Assembly (NCBI GenBank): GCA_964036045.1
Contig: OZ038383.1
Location: forward strand, 117,390,431-117,454,430
Origin: Eutreptiella sp. 'Long Island Sound 2002'
Taxonomy: Eukaryota > Euglenozoa > Euglenophyceae > Eutreptiales > Eutreptiaceae
Direction: 5' to 3'
DNA: 64,000 nucleotides
Shown here piece by piece: positions 1-64,000 of the stretch (positions within the stretch are counted from its first letter, which is position 1; every line of letters starts with the position of its first letter). Both the position numbers and the translations under genes were made by a program. The notes beneath the pieces are model-generated. The model saw only the letters and a list, made by a program, of their open reading frames with translations. It did no database searches and was not told the DNA's origin.

Positions 1-1760
1 CAATTACAATGATTATGGTCAAAGAGCTGCACGGCTGAAGGGTTTCAGGGGTCACTAATGGGGTCCCCGTCCATGGCTGCCCATCGAAACTCCGCAGCAT
101 AGTCGCCAACGGTTGCCCAAACCCAAAGGCTATGGGGTTGGCCAGCTACAGCGTGTGGAAACTTTCTGTACGCCTAAAATCAGCTGGGAGAGACAAATAA
201 CAGCAAAAACCACGGCACATTTACAATGATGATGGTCAAAGAGCTGCATGGATTAAGGGGTTGTGGGGTCACTCACGGGGCTATGGGCCATGGCCGCCGG
301 TCCAAAATCCGGAGCATAGTCGCCACCAGTTGCCCAAACCGAAGGCTATGTCGTTGGCCTACTACAGCATGCGGAAACTTGTTGTAACTTGAAAATTAGC
401 CGGGTGCAGTAAATAACGGAAAAGTCAACCAAACAACTAGGATCATTATGGCCAAAGAGCTGCACGGCTTCAGGGGTCGTGGCATCACTCACGGGGCCAT
501 GGTTGCCGGTGGGACACCCGGAGCAAAATAGCCAACGGTTGCCCAACCCAAAGGCTACGAGGTTGGTGTGCTACAGCATCTAGAAACTTCACAGAGCCGG
601 AAAATTAGCTGAGAGCGGCAAATAACGGCAAAATCAATTGCAAAATTAGAATGATTGTGGTCAAAGAACTGCGTGGCTTAAGGGGTCCTGGGGTCACTAA
701 TGGGGTCCTTGGCCATGGCTGCTGGTCGAAACTCCGGAGCATAGTTACCAATGGGTGCCCGAACCGAAGGCTATGAGGTTGGCGTGCTATAGCATCTGGA
801 AACTTGTTGTAAATTCAAAAGTAGCTGAGAGCAGCAAATAACGGCAAAATCAACCTCACAAACACGCCGCTTATGGTCACCAAGCTACATGGTTTCAGGG
901 GTGTTGGGATCACTCACGGTTTCTGGGGCCATGGCTGCCGGTCGAAACTCCAAAGCATAGTCGCCAACGGTTGCCCAAACCAAAGGCTATGACGTTGGCC
1001 TCCACAGCATCTGGAAACTTTTTGTAAGTTGAAAATTAGCTGGCAGCAGTAAATAACGGCAAAATCAACCGCACAATCAAAATAATTATGGTCAAAGAGG
1101 TGCATGGCTTAAGGCGCCCTGGGGTCACTCACGGGTTCCGGCGTTAGGGCTGCCGGTCGAAACTCCGCAGCATAGTCGTGAACGGTTGCCAAAACCAAAG
1201 GCTATGAGATTGGCTTGCTACAGCATGTGGAAATTTCCTCAAAATTGAAAATCAGCCTAGAGCGGCAAATAATGGCAAAATCAACTGCACAATTAGAATT
1301 ATTATGGTCAAAGAGCTGCATAGCTTAAGGGGACCTGGGGTCACTAATGGGGTCCTGGGCCATCGCTGCCGGTCAAAACTAAAGAGCATAGTCTCCAACG
1401 TTTGCCCAAACCGAAGGCTATGATGCTGGTCTGCTACAACATGTGGAAACTTTCTGTACATTAAAAAGTAGCTGAAAGGGGCAAATAACCGCAAAATCAA
1501 CCGCACAATTACGATGATGACGGTCAAAGCACTGCATAGCTTAAGGGGTTGTGGGGTCACTAATGGGGTCTTGGGCCATGAATGCCGGTTGAAACTCCGG
1601 AGTTGAGTCGCCAAAGGTTGCCCAAACCGAAGGCTATGAGTTTGCCCTGCTACACTATCTGGAAATTTGTTGTACATTGAAAATTAGTTGAGAGCAGTAA
1701 ATAACAGAAAAATGAACCGCACAACTAGAATGATTATGGTAAAAGAGGTGCATGGCTTAA
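1..1760. repeat. 216-bp tandem satellite, about eight copies
   Basis: The anchor ATGGTCAAAG (with small variants) recurs at 15, 232, 449, 657, 873, 1088, 1304, 1520 and 1736, giving spacings of 217, 217, 208, 216, 215, 216, 216 and 216. Each unit also carries a conserved GTTGCCCAAACC...AAGGCTATG block. Short open frames on both strands are periodic repeats of the same unit, so no gene is called. The array runs off the left edge of the window. Confidence 0.95.
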
Positions 1761-2030
1761 GGGGTCGTGTCCTAATAGGGGCTAGACCCCTCTTGGAATT
1801 GGCGCGTGCCCACGCACCAATTCCTAATGGCGGCTACAGCCCTCTGGGAATCGCGCCTGCCCACGCGCCAATTCTCAACAGGGGCTGGAGCCATCTAGGA
1901 ATCAGCGCGTGCCCAGGCGCCCATTCCTAACAGGGGCTGGACCCTTCTAGCAATCAGCAGGTGCCCACGCGCCATTTCTAATAGGGGCTGGATCCCTGTG
2001 GGAATTGCCGCGTACCCAGGTATGAGGTAG
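1761..2030. repeat. 52-bp minisatellite, left block
   Basis: Units beginning AGGGGCT start at about 1777, 1828, 1880, 1932 and 1983 (period 51-52). Each holds an inverted repeat built on GGCGCGTG and CACGCGCC separated by CC. The same minisatellite reappears at 25300-25750, on the other side of the 1.15-kb array. Confidence 0.9.
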
Positions 2031-2690
2031 GGTCACCGAGCTGGTGGAAACAGTCTTGCCTCGGTCCTGGAAACAGTCCTCGGAATCGCATTTTGAGCCA
2101 TGTAGCCAAAGATATGGCCTATTCTTGGTTTGTGGCTGTCGGTATTTGGAGATTTTGGGGGCCTTTTTGGGCCGTTTCCGGCACATATGATGGAGTTAGA
2201 GCGCCGGAAAGAGCTGGTTGACACGGTGAAGTCAAGCAGCACATGCAGTGTACCCACCGTTGCCCTTCATTTGGTAGTTTTGAATGTGTTCTAGGGCTTT
2301 TTTGGCCCAAAAATGGCTGTTTTTGGCCCTGAACTGCATTTTTTGAAACTGAGGTCTGCCACGTGCGAATCCCGTTCCCGGCAGCCACCGTTGAGTTTTT
2401 TGCTCAAACTTTGTGTGATTGTACTTCACACCCATAGTTATCATCTACCGAAATTTCACCCAAATGTGAAGCACCACAACGGATGTCTGATTTTTTCCGA
2501 TTTCACGCGTGCTCCTGCTTGTTGCTTGCTGCTTGCTTGCTTGCTTGCTGCTGCTGCTGCTGCTGCTAAACGTGGTAGGTCATTTCACTCGAATCCGAAG
2601 CACCAAGCGCCACCACGCGCGTGCTGCTGCTTGCTGCTGTTGCTGCTGCTAAACCTGGTAGATCCACCCTAGACACTAAAAAGGGTTATA
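2031..2690 (-). repeat. Inverted partial copy of the 1.15-kb repeat unit
   Basis: This stretch is the reverse complement of part of the units that follow. It has the reversed GCCGTTTCCGGCACATA anchor near 2171, the reversed CCAAAAATGGC block and reversed CTTG/CTG simple repeats near 2518-2650. The switch to forward orientation falls near 2690. It is non-coding. Confidence 0.8.
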
Positions 2691-4918
2691 AAGCACCTAC
2701 TCCACTCGCAAACCCCCACTTTTTGTGGGTTCCACCCCTCAGAATGGCCCAAACGGACGCCTAGACCCCAATACCTACGCCCACTAGGCTGCAGCAAGCT
2801 ACAAGCTCAAGCCCAAACAGGTGGGTGCCCAAATGGGTCAACAAGGTCCATTAGGGATAAACAGATGACTTTTCTCAAAAATGATCCTAGACCGTGTGCG
2901 ACGCTAAAACAAGTGTTTTTGGACCGTTTTGAGGTGGTGGTGGCCCATTTTGGTCCTGCGAAAATCCCAAAATGCCTTGAAAATGGGTTGTTTTGGGACA
3001 AAAAAATGGGTCAAAAATGGGTCAACAACGCATTTTTCCAAACCTCATCCTGGACCATTTGGGGTGCACAAACGGGTGAATTGAGCCCTTTTTGAGACCA
3101 TTTTGGGGCATTTTGGCCCCTCAGAAGCCCAAAAAGCCTTGAAAGTGGGCCTTGTGGTGATGGGGTTGACTTGCAAGCTGATTTCAATTTGTCAAGAGCC
3201 ATCAATGTGTGAATCATTCTTGATGTCCCTCACCTGTCAAAGCTAATATTCCCTCCCCAACCAGCTTGGTACCAATATTCAGTCTTGATTAGGGTCACCG
3301 AGCCGGTGGAACCAGTCTTGGTTTTATACCCCTTTTTAGTGTCTAGGGTGGACCTACTAGGTTTAGCATCAGTAGCAGCAGCAAGCAAGCAAGCAAGCAG
3401 CAAACAACAAGCAGCAGCACGCGCGAAATGGGAAAAAAATCAGACCTCCGTCGTGGTGCTTCACATTTGGGTGCAATTTCGGAGGATGATACCTATGGGT
3501 GTGAAGTACAATCACACAAAGTTTGAGCAAAAAACTCAACGGTGGCTGCCGGGAAGGGGTTCGCAAGTGGCGGAGCTCAGTTTCAAAAACTGCAGTTCAG
3601 GGCCAAAAAAAGCCATTTTTTGGGCCAAAAAAGCCCTAGAACACATTCAAAACCGCCAAATGAAGGGAAACGGTGGGTACACTGCATGTGCTGCTTGACT
3701 CCCCCGTGTCAACGAGCTGTGTGCGGCCCTCTAACTCCATGATATGTGCCGGAAACGGCCCAAAAAGGCCACCAAAAGCTCCAAATGCCGACAGCCAAAA
3801 ACCAAGAATAGGCCATATCTTTGGCTACATGGCTCAAAATGCGATTCCGAGGGCACCTACTCCACCCGCAACCCCCCACTTTTTGTGGTTTCCAACCCTC
3901 AGAATGGCCCAAACATACGCCTAGACCCCAATACCTAGGCCCACTAGGCTGCAGCAAGCTGCAAGCTCAAGCCCAAACAGGTGGGTGCCCAAATGGGTCA
4001 ACAGGATCCATTCGGGGTAAAAAGATGACTTTTCTCAAAAATGATCCTCGACCATGTGTGACGCTAAGAAAAGTGTTTTTGGACCTTTTTGAGGTGGTGG
4101 TGGCCGATTTTGGTCCTCGGAAAATCCCCAAATGCCTTGAAAATGCGCTGTTTTGGGACAAAAAAAATGGGTCAAAAATGGGTCAAAAACGCGTTTGTCC
4201 AAACTTCATCCTAGACCATTTGGGGTGCACAAACGGGTGAATTGAGCCCATTTTGAGACCATTTTGGGGCATTTTGGCCCCTCAGAAGTCCAAAAAGCCT
4301 TGAAAGTGGGCCTTGTGGTGATGGGGTTGACTTGCAAGCTGCTTTCAATTTGTCAAGAGCCATCAATGTGTGAATCATTCTTGATGTCCCTCACCTGTCA
4401 TAGCTAATGTTCCCTCCCCCACCAGCTCGGTCCCAATATTCAGTCTTGATTAGGGTCACCGAGCTCGTGGAAACAGTCTTGGTTTTATGCCCCTTTTTAG
4501 TGTCTAGGGTGCACCTACCAGGTTTAGCGGCAGCAGCAGCAAGCAAGCAAGCAAGCAAGAAAGCAAGCAAGCAGCAAGCAACAAGCAGCAGCACGCGCGA
4601 AATGGGAAAAAAATCAGAACTCTGTCGTGGTGCTTCACATTTGGCTAAATTTTTGGTGGATGATAAGTATGGGTGTGAAGTACAATCACACAAAGTTTGA
4701 GCAAAAAACTCAACGGTGGCGGCCGGGAACGGGATTCGCAAGTTGCGGAGCTCAGTTTCAGAAGCTGCAGTTCAGGGCCAAAAACAGCCATTTTTGGGCC
4801 AAAAAAGCCCTAGAACACATTCAAAACCGCCAAATGAAGGGAAACGGTGGGTACACTCCATGTGCTGCTTGACTTCCCCATGTCAACGAGCTCTTTGCGG
4901 CCCTCTAACTCCATAATA
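2691..4918 (+). repeat. 1.15-kb repeat array, forward units left of the transposon
   Basis: Forward copies of the 1.15-kb unit; the CCGGAAACGG anchor is at 3749. Each unit contains a (CAAG)n/(CAG)n tract, a block with AAAATCCCAAAATGCCTTG, and the segment ending CTCTAACTCCATGATATG. The second unit is interrupted at 4918 by the 6.5-kb transposon and resumes at 11452. Open frames across the array simply repeat with the unit and change frame between copies, so none is called as a gene. Confidence 0.93.
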
Positions 4919-4943
4919 CTTAGGCGTCACAAGTTGCCCACCC
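4919..4943 (+). repeat. Left terminal inverted repeat (25 bp)
   Basis: Begins CTTAGGCGTCACAAGTTGCC and ends CACCC. It is an exact reverse complement of 11427-11451. One more base pair (A4918/T11452) could extend it to 26 bp. Confidence 0.95.
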
Positions 4944-5340
4944 CCCACCTGGCGCTATGGCCCACGGAAGTCCATGTTGTAATGAGGGGGAAAGTATGTG
5001 AAAAGGGGTGTTATTTTTTGGGTACCCAAACCCCCCTGGTGGCAACATGCAAAAACAAGGTGTGTATTTCAAATATATGCCATTATTTGCATTTCTGGAA
5101 ACACACAGATTTTCAAAATTAAGACATTCAATCACCAAAATATAGTGTTGTTTTACATTTAGACCACTGCATTCCAGTGTGGGGGGGGGGGGGGCTGCCT
5201 ATTTTTCTCTCCCCTTTGTTCGAGGTTGATCACAGAACCCCCCTATACACCACAGATGAGGGAACCCCAAACATACCTTTCATTGAAGCACACAGAAAAC
5301 TATCCCAAAGCATGTACTTGTATTTCCTATTTTAACCAAC
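4944..5340. other. Left subterminal non-coding region of the transposon
   Basis: No gene is evident. It contains a G-run of about 12 near 5180 and AT-rich stretches. It separates the left TIR from the first palindrome and is probably 3' flanking sequence of the second gene. Confidence 0.6.
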
Positions 5341-5664
5341 CTGGCCGAAATTTCGGCCCGCTCTTCGAAAAATGTCCAAACACATGGTCCTATTTGACAG
5401 ACAGGCCTAAGCTGGCCGAAATTTCGGCCAGGTCCATCGAAACTCCGAATGTGATCACTGAAATGGGTACCTAAGACAGTAGACATGAGCAAGGAACACA
5501 GGAGCAGTGACATTTGAACAGGGTGTGCAACATAATATACTCAATTACAAGCAAATACTTGCCACCTGACGAATCAAAGCAGACTTTTGCAGTGCCTATG
5601 GGGAAACACAATAATAAAAGGCTGAAGAGGCTGAGGACTGCATGCTGGCCGAAATTTCGGCCAG
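5341..5664. repeat. Palindrome cluster, 3' side of the second gene (three copies)
   Basis: Copies of CTGGCCGAAATTTCGGCCAG lie at 5341-5358 (18/20, last two bases differ), 5412-5431 (perfect) and 5645-5664 (perfect). The first two start 71 bp apart. The copy at 5412 is followed by GGTCCATCGA, an extension shared with the intronic copies. Confidence 0.95.
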
Positions 5665-5703
5665 ACTTCATGCTGACAGGCAATATAAGCAGCAGGACTG
5701 GCA

Positions 5704-8291
5704 TTAGCGCTTGCGCAGACCAGATGCACGGGGCTTCTTAGCACCTGTGTTAGCAGGCTGCTTGGCAGGGGCTGCAGCACCAGACTTGGCAGTGGCAGAG
5801 TTCTGTGACTGTGTGTTTCCACCCTGGGATGGTGAAAAATGATTCACAAAAGTATTCATACCTTTGCCAGTAGGGGCAACAGTGCCTGAGGAGGAAGCTG
5901 GGGTGGCCTGAGCGCACTGGGTGCCACTGGGTGAGGGGGCAGGGGCAGTTTTGGGTTTCTTCTTTGGAGTCTGTGTCTCTGGTTGCGACTCTGCCTCCCC
6001 ATCTTGCTCCTCAGGATCCTCATCTACATACCTAACCCCAGAACAATCCACAGGAAAACCTGCCCCCAAGTCGTGGTACACATCCTCCCATGACTTGGGG
6101 GGGCACGTGTCGGCGTTGGTGATACCTGCTCTGATGAGCTGAACAAAGTCATCGGGCACAACAGTCTCCTCACCCAAAAGGGCACACACAACATTACAGT
6201 CCTTGGAAAACCTGGTAGACATCATGCTTGCAAAATACACAGACAGAGTCCCCAGCAAAAACCAGTTGCCTGCCCGTTCTGGGACCGGAACCAGGCTCAA
6301 AAGAAATGAGAATATTTCAACAGGCATCACAGACGACATGGGTCCTTCAGTAAAAGCCACGTAACGGGGAAGCCTGTTATCAAAGGCAGTGGCAGAACAA
6401 ATGGAAACCAGATGGGACGTAGAAGTGTACAGCGGGGTCTTGCTTGACAAATTGTAAAGTGCAACATCACACTGATACATATCCTCAGCCACAGTGGCCT
6501 TCAAAGCAGCAACAGTGGCTTTCACATCAGCAGACTCACCCGCAATGAACACAGGCACACCGGACAAAAGCAGCTGCGCAACCAGGTTATGCAAACCAGC
6601 TGTATAGAGGCGGGGCACCTCAATGACACAAGCAGCAAAGGGCAGTGAACTAATGATACTGGGAACAGCGACTCCACAACGCATTGCCATCAGTTCCACA
6701 CGGCCTGACTCTGCAATGAGTTTGCCTGTGCTTGACTCAACGAGGGACTCCCTAGCACACTGGATACTGACCAGACCAGTATCAGATTTTTCACAAACAG
6801 GCTTAGCAACAAGATTCTGCAACAATCCCCGCAACCCCTCATATTTGGGTTCCTTCCAAAGAGGGGCCTTAATTACTGCTGACCACGGGGGCCAGAGGTT
6901 TTCTTCAGTCCAGGTCCAACTGCCATAGGTTACCTTCAGGTGTGATGCAATAGCGCACTGCCTTTTGGCCATCTCAATAGTACCAAGTGTAGCTGCAGAC
7001 AGGTGGTAGCACAGGGTGGGCTCCTATTGTGCATTAATTGAACGACACACAAGCTGGCCGAAATTTCGGCCAGGTCGGTCGATTTATTCGAATACAAACC
7101 CCTGTTTGACCAAAACATACCTGTGGTGTTGTTCACAAGCCCATTGGTAGCCGCATCGGGATGAAGAATGTGCCAGGACCACATCTGGGCCTTTTTAACA
7201 TCTTTTATAATTTTTTTGAGACCAGGTAGGGTACTTTTTGTCCCATCCATGTAACCTACGATCTCGCGAAGTCGGTCAGGCGTGATGCCTTCCACTTCCT
7301 TGAACGTACCCAGTGCGGGATGTAGTCCACGCTTTTCCATGGCTGCCATGGCGTCTACTGAAGGAAGACCCACAAATTTCACCAAACGCCCAACGCCACC
7401 CCACCGTTTGGCAACAGCACTCTGCACAGGAGAACATGTGGAACACAGAAGCTGGCCCAAATTTCGGCCAGGTCGATCGACAAAACCGAATTAATAAATG
7501 AAACACACCACAGTGCCTTCCTCGGCAGTAACACCACACTCTTCAAGCATAACAGTAATGTGATGGTACAGGGTGTACTCATTGGCATCCTCATCCTCAA
7601 GCCTATCCAGGAGTAGGGACATTCGCTCCGATGTGGTGGATGCTGAGCCAGCAGTGGTCTGGATTTGATGTAAGCCTGCAAGCCGGCGCCTAGTCCGCAG
7701 GGGGCAGTCCTGTTTGACTTCATAACCACCAAATACCAGGGTCCAATCCGGAGTCTCCATATTTTTCATCTCAAATTCGGTCTTGTGTTTTTGGGCAGCA
7801 GTGTAAACATGCTGACCCCCCAACAGAACCCAGCGAGTGGCTGTGCAACAGGAATATTCGTAACAGCAGGGTCGAAAATTCAGACGCGAAAACGGTACTA
7901 TCGAGAAGAATACCACAACACACATACGAGTGACTTTATAAAAAAGGAGATCCTGGATGTAATCCACAGGCGGGGCTGCCTTCAGATCGTCGTAGCGGCG
8001 TTGCACGCGATCATCCGAAATCCTACGGACCTGCCCAAATTTTCGGTCGTGGTCGATAATAATCTGATCCCACCGAACCTTTATTTTCGTCGTTGACGTA
8101 ACCCAGTCGGATAACTTGATGGAGGATGATGAATTTTTCTTTGGTGCGGCCTTAGGCTTCTTTTGAAGTCCCTGTGTGCTCGCCTGGTCCTCTTGAGACT
8201 GGGATTGCACTTGAGATTGCCCATTGTCTGCTGCAGGCTCACCATCTGGCGCAACAGCCATGTCCTGCGATACCCCTCCAGGCTCAGTCAT
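5704..8291 (-). CDS. Transposon gene 2: ParB/sulfiredoxin-like N-terminus, basic C-terminus, four exons
   Basis: The model is the complement of 5704-6992, 7121-7421, 7509-7840 and 7928-8291, giving 761 residues. Introns at 7927-7841 (87 nt), 7508-7422 (87 nt) and 7120-6993 (128 nt) have GTATGTG, GTGTGTT and GTATGTT donors and CACAG, TGCAG and TGCAG acceptors, and phase is kept through all four exons. Residues 1-60 are polar and Q/K-rich. Residues about 62-180 resemble a ParB/Srx fold: IKVRWDQIIID, an arginine-rich turn, APPV, then LLGGQHVYTAA at 127-137, where ParB and DGQHR families have GxxR/DGQHR, and later CPLRTRRRLAGLHQ. The middle (233-650) is unrecognised. Residues about 675-679 (KKKPK) and the end KKPRASGLRKR look like nuclear-localisation or DNA-contact tails. 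The ATG at 8291 is chosen because a polar tail follows; in-frame ATGs at 8357 and 8321 are possible. The fold assignment is tentative because the GGQH motif lacks the usual following arginine. Confidence 0.8.
7054..7073. repeat. Palindrome copy inside intron 3 of gene 2
   Basis: Perfect 20-bp palindrome within the 128-nt intron 7120-6993, followed by GGTCGGTCGA. In RNA it could fold as an 8-bp stem with an AAUU loop. Confidence 0.95.
7452..7471. repeat. Palindrome copy inside intron 2 of gene 2
   Basis: 19/20 match (CTGGCCCAAATTTCGGCCAG) inside the 87-nt intron 7508-7422, followed by GGTCGATCGA. Confidence 0.93.
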
Positions 8292-8410
8292 AAAATAAAG
8301 GGCTACATGGCAACATTTCATGAAGGGGAGAGTTCCCAGATAGCAAATAACAAGCACAGATTAACCAAAAAAGGACCAAAACGGACTGCCTGACACGAAA
8401 TTCGGATAAC

Positions 8411-8569
8411 CTGGCCGAAATTTCGGCCAGCACTGCTCTGCATGTCAAACCACTGTGTACAAATACCATTCTGAGAGGCTGGCCGAAATTTCGGCCAGAA
8501 CCTTAAGTCATTTGTGTTCTGGGGGTAGCCATATGACAAAACAACAAGTCTGGCCGAAATTTCGGCCAG
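8411..8569. repeat. Palindrome cluster upstream of gene 2 (three copies)
   Basis: Perfect copies at 8411-8430, 8479-8498 and 8550-8569, with start spacings of 68 and 71 bp and unrelated 48- and 51-nt spacers. They occupy the 370-bp interval between the end of gene 1 (8662) and the gene 2 ATG (8291), the nearest lying 120 bp upstream of that ATG. A promoter or operator role is plausible. Confidence 0.96.
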
Positions 8570-8661
8570 AAAAACATGAAACAGCAACTAGACACACCAA
8601 AATCACTGGCAATGCGTGGCAGAACCCATACCACAGTGACAAACACAGCTGCAAACATAAA

Positions 8662-10874
8662 TCAGTCCCAATCCTGGGTATCCACACCGATGTGTTCCGC
8701 CTCATCTAGGGCTTCAAAGGAGGCAACGCTATCTGCATCACGATCAATATCCTGGTCACTATCACAAGAGTCGACAGCAATGGAATCATCAAGGGCGGGG
8801 GGGGGGGTACTGGGCGGGGGGGGGCCGGGGGGGGTACTGGGGGGCCTCTGGCTCGGGGCTTCGGGGGTGGCTTTGGGGGCAAGGCAATTCCACCAGGAGC
8901 AGCAGCAGCAGCAGCAGGCGGTGCACGGTTGGCAGCGCGAATAGAAGCATGTGCAGTACGCAACACCCCTTGCTCGGCAGCAGTGCGGGCAGGTGCATTT
9001 GTCTGCAAAAAATCCTCAACACCCTCAGGAACCCTGGTACGCGCAACCAGATTTTGCATTGCATGCAACAGGACCACTTTTAAACGGTCTGTGGTGATTC
9101 GTGTCCTAGACATGGTACCGGGGAACGTCAAATCCTCAACTGCATCCAGTCTTCTCACCTCAACTTTATAGTCCGGAACGGGAACACAAATGGGCAGGCT
9201 CTGTGTATGGGCTGTCAAGATGAATTGTTTAAGATTGGCAGAGAACATTGCCACGGATCTCTCAGTCAGCACACCACGCAAAACTTTCTCTCCCGGTTGG
9301 ACAGGGGGAAGTGTCAGAAATGAATCAGACGACTGTTGGACACTAGTACAGGCAGTGTTGCGGCGACAGTGGGCTGAGAACCGACTCAGAAGTGCCTCAC
9401 TCAGCTCTTCAGAGTGGATACACCCTAGGGAGGCGGAATGCCACTGACTCCAAAACAAAAGAGCAACAGCGGTGGTTTTCACATACTCCGTGGTTAACTG
9501 TTCCTCGGGCTTTAGCATGTTCAGCATGAGCAGTAGGGACATCTCAAGTGCCTGCTTAGCTACAATACCGGAACCTGCCCCCCGTCCCTCCCAGTTGCAC
9601 TCACGAACCAAAGTCCCAATGCCGAAAGCAGCTGGACAATATGTGTACAGCAAAGCCTTAAGGGCTAATAACATACGCAAACCCTTGCGCTGAATGGGTG
9701 TCAAGTCCCGCTGGCTACTGAGCAGGGAAGTGACGCGCTCATCTAGTCTGCCTCTATTGGACGATGTGGCTAGCATGAGTCCAAGCAACGTCTTCTCCAT
9801 ATGGATGACCTTGACCTTGCGAGGGAGGATAGACCCAACCTGAAGGCTGTTCCCCTGCTCCAAAAACTTAATGAACGGCAGGAACGCCCTGTAGATCAAT
9901 TCAACGCAATACTTATAGCTATGCCATACTCCGTACACCAAAGGAAAACCCAACAGTAATTGTGGTACATTCCAGGGAACATAAGCAGCACCATAACACA
10001 GCTTAAGTAGGGCAAAGTGTATTTTCATGTCCACAAGCAGCGGAACACAGTGTCTGGTGCGGTGTTCCACACATGACAAATCAACCACGAGTTGCAAAAG
10101 CTCTTTGTGTGTGCCGGAGCGGAGCTCAGACAGGAAAAAGGGTCTCCAGTTGAGGGAACGAACATTTTTTCTGGCAATATCCAAAGGAGCACGAACCCAA
10201 ACTCTCTGAATACCTTGGTTGGCAACATCAATACGATCAAACAATGCTCTATGTGAGCGAAAGATGTCATCAGCAACCTTTGGTATCCTGGCCTCAATTT
10301 TGGCCAGCTCCGGCAGACCCCGGTATGCAGGTAGGGCAGTAGTGTGCAAAACAGCAACAGCTGTACAATTTAGGGTTAAGTCGGGTGAATGGGGATCAGC
10401 TCCCGACCTGTAACGCCTCAGGTTATCAAACCATATACAAACTTGCCTACGGTGCATGGTGTTCCACAAGTTGTGTGCTGCTAGTCCAGCACGATGGTGA
10501 ATGGACTCCTGCTTAGTGTTACACTGACCAAGGACTCCTACCTTACGGCGTTGGCGGCAGGACATAATACCCCAGTTGTAACCAGACCCACAGTTAGAGT
10601 ATGGGAGGGCCATACGGCGCAGCAGGCAGTATAGGGCATGGAACTGTGACAAAAATGTCATGTACCATCGTGGGGGCTTCTTCTCAGTGGCGGCGGCCTT
10701 CAACTGTGTCAGGGAGTGCCGGCTCCTGCGATTCTTCCGCAACAAGAGGCAGAATTGCAAAAGCTTTTGCAGAGTCCCACCACATAATGCATTTCGCAAC
10801 AGCCCTTTGGCTGTAGTAGCAAAAGCACCAGTAACTGCAGCATGTACAACATTGACAGTAATAGCAGAAGACAT
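8662..10874 (-). CDS. Transposon gene 1: candidate DDE transposase with proline linker and acidic tail
   Basis: A single uninterrupted frame from the ATG at 10874 gives about 665 well-composed residues. Candidate RNase H-like catalytic residues are D150 (VCIWFDN), D282 (LLVDMKIHF) and E360 (VIHMEKTLLGLM). A further conserved-looking block, PLVYGVWHSYKY, lies at 311-321. The family is not recognised; the triad is a reading of motif order and spacing and has not been aligned. A proline-rich linker follows (about 651-695). The frame that continues past it ends at 8706 with poor composition. One frame over, the sequence reads a convincing acidic tail (ALDDSIAVDSCDSDQ through DTQDWD) to a TGA at 8664-8662. 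The switch falls in G-runs at 8797-8807, 8816-8824 and 8827-8834. One base missing from a run, or a -1 slip, would restore one protein. An acidic tail could bind a partner such as the basic gene 2 protein, which is inference. Five palindromes lie upstream, the nearest 72 bp from the ATG. Confidence 0.78.
8797..8834. other. G-run tract where the gene 1 frame changes
   Basis: Runs of 11, 9 and 8 G (C on the coding strand) interrupt the proline-rich linker. The frames on either side differ by -1. A homopolymer-length sequencing error is the simplest cause; slippage or a true mutation is possible. Confidence 0.7.
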
Positions 10875-10945
10875 TAATGCTGAGACAAGAAAACAGCTAT
10901 GTAGGAGTGTATGGTGTAATACTCATGAACAACGACAATTGCAAG

Positions 10946-11246
10946 CTGGCCGAAATTTCGGCCAGGTGTGTTCAAAGGGGAAATAATTGCTTAAATGTTC
11001 AAAAATAGGAAAAGCTGGCCGAAATTTCGGCCAGCCCACCCAAAAACCAGAATATAAGTGCTTGAATAGTGAACAGACCAAAAAGCTGGCCGAAATTTCG
11101 GCCAGCCCTAAGAAATATGAAAATAACTTTGCCTATTCACCAGGAAACCAAAAAGCTGGCCGAAATTTCGGCCAGAAGGGTCAAAAGCTGCATATACACA
11201 TAGGTGTTTGCAATGTTACCCAAAACCTGGCCGAAATTTCGGCCAG
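10946..11246. repeat. Regularly spaced palindrome array upstream of gene 1 (five copies)
   Basis: Five perfect copies at 10946-10965, 11015-11034, 11086-11105, 11156-11175 and 11227-11246. Start spacings are 69, 71, 70 and 71 bp. The four 49-51-nt spacers share no evident homology beyond a purine-rich or AAAAC lead-in. The array lies between the gene 1 ATG and the right TIR, so it can serve both as promoter sites and as subterminal transposase sites. Confidence 0.97.
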
Positions 11247-11426
11247 CTTCAGAAAAACGTCAAATACAACACACTAGAAGACGGGGATACACAAGGCTAA
11301 CACATCAACACGTATTTCAACGGGTGTCACACAGCTCTGCCAACAACTTTGGTCACATACGTCAAATAACATACTCAAAGTAGAAATGTAGAATATTGTC
11401 AAATCGCGCGTATACGGGGTCCTAGA
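11247..11426. other. Right subterminal non-coding region of the transposon
   Basis: About 180 bp with no palindrome or gene between the five-copy array and the right TIR. Confidence 0.6.
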
Positions 11427-11451
11427 GGGTGGGCAACTTGTGACGCCTAAG
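11427..11451 (-). repeat. Right terminal inverted repeat (25 bp)
   Basis: Exact reverse complement of 4919-4943; ends CAACTTGTGACGCCTAAG. Host satellite sequence resumes immediately with TGATATGTGCC. Confidence 0.95.
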
Positions 11452-12255
11452 TGATATGTGCCGGAAACGGCCCAAAAAGGCCCCCAAAAGCTCCAAATGC
11501 CGACAACCACAAACCAAGAATAGGCCATATCTTTGGCTACATGGCTCAAAATGTGATTCCGAGGGCGCCTACTCCACCCGCAACCCCCCACTTTTTGTGG
11601 TTTCCAACCCTCAGAATGGCCCAAACCTACACCTAGACCCCAATACCTAGGCCCACTAGGCTGCAGCAAGCTGCAAGCTCAAGCCCAAACAGGTGGGTGC
11701 CCAAATGGGTCAACAAGGTCCATTAGGGATAAAACGATGACTTTTCTCAAAAATGATCCTAGACCATGTGTGACGCAAAAACAAATGTTTTTGCACCTTT
11801 TTGAGGTGGTGGTGGCCCATTTTGGTCCTCCGAAAATCCCAAAATGCCTTGAAAATGGGCAGTTTTGGGTCAAAAATGGGTCAAAAACGCATTTTTCCAA
11901 ATCTCATCCTAGACCATTTGGGGTGCACAAACGGGTGAATTGAGCCCATTTTGAGACCATTTTGGGGCATTTTGGCCCCTCAGAAGTCCAAAAAGCCTTG
12001 AAAGTGGGCCTTGTGGTGATGGGGTTGACTTGCAAGCTGATTTCAATTTGTCAAGAGCCATCAATGTGTGAATCATTCCTGATGTCCCCCACCTGTCATA
12101 GCTAATGTTCCCTCCCCCACCAGCTCGGTCCCAATATTCAGTCTTGATTAGCGTCACCGAGCTCGTGGAAACAGTCTTGATTTTATAACCCTTTTTGATG
12201 TCTAGGGTGGACCGACCGGGTCTAGAAGCAGCAGCAGCAGCAAGCAAGCAGCAGC

Positions 12256-12287
<32 letters not shown>

Positions 12288-15155
12288 CAAGCAGCAACAC
12301 GCGCGAAATGGGAAAAAATCAGACCTCCGTCGTGGTGCTTCACATTTGAGTGAAATTTTGGTGGATGATACCTATGGGTGTGAAGTACAATCACACAAAG
12401 CTTGAGCAAAAAACTCAACGGTGGCGGCCGGGAACGGGATTCGCAAGTGGCGGAGCTCAGTTTCAAAAACTGCAGTTTAGGGCCAAAACCAGCCATTTTT
12501 GGGCCAAAAAAGCCCTAGAACACATTCAAAACCGCCATACGAAGGGAGACGGTGGGTACACTCCACGTGCCGCTTGACTTCCCTGTGTCAACCAGCTCTT
12601 TCCGGCCCTCTAACTCCATGATATGGGCCGGAAACGGCCCAAAAAGGCCCCCAAAAGCTCCAAATACCGACAGCCACAAACCAAGAATAGGCCATATCTT
12701 TGGCTACATGGCTCAAAATGGGATTCCGAGGGCACCTACTCCACCCGCAACCCCCCACTTTTTGTGGTTTCCAACCCTCAGAATGGCCCAAACGGACGCC
12801 TAGACCCCAATACCTAGGCCCACTAGGCTGCAGGAAGCTACAAGCTCAAGCCCAAACAGGTGGGTGCCCAAATGGGTCAACAAGGTCCATTAGGGATAAA
12901 ACGATGACTTTTCTCAAAAATGATCCTAGACCATGTGTGACGCGAAAACAAATATTTTTGCACCTTTTTGAGGTGGTGGTGGCCCATTTTGGTCCTCCGA
13001 AAATCCCAAAATGCCTTGAAAATGGGCTGTTTTGGGTCAAAAATGGGTCAAAAGCGCATTTTTCCAAACCTCATCCTAGACCATTTGGGGTGCACAAACG
13101 GGTGAATTGAGCCCATTTTGAGACCATTTTGGGGCATTTTGGCCCCTCAGAAGTCCAAAAAGCCTTGAAAGTGGGCCTTGTGGTGATGGGCTTGACTTGC
13201 AAGCTGATTTCAATTTGTCAAGAGCCATCAATGTGTGAATCATTCTTGCTGTCCCTCACCTGTCATAGCTAATGTTCCCTCCCCCACCAGCTCGGTCCCA
13301 ATATTCAGTCTTGATTAGCGTCACCGAGCTCGTGGAAACAGTCTTGGTTTTATAACCCTTTTTAGTGTCCACCGTGGACCTACCAGGTCTAGCAGCAGCA
13401 GCAGCAATCAAGCACGAAAGCAAGCAAGCAGCAAGCAGCAAGCAGCAGCACGCGCGAAATGGGAAAAAATCAAAACTCCGTCGTGGTGCTTCACATTTGG
13501 GTGAAATTTTGGTGGATGATACCTATGGGTGTGAAGTACAATCACACAAAGTTTGAGCAAAAAACTCAACGGTGGCGGCCGGGAACGGGATTCGCAAGTG
13601 GCGGAGCTCAGTTTCAAAAACTGCAGTTCAGGGCCAAAAACAGCCACTCGTGGGCCAAAAATGCTCTGGAACACATTCAAAACCGCCATACGAAGGGAGA
13701 CGGTGGGTACCCTCCACGTGCCGCTTGACTTCCCCGTGTCAACCAGCTCTTTCCGGCCCTCTAACTCCATCATATGTGCCGGAAACGGCCCAAAAAAGGC
13801 CCCCAAAAGCTCCAAATGCCGACAGCCACAAACCAAGAATAGGCCATATCTTTAGCTACATGGCTCAAAATGCGATTCCGAGGGCACCTACTCCACTCGC
13901 AACCCCCCACTTTTTGTGGTTTCCAACCCTCAGAATGGCCCAAACGGACACCTAGACCCCAATACCTAGGCCCACTAGGCTGCAGCAAGCTACAAGCTCA
14001 AGCCCAAACAGGTGGGTGCCCAAATGGGTCAGCAGGGTCCAGTAGGGAGAAAAAGATGACTTTTCTCAAAAATGATCCTAGACCATGTGTGACGCTAAAA
14101 CAAGTGCTTTTGGACCGTTTTGAGGTGCTGGTGGCCCATTTTGGTCCTGCGAAAATCCCAAAATGCCTTGAAAATGGGCAGTTTTGGGACAAAAAATGAG
14201 TCAAAAATGGGTCAAAAACGCATTTTTCCAAACCTCATCCTAGACCATTTGGGGTGCACAAATCGGTGAACTGAGCCCATTTTGAGACCATTTTGGGGCA
14301 TTTTGGCCCCTCAGGAGTCCAAAAAGCCTTGAAAGTGGGCCTTGTGGTGATGGGATTGACTTGCAAGCTAATTTCAATTTGTCAAGAGCCATCAATGTGT
14401 GAATCATTCTTGATGTCCCTCACGTGTCATAGCTAATGTTCCCTCCCCCACCAGCTCGGTCCCAATATCCAATCTTGATTAGGGTCGGCGAGCTCGTGGA
14501 ACCAGTCTTGGTTTTATACCCCTTTTTAGTGTCTAGGGTGGACCTACTACCTTTAGCGGCAGCAGCAGCAAAAAAGCAAGCAAGCAGCAAGCAACAAGCA
14601 GCAGCACGCGCGAAATGGGAAAAAACCAGACCTCCGTCGTGGTGCTTCACATTTGGGTGAAATTTTGGTGGATGATAACTATGGTGTGAAGTACAGTCCA
14701 ACAAAGTTTGAGCAAAAAACTCAACGGTGGCGGCCGGGAACGGGATTCGCAAGTGGCGGAGCTCAGTTTCAAAAACTGCAGTTCAGGGCCGAAAACAGCC
14801 ATTTTTTGGGCCAAAAAATCCTAGAACACATTCAAAACCGCCAAATGAAGGGAAACGGTGGGTACACTCCATGTGCTGTTTGACTTCCTCGTGTCAACAA
14901 GCTCTCTCCGGCCCTCTAACTCCATGATATGTCCCGGAAACGGCCCAAAAAGGCCCCAAAAGCTCCAAATGCCGACAGCCACAAACCAAGAATAGGCCAT
15001 ATCTTTGGCTACATGGCTCAAAATGCGATTCCGAGGGCACCTACTCCACCCGCAACCCCCCACTTTTTGTGGTTTCCAACCCTCAGAATGGCCCAAACAT
15101 ACGCCTAGACCCCAATACCTAGGCCCACTAGGCTGCAGCAAGCTACAGGCTCAAG

Positions 15156-16640
15156 GTGACTTTTCTCAAAAATGATCCTAGACCATGTGTGACGCTAAGA
15201 CAAGTGTTTTTGGACCGTTTTGAGGTGGTGGTGGCCCATTTTTGTCCTCTAAAAATCCCAAAATGCCTTGAAAATGGGCAGCTTTGGGACAAAAAATGGG
15301 TCAAAAATGGGTCAAAAACGCATTTTTCCAAACCTCATCCTCGACCATTTGGGGTCACAAACGGGTGAACTGAGCCCATTTTGAGACCATTTTGGGGCAT
15401 TTTGGCCCCTCAAAAGTCCAAAAAGCCTTGAAAGTGGGCCTTGTGGTGATGGGGTTGACTTGCAAGCTGATTTCAATTTGTCAAGAGCCATCAATGTGTG
15501 AATCATTCTTGATGTCCCTTAGGGATAAAAAGATGACTTTTCTCAAAAATGATCCTAGACCATGTGTGACGCTAAGACAAGTGCTTTTGGACCGTTTTGA
15601 GGTGGTGGTGGCCCATTTTGGTCCTGTGAAAATCCCAAAATGCCTTGAAAATGGGCTGTTTTGGGACAAAAAAATGGGTCAAAAATGGGTCAAAAACGCA
15701 TTTTTCCGAACCTCATCCTCGACCATTTGGGGTGCACAAACGTGTGAACTAAGCCCATTTTGAGACCATTTTGGGGCATTTTGGCCCCGCAGAAGTCCAA
15801 AAAGCCTTGAAAGTGGGCCTTGTGGTGATGGGGTTGACTTGCAAGCTGATTTCAATTTGTCAAGAGCCATCAATGTGTGAATCATTCTTGATGTCCCTTA
15901 GGGATAAAAAGATGACTTTTCTCAAAAATGATCCTGGACCATATGCGACGCTAAAACAAGTGCTTTTGGACCGTTTTGAGGTGGTGGTGGCCCATTTTGG
16001 TCCTGTGAAAATCCCAAAATGCCTTGAAAATGGGCTGTTTTGGGACAAAAATGGGTCAAAAATGGGTCAAAAACGCATTTTTCCAAACCTCATCCTCGAC
16101 CATTTGGGGTCACAAACGGGTGAACTAAGCCCATTTTGACACCATTTTGGGGCATTTTGGCCCCTCAAAACTCCAAAAAGCCTTGAAAGTGGGCACTGTG
16201 GTGATGGGGTTGACTTGCAAGCTGATTTCAATTTGTCAAGAGCCATCAATGTGTGAATCATTCTTGATGTCCCTTAGGGATAAAAAGATGACTTTTCTCA
16301 AAAAATGATCCTGGACCATGTGCGACGCTAAAACAAGTGCTTTTGGACCGTTTTGAGGTGGTGGTGGCCCATTTTGGTCCTGTGAAAATCCCAAAATGCC
16401 TTGAAAATGGGCTGTTTTGGGACAAAAAATGGGTCAAAAATGGGTCAAAAACGCATTTTTCCAAACCTCATCCTCGACCATTTGGGGTGCACAAACGGGT
16501 GAACTAAGCCCATTTTGAGACCATTTTGGGGCATTTTGGCCCCGCAGAAGTCCAAAAAGCCTTGAAAGTGGGCACTGTGGTGATGGGGTTGACTTGCAAG
16601 CTGATTTCAATTTGTCAAGAGCCATCAATGTGTGAATCAT
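15156..16640 (+). repeat. Local expansion of a ~376-bp sub-unit, four tandem copies
   Basis: The block starting GACTTTTCTCAAAAATGATC recurs near 15160, 15535, 15914 and 16289. Successive copies are joined by TGATGTCCCTTAGGGATAAA, a junction absent from ordinary units. This points to unequal exchange within one segment of the 1.15-kb unit. Confidence 0.9.
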
Positions 16641-18509
16641 TCTTGCTGTCCCTCACCTGCCATAGCTAATGTTCCCTCCCCCACCAGCTCGGTCCCAATA
16701 TTCAGTCTTGATTGGGGTCATCGAGCTCGTGAAAACAGTCTTGGTTTTATACCCCTTTTTAGTGTCTAGGGTGGAGCAGCAGCAGCAGCAAGCAAGCAAG
16801 AAAGCAAGCAAGCAAGCAGCAAGCAACAAGCAGCACACACGTGAAAGGGGAAAAAACCACACCTCCGTCGTGGTGCTTCACATTTGGGTGAAATTTTGGT
16901 GGATGATACCTATGGGTGTGAAGTACAATCACACAAAGTTTGAGCAAAAAACTCAACAGTTCGCAAGTGGCGGAGCTCAGTTTCAAAAACTGCAGTTCAG
17001 GGCCAAAAACAACCATTTTTGGGCCAAAAAAACCCTAAAACACATTAAAAACCGCCAAATGAAGGGAAATGGTGGGTACCCTCCACGTGCCGCTTGACTT
17101 CCCCGTGTCAACGAGCTCTTTGCCGCCCTCTAACTCCATGATATGTCCCGGAAACGGCCCAAAAAGGCCCCCAAAAGCTCCAAATGCCGACAGCCACAAA
17201 CCAAGAATAGGCCACATCTTTGGCTACATGGCTCAAAATGCGATTCCGAGGGCACCTACTCCACCCGCAACCCCCCACTTTTTGTGGTTTCCACCCCTCA
17301 GAATGGCCCAAACGGACACCTAGACCCCAATACCTAGGCCCACTAGGCTGCAGCAAGCTACAAGCTCAAGCCCTAACAGTTGGGTGCCCAAATGGGTCAA
17401 CAGGGTCCATTCGGGGTAAAAAGATGACTTTTCTCAAAAATGATCCTAGACCATGTGTGACGCTAAAACAAGCGTTTTTGGACCTTTGTGAGGTGGTGGT
17501 GGCCCATTTTGGTCCTGTGAAAATCCCAAAATGCCTTGAAAACGGGTTGTTTTGGGACAAAAATGGGTCAAAAATGGGTCAAAAACGCATTTTTCCAAAC
17601 CTCATCCTAGACCAGTTGGGGTGCACAAACGGGTGAAATGAGCGCATTTTGAAACCATTTGGGGGCATTTTGGCCCCGCAGAAGTCCAAAAAGCCTTGAA
17701 AGTGGGCCTTGTGGTGATGGGGTTGACTTGCAAGCTGATTTCAATTTGTCAAGAGCCATCAATGTGTGAATCATTCTTGATGTCCCTCACCTGTCATAGC
17801 TAATGTTCCCTCCCTCACGAGCTCGGTCCCAATATTTAGTCTTGATCAGGGTCACCGAGCTCGTGGAAACAGTCTTGGTTTTATAACCCTTTTTGATGTC
17901 TAGGGTGGACCGACCGGGTCTAGAAGCAGCAGCAGCAGCAAGCAAGAAAGCAAGCAAGCAAGCAGCAAGCAACAAGCAGCAGCACGCGCGAAATGGGAAA
18001 AAATCAAAACTCCGTCGTGGTGCTTCACATTTGGCTAAAATTTTGGTGGATGATAACTATGGTGTGAAGTACAGTAACACAGAGTTTGAGCAAAAAACTC
18101 AACGGTGGCGGCCGGGAACGGGATTCGCAAGTGGCGGAGCTCAGTTTCAAAAACTGCAGTTCAGGGCCAAAAACAGCCATTTTTGGCCCAAAAAAAGCTC
18201 TGGAACACATTCAAAACCGCCCAATGAAGGGAAACGGTGGGTACACTCCATGTGCTGTTTGACTTCCCCGTGTCAACGAGCTCTTTCCGGCCCTCTAACT
18301 CCATGATATGTCCCGGAAACGGCCCAAAAAGGCCCCCAAAAGCTCCAAATGCCGACAGCCACAAACCAACAATGGCTCAAAATGCGATTCCGAGGGCACC
18401 TACTCCACCCGCAACCCCCCACTTTTTGTGGTTTCCAACCCTCAAAATGGCCCAAACATACGCCTAGACCCCAATACCTACGCCCACTAGGCTGCAGCAA
18501 GCTACAGGC

Positions 18510-19990
18510 TCAAGGTGACTTTTCTCAAAAATGATCCTAGACCATGTGTGACGCTAAGACAAGTGTTTCTGGACCGTTTTGAGGTGGTGGTGGCCCATTT
18601 TTGTCCTCTAAAAATCCCAAAATGCCTTGAAAATGGGCAGCTTTGGGACAAAAAATGGGTCAAAAATGGGTCAAAAACGCGTTTGTCCAAACCTCATCCT
18701 AGACCATTTGGGGTCACAAACGGGTGAACTGAGCCCATTTTGAGACCATTTTGGGGCATTTTGGCCCCTCAAAAGTCCAAAAAGCCTTGAAAGTGGGCAT
18801 TGTGGTGATGGGGTTGACTTGCAAGCTGATTTCAATTTGTCAAGAGCCATCAATGTGTGAATCATTCTTGATGTCCCTTAGGGATAAAAAGATGACTTTT
18901 CTCAAAAATGATCCTGGACCATATGCGACGCTAAAACAAGTGCTTTTGGACCGTTTTGAGGTGGTGGTGGCCCATTTTGGTCCTGTGAAAATCCCAAAAT
19001 GCCTTGAAAACGGGTTGTTTTGGGACAAAAAATGGGTCAAAAATGGGTCAAAAACGCATTTTTCCGAACCTCATCCTAGACCATTTGGGGTGCACAAACG
19101 GGTGAACTAAGCCCATTTTGAGACCATTTTGGGGCATTTTGGCCCCTCAGAAGTCCAAAAAGCCTTGAAAGTGGGCCTTGTGGTGATGGGGTTGACTTGC
19201 AAGCTGATTTCAATTTGTCAAGAGCCATCAATGTGTGAATCATTCTTGATGTCCCTTAGGGATAAAAAGATGACTTTTCTCAAAAATGATCCTGGACCAT
19301 GTGCGACGCTAAAACAAGTGCTTTTGGACCGTTTTGAGGTGCTGGTGGCCCATTTTGGTCCTCTAAAAATCCCAAAATGCCTTGAAAATGGGCTGTTTTG
19401 GGACAAAAAAATGGGTCAAAAATGGGTCAAAAACGCATTTTTCCAAACCTCATCCTCGACCACTTGGGGTCACAAACGGGTGAACTGAGCCCATTTTGAG
19501 ACCATTTTGGGGCATTTTGGCCCCTCAAAAGTCCAAAAAGCCTTGAAAGTGGGCATTGTGGTGATGGGGTTGACTTGCAAGCTGATTTCAATTTGGCAAG
19601 AGCCATCAATGTGTGAATCATTCTTGATGTCCCTTAGGGATAAAAAGACGACTTTTCTCAAAAATGATCCTGGACCATGTGCGACGCTAAAACAAGTGCT
19701 TTTGGACCGTTTTGAGGTGGTGGTGGCCCCTTTGGTCCTGTGAAAATCCCAAAATGCCTTGAAAATGGGCTGTTTTGGGACAAAAAATGGGTCAAAAATG
19801 GGTCAAAAACGCATTTTTCCAAACCTCATCCTCGACCATTTGGGGTGCACAAACGGGTGAACTAAGCCCATTTTGAGACCATTTTGGGGCATTTTGGCCC
19901 CGCAGAAGTCCAAAAAGCCTTGAAAGTGGGCGTTGTGGTGATGGGCTTGACTTGCAAGCTGCTTTCAATTTGTCAAGAGCCATCAATGTG
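18510..19990 (+). repeat. Second local expansion of the ~376-bp sub-unit
   Basis: Same segment and same TGATGTCCCTTAGGGATAAA junction as at 15156-16640, with copies beginning near 18515, 18893, 19270 and 19648. Sharing the junction suggests the expansion arose once and was then copied with the larger unit. Confidence 0.9.
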
Positions 19991-20253
19991 TGAATCATTC
20001 TTGCTGTCCCTCACCTGTCATAGCTAATGTTCCCTCCCCGACCAGCTCGGTCCCAATATTCAGTCTTGATTGGGGTCATCGAGCTCGTGAAAACAGTCTT
20101 GGTTTTATACCCCTTTTTAGTGTCTAGGGTGGAGCAGCAGCAGCAACAAGCAAGCAAGAAAGCAAGCAAGCAAGCAGCAAGCAACAAGCAGCACACACCC
20201 GAAAGGGGAAAAAACCAGACCTCCGTCGTGGTGCTTCACATTTGGGTGAAATT

Positions 20254-20870
20254 CTATTGCCTTCGGCAGTGCACCTCGAAGAGAGGTTGACAATCAGCCA
20301 ATCAGTCAGTTAGACAGGCCAGCAGTCTGTCAGATAGAAACACACACTTTGGGTTTTTTGTTAGTACGAGACACTTTATCAAGCAGTCGGGACGATGCTG
20401 GTTACCAAAATCGGTGGTGGCCGAATGGTAATGCATGCGACCGCAGGCTCTTGTGTCGGCGGTTCGAACCCTGGTGCGGTGACTACTTGCAGCGGCGCCG
20501 CCGCAAAAGTCAGTCGACCAGGATTCGAACCACCGACTCCGGGCCGTACGTTGGCCGCGGTACCATTGGACTAGCGGTGATGCGGTAGCACTCAGCTTCC
20601 CCACTGCTTGAAGCCTGTTCAGCAAAAACTTTTGACCCCCCCCCACCCACCCCCCCCCACCCGCCCCCCCCCAAAAAGTGATATCCAGTTTTAGGGGATA
20701 GAGGCCTCAGAATCAGAAAATCCATTGGGGGATGCTCTTATTGGGCAAAATAATGATTTTACAAGGGGTTGGACATCCAATATCATGCCTTGGGGTATGC
20801 TACGCGAATGACCCCAAAAAAGGGGGGTATACGCCGCTCGCGCTTGATCTAACAACCTCTCTTCGAGGTG
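20254..20870. mobile_element. ~617-bp SINE-like insertion with two opposed tRNA-like Pol III promoters
   Basis: It interrupts a 1.15-kb unit: host GTGAAATT on the left and ATTTTGGTGG on the right leave a possible 3-bp ATT duplication. Near its ends are the inverted 18-mers CACCTCGAAGAGAGGTTG (20271-20288) and its complement (20853-20870), each able to form a small hairpin. On plus, TGGCCGAATGG (20418-20428) and GGTTCGAACCC (20461-20471) match A and B boxes. On minus, TAGTCCAATGGTA (20573-20561) and GGTTCGAATCC (20531-20521) do so as well. Neither folds into a good tRNA T-arm, so these look tRNA-derived and not functional tRNAs. C-rich tracts lie at 20635-20672. Confidence 0.7.
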
Positions 20871-23800
20871 ATTTTGGTGGATGATACCTATGGGTGTGAT
20901 GTACAATCACACAAAGTTTGAGCAAAAAACTCAACAGTTCGCAAGTGGCGGAGCTCAGTTTCAAAAACTGCAGTTCAGGGCCAAAAACAGCCATTTTTGG
21001 GCCAAAAAAAACCCTAAAACACATTCAAAACCGCCAAATGAAGGGAAATGGTGGGTACCCTCCACGTGCCGCTTGACTTCCCCGTGTCAACGAGCTCTTT
21101 GCCGCCCTCTAACTCCATGATATGTCCCGGAAACGGCCCAAAAAGGCCCCCAAAAGCTCCAAATGCCGACAGCCACAAACCAAGAATAGGCCATATCTTT
21201 GGCTACATGGCTCAAAATGCGATTCCGAGGGCACCTACTCCACCCGCAACCCCCCACTTTTGGTGGTTTCCACCCCTCAGAATGGCCCAAACGGACACCT
21301 AGACCCCAATACCTAGGCCCACTAGTCTGCAGCAAGCTGCAAGCTCAAGCCCAAACAGGTGGGTGCCCAAATGGGTCAACAGGGTCCATTCGGGGTAAAA
21401 AGATGACTTTTCTCAAAAATGATCCTAGACCATGTGTGACGCTAAAGCAAGTGTTTTTGGACCGTTTTGAGGTGCTGGTGGCCCATTTTGGTCCTGTGAA
21501 AATCCCAAAATGCCTTGAAAACGGGTTGTTTTGGGACAAAAATGGGTCAAAAATGGGTCAAAAACGCATTTTTCCAAACCTCATCCTAGACCATTTGGGG
21601 TGCACAAACGGGTGAAATGAGCGCATTTTGAAACCATTTGGGGGCATTTTGGCCCCTCAGAAGTCCAAAAAGCCTTGAAAGTGGGTCTTGTGGTGATGGG
21701 GTTGACTTGCAAGCTGATTTCAATTTGTCAAGGGCCATCAATGTGTGAATCATTCTTGATGTCCCTCACCTGTCATAGCTAATGTTCCCTCCCTCACGAG
21801 CTCGGTCCCAATATTCAGGCTTGATCAGGGTCACCGAGCTCGTGGAAACAGTCTTGGTTTTATAACCCTTTTTGATGCCTAGGGTGGACCGACCGGGTCT
21901 AGAAGCAGCAGCAGCAGCAAGCAAGAAAGCAAGCAAGCAGCAAGCAACAAGCTGCAGCACGCGCGAAATGGGAAAAAATCAAAACTCCGTCGTGGTGCTT
22001 CACATTTGGCTAAAATTTTGGTGGATGATAACTATGGTGTGAAGTACAATAACACAAAGTTTGAGCAAAAAACTCAACGGTGGCGGCCGGGAACGGGATG
22101 CGCAAGTGGCGGAGCTCGGTTTCAAAAACTGCAGTTCAGGGCCAAAAACAGCCATTTTTGGCCCAAAAAAAGCTCTAGAACACATTCAAAACCGCCAAAT
22201 GAAGGGAAACGGTGGGTACACTCCATGTGCCACTTGACTTCCCCGTGTCAACGAGCTCTTTCCGGCCCTCTAACTCCATGATATGTCCCGGAAACGGCCC
22301 AAAAAGGCCCCCAAAAGCTCCAAATGCCGACAGCCACAAACCAAGAATAGGCCATATCTTTAGCTACATGGCTCAAAATGCGATTCCGAGGGCACCTACT
22401 CCACCCGCAACCCCCCACTTTTTGTGGTTTCCACCCCTCAGAATGGCCCAAACGGACAACTAGACCCCAATACCTAGGCCCACTAGGCTGCAGCAAGCTA
22501 CAAGCTCAAGCCCTAACAGGTGGGTGCCCAAATGGGTCAACAGGGTCCATTCGGGGTAAAAAGATGACTTTTCTCAAAAATGATCCTAGACCATGTGTGA
22601 CGCTAAAACAAGCGCTTTTGGACCTTTGTGAGGTGGTGGTGGCCCATTTTGGTCCTGTGAAAATCCCAAAATGCCTTGAAAATGGGCTGTTTTGGGACAA
22701 AAAATGAGTCAAAAATGGGTCAAAAACGCATTTTTCCAAACCTCATCCAAGACCATTTGGGGTGCACAACCGGGTGAAATGAGCGCATTTTGAGACCATT
22801 TTGGGGCATTTTGGCCCCTCAGAAGTTCAAAAGGCCTTGAAAGTGGGCCTTGTGGGGATGGGCTTGACTTGCAAGCTGATTTCAATTTGTCAAGAGCAAT
22901 CAATGTGTGAATCATTCTTGCTGTCCCTCACCTGTCATAGCTAATGTTCCCTCCCCCACCAGCTCGGTCCCAATATCCAGTCTTGATTAGGGTCACCGAG
23001 CTCGTGGAACAAGTCTTGGTTTTATAACCCTTTTTAGTGTCTGGCGTGGACCTACCAGGTTTAGCAGCAAGCAAGAAAGCAAGCAAGCAGCAAGCAACAA
23101 GCAGCAGCACGCGCGAAATGGGAAAAAATCAGACCTCCGTCGTGGTGCTTCACATTTGGCTGAAATTTTGGTGGATGATACCTATGGGTGTGAAGTACGA
23201 TCACACAAAGTTTGAGCAAAAAACTCAACGGTGGCGGCCGATAACGGGATTCGCAAATGGCAGACCTCGGTTTCAGAAACTGCAGTTTAGGGCCAAAAAC
23301 AGCCATTTTTTGGGCCAAAAAAGCCCTAGAACACATTCAAAACCGCCAAATGAAGGGAAACGGTGGGTACACTCCACATGCCGCTTGACTTCCCCGTGTC
23401 AACGAGCTCTTTCCGGCCCTCTAACTCCATGATATGTGCCGGAAACGGCCCAAAAAGGCCCCCAAAAGCTCCAAATGCTGAGAGCCACAAACCAAGAATA
23501 GGCCATATCTTTGGCTACATGGCTCAAAATGCGATTCCGAGGGCACCTACTCCACCCGCAACCCCCCACTTTTGGTGGTTTCCACCCCTCAGAATGGCCC
23601 AAACGGACGCCTAGACCCCAATACCTAGGCCCACTAGTCTGCAGCAAGCAACAAGCTCAAGCCCAAACAGGTGGGTGCCCAAATGGGTCAACAGGGTCCA
23701 TTCGGGGTAAAACGATGACTTTTCTCAAAAATGATCCTAGACCATGTGCGACGCTAAGACAAGTGTTTTTGTACCTTTGTGAGGTGGTGGTGGCCTATTT

Positions 23801-25297
23801 AGGTCCTCCGAAAATCCCAAAATGCCTTGAAAATGGGCTGTTTTGGGACAAAAAATGGGTCAAAAATGGGTCAAAAACGCATTTTTCCAAACCTCATCCA
23901 AGACCATTTGGGGTGCACAACCGGGTGAAATGAGCGCATTTTGAGACCATTTTGGGGCATTTTGGCCCCTCAGAAGTTCAAAAGGCCTTGAAAGTGGGCC
24001 TTGTGGGGATGGGCTTGACTTGCAAGCTGATTTCAATTTGTCAAGAGCCATCAATGTGTGAATCATTCTTGCTGTCCCTCACCTGTCATAGCTAATGTTC
24101 CCTCCCCCACCAGCTCGGTCCCAATATCCAGTCTTGATTAGGGTCACCGAGCTCGTGGAACAAGTCTTGGTTTTATGACCTTTTTTAGTGTCTGGCGTGG
24201 ACCTACCAGGTTTAGCAGCAAGCAAGAAAGCAAGCAAGCAGCAAGCAACAAGCAGCAGCACGCGCGAAATGGGAAAAAATCAGACCTCCGTCGTGGTGCT
24301 TCACATTTGGCTGAAATTTTGGTGGATGATACCTATGGGTGTGAAGTACGATCACACAAAGTTTGAGCAAAAAACTCAACGGTGGCGGCCGATAACAGGA
24401 TTCGCAAATGGCAGACCTCGGTTTCAAAAACTGCAGTTTAGGGCCAAAAACAGCCATTTTTTGGGCCAAAAAAGCCCTAGAACACATTCAAAACCGCCAA
24501 ATGAAGGGAAACGGTGGGTACACTCCACATGCCGCTTGACTTCCCCGTGTCAACGAGCTCTTTCCGGCCCTCTAACTCCATGATATGTGCCGGAAACGGC
24601 CCAAAAAGGCCCCCAAAAGCTCCAAATGCCGAGAGCCACAAACCAAGAATAGGCCATATCTTTGGCTACATGGCTCAAAATGCGATTCCGAGGGCACCTA
24701 CTCCACCCGCAACCCCCCACTTTTTGTGGTTTCCACCCCTCAGAATGGCCCAAACGGACGCCTAGACCCCAATACCTAGGCCCACTAGGCTGCAGCAAGC
24801 AACAAGCTCAAGCTCAAACAGGTGGGTGCCCAAATGGGTCAACAGGGTCCATTCGGGGTAAAACGATGACTTTTCTCAAAAATGATCCTAGACCATGTGC
24901 GACGCTAAGACAAGTGTTTTTGTACCGTTTTGAGGTCGTGGTGGCCTATTTAGGTCCTCCGAAAATCCCAAAATGCCTTGAAAATGGGCTGTTTTGGGAC
25001 AAAAAATGGGTCAAAAATGGGTCAAAAACGCATTTTTCCGAAACCTCATCCTAGACCATTTGGGGTGCACAAACGGGTGAAATGAGCGCATTTTGAGCCC
25101 ATTTTGGGGCATTTTGGCCCCTTAGAAGTCTAAGGAGCCTTGAAAGTGGGCGTTCTGGGGACGGGGTTCACTTGCAAGCTGATTTCACTTTGTCAAGAGG
25201 CATCATTGTGTGAATCATTCTTGATGTCCCTCACGTGTCATAGCTGATGTTCCCTCCCCCACCAGCACGGTCCCAATATTCAGTCTTGATTAGGGTT
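20871..25297 (+). repeat. 1.15-kb repeat array, right part
   Basis: Anchors at 21127, 22288, 23439 and 24590 (spacings 1161, 1151, 1151). The last two units are especially alike, suggesting recent duplication. The final unit decays after 25090 and passes into the minisatellite at about 25300. Confidence 0.94.
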
Positions 25298-25756
25298 AGG
25301 CACGCACCTATTCATAATAGGGGCCGGAGCCCTCTGGGAATGGGCGCGTGCCCACGCGCCGTTTCCTAACAGGGGCTGGACCCCTCTAGGAATCAGCGCG
25401 TGCCCACACGCCAATTCCTAATAGGGGCCGCACCCCTGTGGGAATTGGCGCGTGCCCACGCGCCAATTCCTAACAGGGCCTAGACCCCTCTAGGAATCAG
25501 CGCGAGCCCACAAGCCAATTCCTAATAGGGGTTAGATCCCTCTGGGAATTGGCGCGTGCCCACGCGCCAATTCCTAATAGGGGCCGCATCCCTATGGGAA
25601 TTGGCGTTGCCCACGCGCCAATTCCTAACAGAGCCTAGACCCCTCTAGGAATCAGCGCGAGCCCACACGCCAATTCCTAACAGGGGCTAGACCCCTCCAG
25701 GAATCAGCGTGTGCCCATGCGCTGATTCCTAAGGGTGTCTACACCCCTCTATGAAT
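25298..25756. repeat. 52-bp minisatellite, right block
   Basis: Nine or so units like those at 1761-2030, with AGGGGC starts at about 25318, 25370 and 25422, and GGCGCGTGCCCACGCGCC inverted repeats in the best units. Confidence 0.9.
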
Positions 25757-26635
25757 CAATGGGGGGGGGGGCACGAAATTGATGGGGGGGGGGGGGCTAG
25801 GAAGTCGATTGCGGGGGGGGGGCTATGAAATTGATGGGGGGGGCTATGACATTGATAGGGCAGGGGGCTATGAAATTGAATGGGGGGGACCTATGAAATT
25901 GATGGGGGGGGCATGAATTGAGGGGGGGGGGTATGAAATTCATGGGGGGGGGATATGAAATAGATGGGGGGGTGGGCTATGAGATTGAGGGAGGGGGGCT
26001 ATGAAATTGCTACGGGGGTCTATGAAATGGATTTCGGGTGCCTATGCAATTGATGCATGGGAGGGGGCTATGAAATTTATGGGGGGGGGCTATGAAATGG
26101 ATGGGGGGTAGGGCTAGGAAATTGATGGGGGGGGGGCTGTGAAATTGATGGGGCAGGGGCTATGAAATGGATGGGGGGGGCTACTTAATTGATAGGGGGG
26201 CATATGAAATCGATCGGGGGGCTATGAAATCGATGGGGGGGGGGGCTATGAAAGTTATGGGGGAGGGGCTATGAAATGGATGGGGGGGGGGCTATGAAAT
26301 TGATGGGCGGGGCTATGAAATGGATGGGGGGTGGCTATGAAATGGATGGGGGGGGGCTATGAAATTGATAAGGGGGCATATGAAATTGATGGGGGGGCTA
26401 TGAAATTGATGGGGGGGGGCTATGAAATTGATTGGAGGGGGCTATGAAACTGATAGGGGGGCGTATGAAATTGATGGGGGGGGCTATGAAATTGATGGGG
26501 GGGGCATATGAAATCGTTTGGGGGGGGGGGCTATGAAATTGATTGGGGGGGGGCTATGAAATTGATAGGGGGGGCTATGAAATCAATGGGGGGGCTATGA
26601 AATTGATTGGGGGGGCTATGAAATTGATCAGGGGG
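25757..26635 (+). repeat. G-rich ~20-bp minisatellite
   Basis: About 40 or more degenerate copies of GGGGGGGCTATGAAATTGAT with variable G-run length (about 5-12). Four or more closely spaced G-runs recur throughout, so G-quadruplex formation on the plus strand is likely. Non-coding. Confidence 0.93.
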
Positions 26636-26905
26636 CTTCTAACCGGCTTCGGCCCTACGCGGACCTACGGAGTCACACCACAACACTGCACAGCATAGCA
26701 TGGCACACGTGCAAGTTGTGAGATGATCATTTTTATTGTTGTCCTTTTTTTTTGCATGAAAAGAAACACCTGTGAGACAAAGAAGAGAACACCCTCCCAC
26801 ACCGGTGACTGACCCCCCCCCCCCCGGGCGATGATGTAAAGAAAGGAGAGGCACCCCCCCCCCCGAACCTAAGCTAGAAGCAAGGGCACCCCAACAATGC
26901 CTATG
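26636..26905. other. Unique non-coding stretch
   Basis: Contains C-runs near 26813-26825 and 26851-26863; I see no gene. Confidence 0.5.
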
Positions 26906-26921
26906 CTATGTCAAAGTGTGT

Positions 26922-26999
<78 letters not shown>
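26906..26999. repeat. (TG)n microsatellite
   Basis: Nearly uninterrupted TG repeats with a few C substitutions. On the minus strand this is a (CA)n tract at the apparent 3' end of the adjacent SINE. Confidence 0.95.
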
Positions 27000-27000
<1 letters not shown>

Positions 27001-27494
27001 AGGACAGGTTGTACCATTTTTACCAGGTCTCCCGGTTGAGCCCGTATAGGCCACACTGGCGACCTCGGGTCGGGTCGCGTACCCCATCACAGTAGGCCCA
27101 CGTTGCAGGCCAGGGGTGTGAGTGCCTCCCTGTTTGACCCCTCCACCAGTGCGATATGCACTTGGGCCAGAACCTAGCTCGCTGCCCCAGGACTACCCTG
27201 GAAGTGGGGTGGTGGCTCCGTGGCTTCCGCCGGGCCAGCTCCACGGCATGAGTTCGACGAGCCCGTCATCGCCATGTTGCCCCGTGTGTTGTATGTGTAT
27301 TGGGGCTTCCACAGCTGGTGTTGCTCGTGGCAGCGAGGCGGCCTCCACGGCCTACTCATTTGGCGATTTCCCCAGAAAGGATGGCCTTGACGCACGGCTG
27401 CCGCCGCCTGCCTCCAGACATGCCCGCTTCGGGGATCGAACCCATGACCTTATGGTTGCGAGACCTACGCTTAGCCCGGTTGAGTGAGCCGGGG
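26906..27494 (-). mobile_element. tRNA-derived SINE with (CA)n tail
   Basis: On the minus strand, a D-arm/A-box-like GGCTCACTCAACCGGGC starts at 27490 and a consensus B box (GGGTTCGATCCC) lies at 27443-27432. A unique body follows, then (CA)n. The anticodon and T stems do not pair well, so this is a SINE head and not a tRNA gene. No clear target duplication was found. Confidence 0.6.
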
Positions 27495-28117
27495 ATCCTT
27501 GTGTGTGTGGGGGGACATATGCCTATAAATTTGCCAAATTTGTTGGTTTACTTTGCAATGGTATCTGATGGCCCTACAATGCTAGGGTTGAGGCCACAGA
27601 ACGAAAATCTACACCTCGAAGAGTGTAGTGAGTGGATGTAGTTTCCATGCTTCCTACACACAAACACACAACACCAAGCGGGGGGTGTTTTCCGAATCAT
27701 TTTCTATACTTCCTGGTTCAAGAAAGCACTCATGAGTCGGGGGGGCGGGTGGAAGGACTAGGAAAGGGCCACAGGGGGGGGGCATCTTCCATGGGGGGGG
27801 GGGGGTACCACACCACAAGGGGGGATGGGGGAGGCGGGTTTGTGGTTTGGGTAATGGCGGTCCATAAAAGTCTGATGTCTGATGTCTGATGGCCAACTTG
27901 GTCACTATACACAACCCTGAACCACTGCCTTCGCACACAATTGTAGCCTGGAGTCGACTGGGATTAGGATGTAGTCTATTTCAATGCGGGATAGGTGACC
28001 ATGTTGGTAATCTGTCCTAGCTGATGTGGGACATGGAGGAACGACTAGCAGCCCGTGTAAGCGAGGGTCGTGGCTAGTCTGCCGTGACGACGGACGGAAA
28101 GGCTGTAATTTGGCAAG
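27495..28117. other. Unique stretch with G-runs
   Basis: G-runs near 27770-27810; no convincing gene on either strand. Confidence 0.45.
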
Positions 28118-28570
28118 TTGGAATACCACCCCACCGTCCCCGGTGGCCCCCATTCCCAGCCGATTTGCACCGTGCGGGACTTGCAAACCTGTTGGAAGAA
28201 GTTGGTCACCCCCGTGAAATTAGATGACCCCGTTGCCACGGTGCTGCCCAAGGCCACTAGGATGTCATGGCCCTTCGCCTCATGGGTCAAGTACATCCTC
28301 TCGCGGCCGGGCTTTGTGCGGTCAATCGATCGCTCCTTCCCGTTGACATTCATCATCTGGGGAGATGCCTAACCCGCGGCCGGGGGCAATTGGATCCAAC
28401 TCACCATCTCTTTGGCGAATTTCGACCGCTTGGCCCGCTCCCCCGCGGGCCTTTGGGTGTTAAACATGGCCGTTAGCGATCACAAGGCCATGGACACCCT
28501 TGGGACGATGTGGAAGAGCAACTGGGAGGCCAACTCAACAAGACGGTACATCAACAAGACAAAAAGCCCA
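28118..28570 (+). pseudogene. Transposase-like relic
   Basis: One plus frame reads a protein-like stretch: TCWKKLVTPVKL, then FASWVKYILSRPGFV, FPLTFIIWGDA, a TAA at 28370-28372, then PAAGGNWIQLTISLANF, RSPAGLWVLNMA and SDHKAMDTLGTMWKSN. Composition is coding-like across the stop. The order aromatic-GD, G-G-x-W, SLAN, LW, DHK resembles DDE transposase cores of large eukaryotic DNA transposons, but this is an impression only. Further stops follow after about 28575. It is a decayed fragment. Confidence 0.4.
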
Positions 28571-29097
28571 ACAGGTCGCTCTTGAACCTCATCATGCACT
28601 ACGATGGCATTATGGCACTACATTGTATGATGCGTGCCATAAAAATCGTAGGGGCTCAAAGCCCTCCCAGAGTTCCTGAAGGACAACGACGTCAGCGCTC
28701 TTGCCTTTAGCCAACGCAATGATATCGGACGTCTTCTTCATTGTTCCTCCACAGTTTGTTGTCCTAAAGGTCAAGACCTGTGCTACACGCTCTAACTCTA
28801 GGGGAGGATGGAGATAGGAATTGGGTCTCTTCGCTCCTGCATGAGAGAGGTAATACGAAGGGCGGCTCCCACTTCTGTGACGGAAAGCAAGGGTTGCGGG
28901 CTGTGCACCTACGGTCCGGCATCACCAGGGCGTCCTCTAGCCGCGGATCCCCGGGGCGCACTATTAACCGGTTGGAGAGCGTTTTTGTGGGGAGGATCTT
29001 ACGGGAACACAAAAATCCTTTTGCGTGCTGCGCCCAAGAAAGGACGGGCTGAGTACCGCAGAGCCAATTAGGGGTTTCAAACATAGCTTGCACCGTC
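28571..29097 (+). other. Degraded continuation of the relic
   Basis: Broken plus frames such as LLNLIMHYDGIMALH near 28585 and AAPKKGRAEYRRAN near 29030 alternate between frames, with many stops. Probably decayed coding sequence of unknown function. Confidence 0.3.
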
Positions 29098-29412
29098 GTG
29101 GAACACCGGGGCTTTCAAAGCCGCATCCCGCCACGCTTAAGCAACGGAAACCTTACTCTTCCGGAATCCGAGCCGGTAGCTGTCGTCCCTCTGCTGGCTT
29201 GCAACATGTGTGGGACCATGCGTGCCAAATCTGAAGGGACTTGTCCTCAGTGCAGGTCTAGAAGCGGATTGCAACTCCAAGGATGGCATGGAGGACGCAT
29301 TCCCAAGACCGTTGTCCGCTCTGCATGCAGGCACTTGTACCCGACCCAAGAGGTGGTGTCACGGATGCCAGATGCACATCTGAGGTGCTCCACAATAGTA
29401 GTGCGTGACTAG
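29098..29412 (+). pseudogene. Zinc-ribbon-like coding fragment
   Basis: The frame contains LACNMCGTMRAKSEGTCPQC, two CxxC pairs spaced as in a small zinc ribbon, then LQLQGWHGGRIPKTVVRS. It sits just downstream of the transposase-like relic on the same strand and may be its zinc-binding end. It is short and not bounded by clear splice sites. Confidence 0.35.
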
Positions 29413-30358
29413 GCTGCAGTGCGCCAGTCCAAATTGCACACACTAAGGGCTCGCGCCGCCCTCCCGCCCATGATTACACCCTCCCTTCTCTGTGTTTGGT
29501 TGATTTTACATCCAGTGTGGTCCCACAGTGTTCAGCAGAACGCAAGTCACTCCGTGGTGAGCCTTCACAAGCTCTACTGGGCAGGACAGCAGGTCAAGGG
29601 TCGCCGCGCAAATCTGCTTGGAGCTGTGCCCTCAACAAGAGGCCTATGATGATAGCCAAAGGTAGTTCCGGGATGACCGACAAGCACGGCACCGAGTGGG
29701 GAAATCACAAGCCTCCGGGGCCTTTCCATCTCCTGGCGTCCCCAACACCTGCCGCTGACCCATCACTTGGCCTCCCGGCATGCTCGCCCCTGACAATTGT
29801 GCGTCATATTGAGGGATTAATCTCAAGGACGACCTACTGCTTGCCATGTACGACCCTCTATCTCTATTTCTAGGAGGGGATGGGTTGTGCTTTGGCGAGT
29901 AGGGACGCTGCCATTTGTGCTCACGATCTTCATGGAGCGAAGGAGGCATGTGAAGGGCCCTTGCTCCAAAATGGTTTGTCCCACGAGCGGTCCCACTTGT
30001 CGATCCCATTGCTAGCGGTCCCAGGCCTAGGAGTCCCAGCTCCGCTTGCCACTCTTGCCACCTTTGATACCCTTCGTGTTCCCGTCGTTCGGTGCCTGTT
30101 GCACTTCACCCATAGTCTAGAGGGTCCGAATGTTGAGGGTGGTGGGGGGGGTGGTCCGGGGGGGATTTGCATTGGCATCCAAGATCTCCGCCGTGCCGTG
30201 ATTGTTGAACCTACTCCTATGAGTGATTGCCAATTTGTCCTACCCTTCGCTGCCTCTTGAAGATCACTTCAAGGTACACGTAGCGTCAATTGATGTACAT
30301 ATCTGCCTTTGCCTCTCTAAGACTCTGCAGAAGACACGGCAGGTAAGTTGCAACCCAA
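29413..30358. other. Unassigned stretch
   Basis: Plus and minus open frames of about 60-125 codons overlap here without gene-like composition. A G-run lies near 30145-30152. No feature can be supported. Confidence 0.4.
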
Positions 30359-31930
30359 CTAGACCGACACAATATTGAGAAAAACAGGCCAGAGCACTGA
30401 TCCGAGCCCCACCAGTGAGACCTTGACCGGGCTGTGATCGCCCTCGCTGAGTCCGGCTTTCATGGTAAGATTGATGTCTGCATTGGGGCTAGAACCGCTC
30501 AGCAGTGAGTGCAGGTCTCTCAGCGCATCAAAGGCCCATGAGGGCTTGTGTCCTATGGCTGACACCAACTTTGCAAGGTCTACAAGCGTGTGCGGCTGCG
30601 CCGCTTGGTTGAAGACCGAGAGTACGGGAATAATGGCATCTACAAAGGTGGGCCAACTTTTGACTTTCTCCACATGGAATGTCTGCGGCACCTCTTCCGA
30701 AAGTGCAAGCAAGCCCACAGCAAATTGTCACAAGAAATCCGGCTAGCCAAGGCCCTTGTCGAGTGCCGAGTTCACGTTATGAAGGATCGTGAGAACTTTG
30801 GAAAAGTGTTTGGACTTCATTGCTGAGTTCGCTTCTGTCACACTTGCTGTTTGAAGGTACTTCATCCACCATGCTCGAAGAAGGACATTTTCAACGCTAC
30901 TAGGCCATGCATAGCTGCTAAGACAGGACGACAGTTGTATCCCGTCAATAATCTTTTTCATGATGAACGTCAGGCCGTGAGTGGACTTGTAGCCGGTCAA
31001 CGGCGTTTCCAGATGGCCCGTGGCGATCGACATTTTTTCCTTCGGAATATCCTTCACGGTGGCAACTACCTTTTTCAGCACCTCGGCCATACGTTTTGCC
31101 TCAGCCAGCGGAAGGTTATTGTGGGCAGCTATGTGGATTGAGGGTGAGGAGTCGGTTGGGCACTTGGGCTGTTCATGACTCTTGACGGCTACCACGCTGA
31201 CCATCGGGGCTTCAACTGTAGGGCAGTACACCGCCATGGAGACCCGTAGCTTCGGCTCAGACACAAAGGAACCCATTGGCAGGAGTTTGTCTGGGACTAC
31301 TGTGAGGAGCCACGGCAAATGTTTGCCATTTCGTTTGGCTATCCATCTGGCGACCACCAGGTAGAACCAAAGATTGCCCAGGAGGATTCTGCCTTTGTCG
31401 ACTTCCGCCACGTCACCGTTGAGGAGATCCACTATCATCTCTAGCTCGGACCCCAATTTGTTCTTGAGACCGTCTGCAACGTCTTTGGCAACCACCAGGT
31501 TTATAACGCCTGCCACCATCAGCCGAACGTCGGCTTCAGAGACGGTGGAGCCTATCTGTGCCATTTTGCTAAAACCACAAGCAAACACGCAAAAATGCTC
31601 TACAAGTACAGTGGCTCACTGCACACACGCATGCGCACACACACACCACCCGACGAGCAAAACCAAAGCTCAGGCACGGCTGAGCTAAGATTTGATGCAG
31701 ACATTCGGCATACGACGGCCACGAGTACTGCGATGTGGCGATCAAAAGGGGCACGTCCGTGTTGGAGGACGGCCTGCCGTGCAGCACAGAGCACATCGGG
31801 GTAACAAATTCATGTAGTTGTTGATTTTGACCCCTGAGATCTCTTGTTTCTTGTGTAGCACCACCGGAAGGAGCCCAGTTTCCCCTTCTTTGATGCGATT
31901 TACATGCAGGACATCTTCATCCATGCTCAT
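30359..31930 (-). pseudogene. Unrecognised gene-like region, possibly two exons, with two in-frame stops
   Basis: A minus frame from 31588 reads 281 helical, coding-like residues (MAQIGSTVSEADVRLMV onward, then LVVAKDVADGLKNKLG). It stops with TAG at 30745-30743 and TGA a few codons later, then continues in the same frame for about 120 good residues (VGLLALSEEVPQTFHVEKV) to 30359. A possible first exon is 31930-31806, starting MSMDEDVLHVNRIKEG. It joins in phase to 31568 through an intron with a weak GTTACC donor and a TTTTAG acceptor. No domain is recognised. Two stops within 15 codons suggest recent inactivation; a short missed intron seems unlikely because no GT-AG pair of plausible length spans them. 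Confidence 0.45.
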
Positions 31931-33165
31931 GGCTACAAAACGACTGAACGCGGAGAAGGGGCAGTCAGAGAGCCCAAAGGGCAGCCAAGAGTGTGGGGAC
32001 GCCAAAGGATGTACCAGCAAGCGAGCAATCGCCTGTCCTGTGTCTGTAAAGGCACGGTGATGGCTGTGAATTTTCTAGAGGGGCAAAACCCCAACCGGAC
32101 TTGTCCATAGATAGGAAAGTCAAGGTTACCGGCCAAATACGAAGATTTTTAAAGTACGAATATTTTGCGGGAAAAAATAATTAATGTTTAGCAAAATTTT
32201 TGTTTTTGCCACTAAAAAGCAAAAAAAATATTTTTTTGCGATTATTTTGTATTTGCGATCCAAAACCTATGTATTCCACCCATAAAATAAATCTATTTTT
32301 TGCGATTAATTTTTGTCCGACTACCATTTTGCGTTTGATATTGTGTCCTCAATGCTGCTGTTTGCTTCAAATCTTGCAGGGACCAAACTTATCAGCTGTC
32401 TTGCAGTTGTCTACCTGATGAAACATTGCTGCCGGCGGAAAGGGTCGGGGCATATGCGGGAAGCAACAAGGGTCCTTGCATCATATCTGTACGATTGTTC
32501 AAAACTAGTACCAACCCTACACTCTCCGTAGTATTTATTTAACCTGTTTTTTTTTGCGAAATCCTATGTCCCAAACGGCGGAATTATTCAAAAAACTTGT
32601 GCTTCTTGTTTTTTTTGCGCTCAGAAAAAAACACTCCGGAACTAAATATTTTGGCAAAATATTCATATTTGGCCGGTACGGCAAGAGACTTTTGTCTATT
32701 ATCCGCACACCCATCTCGCTCGGCCCTACCTTGCTCTAATTAGCGGTGAGTGTTCTTTCATCAATCCACGTCAATTGTCATGGAGCTGCACCTTGATACA
32801 CCAACGCTGAGGGCGTCATCTCGACAAACTAACTGATCCGGAGAGTCGCCACTCCGCACTGATCTCTCAAGCTTCTCAGCGCCGTCTAGAGCTTGCCTCC
32901 TGAGCTAGGCAAGTGATGGGCTGCAGCCCAAATCCCAGGTAGAGGGGCCCCAGACGATGCTTGATTGAGAGTGTTCAATTGAAACCTTGATCCGCGGTCG
33001 CTTATTTTAGAAAATGAAATTTCAGTGCATTATCAACGCGCTCATCACGCTTTTCGATACCTTGTTCGTATTTCCGGACCTATTGTTCTTTCCTCTGTCT
33101 AGGATCACTACCAACACCCATCGTTCATGCTCATGTTCTGCACCTCGTGCACATGCCAAAGAGGG
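31931..33165. other. Mostly AT-rich non-coding stretch
   Basis: Long A and T runs between 32150 and 32680 and nothing gene-like on either strand. Confidence 0.5.
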
Positions 33166-33319
33166 CTAGCCACCTGGGCAGCGAGAAGGGCGACGAGGGG
33201 AGGGGGGAGGAAGGGAGGCACTTGGTAAAGTAGTGGTGTGCCCGCCACTCATAGGCTGCACCTTTGGCTCTGGGGGTTGCCTAGAGTTGGTGGCGGGACT
33301 ACCCGGCCTGACTTGGACT

Positions 33320-33716
33320 AGCACCACCACCACCACCACCGCCACCGCCACGGCCGCGGCCACCCACCACACCCACCACCACCACCACCACCACCACCAC
33401 CACCACCAGGAACCGCCGCTGCCCCCGCCGCCGCCATCGCCACCGCCGCCGCCGCCGCCGCCACCGCCGCTGTCGCTACACCCGCCACCGCCACTGCCAC
33501 CACCACCACCGCCGCCGCCGCCACAACCACCACCACCAACCAGCCCGGACCCCAATCGCTGTGCTCGTAAACCATGTATAGCCAGACAGTGACCACAAGA
33601 TGTCACTGCAGGTGACCGCATTCCACTAGAAGGCAACATGGGTCATCCGGCACCACAAGAACCCCTAGTCGCCACAAGAAGCGAGCTGAGTGTCGATAGC
33701 AGGTGCAACCCAAGTG
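33320..33716. repeat. CCACCA/CCGCCG microsatellite plus adjoining duplicated segment, copy 1
   Basis: A (CCACCN)n/(CCGCCN)n tract at 33320-33540 is followed by a ~175-bp segment beginning CAGCCCGGAC and including CCTAGTCGCCACAAGAAGCG. The same arrangement recurs at 33975-34231. Confidence 0.85.
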
Positions 33717-33974
33717 CAAGCAACACAATCGAAGGTACGACCCTTGCGAACTGCCCACCCCTTGAGTTGACAAGGGGCCGATGACCACAAGAGGCTCAAA
33801 CCCATGGCATGGGCATGGGAGGCATGCATACCAGGACGCCACAAGATGCATCATGCACGGGGCTTCAGCCACAAGATCGCAAGATGCGCTAGGCGAGAAC
33901 TTCGAAAATGCGAAGTGGTGTAAAGGGTGTAGGGGATGGTAGCGCCCTTAATAACGTGTTGCACCTCAGACCTC

Positions 33975-34231
33975 TAACCACCACCACCACCACCACCACC
34001 ACCACCACCACCACCACCACCACCACCACCACCACCACCACCACCACCACCACAAAGCAGCCCGGACGAACTTCGCTGCGCTCCTAGACCACATAGAGCC
34101 TGACAGTGGCCACTAGATGTCAGTGCACGTGAGCGCATTCCGCCGGCGGAATTCGGGCCACTCGGCGCCACAAGAAGCCCTAGTCGCCACAAGAAGCGAG
34201 CAGAGTGTTGCGAGCAGGTGCAACCCAGTAG
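33975..34231. repeat. (CAC)n microsatellite plus adjoining duplicated segment, copy 2
   Basis: A pure (CAC)n tract to about 34053 is followed by CAGCCCGGAC and a diverged copy of 33541-33716, including CCTAGTCGCCACAAGAAGCG. Poly-His, poly-Pro and poly-Gly frames here are microsatellite artefacts. Confidence 0.85.
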
Positions 34232-34789
34232 AAGCGGGCCGAAGGCCCACGAGGGGGGGTGGGGTGGGCTCTTTGGGGGGTGAGGCTAGCGGCCGAGGAG
34301 GGATTCTCTGGGGGACTAGCTAGTAGCTAAGGGAGTGGGGGGTTGGCAGAGGTCTAGTCCAGTCTGGCACAGACGCGGTGGCCTAACGGGTTACTCTACA
34401 ACAACAAAGGCCTCCACTCTAACTCCTCACCAATGCAATGGTGGTTGTAGGCGCCCACACCCCCTGCCTGGGGAGGGCCGCACACATGTGCTCTTCTCTC
34501 CGACACGGCCCGTCACACCGGAGAGCAGCTGGGGGTCTGGCAGGTTGCCTAGGCCTACGAGGCACCCAATTAGTTTTTGTTTTCCTCTGCCGTACACACA
34601 AGTACTGCTCTATGGTAGTACGATTCTTTTTCCTTCGCCGTATACACAAATACAACTCATTCCATTCCCTTTCTTTTCACTACCCCCACGGCTTGCTGAA
34701 AAAGCTCTCCCTCGGACGACAAGTCGGAATGAGAGACGTTTGTATTCCGCCGCACGAGAGCACCCAAATAGAACAGGGCTAGGCTAAGC
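34232..34789. other. Stretch without a supported gene
   Basis: Overlapping frames on both strands lack gene-like composition. The sequence TTCCTCTGCCGTACACACAA recurs in similar form about 65 bp later (CCTTCGCCGTATACACAA), a local duplication. Confidence 0.4.
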
Positions 34790-35522
34790 TTATTTCTCAT
34801 AAAACACTAAAGTCGCAGACAGATCCCCAACGATGGGACCGTCCTCACCGTTCAACTTAAAGGTAGGCTCCGCTGGTAGGCCCGGTCGTGGCTGCCGCAA
34901 CGCACGCTGCAACCAGTCCCTTGGTGATGCATGCAACGCATCCTTCACAAGCACACTGAGAATGTGTTGCTTAGACTTAGGACCACCTTCAAAGTCGAGC
35001 AAAGGCTGTTGAGGATCAAAAAACTCCTCTGCCTCATCAACACAGTCTCGCACTTCATGGTCCCAATCTTCCTCTTCCTAAAGTCAGGCGAATCGGCGTG
35101 GGAGTCCGTATCTCCAACTCGAGAGGCCACACAAAAGCGTGGGAGTCCATATCCCCAACTCCAGGGGCCAAAGTGTTGGTGTGGGTGTGGGTGTGGGTGT
35201 GGGCGTGGGTGAGGGTGTGGGGCCATGTTTTGAGCGCCATATTCCGAAAGACAAGGCACTTTACAAATCTCGTTTGGTGCGTGTTGGAGATCCCACCCAT
35301 GAGAGCTAGCCCAGCTCATGGGTGGTGTTTGCAAGGGCGGACGCCGGTGGTTACATAGTGCATCCAAAGTGGCTACCTCACCCCGCCTTCTCGGGGGCAC
35401 GCAAGCGGGCGGAAATGCTACATAACGCCTGCATTCTCGGGTGTCCCCAACAAAGGGGACAAAATTTTCAGGTGCCTTGGGAGCCACTCTATGTATGGCC
35501 CGTAGCCATTGACCCTTGGTAA
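34790..35522 (-). CDS. 3' end of an unrecognised gene, two exons
   Basis: The terminal exon 35077-34790 reads EEEDWDHEVRDCVDEAEEFF, then DPQQPLLDFEGGPKSKQHIL, ending LVFYEK and a stop. Its acceptor is CTTTAG. The preceding exon 35522-35377 reads LVTKGQWLRAIHRVAPKAPE up to PPRRRGE, with a GAG/GTAGCC donor; the two join in phase 0 across a 299-nt intron containing a CACCCA-rich tract. The exon has a plausible CCACTTAG acceptor at its 5' side, so more exons lie upstream, perhaps including 36276-36781. An acidic stretch is visible but no known domain. The 5' part is not resolved. Confidence 0.5.
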
Positions 35523-35600
35523 CTAAGTGGGCCCGGAGGGCAGGGAGGGGGGGGGGGGTCACGTTCCCGAACTAAGGAGATACACCCCCCCCCCCCCGTG

Positions 35601-36072
<472 letters not shown>

Positions 36073-36275
36073 TGATGATAATGTTCTTATTTTTTTTGTT
36101 ATTGTTGTATTGTTATGATGCCAGACATTACAACTGAACACCTGAATGGCAATGGCCCCATTAGAATGAATAAGGATGACAGGCAACATTAGGAAATTCA
36201 ACATTACACAAACCCCCCATGAAACCCCGGGGCTCTGATACCCCAGGACCGCCTTACCTAACCCACATCACATAC

Positions 36276-36781
36276 CTTTCAAACTCTTCAAATTGCTCCG
36301 CCAACTTCTTCTCCGCACGCCGCCGCTTGGCCTCTTCCCGCTCCTCCTCCGACATGGCCCTCCTTGCAGCTGGCACAACCGGTTTGCCTACTTGTCCATC
36401 CGACCCCTTGTCTGCCTCCCCATTCATGTCTGTGTCCTTCATCTGCATCTCTGGCAGCGCCTGTGGTGCAATCCCCCCTGGCTTGGCAGCGTCACCCTTC
36501 GTGTTAGGGTCCGGTGGAACCACCGACGGTGAGGGACAAGGCCCCGGAGGGTGGGCAAGTGGCAGTTGGCCCTCCTGTGGCGAGTCCTTTAGCGAAGTGG
36601 AGATGAATTTTTGAGCAGGAGCACAAGTGTGGAGGTGGCAGTCGGGGGTGCAAATTCTGCTATGGGCTCCGCGGGGTGGGATCTCTGGAGTCCAATTACC
36701 ACCCACATGTTCCGACGATCTCCCACCAACACCCCAATGATGCCCCCCCCCCCCCCCCCTGCTGCACCCACTGCCAGGCAT
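36276..36781 (-). CDS. Probable internal or first exon, charged helical protein
   Basis: The minus frame ends with RRAMSEEEREEAKRRRAEKK and LAEQFEEFER, directly followed by the donor GTATGTG at 36275. The upstream part is proline-rich, with MQMKDTDMNGEADKGSDGQV. Charged heptad-like composition suggests a coiled coil. The start is uncertain because a C-run and a compositional change occur near 36600. It may belong to the gene ending at 34790, but joining it directly to the exon at 35522 breaks the frame, so an exon is missing or the model is wrong. Confidence 0.45.
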
Positions 36782-38286
36782 CTACCCACCTTGGGGCTGT
36801 GGTGTTACCCCAGGTGTGAGTGCTGGCCAGAAAGGGGAAAACAACACCAATGGCAAAATGCATGGAAATGCAGCACACCTGGTAATCCAGAATGCCCTCA
36901 CCCTAGGTTACATTTCCCACATCAGTGGTTGTGAGCACCCTCCAAACTACACTGTAGTGGGAAAGAGTTTGTGCGAAGCATGCCAACGCCAGCATGGAAG
37001 GGATGCCAAGGGGCAGAAGCGGCACCAGTGACCCCTAACCAAGAACATGAATTTCATTCACATTGTCACCAAAATACCTCAAACACCCCAGCATAGACCC
37101 CACCATGCATCCCCCTATCACGGGCAACTATGTTCATTATGTAACACGCACGTTCATGTTCTCTTCTTGCGGCATGCGAACCACCTTTGCAGGGTTTGAA
37201 GGTGCTACATGTTGGCCAAAAGCCACCTCCATGCACAGCCCGCGTATGTTTGAACACTCAGGGGCCCCGCTAATTGTAATGTTCCATATTGTTTCGCAAT
37301 GGTCTGTCACAATGAGTGACTCCAAATCAGGATTGCGGCAAAGATTTCTTTGCGAAGACATATGTCTAGTGGAATGGGTGTTATTGCAAGTGGAAGATTA
37401 CAACAGGCCATTTTGAACGTTATAATGATCCAGTAGACCCAAGCTGGCATACACCCGTATCGAATGGCAGGGTTGAACGCGGTTTAATGCGGTTTCATCA
37501 GCTGAACCACACGAATTCGCACTGGAAATCGGTGCGCGCGCGCTCTGCTGCTCATAGATTCACTTTTTGTGCGCCTCATTGAGGTTACAAATGGCAAACA
37601 CCTTATGGGGCAGGGTTTGGGCGGGGGGGGGTGAAGATGGAGGGGGGGGGGGTGGCCATTAGTGAAAAACTTGAACCGCATTGCACAAGGAAAGAGGTTA
37701 CAAGCTCATATAATACTATACACGGAGTGACAATGGCTAAAGACGTGGCTCAAATTGCGCATGCGCCCGTGAGACAGCATCCATTGTTGCCACACATGGT
37801 TCTAACGGTAAAAATGCAGCAATATGTAATCAAATTTTAATAATTTCTTGTAGAGGGAACATCCGGAGGTGCGAAGTACATTCAATGGTGTACAAATGTA
37901 TTTCTTATCATTTACAATTGCTATCACAATGCTCCAAAAATGCCTCGCACTCAAGCATCTCATTAGTTCACCCTCAAAAGCATGATAATTTGTTAGAAAT
38001 AATGAAATATACATTAATTAAAGTGTTCCCTTGTGAGTTGTTGTGCAAAACCCTCTTGGAATGCGGTAACACTTCAGCCCACCTCGTCTACATGGCTCCT
38101 TTCATCAAAAAGCAACAAAAACATTTAAAACATTGAAAAAATGGCGAAAAACATGCAAACCTTTCGCCTTTTGATGCCATTGACATGACACATACTATTA
38201 ATGCCACCCAAACTTGCATCGTAAAAACCTCCTCATGGCCTAGAGAGGGTGATGTCACCTTCAAAACAAGCACGGGGTGCCATCAG
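36782..38286. other. Stretch without a supported gene
   Basis: Some minus frames near 37140-37330 have mildly coding-like composition but no splice context. G-runs occur at 37622-37655. Confidence 0.4.
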
Positions 38287-38905
38287 TAATTGAAGGGCTT
38301 TTGTGTTGTTGGCGGTCAGATCTGAACACGCAAATGTTGGGTGTTTTGGAAATTGGACATAGACGAATAGACACGTTTAACTTTGTGCACCTTTGTAAAT
38401 GCCTCGATTTTGGTTTGCCAAAACAAACTGATCCGATCGTACACGTGATTGCTACCATTGCCAACTCAGACATAGAGCGGACAAAAAAGCATTAAAACAA
38501 CAAACACAAAAAAAGTCAATGTGACTTAAAAAAAACAAATGTGCTGCGGAGTTGTTTACGGAAACAAAACCTTCAAAAGGTAGCGTAGCCCCGTGCTGTG
38601 TGAGTTGAGCACTACGAACAGCCTCGGTGGATTCGTTGAAGTTGGTTTGATTTGTGATGCAGGTGTCTAAATTGCAACTGTAGGCTACAAAGTGTGCATG
38701 GTGTCCAAATGTCCTCTTCACCTCTTGCTTATGTGAAAACAAAGTCCAACGAGGCCCAAATGAGACACCAGAAGATGTTCAAGTTCTAGCAAATTAAGGT
38801 GCTTTTTTTGTCGTCGGCGGTCAACTCTGGGTGTTATGGGAAATAGGACATAGAGTACTGGACACATGAAACTTTGCGCACCTTTGTAAATGCCTCTTCA
38901 AGCCT
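38287..38905. repeat. Diverged direct repeat pair of ~110 bp
   Basis: 38287-38405 and 38798-38905 share GGCGGTCA, a ...GGACATAGA... core and CACCTTTGTAAATGCCTC. The interval between them shows nothing else. Confidence 0.7.
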
Positions 38906-38908
38906 AGT

Positions 38909-39262
38909 GTGGGACGGGCTCGTTGCGGGGCCCTCTTCAACCTCCGGCACATGGTGGGGCAACGTGGGAAGTTGCACTACACGCAACAACCCCAAGGCCG
39001 CATAGCTCCAAAGCTTCGTATTGTCATTTGTGTGGATGCCACCCCTTTTTGTGCCACTCGTGGGGACGTGTACAACGACTTAGCAGATAGTACACGCGGC
39101 GCGCCGAGGCCTAGTTTGTGGTCCACGTGGTTTGCGTTTGATGGATCGGATGATGCCGACCCCTTGCGCCTAGCCGACAAGTTGGGGCAACTAGATGCCC
39201 AGGTGGCGGAGCTACAACGCAACGGGATTGCCACCCCCACCGTGACCACCCCCTTGTTTTGA
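38909..39262 (+). pseudogene. Transposase-like fragment, plus strand
   Basis: A 117-codon open frame reads APKLRIVICVDATPFCATRG, then PSLWSTWFAFDGSDDADPLR and a helical GQLDAQVAELQRNGI. The VDATPF and FDGSDD aspartates and the final QVAELQ resemble the first-aspartate region of DDE transposases in large DNA transposons, by visual impression only. Ends are not defined. Confidence 0.35.
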
Positions 39263-39805
39263 CCCCTGTCGCGACCCACTGTCCCACGACAGCCCTGTGT
39301 CTCGGCACCTGTCCCACGGCCCTCTAGCAAAGCAGCATGTTTAAATTGCATTTCATTTGTCTCCTTAGGCCTTTCGTCGTCCGATGTGTCGCTTCTTGTC
39401 CTTTGTGTCATGCAACACATGCCACATGTGCAAGCCCACATCAAGAGCATCAAGCTCCAGTGTGTGGGTGAATGCCCGTGCACTGCAGTATGGGCGCGAT
39501 ATTTTGTAACCTAGAAATTAATGGCGGATGTCCATCTTGAACTCCACATTCCACCTTTCAGTGGGGATGGTGGAAACAATATAAAAATTGTGGTACTCGG
39601 CCACAAACCACCCAGAATGGACACATGTCCAATGCACCCACATTGTGGGTTGCCACTGCAACGCACGCCAATCAATGGCATCCCACAGCCTGCGACGCCA
39701 CCTCCTTATTGGTCAAACCAATGTTGTTTGACCAACACTTTTCCGTGCACCACAAACTAAGGAGCATGCGGTGGATGAAAGCATGTAGGGGGATGCTTGT
39801 CCCGC

Positions 39806-40312
39806 CTACAGCCACACGCTCTTGAGGCCCCACGTGCTGTTGAATAAGCTGCACAACTTTTGCGTGCTTGCGTGCAAATCAAAATTACCGTCCTTAGTGG
39901 GCCGCGGTGCGTCCCTGATTTCGAAGGGGATGTAGGCAGCCGCTTGCATAGCGGATTGCACTACACTCCGTAGGAAAGGGGGGAGGGCATGGGACTGTGA
40001 AATCCAGCCATCCGAGCATAACCTTTTGAAAATTGCATTTACCATTCTACAACAACAATGCACCATGTCTCCAACACAATTTGTTGGGGTTATGGAACGG
40101 AGGAAAGCCCCCCATCGGATGGAAATTACAAAATGACTAGGACGGAGGTTATCACCTCCAAAGTCCTCGAATGCGAGGTCACAATGCCAACAACGGCATT
40201 TAAGTTTGGTGTGCCTAGCGCACATCCCTTTCCCATCTCCCGTTAAGAAACATTCCACCTCAATGTGTCGTAAGACAGCTGAACCAAGACAAGGGGGTTG
40301 TTCTGAAGACAA
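39806..40312 (-). pseudogene. Transposase-like fragment with CxCWHC and HC motifs
   Basis: A 168-codon minus frame includes VECFLTGDGKGMCARHTKLK, CRCWHCDLAFEDFGG and VGDMVHCCCRMVNAIFKRL. A cysteine knuckle followed by a D-x-x-H-x-x-x-R helix is a familiar order in several eukaryotic DDE transposase families. It lies on the strand opposite to 38909-39262, so the two are separate pieces or were inverted. No TIR or target duplication was found around it. Confidence 0.4.
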
Positions 40313-40951
40313 GGCTTGTCTTGGGGTTGTTGTGGGATTTTACGAAATGTGCACGGTGCGTGCACACATGGCGGCACCGGTGTCCACGGGGTCCCATTGG
40401 CATGCGGAACATGTTTTAGTACCTAAAAGTCATAGGATGTAAGGGGGTATGGAGGAGGAATACTCGGGTTCTTGCATAGAGAAATATAGTTCTGCTCTTG
40501 CCTATATGACAACAGTCAGTATACGTGCCTTGTTGCGTGTATATGCTGAACCGCATTGCCCCCTCACATAATCTGTTTACAATTTTGGAAGGGCCGATGG
40601 TGAGATTGGCAACATGTTGGGTTGTGCTTGGCTGTGCCACTGTCGCCTGTATTGTGCTGGTGTAAGGAGTCTATATAAGATTGGCAAAACACCACCTTTG
40701 GTGTCGGCCTCATCCTGCCTGGCTGCACGACTAGGCATACCATCCATCCAAGCTTTGGGGGCAGTGGCAATTGCAATGTGTTAGCATCATTAGCAATGTC
40801 GATGAACGCGACCCCGTTGCCCCGCTACAGGGAGCAGAGCAGAGCACAACACACCGGCAGCACAACAAGAAGCAAGTGCAACTCCTAGGGTGCGGACAAC
40901 GGCAACCAAGCAACCAAGCAACCAAGCAGTTGATGTAAGACACATTCGTAC
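40313..40951. other. Stretch without a supported gene
   Basis: Nothing gene-like on either strand; a short CAAGCAAC repeat is present near 40905-40925. Confidence 0.4.
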
Positions 40952-41214
40952 CCGGTCCCCATGCATCCATACACCGACTCTATTGCCCGTTTTACAGCCC
41001 ACGTTCCATCCGCAACTGCCGCTGCTGCACTCATGTCCATGACCTGCCGCACCAACGCTGATTCACTGCATGACCTGCCTAAATGGATCTGTGCCAACAC
41101 TCCTCTTGCGGACACCCAGCCCTCAGTAATCTCCTTCGGGCCGCTGATGCCGTTGGCAGAGTCTGCCTTGTGATTTCCGCTAGCCTTGATTCTTTTGGTA
41201 TTCAAACTTGCCAA
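40952..41214 (-). CDS. Possible first exon, unknown protein
   Basis: Starts MASLNTKRIKASGNHKADSA and continues with coding-like composition to GCMGTG, followed by a GTACGAATG donor at 40951. No downstream exon is identified and no domain is recognised. It may be a decayed fragment. Confidence 0.3.
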
Positions 41215-41852
41215 AAAATGGGCGCATGAACCAAAATTGCAAAAATAGTGTAAAATGAGGTACTTGGCATCAAATAGTGAGGACTAGTATCACCACCACG
41301 TGTCAAGCACAAGTTTTTGAAGTGTTTTGAAAACTACACAAACCTACGACGATTATTGGAGAAAGGGGAGAACGCCGGGAGCATCTTTTTGCAGCATCCT
41401 TAACCATATCCTGAACCATAGAAGAGAGTTCGATCACATCATTTTGTTTGAGTTTTGCATTTACCATGTTATTTGTCTTCCTCGTGTTTGTTGTGTGTTG
41501 CCGATTACCCATCCCACGAATTTCACTATCCTAGGTAGTTGTAGGGGGGTGTCTCGGGGCCTTTGTTTTCACATGAGCAAGAGGTGAAGAGAACATTTGG
41601 ACCCTAGCACAGTTTGTAGCCCATACTGGCAATTCTAACACCTTCTTCACGAATCAAACCAATTTCAACTAATCCAACGAGGCAGTTCGTAGTGCTGGAT
41701 ACAGAGGGCATTGGGCTACTTTCCTTGTTGTGGTTTTTCTCTGTAAACAACCATAAAGCGCTATGCGCAACATGTTTACCGCATTTGCTTTTTTATATTT
41801 ACTATTTGAAGTTGTTTATGCACTCTCTTGTCTTAGTTGGCAATCATAACAG
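41215..41852. other. Stretch without a supported gene
   Basis: No coherent frame, repeat or RNA gene seen. Confidence 0.4.
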
Positions 41853-42164
41853 TCACATGTACAACCTAATGATTTTGTGATGGCAAATCAAAGCCGAGAC
41901 CACCGGCTTCAACCGGTAGGGGATGAGGGCTTGGTGTACCCGTCGTAGGGTGGACCTCCTACATGTCCTCAGGAGTTTGTCCAAATTGCGGACAGATGTT
42001 TTCCTCCTTTGGAGCTGGCCCACCAACAAAAGAGCCTCCTCCTCACTCTCATCACAGTCCTCAAACCGCCCGTCTAGCCGCAGGGTGTGGTGCCCCTTGG
42101 TGTCAATGACGATCCGGGTGGGTTCCCGGAGAATTGCCGTACCGGCTTTCTCCAACATGCGCAA
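41853..42164 (-). pseudogene. Unrecognised coding-like fragment
   Basis: A 103-codon minus frame reads REPTRIVIDTKGHHTLRLDG, then FEDCDESEEEALLLVGQLQR and RRSTLRRVHQALIPYRLKP. Composition is gene-like, with an acidic patch followed by a basic helix. There is no recognised domain, and no splice sites or partner exon could be established. Confidence 0.35.
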
Positions 42165-43121
42165 GCGCTGACGGCGCCATCAGTTGGACAAAGTCTGACT
42201 AGGTGCCAAGTGGAGCTTGGCGACACTAGAGCACAGGGTGTCAAGAATCTCGGACAGGTTGCCACAGGCCATTTCCTGTCAACAAACAGTGCAACGCAAT
42301 GCAGCCATCCACCACACCCAAAGCCATGCCGACAAACCACGGTCAAGATAGGTTACGAAGACAGGGTTCATGAAAGGGAGTTGTGCCATGACACGTTGGC
42401 GAGACAAACAAGTCCAACAACAGGGGGTTTGTTGCCGGACATCCCCCTTGTCTTAGTCTTGGTAACCTGTCCTGAGATTGACCTCCTGTCGTGTACCTTG
42501 TCTTGGCATCCTGTCGTGCTATCCCATCACCCCCCCACCTTCCTTCGATCTCGGCTGCTGTAGCACAGCCACACCTTCGCCCCTCCTCTGCCCTGCATAA
42601 CCGTGGCATACACCCCTCCTTCATTGTGAGCAGGGCAGACATCAGTGCTAAGGACATCCCAATGCATGGCGCATTGTGACATTAGAATCCCGCTCCTCAC
42701 TTGCAGGTAGTAACTCATGACAAAGGTTTAATTCATATTGTTTTCTTGGTCTTTAAAAAAAATTAGGCACTGTTGCACGACAAATTCTGCTATCACTTGG
42801 CCATCAAGCCACGTCTGCGAGAAATGGAAATAAGTGAATATTGGGCCCACACATTGGTGCCAAGTCGTGTTGCCCGAGTGATACAAATTAAAATCAGGCC
42901 CACACATTGAAAATGGTGCACACTTGGTGCGACTCATTCATACTAGGTCCCGTGCATTACACCCCCCAGGTACCGGGAGAGGGCTCGTGCACTCCTAGTG
43001 TTGCAAAGAGGCTGCCAAGAGCCCCCAAAAAGAGGTGAAGGCAAAGAAGTTCTGGGGAAGCGGACACGGCCAATGCGGAAAAACCCCAAAAGGGACAACC
43101 TTGCATCAGAGTGGATTGGCC
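42165..43121. other. Stretch without a supported gene
   Basis: Mixed frames on both strands without consistent composition. Confidence 0.35.
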
Positions 43122-44291
43122 TTATTGGGATTGTGACTGGGACCGGGTCGAGCTGCCCTTCGTTGCCATGGACTGATACACCTCCTGCCATTGTGCTGTC
43201 ATCCGCTTTTGTGCCTCGAATTGCGTTTTCAAGCTGTCCACCTGGCTGTGTCCCTCGGCTAGCCGGCCTTCGAGCTCCTCCCGCGGCGCCTTCTCTTGGT
43301 TGACTTGCACCTTGAGCTTTGAAACCTCCACCTCGGGCTATGCGGGAGTCTTCTTGGCCTGCTCCAGTGTTTCCTGCAAAAGGCCAGTGGCCTCTTGTTG
43401 CTTCATGTGCTCCTCAAAAGCTGCCTCCTTCAGCGCACTTTGGTGCTCCCTCTTGAGCGCACGCACCTCCGTGGCGTGTGCCTCCTTGAGCCCCTTGATC
43501 TCTGTGGACGCAGCCCCCTTCGCAGAAGTGGTGATTGCTCTGCCCTTGTGTCGCTTCTCGCCGACGACACCAGCTCCTCCAAGAGGCCCCTAGTGGTTTT
43601 CCGCTTTTTCGGGTGGTGTACGTCCGAGTCCAAATCCCCTGTGTCTTGGGCCTCCGACTACTCCGACATGACTTGCACCGCCTCTCGTTCCCGTGCCCGG
43701 AACTCATTCTCCAACAACACGCGCACGTGGTCTGCGATTGGCAGCACCCAATGGTCGTGAAATTTGACAAGCTGGTCCAACGGCTGTGGTTCCATGTGTA
43801 GTTCAGAGGGGCCTGCAAGAGGAATCGCTCCGTGATCTGTGTCTTGCCCGCTATGTGAGGCCGAGTTGTGCACCGAAACCACTACTCCGAGCGTACGGTT
43901 CCGTCCTAGGCACGGTCATCGCAATGGGCATCTTCACGTCGCACGGCTTGAGATGCCCCTCGCTGTCGCAAAATTTGATGAGTGCTCTCCTGTAGTACAC
44001 GGTCGCCCCCTTCAAGTCCCACGCAGCATCCGACGGTGTCCGGACCACTGCATGGGCAAACGGGACCGGGTCTGTGGTCTCCTCGCCCGACATGAGCGGG
44101 AAATCCCGCGTGGGGGTGCTTTGCGGTGCCCCATCCTTCTGCCCCACATCCTTTTGCCGCACATCCTTCTGCCCCACATCCTTTTGCCGCACATCCCTCT
44201 GCCCCACATCCTTCTTCCCCACGAACGGAACAAAGCCGAGAACTCTTGGAGCCATAGGGGTGGTCACGTCCATGGCTAGAAGAACATCCAC
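43122..44291 (-). pseudogene. Coiled-coil protein pseudogene
   Basis: On the minus strand, coding-like sequence runs across frames. From about 44267, MDVTTPMAPRVLGFVPFVGK leads into degenerate 10-residue repeats (KDVGQKDVRQ) and then DLKGATVYYRRALIKFCDSE. After a frame change near 43860 it reads QLVKFHDHWVLPIADHVRVL and a TAG at 43658, then HHPKKRKTTRG (an NLS-like motif). After another change near 43520 comes a long charged coiled coil (STEIKGLKEAHATEVRALKR and EVSKLKVQVNQEKAPREELE) with a TAG near 43338. It ends SQSQSQ at 43122. Two stops and two frame changes mark it as dead. Related coding-like pieces at 45140-44725 (VHFGGFDVRSAPDPQFPATR) may be its upstream part. Confidence 0.55.
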
Positions 44292-45439
44292 TAAGGTCTA
44301 AAGTGGAAGAACACGTAAGGCCAAGGGGGCATGACAGAGACCGAGACAGGCAGCTATCATAGGACACGGCCGTAAAACAGGGCACTAGACAGGGGGGCTG
44401 TTGTCGAATAAGGCATGAAGACAAGGTCTGTCATCGAACAGGGGGGCTGTCGGTAGGGCTGTCATGGGGGGCTGCCGCGGGATAGGGGACTATCCTTAAG
44501 CTTGTCCTACGCAACTGTCGTAACATACGGATCGCAAACTAAATTAGCAAACGTGCGCCGTGCGCAGCGCCGGAGTACTCTGGTTAGTGCACTGGCTAAC
44601 AAGCTCATGTCCAATGTACTGCATTCTCCGTGTCCCTGTTATCCTTGCCAGTCTGGGCCCATTTCCCCTTCTTTGGTGTTGCCGCCTTGGAAACCCTTGA
44701 GGATTGTTTTTCCCGTGAGGTGATCTAGCCGTAGTACCGCGCCACACGACAATCCCAGAGGGGCGGTTGCGAGGGGACAAGCATGCACCACAAAACACAA
44801 CCGCGTGTGGCTGGGAACTGCGGATCAGGAGCAGACCGAACATCAAAGCCCCCAAAGTGTACCTTGCGAAGAATGATACCCACACCGCGGGGGACGTGAG
44901 CGGTGACGAGGACCGTGTCGCAAACGGTGGAAACGATGGAGTTGCCACGGCAAAAATTGACGCAATGGGCAATCCTCAAGGTTGGGTGCAGCGTCCCCCA
45001 TGCTCCGCACTTCCGTGACCGCTCGAGGCATGTCTAGCACCGTGAGGTACAAGTGGGTATTCTGGTCCCCAAAACTTGAAGAAGGTTGCCGTACCGGGTA
45101 GACTAGGAGCGTCGGTAACCGTCTTCGCCTTGAATTCCATGCCAACCTAGGTTGACACCCCAAAACATACAACTGTTCGAGAATAGCTCCGGCACACCAG
45201 CTCTTCTTGACACACGATAAAAAGGGGACCTTTTGCTAGCGTTTTGCTTCTTGTTGCGCCCTGTGCATGGTCCCACTTAACCAAGATTGTCAGGTGGAGG
45301 GAACATGGTGCAATCAAAGTGCGGCAAAACTTGATACCCTGCACGGTGGGTCACACCATGTCCCCCAAAGCTCATAACAATGAAGACCAACGGCTCATAC
45401 ATACCACTGTGTTTACTAGGAGCCCGAACAATGCGGTCA
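44292..45439 (-). other. Degraded coding-like sequence
   Basis: Minus-strand stretches LVTAHVPRGVGIILRKVHFG and NTHLYLTVLDMPRAVTEVRS lie in different frames between 45140 and 44725. The remainder (44292-44724) shows only a CAGGGGGGCTGT-like local repeat. Confidence 0.3.
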
Positions 45440-45740
45440 AACCCTAGGTACCTGTTAGAAACCCAATGGTGGTCTATTAGAACGTCCTTCTAATTAGAAC
45501 AATTAGAACACTTTTTGGTTAGACCACCTCCTTGTTCTAACGTGTTAGAACACCGCTGGAACACCTTGTGTCCACTCACCTCAGGTTGTTTTTGTATGCC
45601 TTCGCACATTGATGGCCTAACCACCCACCTCGTGTTGCTAAGTGGTGGGACCGGTTTGCGGGATGACCACGTTTGGGAGCTGTTGGGGCCCTGGGCCTCG
45701 CCATCCCCGGTCCATGTGCGCACGGGCTGGACTAAACCAT
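45440..45740 (+). repeat. TTAGAAC-rich dispersed repeat, copy A
   Basis: Contains repeated TTAGAAC/GTTCTAA words and the string ACACTTTTTGGTTAGACCAC. It is homologous to 48930-49180 over about 250 bp, including TGGTTTGCGGGAT. Confidence 0.75.
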
Positions 45741-48700
45741 CAGCCTACACCTTGCAGACCCCAATTGTTCAGGGAGGGACAGTGTGGGGGGACGGCGGGA
45801 GGGATAGGGCGAGACGTACTGACAGTGCCCGATGGTACAGTTTTTTTGCTCCCGAGTAGGTGAACCAGCCCGGGCACACCAACTCCTGAAGCACATGAAG
45901 TGAATACATGTTTGAAGCAACATTTTGCAGCGCCGCGGGCTCGGCAGGTTGTGTATGCAGTGGAAAGTTTTATGATGTATACTCATGTGAAAATAATTTT
46001 CAGCACACGTTGGTACGGACAGTGCACACACTTGTGTTCAGACCCTACCATGAGCAAAATTGCTATTGGCTGAGGAGTTGGTGCCTGCGCGCATAGCTGA
46101 ACTAGTTGACATTGTTGAGATCCTACATCATTGCGCAAACATAGTGAGGAGACGAGTTGTCATTTGCATTCTACTTGCAACATACATCATACATGGTATA
46201 AACATTCAAAAATATACTTATCATCAAAAAGCATTTGTGGGTCGTTTTTTGCTTTGTGGTCGCATTCCACACCACAACACCAAGTGCACTTTGTGTTATT
46301 GTTGCCTGCCACCCAACAACACCAGATGTTCTTTGAACAATTCTTTGGCAAGCATTTGTGAATAGTTGCAACACCGGTACTTAGCCCAATGCACCCCTTT
46401 CCCCAAAGCCATGGTGCCAAAGTCTAACCTGGCCCTTCCTAATGGAATGGATATTTAGTTGTATGTAGCTGCCGAACCTCACGTTTTCACATGTGCACTC
46501 CACCCCCTAGGATTCGGGGATTGGTCACCTAGGAGTGCTACTGAAGAATGCCCCCCACAAGCGGCGTGATAGGGTGTGTGGTTTTTATGCCAATTTCCCC
46601 TCACTACTCCCCCCCCCCCCGACCGACAGCATACCCACCAGCAAATGGCAAGCTGCACTCGACACTGTAGGAGTCCCTGTGATGGGAGTTGTTCGTGGCC
46701 TTGCACAATTTATACCGGTGGGAGGGCAAGGAGATTTCATGAGGTTTGAGGGAATCTGGGCGCACTGTGATAGGGGGAGAGCACCAGATAAGTCCGTTCA
46801 ACACGTAAAAACCAAACGTGCGGCAAGGTTTCGGGCCCCGAGTGGCCCCCAATGAATACTTAGTAGCGTGGGTCACGATTGATGGTTGGGGGGATACCTC
46901 TAATCTACTCCACCCCTTGGGATGGAGCTGCACAAGGTCGCATTGAACCCATACTCAGGTATTCCCCCAAAAGGGATAAGCAGCTCTTGAGCAACCCTCT
47001 TCAGCCAATGTATGCTGGCTCATTTCGTCCTCCCCTGAAATTTTCGGAACCCCCCACCACAGTCCGACCCCCATCCCCTATGTGTTGCTGTCCAGGTTCA
47101 AAGACAATGTGCCTGTGGTTGTGATACATGTTCCGCCTGTACACGCAATGAACATGTGAGCAGAGTTCTTTGCTTCTCACTATCTGCTTGCTCTGCTTTG
47201 TGATGAGAGACACTCTGTACAAGGCTTTAGAGTGTTTTGTTGGGAGGACCACGGGGATGTGGCAAAACTGTGTGAATGCGAGTTTAACACGTCTTCGGAT
47301 TTTTTTTCATTCAAAAGACAATTGTCCTGCACCTGGAAAAGCCCCAGCGACGGGCCTTCAAGTGGTAGAGATGGTTGCCTTTAACCTCACCCAATGGAAA
47401 ACAGATGCTGGCCTCCACGTTCATAGCGCTCGTGCATAAAAGCCTATTGTGTTGCTCCAATTAGATAGGCTTCGGAGCGAATGTGAGGTCGCTTGTATGG
47501 GGTGCAGGATGGCACAATTACCCCCTAGATTGGTGGAAGAATTCAGTGAAACGGTTCCCGCTCGAGCTGGCACTCACCAACACAATCCCATTAATTGATG
47601 TAGACGGATGGTTTGGAAAAGGGAAGGAGTGGTGTACAGCTGCAACAATATGACGGTGCATGTGTGTGAGAGTGTGTCATATGTGGGGGTCGGACATGTC
47701 GCTTTCGTCACGATGGATGTGCCGGGGCCCCACAGCCCCGCCCATTTGAGGGAGGGATAGAGCGGGGGCTAGTGGGAGGAGGAGAAAATGCTTGTCTTTT
47801 GGGTTTCTTTTTTTGGCTCCCAGCACAACCTGAAGTTTGAGTGCTGTCCCAGACCCTTGCCCAAGCAAAAAATGAAATCATCCAATTTTTTGATAGGACC
47901 ATGGAAGGGATGGGGTTCAATAAAGGGAGGCACAAGTGACATGAAATTTCACCCACTGCACTTGCACGAAGTTCATGTTGACAATGACACACGCTTCTTC
48001 ACAGTTATAGTGGATGATGTACTGTTTGCCCCTTTATGTTCAAACCCCACCATGCTCCATTGATTTTGGCTAAGGAGTTGGTGTGTGTTTTGCCTGCTAG
48101 AATAGTTGCAAGAGGCACACCCCCATTTCAGAGTCCACCCCCGACCAAAGTGACAAGAGACCCAGTTAGAAAAGGACAAAGCTGAACCTCAACCCACGCC
48201 CAAGCCGTAGTGTGACAAACAAAATGTAACTAAATGCTCCACCATTGAATGTTGAGGGTATTGTGTTCCACAACTTCGCGAAATAGGCCTTCACATGACA
48301 TAGCCTTAGCGAAAATGTTATGGGACAACAAAAACTGTCCCTTGCATATGATGGTCCAACTGTTCTATCAACCATTTCAAGGAGGAATAGGCCCTACAAT
48401 GACATCAGTACGAGATTAGAGACGCACTTGGAAAAGTGCACTACAAAAGACCCGGGCCTTTGGCTCGACGGCAAAAAATTCAGAGACCCGGGTCTGCTTG
48501 CGGGGGGGGGGGGGGTTCTCTAGCGTCCTACACGTCCCCCCGGAAACCATGGCCAAAAGAAGATAGCTCTCATGGGCACAGGGGGCGGGCACATACCATG
48601 CGTTGCATTTGCGGCACCAAAGGGAGCAAGGCAATGGGCAGACTTCTGCATGCAACATTAACACACCATTGCGGGAGGGAATTTTGCGTGCAATTTTGGC

Positions 48701-48929
48701 AGCCCCCCATCAGCACATGTGCTTTACCATGTGCACACACAAAAAAAGCCACTTCTCACAGTTCACCTGCGTGTCCTTGAACCTTATGTCGTCAACTCGT
48801 CATCAGAGTTATTTCTTGTGAGGCCGCTTATAGGGTCCCCCATCGTTCACTGCCCATGGATGGCATCGACGTGCTTGCAACGCAGTCGTGGTCCAAAGGG
48901 ACGATGGGCACGCATTGTACATATCCTTG
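45741..48929. other. Long stretch without a supported gene
   Basis: Short plus frames such as IPTSKWQAALDTVGVPVMGV near 46620 look mildly coding-like but are isolated. A ~70-bp segment near 46035-46110 is similar to 48035-48110 (CCATG...GAGGAGTTGGTG versus CCATG...AAGGAGTTGGTG). No intact gene, RNA or defined transposon was seen. Confidence 0.35.
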
Positions 48930-49180
48930 GGTACCTCTTAGAAACCCGAGGGTGGTCTATTAGAACGTCGTTATAATTAAAGCAGTTGGAACACTTTTTG
49001 GTTAGACCACCTCTTCGTTCTAGCGTATCGGAACACCGTTAGAACACCTTGTATCCACTCACCTCACAGTTTATCACCTCATCAACCAACTCGTTGTGCT
49101 AAGCGGTAGGACTGGTTTGCGGGATCAAATGGTGGGGAACCGCAGGGGCAGCGGGCCCCGTCGTCCCCGTGGGCCCAACA
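48930..49180 (+). repeat. TTAGAAC-rich dispersed repeat, copy B
   Basis: Diverged copy of 45440-45740, starting TACCTCTTAGAAACCC and including ACACTTTTTGGTTAGACCAC. Confidence 0.75.
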
Positions 49181-49189
49181 CCTATTTTT

Positions 49190-49580
49190 GGTGGCTGCAA
49201 AGGTCATCGATCCATTTGTGCACAAGGAGGCATGCAAGGCCGCCGTGGCACAATATGCCCGGTGCCTTCTCACCCCCGAGGCCATGGTGCAATTGGTGCT
49301 CAACATGCGGTCCCCCAAGAATGCCTTTCGGTAGGACTCCGAGCTAATGAGCTTGCAGCAGCTCCGGCATCGGTCCATGGTTACGGAGTTGAAGCCGGAC
49401 TACTACGTTCGGCCCCTACGTACCAGCATCGCCTCTGAACCTAAAGTCGAAGGAGTTGGTTACCCCCTTGCAGCTAGATTTACCGACATCCACCACCCAT
49501 CCCCGTGCTACAAGGGTGGTGTGGCCCCTGGAGTCCTGGATCCAGTACCCCTCCATCCGGCCCACGTTGCCGGTTGACAC
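49190..49580 (+). pseudogene. Coding-like relic with one in-frame stop
   Basis: A plus frame from about 49198 reads AKVIDPFVHKEACKAAVAQY, ARCLLTPEAMVQLVLNMRSP, KNAFR, a TAG at about 49334, then DSELMSLQQLRHRSMVTELK and PDYYVRPLRTSIASE, to about 49577. Composition is clearly protein-like on both sides of the stop. No family recognised. Confidence 0.4.
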
Positions 49581-50099
49581 AAGTTTCCCCCAATCTTTCG
49601 TTGTCTAACGGGATGTGTACCCTGTGGTCGGCCGGCGAGTGAGAACGGATACATATTTTCCAATGCAGCAGCTTTTAGAACCAGGTAACAAAGCATACGT
49701 GATTCATGAGCCCTAGAATAGCGGCCGTCAAAGCTGGGCTCATGGGGGCGGTGGAAAACAAATTCGCGAGTGGAAAAAATTTTCGCGGGGGGTTGGGGTC
49801 CCGGGCCATGCATGCGGGAAAAAAAACTGTCGCATGATTTTCGTAGCATCTGGAATTTTTTTTTGCAAGGTGTAGGAGGACAAATTTGGTGCGGCAAATG
49901 AGTGAATGTGGCGCACTAAGATTTGTCACATTGCTCACAACGAATGATTTCAAACTTGTTTTCGTGTATTTGTGGATATTGTGCATTGTCTTGTGCTATA
50001 GAGGAGAGGTTAATTGCAAGGGGGGGGTTATTGTAGGCAACCCGAAACGCGCAACGTCTCGAGACGATTACCTCCGGGGAATGGGCACCCCGTGAGGTA
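49581..50099. other. Stretch without a supported gene
   Basis: A and T runs near 49775-49865; no feature supported. Confidence 0.4.
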
Positions 50100-50290
50100 G
50101 CGGCACCTCGTTAGCGCCAAATCCCCCACCGTGCGCCTCGTTAGCGCCAAACCCCCCTCGTGCGCCTCGCTAGCGCAAACCCCCCCCTCGTGCGCGTCGT
50201 TAGCGCCAAACTCCCCCCCCCCCGTGCGCCTCGTTGTGCCAAACCCCCCCCACCCTCCCATGCGCCCTGTTAGCGCCAACCCCGGTATAC
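50100..50290. repeat. ~30-bp C-rich minisatellite
   Basis: Five to six degenerate copies of GTGCGCCTCGTTAGCGCCAA followed by a C-run of variable length. Confidence 0.85.
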
Positions 50291-50319
50291 ACACAAGGCG
50301 CTGCACACAAAAGGTGGCT

Positions 50320-51290
50320 GTGTGTGGACCGCCTTCTATGTGTACCGCCTTGTTTGTGGCCCCTTAAATAACAAGACTAATGCGGTGGCTACCAACCACC
50401 TTTTCCGTGCACCGCCTTTTGTGTGCACCGCCTTGCGTGTGTACCGCCTTGCATGTGGCCCCATAAATGACGAGACTCCTGTGGTGGCTACAGACCGCCT
50501 TTCGTGTGCAGTGCCTTGTGTGTGCACCGCCTTCTATGTGTACCGCCCTTCTTGTGGCCCCTTAAATTACAAGCCTCCTGCGGTGGCTACAGACCGCTTT
50601 TTGTGTGCACCGCCTTGCGTGTGTACCGCCTTGTTTGTGGCCCCTTAAATAACAAGACTAATGCGGTGGCTATAGACCGCCTTTTGTGTGCACCGCCTTT
50701 TGTGTGCACCGCCTTGTGTGTGTACCGCTTTGCATGTGGCCCCTTAAATAACAAGACTCCTGTGGTGGCTACAGACCGCCTTTTGTGTGCAGCGCCTTGT
50801 GTGCACCGCCTTCTATGTGTACCGCCCTTCTTGTGGCCCCTTAAATACCAAGCCTCCTGCGGTGGCTACAGACCGCTTTTTGTGTGCACCGCCTTGTGTG
50901 TGTACCGCCTTGTTTGTGGCCCCTTAAATAATAGTCCTCCTGCGGTGGCTATAGACCGCCTTTTGTGTGCACCGCCTTTTGTGTGCACCGCCTTGTGTGT
51001 GTACCGCTTTGCATGTGGCTCCTTAAATAACAAAACTCCTGCGGTGGCTGCAGACCGCCTTTTGTGTGCAGCGCCTTGTGTGTGCACCGCCTTCTATGTG
51101 TACCGCCCTTCTTGTGGCCCCTTAAATAACAGGCCTCTTGCGGTGGCTACACACCGCTTTTTGTGTGCACCGCCTTGTGTGTATACCGCCTTCTATGTGT
51201 ACCGCCTTGCTTGTGGCCCCTTAAATAACAACACTCCTGCGGTGGCTAGAGACCGCCTTTTGTGTGCACCGCCTTTTGTGTGCACCGCCC
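50320..51290 (+). repeat. ~95-bp minisatellite with ~282-bp higher-order period
   Basis: GGCCCCTTAAAT (or a close variant) recurs at about 50357, 50457, 50554, 50640, 50738, 50834, 50920, 51017, 51115 and 51214, with spacings cycling about 97, 97 and 86. GTGTGCACCGCCTT and GTGTGTACCGCCTT words lie between. The open frame that spans much of it reflects the ~282-bp (94-codon) period and is not called as a gene. Confidence 0.9.
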
Positions 51291-52189
51291 GGATTGGGGG
51301 GGGGGGGGGGAAGAGACGGTGTACCGGGAGACGGTGGATCACAGGTGCCTGGCCCTCCGTGAAGATGCACCCCAAGGGACCTCTCGGAAAAACACATTAT
51401 GGCAAGGAACTGTGCAACACCGCCTTTGCTTGTCTATGGAAAAGGATCCAAGTTTGTCAAATCCCGTGCACTCCCTCCGAAGTGACTCCTCTGACCAATG
51501 CAGTGAACACGAGCCGGGAACAACCTCCGTTGGGCTATGGGTGACACACAACAACAGCCCCATTACCATCCCCTCTTTACCACCACCACTGCTCATTGGA
51601 GTATCCGACGACCGTCTCAGGGGGGTAGTGGGTACCCCTCCGCTGGAGGCAAATGAGGAGCACCTAGATCGACGCTGCGTTACATTCTTGCACAAGAATG
51701 AATCGACATCATGGAGTAGCTACGACAACAGGTGAGGGGGTCCCACAACAAGTTTTAGTGGGGGGCCGGCGCGGGAAAGCCCCCTCATCAGCATCTATAC
51801 ATTGATGACGTGCCTGGTCTGTCGGCAAAAAATGAAAACGCTTTTGCATGGTTACACGGCTCCTTTACCACAACTTCGCGGGTTTGCCATCAAGCAGCTT
51901 GACAAAGTGCGGACGTCCTTTGCTGGTGAACAAAAGCAGGTCCACTTTTCGTTCGCCAAATTGGTGCGCATTCCCAGTGAATCACCAGGGCTTGTTCATC
52001 ATGCGGTTCAAAGACGCCTTGTTCCTAACGATGGGATCTTCCTCACCTCCTACACTCTAGTTGTTGGTTTGCACAGGGCGAATAGTACGACCAACAGGTA
52101 ATTCGTCCCATCCAGTTCCTCAGGTTTGCGGCAGCCGTGGAACGCGTTGCCATTCCCCACAGAGGCGGCGAGACGTTGGGTTGCCCATC
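51291..52189. other. Stretch without a firm gene
   Basis: A plus frame at 51802-52101 (QLRGFAIKQLDKVRTSFAGE) has moderate coding-like composition but no supporting context. A G-run lies at 51296-51309. Confidence 0.35.
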
Positions 52190-52510
52190 CCCTAGGAACC
52201 TGCTGGAAACCCAATGGTGGTCTAACAGTTTTGTTCTAACGTTCTAATAGAACAATCAGAACACTCCGATGGTCTGCGTATGTACCCGCGGTGGTGTTCC
52301 CCCTTTTTTTTTGGGGGGGGGGGTTGAGGGCCAAAAATAGTTGCTACGCGGTCCAGCAGGACTTTTTTTTCTTTGAGAAATTCAATTTTCCACTTTTTGG
52401 GTAGAAAATTTTTTTGTTCTAATCGTGTTCTAGCGCTTTTTGGAGTGCCGCTGTTAGAACGCCATTGGAACACTTTTATTAGAACATGATTAGAACACTT
52501 TTGGCAAAGG
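52190..52510. repeat. TTAGAAC-rich dispersed repeat, copy C
   Basis: Begins CCTAGGAACCTGCTGGAAAC with AACCCAATGGTGGTCTA shared with 45440-45740, and carries several TTAGAAC and GTTCTAA words up to 52500. The interior is different (TTTTTT and GGGGGG runs). Confidence 0.65.
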
Positions 52511-52579
52511 CGCGCAACACAAAATATTAGTACTTTCTTTCACTGAAAAGGAGTCACATGTGCTACCACTTGTTCATGG

Positions 52580-53010
52580 AAAATCTTGCATGTTCGGAGG
52601 CCCAACGGGTGCTACGAAGCTAAGGGAAGAGCAAGGCCAATGCAACCGCATACATGGCCTTGCTCTTCCTCTTCTTACCCTTCCCCTTCTTCACCCACTT
52701 CTCCACCTCCACGTACCACTCCCCCTCACCCAACCTACCATCCCTCGCCGCCAAAACCACCCCCTCACTCACACTCCACGCCTCATCCCCCCCCCCGCGG
52801 CACCCACCGAGTTTCCCCTCCACAGGGGATTTCACCGTAGGGGTCTTTACCCCTTGGGGGAATGGAAGCCGGCTTGGAGGCGTGGATGGGTTTGGGTCGG
52901 GGGGTTGGGATGGGGGGGGTAGTCTTCTTCTTCTTGGGCTGGGGGATGACGGTGTCCGGCTCGTCGTTGGACTCCCATGCATGGGGCGTGAAGAGGAGGG
53001 CCACGGGTTC
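52580..53010 (-). pseudogene. Lysine/proline-rich coding-like fragment
   Basis: One minus frame reads WESNDEPDTVIPQPKKKKTT and another, after poly-C runs, reads EGEWYVEVEKWVKKGKGKKR to a stop at 52620. The two halves may be one frame broken in homopolymers. No family recognised. Confidence 0.3.
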
Positions 53011-53094
53011 GGGGTTGCCCTTGGGGGGGGAGGAGGCTATTCTGCCCTGGTTTGGGGTGCAGGGCCTGCTCGGCCCTACACTTTTGGTCCTAAA

Positions 53095-54226
53095 AAGGGC
53101 CCATTTTCAACGCATTTTTAAATTTTCCATGGGCCAAAACACGTCACCACGGGCTCAAAATGGTCTAAAAACACTTGTTCGAGCATCCCAAATGGTCCAG
53201 GATCACTTTTGCAAAAACGTGTTTTTGACCCATTTTCAACCCACTTTCGGTCCCAAAGCGGCCCATTTTCAAGGCATTTTGGGATTCTCAAGGGCCAAAA
53301 CACATCACCACGGGCTCAAAATGGGCTGAAAACACTTGTTCGAGCATCCCAAATGGTCCAGGATCATTTTTGGAAAAACACGTTTTTGACCCATTTTTGA
53401 CGCATTTTTGGTCTTGAAACGGCCCATTTTCAAGGCATTTTGGGATTTTCCATGGCCCAGAACGCGTCAGCACGGGCTCAAAACGGGCTAAAAACACTTG
53501 TTTGAGCATCCCAAGTGGTTTGGGAACAACTTTGAAAAAAATCATTTTTTTCGCCCCGGGGACCCTGGTGAACCCACCGTTGGCCCCCACCGTGTGCGGG
53601 CCGGGCTGCCCTCGAGCTCCACCAAGTGACCACTGGTACGGGGGTCTAGGCGTCTCGTTGGGCGATTTTGAGGCTTGGAGAGCACAAAACGTGGGGGGTT
53701 GCGGGTGGACTGGATGCCCTCGGAATCGGATTTTGAGCCACGTAGCCCAAGATACTCCCCGTGCCTGGTTTCGGGGGGTTGGTGCACATTGCGCACCTTT
53801 TGGGGCTTTTTGGCGCCTTTTTTGGGCCGTTTCTTGGACATATCGTTGAGTTGAAGGGCACTAGAGGGCTCTTTGACACGGCGAAGTCAAGCCGCAGGTG
53901 GAGTGTAGCCACCGTTTCCCTTCGTTTGGACGTTTTGCCCGGCTATGGGGGCTATTTTGGGCGAAAAAAGGCTGTTTTTGGCCCAAAACTGCGCAGATTT
54001 GGGAGGGCACCTCCCGACTTGGCCCCCCCGCCCCGGGCCGCCACCGGTGAGGTTTTGGCTCAAAACTTGGATTTGGCAAGGCCACCACCTAGGCTCTAGG
54101 ATGGCTAGAGTAGAGTAGAGCCCGGAGCGATGAGGCGGAGCGATGGCCAAAACAGAAAGGAGAAGTGCTTGCTTGTTGCTTGTTGCTTGCTTGCTTGTTA
54201 GCTAGATTTAAGGGGAGAGGGGTGTA
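53095..54226 (-). mobile_element. TA-flanked TIR element E1, inverted, outer end truncated
   Basis: Ends with GGGAGAGGGGTGTA at 54213-54226, followed by TAATATATA. It reads as the reverse complement of E2: reversed ~165-bp sub-repeats (53100-53560), then the block shared with the 1.15-kb satellite unit. The expected outer TIR near 53095 is missing. Confidence 0.7.
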
Positions 54227-54272
54227 GTAATATATATATTACTACACCCCTCTCCCCTTAAATCTAGCTAAC
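54197..54272. repeat. Perfect 76-bp palindrome at a head-to-head junction
   Basis: Arms of 36 bp begin GTTAGCTAGATTTAAGGGGA, and the TATA centre is itself palindromic. The similarity continues outward as diverged inverted arms of about 1.1 kb (E1 and E2). Confidence 0.95.
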
Positions 54273-55766
54273 AACAACAACTACTACAACAAGCAACAAG
54301 CAACAAGCAACAAGCAGGTCTCCATGCCGTTTTGGTCATTCCCCCATTCCAACGCTTCGTATCTTTTGCCCATGTAGCCATCTTGGAGCCTAGGTGGTGG
54401 CCTTGCCAAATCCAAGTTTTGAGCCAGAAACTCACGAGTGGCGGCCAGGGGCGTTGGCGCCCAGTGGGGAGGTGCCCTCCCAAAACTGCGCAGTTTTGCG
54501 CCAAAAAACAGCCATTTTTCGCCCAAAATAGCCCGCATAGCCGGGCAAAACGTCCAAACGAAGGGAAACGGTGGCTCCATCCCATGTGCGGCTTGACTTC
54601 ACCGTGTCGAAGAGCCCTCTAGTACCCTTCAACTGCACGATATGTCCGAGAAACGGCCCAAAAAGGCGCCAAAAAGCCCCAAAATCTACGCAATGTGCAC
54701 CAACACCCCGAAACCAAGCACGGGCCGTATCTTGGGCTACGTAGCTCAAAACCGAATTCCGAGGGCACCTAGTCCACCTGCAACCCCCAACTTTTTGTGG
54801 TTTCCAAGCCTCAAAATCGCCCAACGAGCCACCTAGACCCCCGTACCAGTGGTCACTTGGTGCAGCCGGAGGGCAGCCCGGCCCGCGCACGGCGCGGGCC
54901 AACGGTGGGTCCACCAGTGTCCCCGGGGCGAAAAAATTATTTTTTCCAAAGTTGTTCCTAGACCATTTGGGAACTCAAACAACTGTTTTTAGCCCGTTTT
55001 GAGCTTGTGGTGACGCGCTTTGGGCGATGGAAAATCCCAAAATGCCTTGAAAATGGGCCGTTTTGGAACCGAAAATGGGTCCAAAGTGGGTCAAAAACAC
55101 ATTTTTCCAAAACTGATCCTAGACTATTTGGGATGCTCAACCAAGTGTTTTTAGCCCATCTTGAGCCCGTGGTGACGCTCTCTGGGCCATGGAAAATTCC
55201 AAAATGCCTTGAAAATGGGCCGTTTTGGAACCAAAAATGGCTCAAAAATGGGTCAAAAACACGTTTTTCCAAAAGTGATCCTGGACCATTTGGGATGCTC
55301 AAACAAGTGTTTTTAGCCTATTTTGAGCCCATGGTGACGCGTTATGGGCCATGGAAAATCCCAAAATGCCTTCCAAAATGGGTCGTTTAGGAACCAAAAA
55401 TGGGTCAAAAATGGGTCACAAACGCGTTTTTCCACAAGTGATCTTGGACCATTTGGGACGCTCTGACAAGTGTTTTTAGCCCATTTTGAGCCTATTGGGA
55501 CGGGTTTTGGCCCATGAAAAATCCCAACATGCCTTCAGAATGGGCCGTTTTGGGAGCAAAAATGGTCAAAAATGGGTTAAAAACGCGCTTTTTTCCAAAA
55601 GTCACCCTCGACCATTGGGGGTGCACGAGCAAACGTTTTGAGGCCATTTTTAGCCTGTTTTGATCAAGTTTAGCCCCTTTCGCCACATGTATGCACCAAG
55701 TTGTACCCTTCGCACGCACCATAGAGCCGTATGGTGGAGCCACCTGGAGTTGGGGAGAGGGGTGGA
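54243..55766 (+). mobile_element. TA-flanked TIR element E2
   Basis: Starts TACACCCCTCTCCC and ends GGGGAGAGGGGTGGA (one substitution in the TIR). It contains a CAACAAG-rich tract, the block shared with the 1.15-kb satellite unit, and four ~165-bp sub-repeats (AAATCCCAAAATGCC near 55031, 55195, 55357 and 55528). No transposase is encoded; non-autonomous. Confidence 0.75.
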
Positions 55767-56482
55767 TTCAAGGCATCATTCATCAAGGCACAGACCACTG
55801 GGGTCCTGAAGGTGATGTTGCGGCTACGCTTCGACCCGGTGGCGACATGCCCTTCAGCAAGCGCGTGGCAGGGGTACCTCCGGCCCCTCAGGTGGCCTGC
55901 CTCTTCAATGAGGGAGTTTGGCACAAGGACACTGGGTCATGGAGTGGCTTGGAGGTGCGCCGGATCATGGAACGGGATCAGGCAAGCCACGCATGCTTCT
56001 TGGCTAAAGGCAAGTCATTGCTGTGTTTTTGTAGTGTGACCCCGCTCCTTGTGATGCCCCGGCAGTGGGTGATCCCGTGCATTTTGCATTGCACCATGGC
56101 GATCGGTCGCCTGTAGCAGGCTTTCAGTAGGAAGGAGTTGGAGGGGCTATCCGCTGCGGACAAGCTCCGCCTGGAGGGCGACCTTCGGGACCATAAGACA
56201 CGATGGTCCATCTTCCACTCTCGGAGTCCGGACGGGGAGGTGTTGAGGGCTTTGTTTGATGCATGGCCCCTGCTAGCATGCCGGCTCTGCATCCCCACCA
56301 CGGCTCGGAAGTATGGGGCGGTCATGGCCATGGGGTTGCTGTTGCGGGATTGGTATAGGACAACTCAAGCGGGGAATCTTGTGTGTCACACCGTTGCCAA
56401 GGAGTATCACCTGCAATGTTGCCCCGGCACAACGTCAAAGTACATGGTTTTTCTGCAGTGCAATTGTGACTCGGTGATGTAG
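55767..56482 (+). pseudogene. Transposase-like relic with ILHC motif
   Basis: Plus frames read ACLFNEGVWHKDTGSWSGLE, then PRQWVIPCILHCTMAIGRL with a TAG at about 56116, and in the same frame LRLEGDLRDHKTRWSIFHSR, FDAWPLLACRLCIP and KEYHLQCCPGTTSKYMVFLQ to a stop at 56482. The IP-x-ILHC-x-MAIGRL helix resembles the D/H-x-R segment of eukaryotic DDE transposases and the fragment at 39806-40312. A change of frame near 55900-56030 and the stop show decay. Confidence 0.4.
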
Positions 56483-56889
56483 GGTATTCGTCCGTGGGGG
56501 TTCATGATGTTCTCGGGGGATGTGCGGGAAACACTTAACCGGTTTGAGAAGCACGCACACAACGAGCATAGTGCGCGAGGTGGAGGACAACGAACATATT
56601 GCGCGAGGTGGAGGGTTGTTTGCGGATGAGGGGTGGCAGTGGGCAGCCTGCGGCAGCAGTCAGCGGTGAATAGGGAGAGTGCAGTACTGGAGCAGTGCTT
56701 GGGGTGGGGGTTCGTGTATTTCGACATCCATGTCTTGGTCCATGGTTGTGTTTGGGCTTCGGCTTGTCGCGCCCGTGAGGCCTTGGAGGTCACAGTTGCA
56801 CATCAGGCGCTTCATAGACCTCCTGTTTTTGTCACTGATGGCACAACCCCGAGCGGGACTGAGCCAAGAAGCGTGGCAAGCCATCCTAG
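56483..56889. other. Stretch without a supported gene
   Basis: A short local duplication occurs near 56560-56610 (CGAACATATTGCGCGAGGTGG versus CGAGCATAGTGCGCGAGGTGG). Confidence 0.4.
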
Positions 56890-57010
56890 AAGTTTGTTTT
56901 AATCGTGTTCTAATAAGCTGTGTTGTATTAATTCTAACAAAACCCAACCAAACGCGCAATTTGTTAGAACACCGTTACAACATTCCGTTAGCACGCCGTT
57001 GGAACAATCT
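56890..57010. repeat. TTAGAAC/GTTCTAA word cluster, copy D
   Basis: GTTCTAA, TTCTAAC and TTAGAAC words like those at 45440, 48930 and 52190. Another small cluster lies at 57733-57770. Confidence 0.6.
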
Positions 57011-57732
57011 CCATTGTGTATAGGCCTCCACGCAACCACCCGTAGATGCTGTGCAGGCGCTGCAACCGGCCCCACCACAGGACCAACCATTGCAGCCGCC
57101 GCCCCCCGAGGTGCAGCCGTTGCCTCCCTTAGCCCTACCTCAAGCTCCTCCAACGGAAGGCCCACCCCCAAGTTCATCAACCGCCAGACCCCCTCCAAAG
57201 CGAAGAAAAGGGGGAGCCCTCCCTCTCCAACGTGGCGGAGTTGCGCCACCGGTTGGAGAAGATGACCCGCTGGCGGAAGTGGGTCAATGGGATTCCACAG
57301 GACGCGGAGGGCAAGAAGGATTTTGGCGAAGGCGGAGAAGAAGTGGGCAAAGGAGGTGGCGCAGTGCTTGGCGGAGGGGGTGCAGGCGGAGGATCCAGGG
57401 TCTGAAGGAGGAACCGGATGCGAAGGAGGAGGATCCGGAGGTGGAGTTGGATACGGAGGACAAAGCGCGGGAGGAGGAGGCAAAGGGGTGAGGGGATGTG
57501 GTGTTGGTGGCGGAGGGGGTGTAGCGATTTCGGGCGAGTGAGTGGTTGGCGGGGGTGATGGGGGGAGTTGAGGGCAGCCACGGGCCCGTGCGATTAGCCC
57601 TTCAACCAAGCCGCGCTGGATGGGCCGCAGCCCCGGGGGCTGGATGAGCCCCCGTTGAGTGCCCCGGAGAGCCCGGGGCACGCACTCAGATGGTGCCTCC
57701 ATGAGGCCCAAAGGGTTGAAGGAGGGTAGGTG
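57011..57732 (+). pseudogene. Proline- and glutamate-rich coding-like relic
   Basis: Plus frames read LQPAPPQDQPLQPPPPEVQP, then a charged helix ELRHRLEKMTRWRKWVNGIP in another frame, and later KEEDPEVELDTEDKAREEEA. Frame changes are needed, so it is a decayed or mis-resolved coding region. No family recognised. Confidence 0.3.
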
Positions 57733-58822
57733 TCGTTAGAACACTTTTCTTAGAACACGATTAGAACGTTTGCTGCTGTCACAAGTCGACGATGTGCAGC
57801 TAAATGTTGAGCATCCGGATGGGGTCCGGGTGCTCATTTGTCGACTTGGAGGACAAGTGACAACTGTGCCTCCGCCGTCTCTCCGCGGCATGCTCACGCG
57901 CCGTCCGCTTCAGGCTGTGGAGGTTTTGGGGGCGTTGGATAGGTGGTCCAAGGGCCGGAGCACGATGAGTGGGGCGGGGGCCTAGGTGGTGGGATGAGTG
58001 GGACTGGGAACAGTCGGCAGCTGCACAGCCTGGGTCAAAAATGGGTCAAAACGCATTTTTCCGAAAATGATCCTGAACCATTTGGGATGCTCGGACAAGT
58101 GTTTTTAGCCAGCGATATTCACGGGTTGCGCCTCTCGCGCCACGGGGCGGCCGGCGTCCCCCCTGTGGACCCTCGTGGTATATTATATGTGGGCATGTAC
58201 ACGTACCACGAAGCCGCTCGGGTTATGATCTCGGACATGGGGTACCGGCACTGTATATATCTCTGGTGTGTGGGCGCGACTATAAGCTACGGAGGGCCAA
58301 GGGTTACTACCGTATGCTTCTGTACAGTACTGGAGGGGGCCTACGCTGGGTTCGCGACGTACACTGTGAGGACCAGGGGACGAAGAAGGCTGAGGGCCAG
58401 GCTAGGCCGGAGCCCCCCAGAAACCCTGGCTATGTATCAACAGGCTTTTGCGTGTGCGCAGCAGGCAGTGGATTACATGGGGTCAGGGATGGTGGACGTC
58501 TCAACGGTGGCGGACGTGGGCATACAACAGAGGGCCCATTCTTGCTTCGCCGCATGCGTGCTGCTTTGTAACTTGGTTGCTGCGTTGCACCCATAGAAGG
58601 CGCCCTTGCTTTCTGCTTGTTGCTATGTTGCTGATGCCCTGCCTTGCCCCTTTACCCTCGGCGATCCAACGGACCAGCGTCCGTCGCCGTTGCTAATGCT
58701 AAAGCTCTGCAGTTGCCACTGCCCCCAAAGCCTGGTTGGCGGGTATCCCCCGTTCTCTGGGTCCTCCGTCATGCTGTGGGCCACCTCAGGCAGCCCTGGG
58801 ACCCACGGGATGTATATATATA
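57733..58822 (+). other. Mixed stretch with a satellite fragment and weak coding-like frames
   Basis: 57733-57770 carries TTAGAAC words. 58033-58110 is an isolated piece of the ~165-bp sub-repeat (GGGTCAAAAATGGGTCAAAA). A 217-codon plus frame to 58596 contains TLAMYQQAFACAQQAVDYMG but has uneven composition and no splice support. Confidence 0.4.
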
Positions 58823-58826
58823 TTAC

Positions 58827-60004
58827 TACACCCCTCTCCCCTTAAATTTAGCTAACAAGCAACAACAACAAGCAAGCACGTCACCATTCCGTTTTGGCCA
58901 TTGCACCTTCCCAACGCCTCGGGCTTGACTCTACTTTAGCCATCCTACAGCCTAGGTGGTGGCCTTGCCAAATCCAAGTTTTGAGCCAGAAACTCACCGG
59001 TGGCGGCCCGGGGCGGGGGCGCCAAGTCGGGAGGTGCCCTCCCAAATCTGCGCAGTTTTGGGCCAATAAACAGCCATTTTTCGCCCAAAATAGCCCCGTA
59101 ACCTGGGCGAAACGCCCAAACGAAGGGATATGGTGGCTACACTCCACGTGCGGCTTGACTTCACCGTTTCAAAAAGCCCTCTAGTGCCCTTCAACTCCAC
59201 GATATGTCCGAGAAACGGCCCAAAAAGGCGCCAAAAAGCCTCAAAAACTGCGCAATGTGCACCAGCAGCCCGGAACCAAGAACGGGCCGCATCTTGGGCT
59301 AGGTGGCTCAAAAACGAATTCCGAGGGCACCTAGTCCACGCACAAACCCCCGCTTTTTATGGTTTCCAAGCCTCAGAATCGCCCAACGAGACACGTAGAC
59401 CCCCGTACCAGTGGTCACTTGGTGCAGCCGGAGGGCCGGCCAGCCCACGCACCGTGAGGGCCAACGGTCGGTCCACCAGGGTCCCCGGGGCGAAAAAAAA
59501 GATTTTTTCCAAAGTTGTTCCTAGACCACTTGCGATGCTCAAACAAGTGTTTTTAGGCCGTTTTGAGCCTTTGGTGGTGCGTTTTGGGCCATGAAAAATT
59601 CCAAAATGCCTTGAAAACAGGCCGTTTTGCAACCAACAATGGGTCAAAAATGGGTGAAAACCGCATTTTTCCAAAAATAATCCTCGACCATTTATCATGC
59701 TCAAACAAGCGGTTTTAGCCCATTTGGAGCCCGTGGGGGAGCGTTTTGTGGAATGGAAAATCCCAAAATGCCTTGAAACTGGGTCATTTTGGGACCAAAA
59801 AGGGGTCAAAAATGGGTCAAAAGCGCGTTTTTCCAAAAGAGATCCCAGACCGTTTGGGATGCTCAAACAAGTGTTTTGAGCCCATTTTGAGCCCGTTTTG
59901 ATGGAGTTTAGCCCCTTCCAACACGTGTATGCACCACATTGTGCCTTTCGCACGTACCTTACAGCCGTACGGTGGAGCCACCTAGAATTTGGGAGAGGGG
60001 TGTA
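58827..60004 (+). mobile_element. TA-flanked TIR element E3
   Basis: Starts TACACCCCTCTCCC after TATATATTAC and ends GGGAGAGGGGTGTA at 59991-60004, then GATTGGAGGATATATATA. The body matches E2. Non-autonomous. Confidence 0.8.
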
Positions 60005-60011
60005 GATTGGA

Positions 60012-60013
60012 GG

Positions 60014-60070
<57 letters not shown>
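60012..60070. repeat. (TA)n between E3 and E4
   Basis: About 55 bp of TA repeats separating two elements in the same orientation. Confidence 0.95.
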
Positions 60071-60071
<1 letters not shown>

Positions 60072-60072
60072 C

Positions 60073-61094
60073 TACACCCCTCTCCCCTTAAATTTAGCTA
60101 ACAAGCAACAAGCAACAACAACAACAACAGCACGTCACCGTTCCGTTTTGGCCAATGCCCCTTCCCATCGCCTCGGGCTTGGCTCTACTTTAGCCATCTT
60201 GGAGCCTAGGTGGTGGCCTTGCCAAATCCAAGTTTTGAGCCAGAAACTCACCGGTGGCGGCCCGGGGCGGGGGCGCCAAGTCGGGAGGTGCCCTCCCAAA
60301 TCTGCGCCGTTTTGGGCCAAAAACAGCCATTTTTTGCCCAAAACAGCCCTAGTAAGGGTTCAAAACAGCCAAACGAAGGCAAACAGCTGCTACACTCCAC
60401 GTGCGGCTTGACTTTCTCGTGACCAAGGGACCTTTGGTGCCCTCTAAATCCACGATATGTCCGAGAAACGGCCTAAAAAGGCGCCAAAAAGCCCCAAAAG
60501 CTGCGCAATGTGCACCAGCACCCCGAAACCAAGAACGGGCCGTATATGGGGCTACGTGGTTCAAAAACCAATTCCGAGGGCACCTAGTCCACCCGCAACC
60601 CCCCACTTTTTATGGTTTCCAAGCCTGAGAATGGCCCAACGAGACACGTAGACCCCCGTACCAGTGGTCACTTGGTGCAGCCGGAGGGCTGGCTAGCCCA
60701 CGCACAGTGGGGGCCAACGGTGGGTCCACCAGGGTCCCCGGGGCGAAAAAAAAGATTTTTTCCAAACTTGTTCCTAGACCACTTGGGATGCTCAAACAAG
60801 TGTTTTCAGGCCGTTTTGAGCCCGTGGTGGCACGTTTTGGGCCATGGAAAATCCCAAAATGCCTTGAAAATGGGCCGTTTTGGGACCAACAATGGGTCAA
60901 AAATGGGTCAAAAACGTGTTTTTACAAAAATGATCGTGGACCATTTGGGATGCGGAAACAAGTGTTTTTAGCCCGTTTTGAGCCCGTTTTGACCGGGTTT
61001 AGCCCCTTCCACCACCTGTGTGCACCACTTTGTGCCCTTCGCACGTACCTTAGTGCCGTGTGGTGGAGCCACCTAGAGTTGGGAGAGGGTTGTA
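60073..61094 (+). mobile_element. TA-flanked TIR element E4
   Basis: TIRs at 60073-60086 and 61081-61094 (GGGAGAGGGTTGTA, one mismatch). Body as in E3, with fewer sub-repeats. Confidence 0.8.
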
Positions 61095-61146
61095 GATTGG
61101 AGGATATATATATATATATATATCCTCTAATCTACACCCCTCTCCC
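61081..61146. repeat. Near-palindrome at the E4/E5 tail-to-tail junction
   Basis: GATTGGAGGATATATATA meets TATATATATCCTCTAATC; arms extend into the two TIRs with a few mismatches, centred near 61113. Confidence 0.85.
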
Positions 61147-62488
61147 ATACTCTACGTGGCTCCACTCTAAGGTACGTGCGAAGGGTAGAACTTGGTGCAT
61201 ACACGTAGTGGAAGGGACTAAACTCGATCAAAAGGGGCTGAAAATGGGCTCGAAACACTTGTTTGTGCACCCCCAGTGGTCCAAGATCACTTTTGGGGAA
61301 ACGCGTTTTTGACCAATTTTTCACCCATTTCTGCTCCCAAAAGGGCCCCTTTTCAAGGCATTTTGGGTTTTTCCATGGGCCAAAACCTATCAAAATGGGC
61401 TCAAAATGGGCTAAAAACATTTGTCCGAGCATCCCAAATGGTCCAAGATCACTTTCGGAAAAATGCGTTTTCGACCCATTTTTGACCCACTTTTGGTCCC
61501 AAAATGGCCCCTTTTCAAGGCATTTTGGGATTTTCCGTGGCCCAAAACGCGTCACCACGGGCTCAAAATGGGCTGAAAAAATTTGTTTGATCATCCCAAA
61601 TGGTCTAGGATGACTTTTGGGAAAACGCGTATTTGACCCTTTTTTGACCCTTTTTTGGTCCCAAAACGGCCCATTTTCAAGGCATTTTGGGATTTTCCAT
61701 GGCCCAAAACGCGTGACCACGAGCTCAAAACGGCCTAAAAAAAACTTGTTTGGCCTAAAAAAACTTGTTTGAGCATCCCAAGTGGTCTGGGAACAACTTT
61801 GGAAAAAATGATTTTTTTCGCCCCGCGGACCCTGGTGGACCCACCGTTGGCCCCCGCCGTGCGCGGGCTGGGCTGCCCTCCGGCTGTACCAAGTGACCAC
61901 TGGTACGGGGGTCTACGTGTCTCGTTGGGCGATTCTGAGGCTTGGAAACCACAAAAAGTGGGGGGTCCCGGGTGGAATAGGTGCCCTCGGAATCGGATTT
62001 TGAGCCACGTAGCCCAAGATACGGCCCGTGCTTGGTTTCAGGGGGTTGGTGCACATTGCGCAGTTTTTGGGGCTTTTTGGCGCCTTTTTGGGCCGTTTCT
62101 CGGACATATCTTGGAGTTGAAGGGCACTAGAGGGCTCTTTGACACGGTGAAGTCAAGCCGCACGTGCAGTGTAGCCACCATTTCCCTTCGTTTGGGCGTT
62201 TCGCCCAGGTTTGGGGGCTATTTTGGGCGAAAAAAGGCTGTTTTTGGCCCAAAACTGCGCAGATTTGGGAGGGCACCTCCCGACTTGGCGCCCCCGCCCC
62301 GGGGCGCCACCGGTGAGTTTTTGGCTCAAAACTTGGATTTGGCAAGGCCACCACCTAGGCTCTAGGATGGCTAGAGTAGAGTAGAGCCTGGAGCGATGAG
62401 GCGGAGCAATGGCCAAAACGGAAAGGAGAAGTGCTTGTTGCTTGCTTGTTGCTTGCTTGTTAGCTAGATTTAAGGGGAGAGGGGTGTA
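61133..62488 (-). mobile_element. TA-flanked TIR element E5, inverted
   Basis: TIRs TACACCCCTCTCCC at 61133-61146 and GGGAGAGGGGTGTA at 62475-62488. Body is the reverse complement of E2-E4, with about four ~165-bp sub-repeats. Confidence 0.8.
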
Positions 62489-62506
62489 GTAATATATCCT
62501 CCAATC

Positions 62507-63706
62507 TACACCCCTCCCCCCAACTCTAGGTGGCTCCACCATACGGCGCTAAGGTGCGTGCGAAGGGTACAACTTGGTGCATACACGTGGTGGAAGGCGC
62601 TAAACTTGGTCAAAACGGGCGCAAAATGGGCTCAAAACATTTGTTTGTGCAGCCCCAAAAGTCCAGGGTCACTTTTGAAAAAACACGTTTTTGACCCATT
62701 TTTCACTTTTGGCACCCAAAATGACCCATTTTGGAAGGCATTCTGGGATTTTCCATGCGCCCAAAATTCGTCCCAATGGGCTCAAAATGGGCTAAAAACA
62801 CTTGTTTCCGCATCCCAAATGGTCCAGGATTGCTGTTGGAAAAATGTGTTTTTAACCCATTTTGGACCCATTTTTGGTTCCAAAATGGCCCATTTTCAAG
62901 GCACTTTGGGATTTTCCATGGCCCAAAACACGCCACCAGGGGCTCAAAACGGCCTAAGAACACTTGTTTGAGCATCCCAGGTGGTCTAGGAACAACTTTG
63001 AAAAAAAATCTCTTTTTTGTCCCCGGGGGCCCCGGTGGACCCACCGTTGGCACCAACTGTGCTGTGCTGCCCTCCGGCTCCACCAAGTGACCACTGGTAC
63101 GGGGGTCTAGGCGTCTCGTTGGGCGATTTTGAGGCTCAGAAACCACAAAAGGTGGGGGCTTGCGGGTGGAATAGGTGCCCTCGGAATTCGGTTTTGAGCC
63201 ACGTAGCCCAAGATACGGGCCGTTCTTGGTTTTGGGCCTATTTGACACAAACAGCGCACATTTAGGCCATTTTTGGCCGTTTTTGGGCTGGTTCTCGGAC
63301 ATATTGTGGAGCTAGAGGGCAAGAAAGGGCTCTTGGTCATGGGCCCTTTAAGATGCATGTGGAGTGTTCGAACTGTTTGCCTTCTCTTGGCTGTTTTGAC
63401 TAGATATCGGGGCCCTTTCGGGCCAAAAAGGGCTGTTTTGAGGCACAAAATGCGCAGTTTGGGGAGGGCACCTCCCGACTTGGCGCCCCCGCCCCGGGGC
63501 GCCACCAGTGAGTTTTTGGCTCAAAACTTGGATTTCGCAAGGCCACCACCTAGGCTCTAAGATGGCTAGAGTAGAGTAGAGCCCGGAGCGATGAGGTGGA
63601 GCAATGGCCAAAACGGAAAGGAGAAGTGCTTGCTTAGTTGTTGCTTGTTATTGCTTGTTGTTGCTTCTTGTTGCTTGTTAGCTAGATTCAAGGGGAGAGG
63701 GGTGTA
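62507..63706 (-). mobile_element. TA-flanked TIR element E6, inverted
   Basis: Starts TACACCCCTCCCCC and ends GGGAGAGGGGTGTA at 63693-63706. Same orientation as E5, separated from it only by TAATATATCCTCCAATC. Confidence 0.8.
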
Positions 63707-63710
63707 GTAA

Positions 63711-64000
<290 letters not shown>

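Follow-up and report, generated by a model that had tools for sequence, protein, structure and literature searches.

A two-gene DNA transposon with an iterated palindrome, probably of a new family, in the euglenophyte Eutreptiella sp.

The window, the whole 64,000-nucleotide stretch of Eutreptiella sp. that was analysed, carries at positions 4919-11451 a 6,533-bp DNA transposon with both ends defined, two minus-strand genes and many copies of a 20-bp palindrome. It is best explained, with a probability of roughly 0.7, as an autonomous cut-and-paste-type transposon of a two-gene lineage for which no described superfamily was identified, a reading of sequence comparisons in which one gene would encode a DDE transposase and a putative element-encoded protein would bind the palindrome. 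The family is probably new, and no paper on this element was found among openly licensed papers.

The ends of the element are a 25-bp terminal inverted repeat (TIR), CTTAGGCGTCACAAGTTGCCCACCC, at 4919-4943 on the plus strand and 11427-11451 on the minus strand, with no mismatch between the two, and the termini read CT..AG. Bases 2-25 of the repeat have no further occurrence in the window at up to three mismatches, and shuffled versions gave 0. The host site of this copy is a satellite unit of about 1.16 kb, of which empty units are present in the same window. When the flanks are joined without the element, they match other units of the window over their full length (nine rows, 1,268-1,282 aligned bases, 87-94% identity). 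The uninterrupted junction, seen in 10 empty plus-strand units and one inverted unit, most commonly reads CTCCATGATATGT, and the filled site reads CTCCATAATA, element, TGATATGTGCC. Comparison with the empty units thus identifies a 5-bp target-site duplication (TSD) with one mismatch, TAATA at 4914-4918 and TGATA at 11452-11456. An earlier note had claimed perfect 25-bp inverted repeats and the clean interruption of a satellite unit, and both observations are confirmed.

Further copies with the same ends are abundant in the 2.28-Gb genome, where the exact TIR end occurs 449 times on each strand (449 + 449) and the reversed control 0 times. The target-site duplication is an exact 5 bp in 16 of 18 copies with both ends and has one mismatch in the other two, including the window copy. 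Thirteen near-full-length copies share 94.5-98.9% identity with the window element. On contig C1, among the matches listed, 90 ends form 33 pairs within 20 kb, of which 17 span 6,360-6,603 bp, 13 are shorter and 3 are longer; internally deleted copies that keep both ends exist. The element was apparently active not long ago, and its family, which has many members in the host genome, appears young there. Codon positions in young copies show little constraint and conservation of the palindromes does not exceed that of the sequence around them (1.6% versus 0.65-1.7%), indicating that copies decay after insertion. The genome-wide ends, the target-site duplications and a sister family of the same layout support the original description of a complete, self-contained two-gene DNA transposon.

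Gene 1, the candidate DDE transposase, is an open frame on the minus strand at 8706-10874, read as 722 amino acids in the window copy, with a stop-to-stop frame of 738 amino acids. The window copy has lost the frame in a C-rich run near 8789-8845, leaving the last ~30 residues out of frame. The likely original 3' end, an acidic tail ending ...VDTQDWD, lies in another frame of the minus strand at 8662-8790 (start approximate), with the same tail in P0002. Versions of 735-738 amino acids with nearly the same tail are present in 5 of 14 genomic copies, and clusters of the protein hold up to 267 members. Positions D150, D282 and E489/E490/E493 carry the majority residue in three lineages, as do other acidic positions. 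Searches with gene 1 against Pfam, PHROGs, NCBIfam and PDB sequences gave no significant match; no relatives were confirmed in GTDB species genomes, and neither gene 1 nor the start of gene 2 had confirmed relatives in IMG/VR contigs. The designation of gene 1 as a candidate DDE transposase, made in the earlier note, is plausible from the conserved residues, and confirmation by a profile or structure match was not obtained.

The element could also be a divergent member of a superfamily already on record, such as hAT5, KDZ or the CMCT group (Plavaka and Transib among them), its transposase having drifted past profile detection; this is a serious possibility, though short of an even chance. The candidate catalytic residues of gene 1 follow the order D...D...E, and the long interval from the second D to the E is predicted as helical, an arrangement usual in several superfamilies; the helix prediction comes from an AlphaFold model with a mean pLDDT of 36.7 and is of low confidence. 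Against such a placement, the 19 proteins of alignment A1 matched none of the Pfam transposase families at thresholds up to E = 10, the only matches being to two unrelated families, each hitting one member of the alignment, at E 0.2-0.28.

Two-protein elements are familiar from En/Spm (CACTA), with TNPA and TNPD, and from MuDR, with MURA and MURB. En/Spm also has repeated subterminal motifs to which one of its own proteins binds. The present element resembles both in having two proteins and differs from them in its 5-bp target-site duplication, in the lack of a Pfam match to their transposases, and in a site that is a 20-bp palindrome found also in introns and between genes. The DDE-type CMCT group comprises EnSpm, Mirage, Chapaev, Transib and Plavaka, and is described in the cited sections as having C(2)C and H(3-4)H motifs between the second D and the last E, CA..TG termini in most cases, and duplications of 2-5 bp (PMC12730594). 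The length of the duplication fits this group, as it does hAT5, for which the same sections give 5 bp (PMC12730594), whereas the CT..AG termini differ from CA..TG and neither CxxC nor H(3-4)H was seen by eye between D282 and E490. As for KDZ (Zisupton, Dileera, Kyakuja), all 18 copies have 5-bp duplications, in contrast to the 8 bp stated there for Zisupton (PMC12730594). By Pfam searches and the published descriptions, as far as the cited sections extend, the lineage was matched to none of the described superfamilies, and it is perhaps a new one, although drift beyond detection is possible. A more specific proposal, a superfamily with CTTAGGC ends and 5-bp duplications that unites a transposase, a ParB-derived partner and parS-like palindromes, with the specificity of the partner and its palindrome changing jointly from family to family, is tentative and rather doubtful.

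Gene 2 encodes a spliced protein of 761 amino acids from four predicted exons on the minus strand. Exon 1 (7928-8291), placed by GT..AG junctions and frame, is followed by the 87-nt intron A (7841-7927; GT..AG in 11 of 14 copies), exon 2 (7509-7840), the 87-nt intron B (7422-7508), exon 3 (7121-7421), the 128-nt intron C (6993-7120) and exon 4 (5704-6992), the last matching the sister family at 31-37% identity. Introns B and C keep GT..AG in 14 of 14 copies and each contains a palindrome; an alternative acceptor for intron C was rejected, as it breaks the frame. Protein clusters include ones of 248, 175 and 134 members. The AlphaFold model of the start of gene 2 has a mean pLDDT of 30.6, and the protein has no significant match in Pfam, PHROGs, NCBIfam or PDB sequences. 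The earlier description of two long or spliced minus-strand genes, neither nameable as a family, is borne out by the 738-amino-acid frame, the four-exon model and the searches with both proteins.

The same note had called the second protein ParB-like, for which the evidence is mixed. Exon 2 carries GGQHVYTAA, which resembles the ParB P-motif, and one test of gene 2 against a ParB profile, from which SopB-type ParB matches were left out, gave weak collinear matches in the P-motif and helix-turn-helix regions. The best single match was equalled in 2 of 200 shuffles, and single matches are not significant; the two collinear matches had a joint score of 37.0, reached by none of 400 shuffles, with one of 18 control pieces from the group's proteins at 36.9. 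After sister sequences were added to the gene 2 profile, 1 of 200 and 12 of 200 column shuffles scored as high with the two ParB sets, and with the first set the P-motif match disappeared and the best match fell elsewhere in the sequence. The GxxR of the bacterial P-motif has no counterpart, as gene 2 reads GGQHVYT and the sister copies seen read GGQHIYT. The element resembles bacterial ParB/parS in its palindromic sites and in the weak collinear profile matches of one test and differs at the P-motif (GGQH versus GxxR), and the ParB likeness of gene 2 is weak and only suggestive.

An accessory gene combining ParB-like and DNA methyltransferase parts is reported from an alga in Sola1-1_Ec32 of Ectocarpus, a 21.5-kb element of the Sola superfamily (PMC12477816). 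As the cited part of that source describes it, this element and ours are both eukaryotic DNA transposons in which a transposase is accompanied by a second gene, and in ours that gene possibly has a ParB-like DNA-binding part; ours differs in its 6.5-kb length, in having both genes on one strand and in the lack of a detected methyltransferase. Gene 2 could be a worn-out protein of this kind that has lost its catalytic half, in keeping with its collinear ParB-like match and with a part of exon 4 that resembles methyltransferase motifs by eye, but this origin is unlikely. In a comparison with six phage ParB-methyltransferases, the gene 2 profile matched the P-motif only (score 23.5, P 0.049; 8 of 300 shuffles as high), with no match to the methyltransferase part, and the exon 4 protein has no Pfam match. 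A methyltransferase in exon 4 is accordingly unsupported.

The palindrome of the element, CTGGCCGAAATTTCGGCCAG, is present as 11 exact copies, two with one mismatch and one with three mismatches, all within the element; the rest of the window has none at up to three mismatches, and shuffles gave 0. The many iterated palindromes described earlier are thereby verified. Two sites, at 5341 (one mismatch) and 5412, are spaced 71 bp apart (5341-5431), and an exact copy follows at 5645-5664. Intron C contains an exact copy (7054-7073) and intron B one with a single mismatch in the window copy (7452-7471). Three sites between the genes start at 8411, 8479 and 8550 (8411-8569), and an array of five, starting at 10946, 11015, 11086, 11156 and 11227 with a spacing of 69-71 bp, occupies the interval between gene 1 and the right end (10946-11246). 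All 13 sites lie outside predicted exons. Exact palindromes or TIRs are absent from IMG/VR contigs, and the palindrome is present once each in 11 bacterial stretches, occurrences taken as unrelated.

The near 70-bp array spacing, together with flanks in common between some neighbouring units, would suit tandem-repeat remnants or hairpins that have no protein partner. This origin is highly improbable, given a mean pairwise column identity over 13 sites of 0.98 within the palindrome versus 0.30 in the flanks, and a sister family set apart by a change on both arms. The palindrome is instead the putative site of a dimeric element-encoded protein, most likely that of gene 2. The binder could be the gene 1 protein or a host protein, with gene 2 doing another job, such as counteracting silencing. 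Binding of subterminal repeats by transposases is common and the likeness of gene 2 to ParB is weak, which makes this assignment a credible one, although it falls below probable; a single host factor by itself leaves two palindrome versions in one genome unexplained.

Under the preferred reading, gene 1 would be an RNase-H-fold DDE transposase with the candidate triad D150-D282-E490, which would cut at CTTAGGC and join with a 5-bp stagger. The dimeric protein, most likely from gene 2, would bind the palindromes, whose sites are close to the two ends, in the intergenic stretch and in two introns; such binding may serve to load the ends or bring them together, to regulate or shield the expression of the element itself, or both.

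The sister family in the same genome is distant, with gene 1 about 45% identical, and has the same gene order. In 7 of 8 sister loci, gene 1 is followed downstream, on its own strand, by part of gene 2, and the element start CTTAGGCC is found in 5 of the 7 loci that reach the end. An exact 5-bp duplication, TGTAG/TGTAG, was seen in one sister copy only, the one with two clear ends. The sister palindrome is CTGGGCGAAATTTCGCCCAG, differing on both arms from that of the window family. Positions 5/16 are C/G in 223 of 226 sites of the window family versus 0 of 38 in the sister, where they are G/C in 22 of 38 and G/T or A/C, one transition away, in 14 of 38. The case for selection on the palindrome draws on this comparison of two families and on the identity between sites, and either could owe something to gene conversion within elements. 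Two families in one genome, with the same two genes and palindromes differing on both arms, show a transposon's own putative binding site in the course of change, possibly accompanied by a change in its protein, which would make the recognition of their own element by accessory proteins of two-gene transposons directly testable. Sister gene 2 has an insertion near the position of intron A, with stops inside it in some copies.

The element at window positions 4919-11451 (6,533 bp) is bounded by a perfect 25-bp inverted pair that forms its ends, and it lies inside a single satellite unit of about 1.16 kb. Nine other stretches of the window align with its joined flanks from end to end, and eleven empty junctions in the satellite units of the window fix the insertion point. 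The target-site duplication (TSD) of this copy measures 5 bp with one mismatch, TAATA/TGATA, and other copies were therefore examined.

The exact 25-mer end occurs 449 times per strand in the genome (2.28 Gb, 2,205 contigs), while the reversed 25-mer, used as a control, occurs nowhere in it. A 421-bp end probe yielded at least 40 scored matches among 1,274 first-look candidates, and 20 of these 40 were fetched, giving a sample of 21 copies with that of the window. Both ends lie within the stretch in 18 of the 21 (window included); the TSD is an exact 5 bp in 16 of these 18 and carries one mismatch in two, a count that leaves out the three copies whose fetched stretch showed no recognisable right end. 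Near-full-length copies make up 14 of the 18, and the 13 besides the window copy are 94.5-98.9% identical to it. The remaining four, at only 2.96-4.24 kb, are internal deletions. On one contig, C1, the 90 ends among those listed form 33 pairs within 20 kb, with spans of 6.36-6.60 kb in 17, shorter in 13 and longer in three.

Gene 1 lies on the minus strand as a single long open frame that gives 722 aa in the window copy, where the final approximately 30 residues are out of frame. An acidic tail closes the gene in 5 of 14 copies and in the related database protein P0002, and the frame stops elsewhere in eight other copies. A homopolymer-rich run at 8789-8845 precedes the frame loss in the window copy. 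Slippage at this run may be frequent, since the gene 1 tail is similarly shifted in P0001, which represents the largest cluster (267 members) among the protein relatives of the two genes. Protein searches, each scoring only the roughly 8,000 candidates with the most shared words, returned 24 relatives of gene 1 and 32 of gene 2, and a gene 1 profile returned 67, many of them the same proteins. One relative, P0024, represents a third gene 1 lineage with 37% identity and an acidic tail, on a 2.15-kb contig. The majority residue is the same in all three lineages at D150 (WFDN), D282 (VDMK) and E489/490/493 (SEELxEALLSR), as a DDE transposase would need; because further acidic residues are conserved besides these, the DDE case is offered as an argument only.

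Gene 2, also on the minus strand, comprises four predicted exons separated by GT..AG introns and encodes 761 aa when joined; in 6 of 14 copies the joined frame stays open throughout. Introns B and C keep their borders in all 14 copies and intron A does so in 11 of them; intron A is further supported by an insertion at about the same place, bearing stops in some copies, in a sister family of the same genome. Protein P0008, in which the start of gene 1 is fused to the end of gene 2, is, judged by its sequence, a deletion copy showing that both genes belong to one element. Neither protein matched curated families or solved structures significantly.

Compared with 11 ParB-like proteins, gene 2 gave two weak matches in the expected order and places, to the P-motif region (P 0.16) and the helix-turn-helix (P 0.032). 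Two of 200 shuffles equalled the better match taken singly. None of 400 shuffles reached the joint score, 37.0, but one of 18 pieces of the element group's other proteins reached 36.9. In a second set, six phage ParB-methyltransferases, the gene 2 motif GGQHVYTAA was matched (P 0.049; 8 of 300 shuffles as high), with the profile comparison finding no match in gene 2 to their methyltransferase part. When seven sister rows were added, the second set still matched at the motif (with scores as high in 12 of 200 column shuffles), and the best match to the first set shifted past it (1 of 200 as high), with the motif match lost. The ParB likeness is suggestive. PMC12477816 reports algal transposons whose accessory proteins include a ParB-like part, so such a partner would not be new by itself. 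As far as the accessible descriptions go, the element lacks the motifs of the CMCT group and differs from Zisupton in TSD length. Openly licensed literature yielded nothing matching its layout, ends and two palindrome versions, and the lineage is perhaps a new superfamily.

The palindrome CTGGCCGAAATTTCGGCCAG occupies 13 sites in the window element (11 exact, two with one mismatch), none of them in a predicted exon: they lie toward either end of the element, in the intergenic stretch and within two introns. A fourteenth copy, with three mismatches, falls within gene 1. Palindromes in arrays are spaced 68-71 bp apart, and column identity is 0.98 within the palindromes versus 0.30 in their flanks. 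Every one of the 13 sites most often carries the exact palindrome, in 6 to 13 of 14 copies. Counting against the reading proposed below, the palindromes of this young family vary at least as much as the sequence around them, and there is little difference between codon positions 1, 2 and 3; copies therefore drift after insertion. Across 14 copies (window, L035, L036, L038, L040-L042, L044, L045, L047, L048, L050, L052 and L053), CpG observed/expected is 0.53, and transitions at CpG occur at about double the frequency of those at other C/G positions (80/5,929 versus 275/38,979 cells), a depletion and excess that hint at cytosine methylation of element copies. Since each palindrome contains two CpGs, part of its variation perhaps arises from CpG transitions.

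The sister family comes from a genome search with P0017, a protein related to the element genes, which gave at least 79 matches (74 of 7,357 candidates scored). Part of gene 2 lies downstream of gene 1 on the same strand in seven of the eight loci returned, with an additional rearranged piece on the other strand in L059; no gene 2 part was found in the stretch of the eighth, L060. Two of three downstream stretches contain the last part of gene 2. Sister elements start with CTTAGGCCACGCTAACTACCCGCC in five of seven end-reaching loci, with CTTCGG in one and altered first bases in another. The copy L062/L069, about 6.34 kb long, has both ends and an exact TSD (TGTAG); L066/L068 has a one-mismatch duplication, provided its altered end is read so, and the second end of L060/L067 was not found in the fetched stretch.

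Nucleotide matches between the two families fall mostly in coding stretches and palindromes (first 40 rows listed, covering two of the eight loci). The sister palindrome is CTGGGCGAAATTTCGCCCAG. Among sites with at most two mismatches besides positions 5/16, these positions are C/G in 223 of 226 sites from 18 window-family copies versus 0 of 38 in sister stretches, where they are G/C in 22, G/T in nine, A/C in five, A/T in one and C/C in one. Such a two-arm change, shared by the sites, would be expected if a dimeric protein that binds them had changed its specificity; its spread could be due to gene conversion among the sites. From the terminal inverted repeats, the TSD and the conserved residues, we infer that the gene 1 protein would cut at the CTTAGGC ends and insert with a 5-bp stagger. 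An element protein, most likely that of gene 2, would bind the palindromes as a dimer and help end assembly, or control or shield the element; palindromes in introns, between genes and near ends fit both.

The host satellite forms a long array of approximately 1.16-kb units at 2078-25296, containing sub-arrays of approximately 378 bp at 15153-16653 and 18512-20011, followed at 25763-26635 by about 39 tandem copies of a 22-bp repeat. Two minus-strand open frames at 30362-31615 (290 and 122 aa), with no Pfam match, may be exons of one gene. Diverged relatives of the satellite units reappear at 53093-63525, near a perfect 80-bp palindrome with a TA-rich centre (54195-54274), and a (TA)n run at 63713-64000 closes the window.
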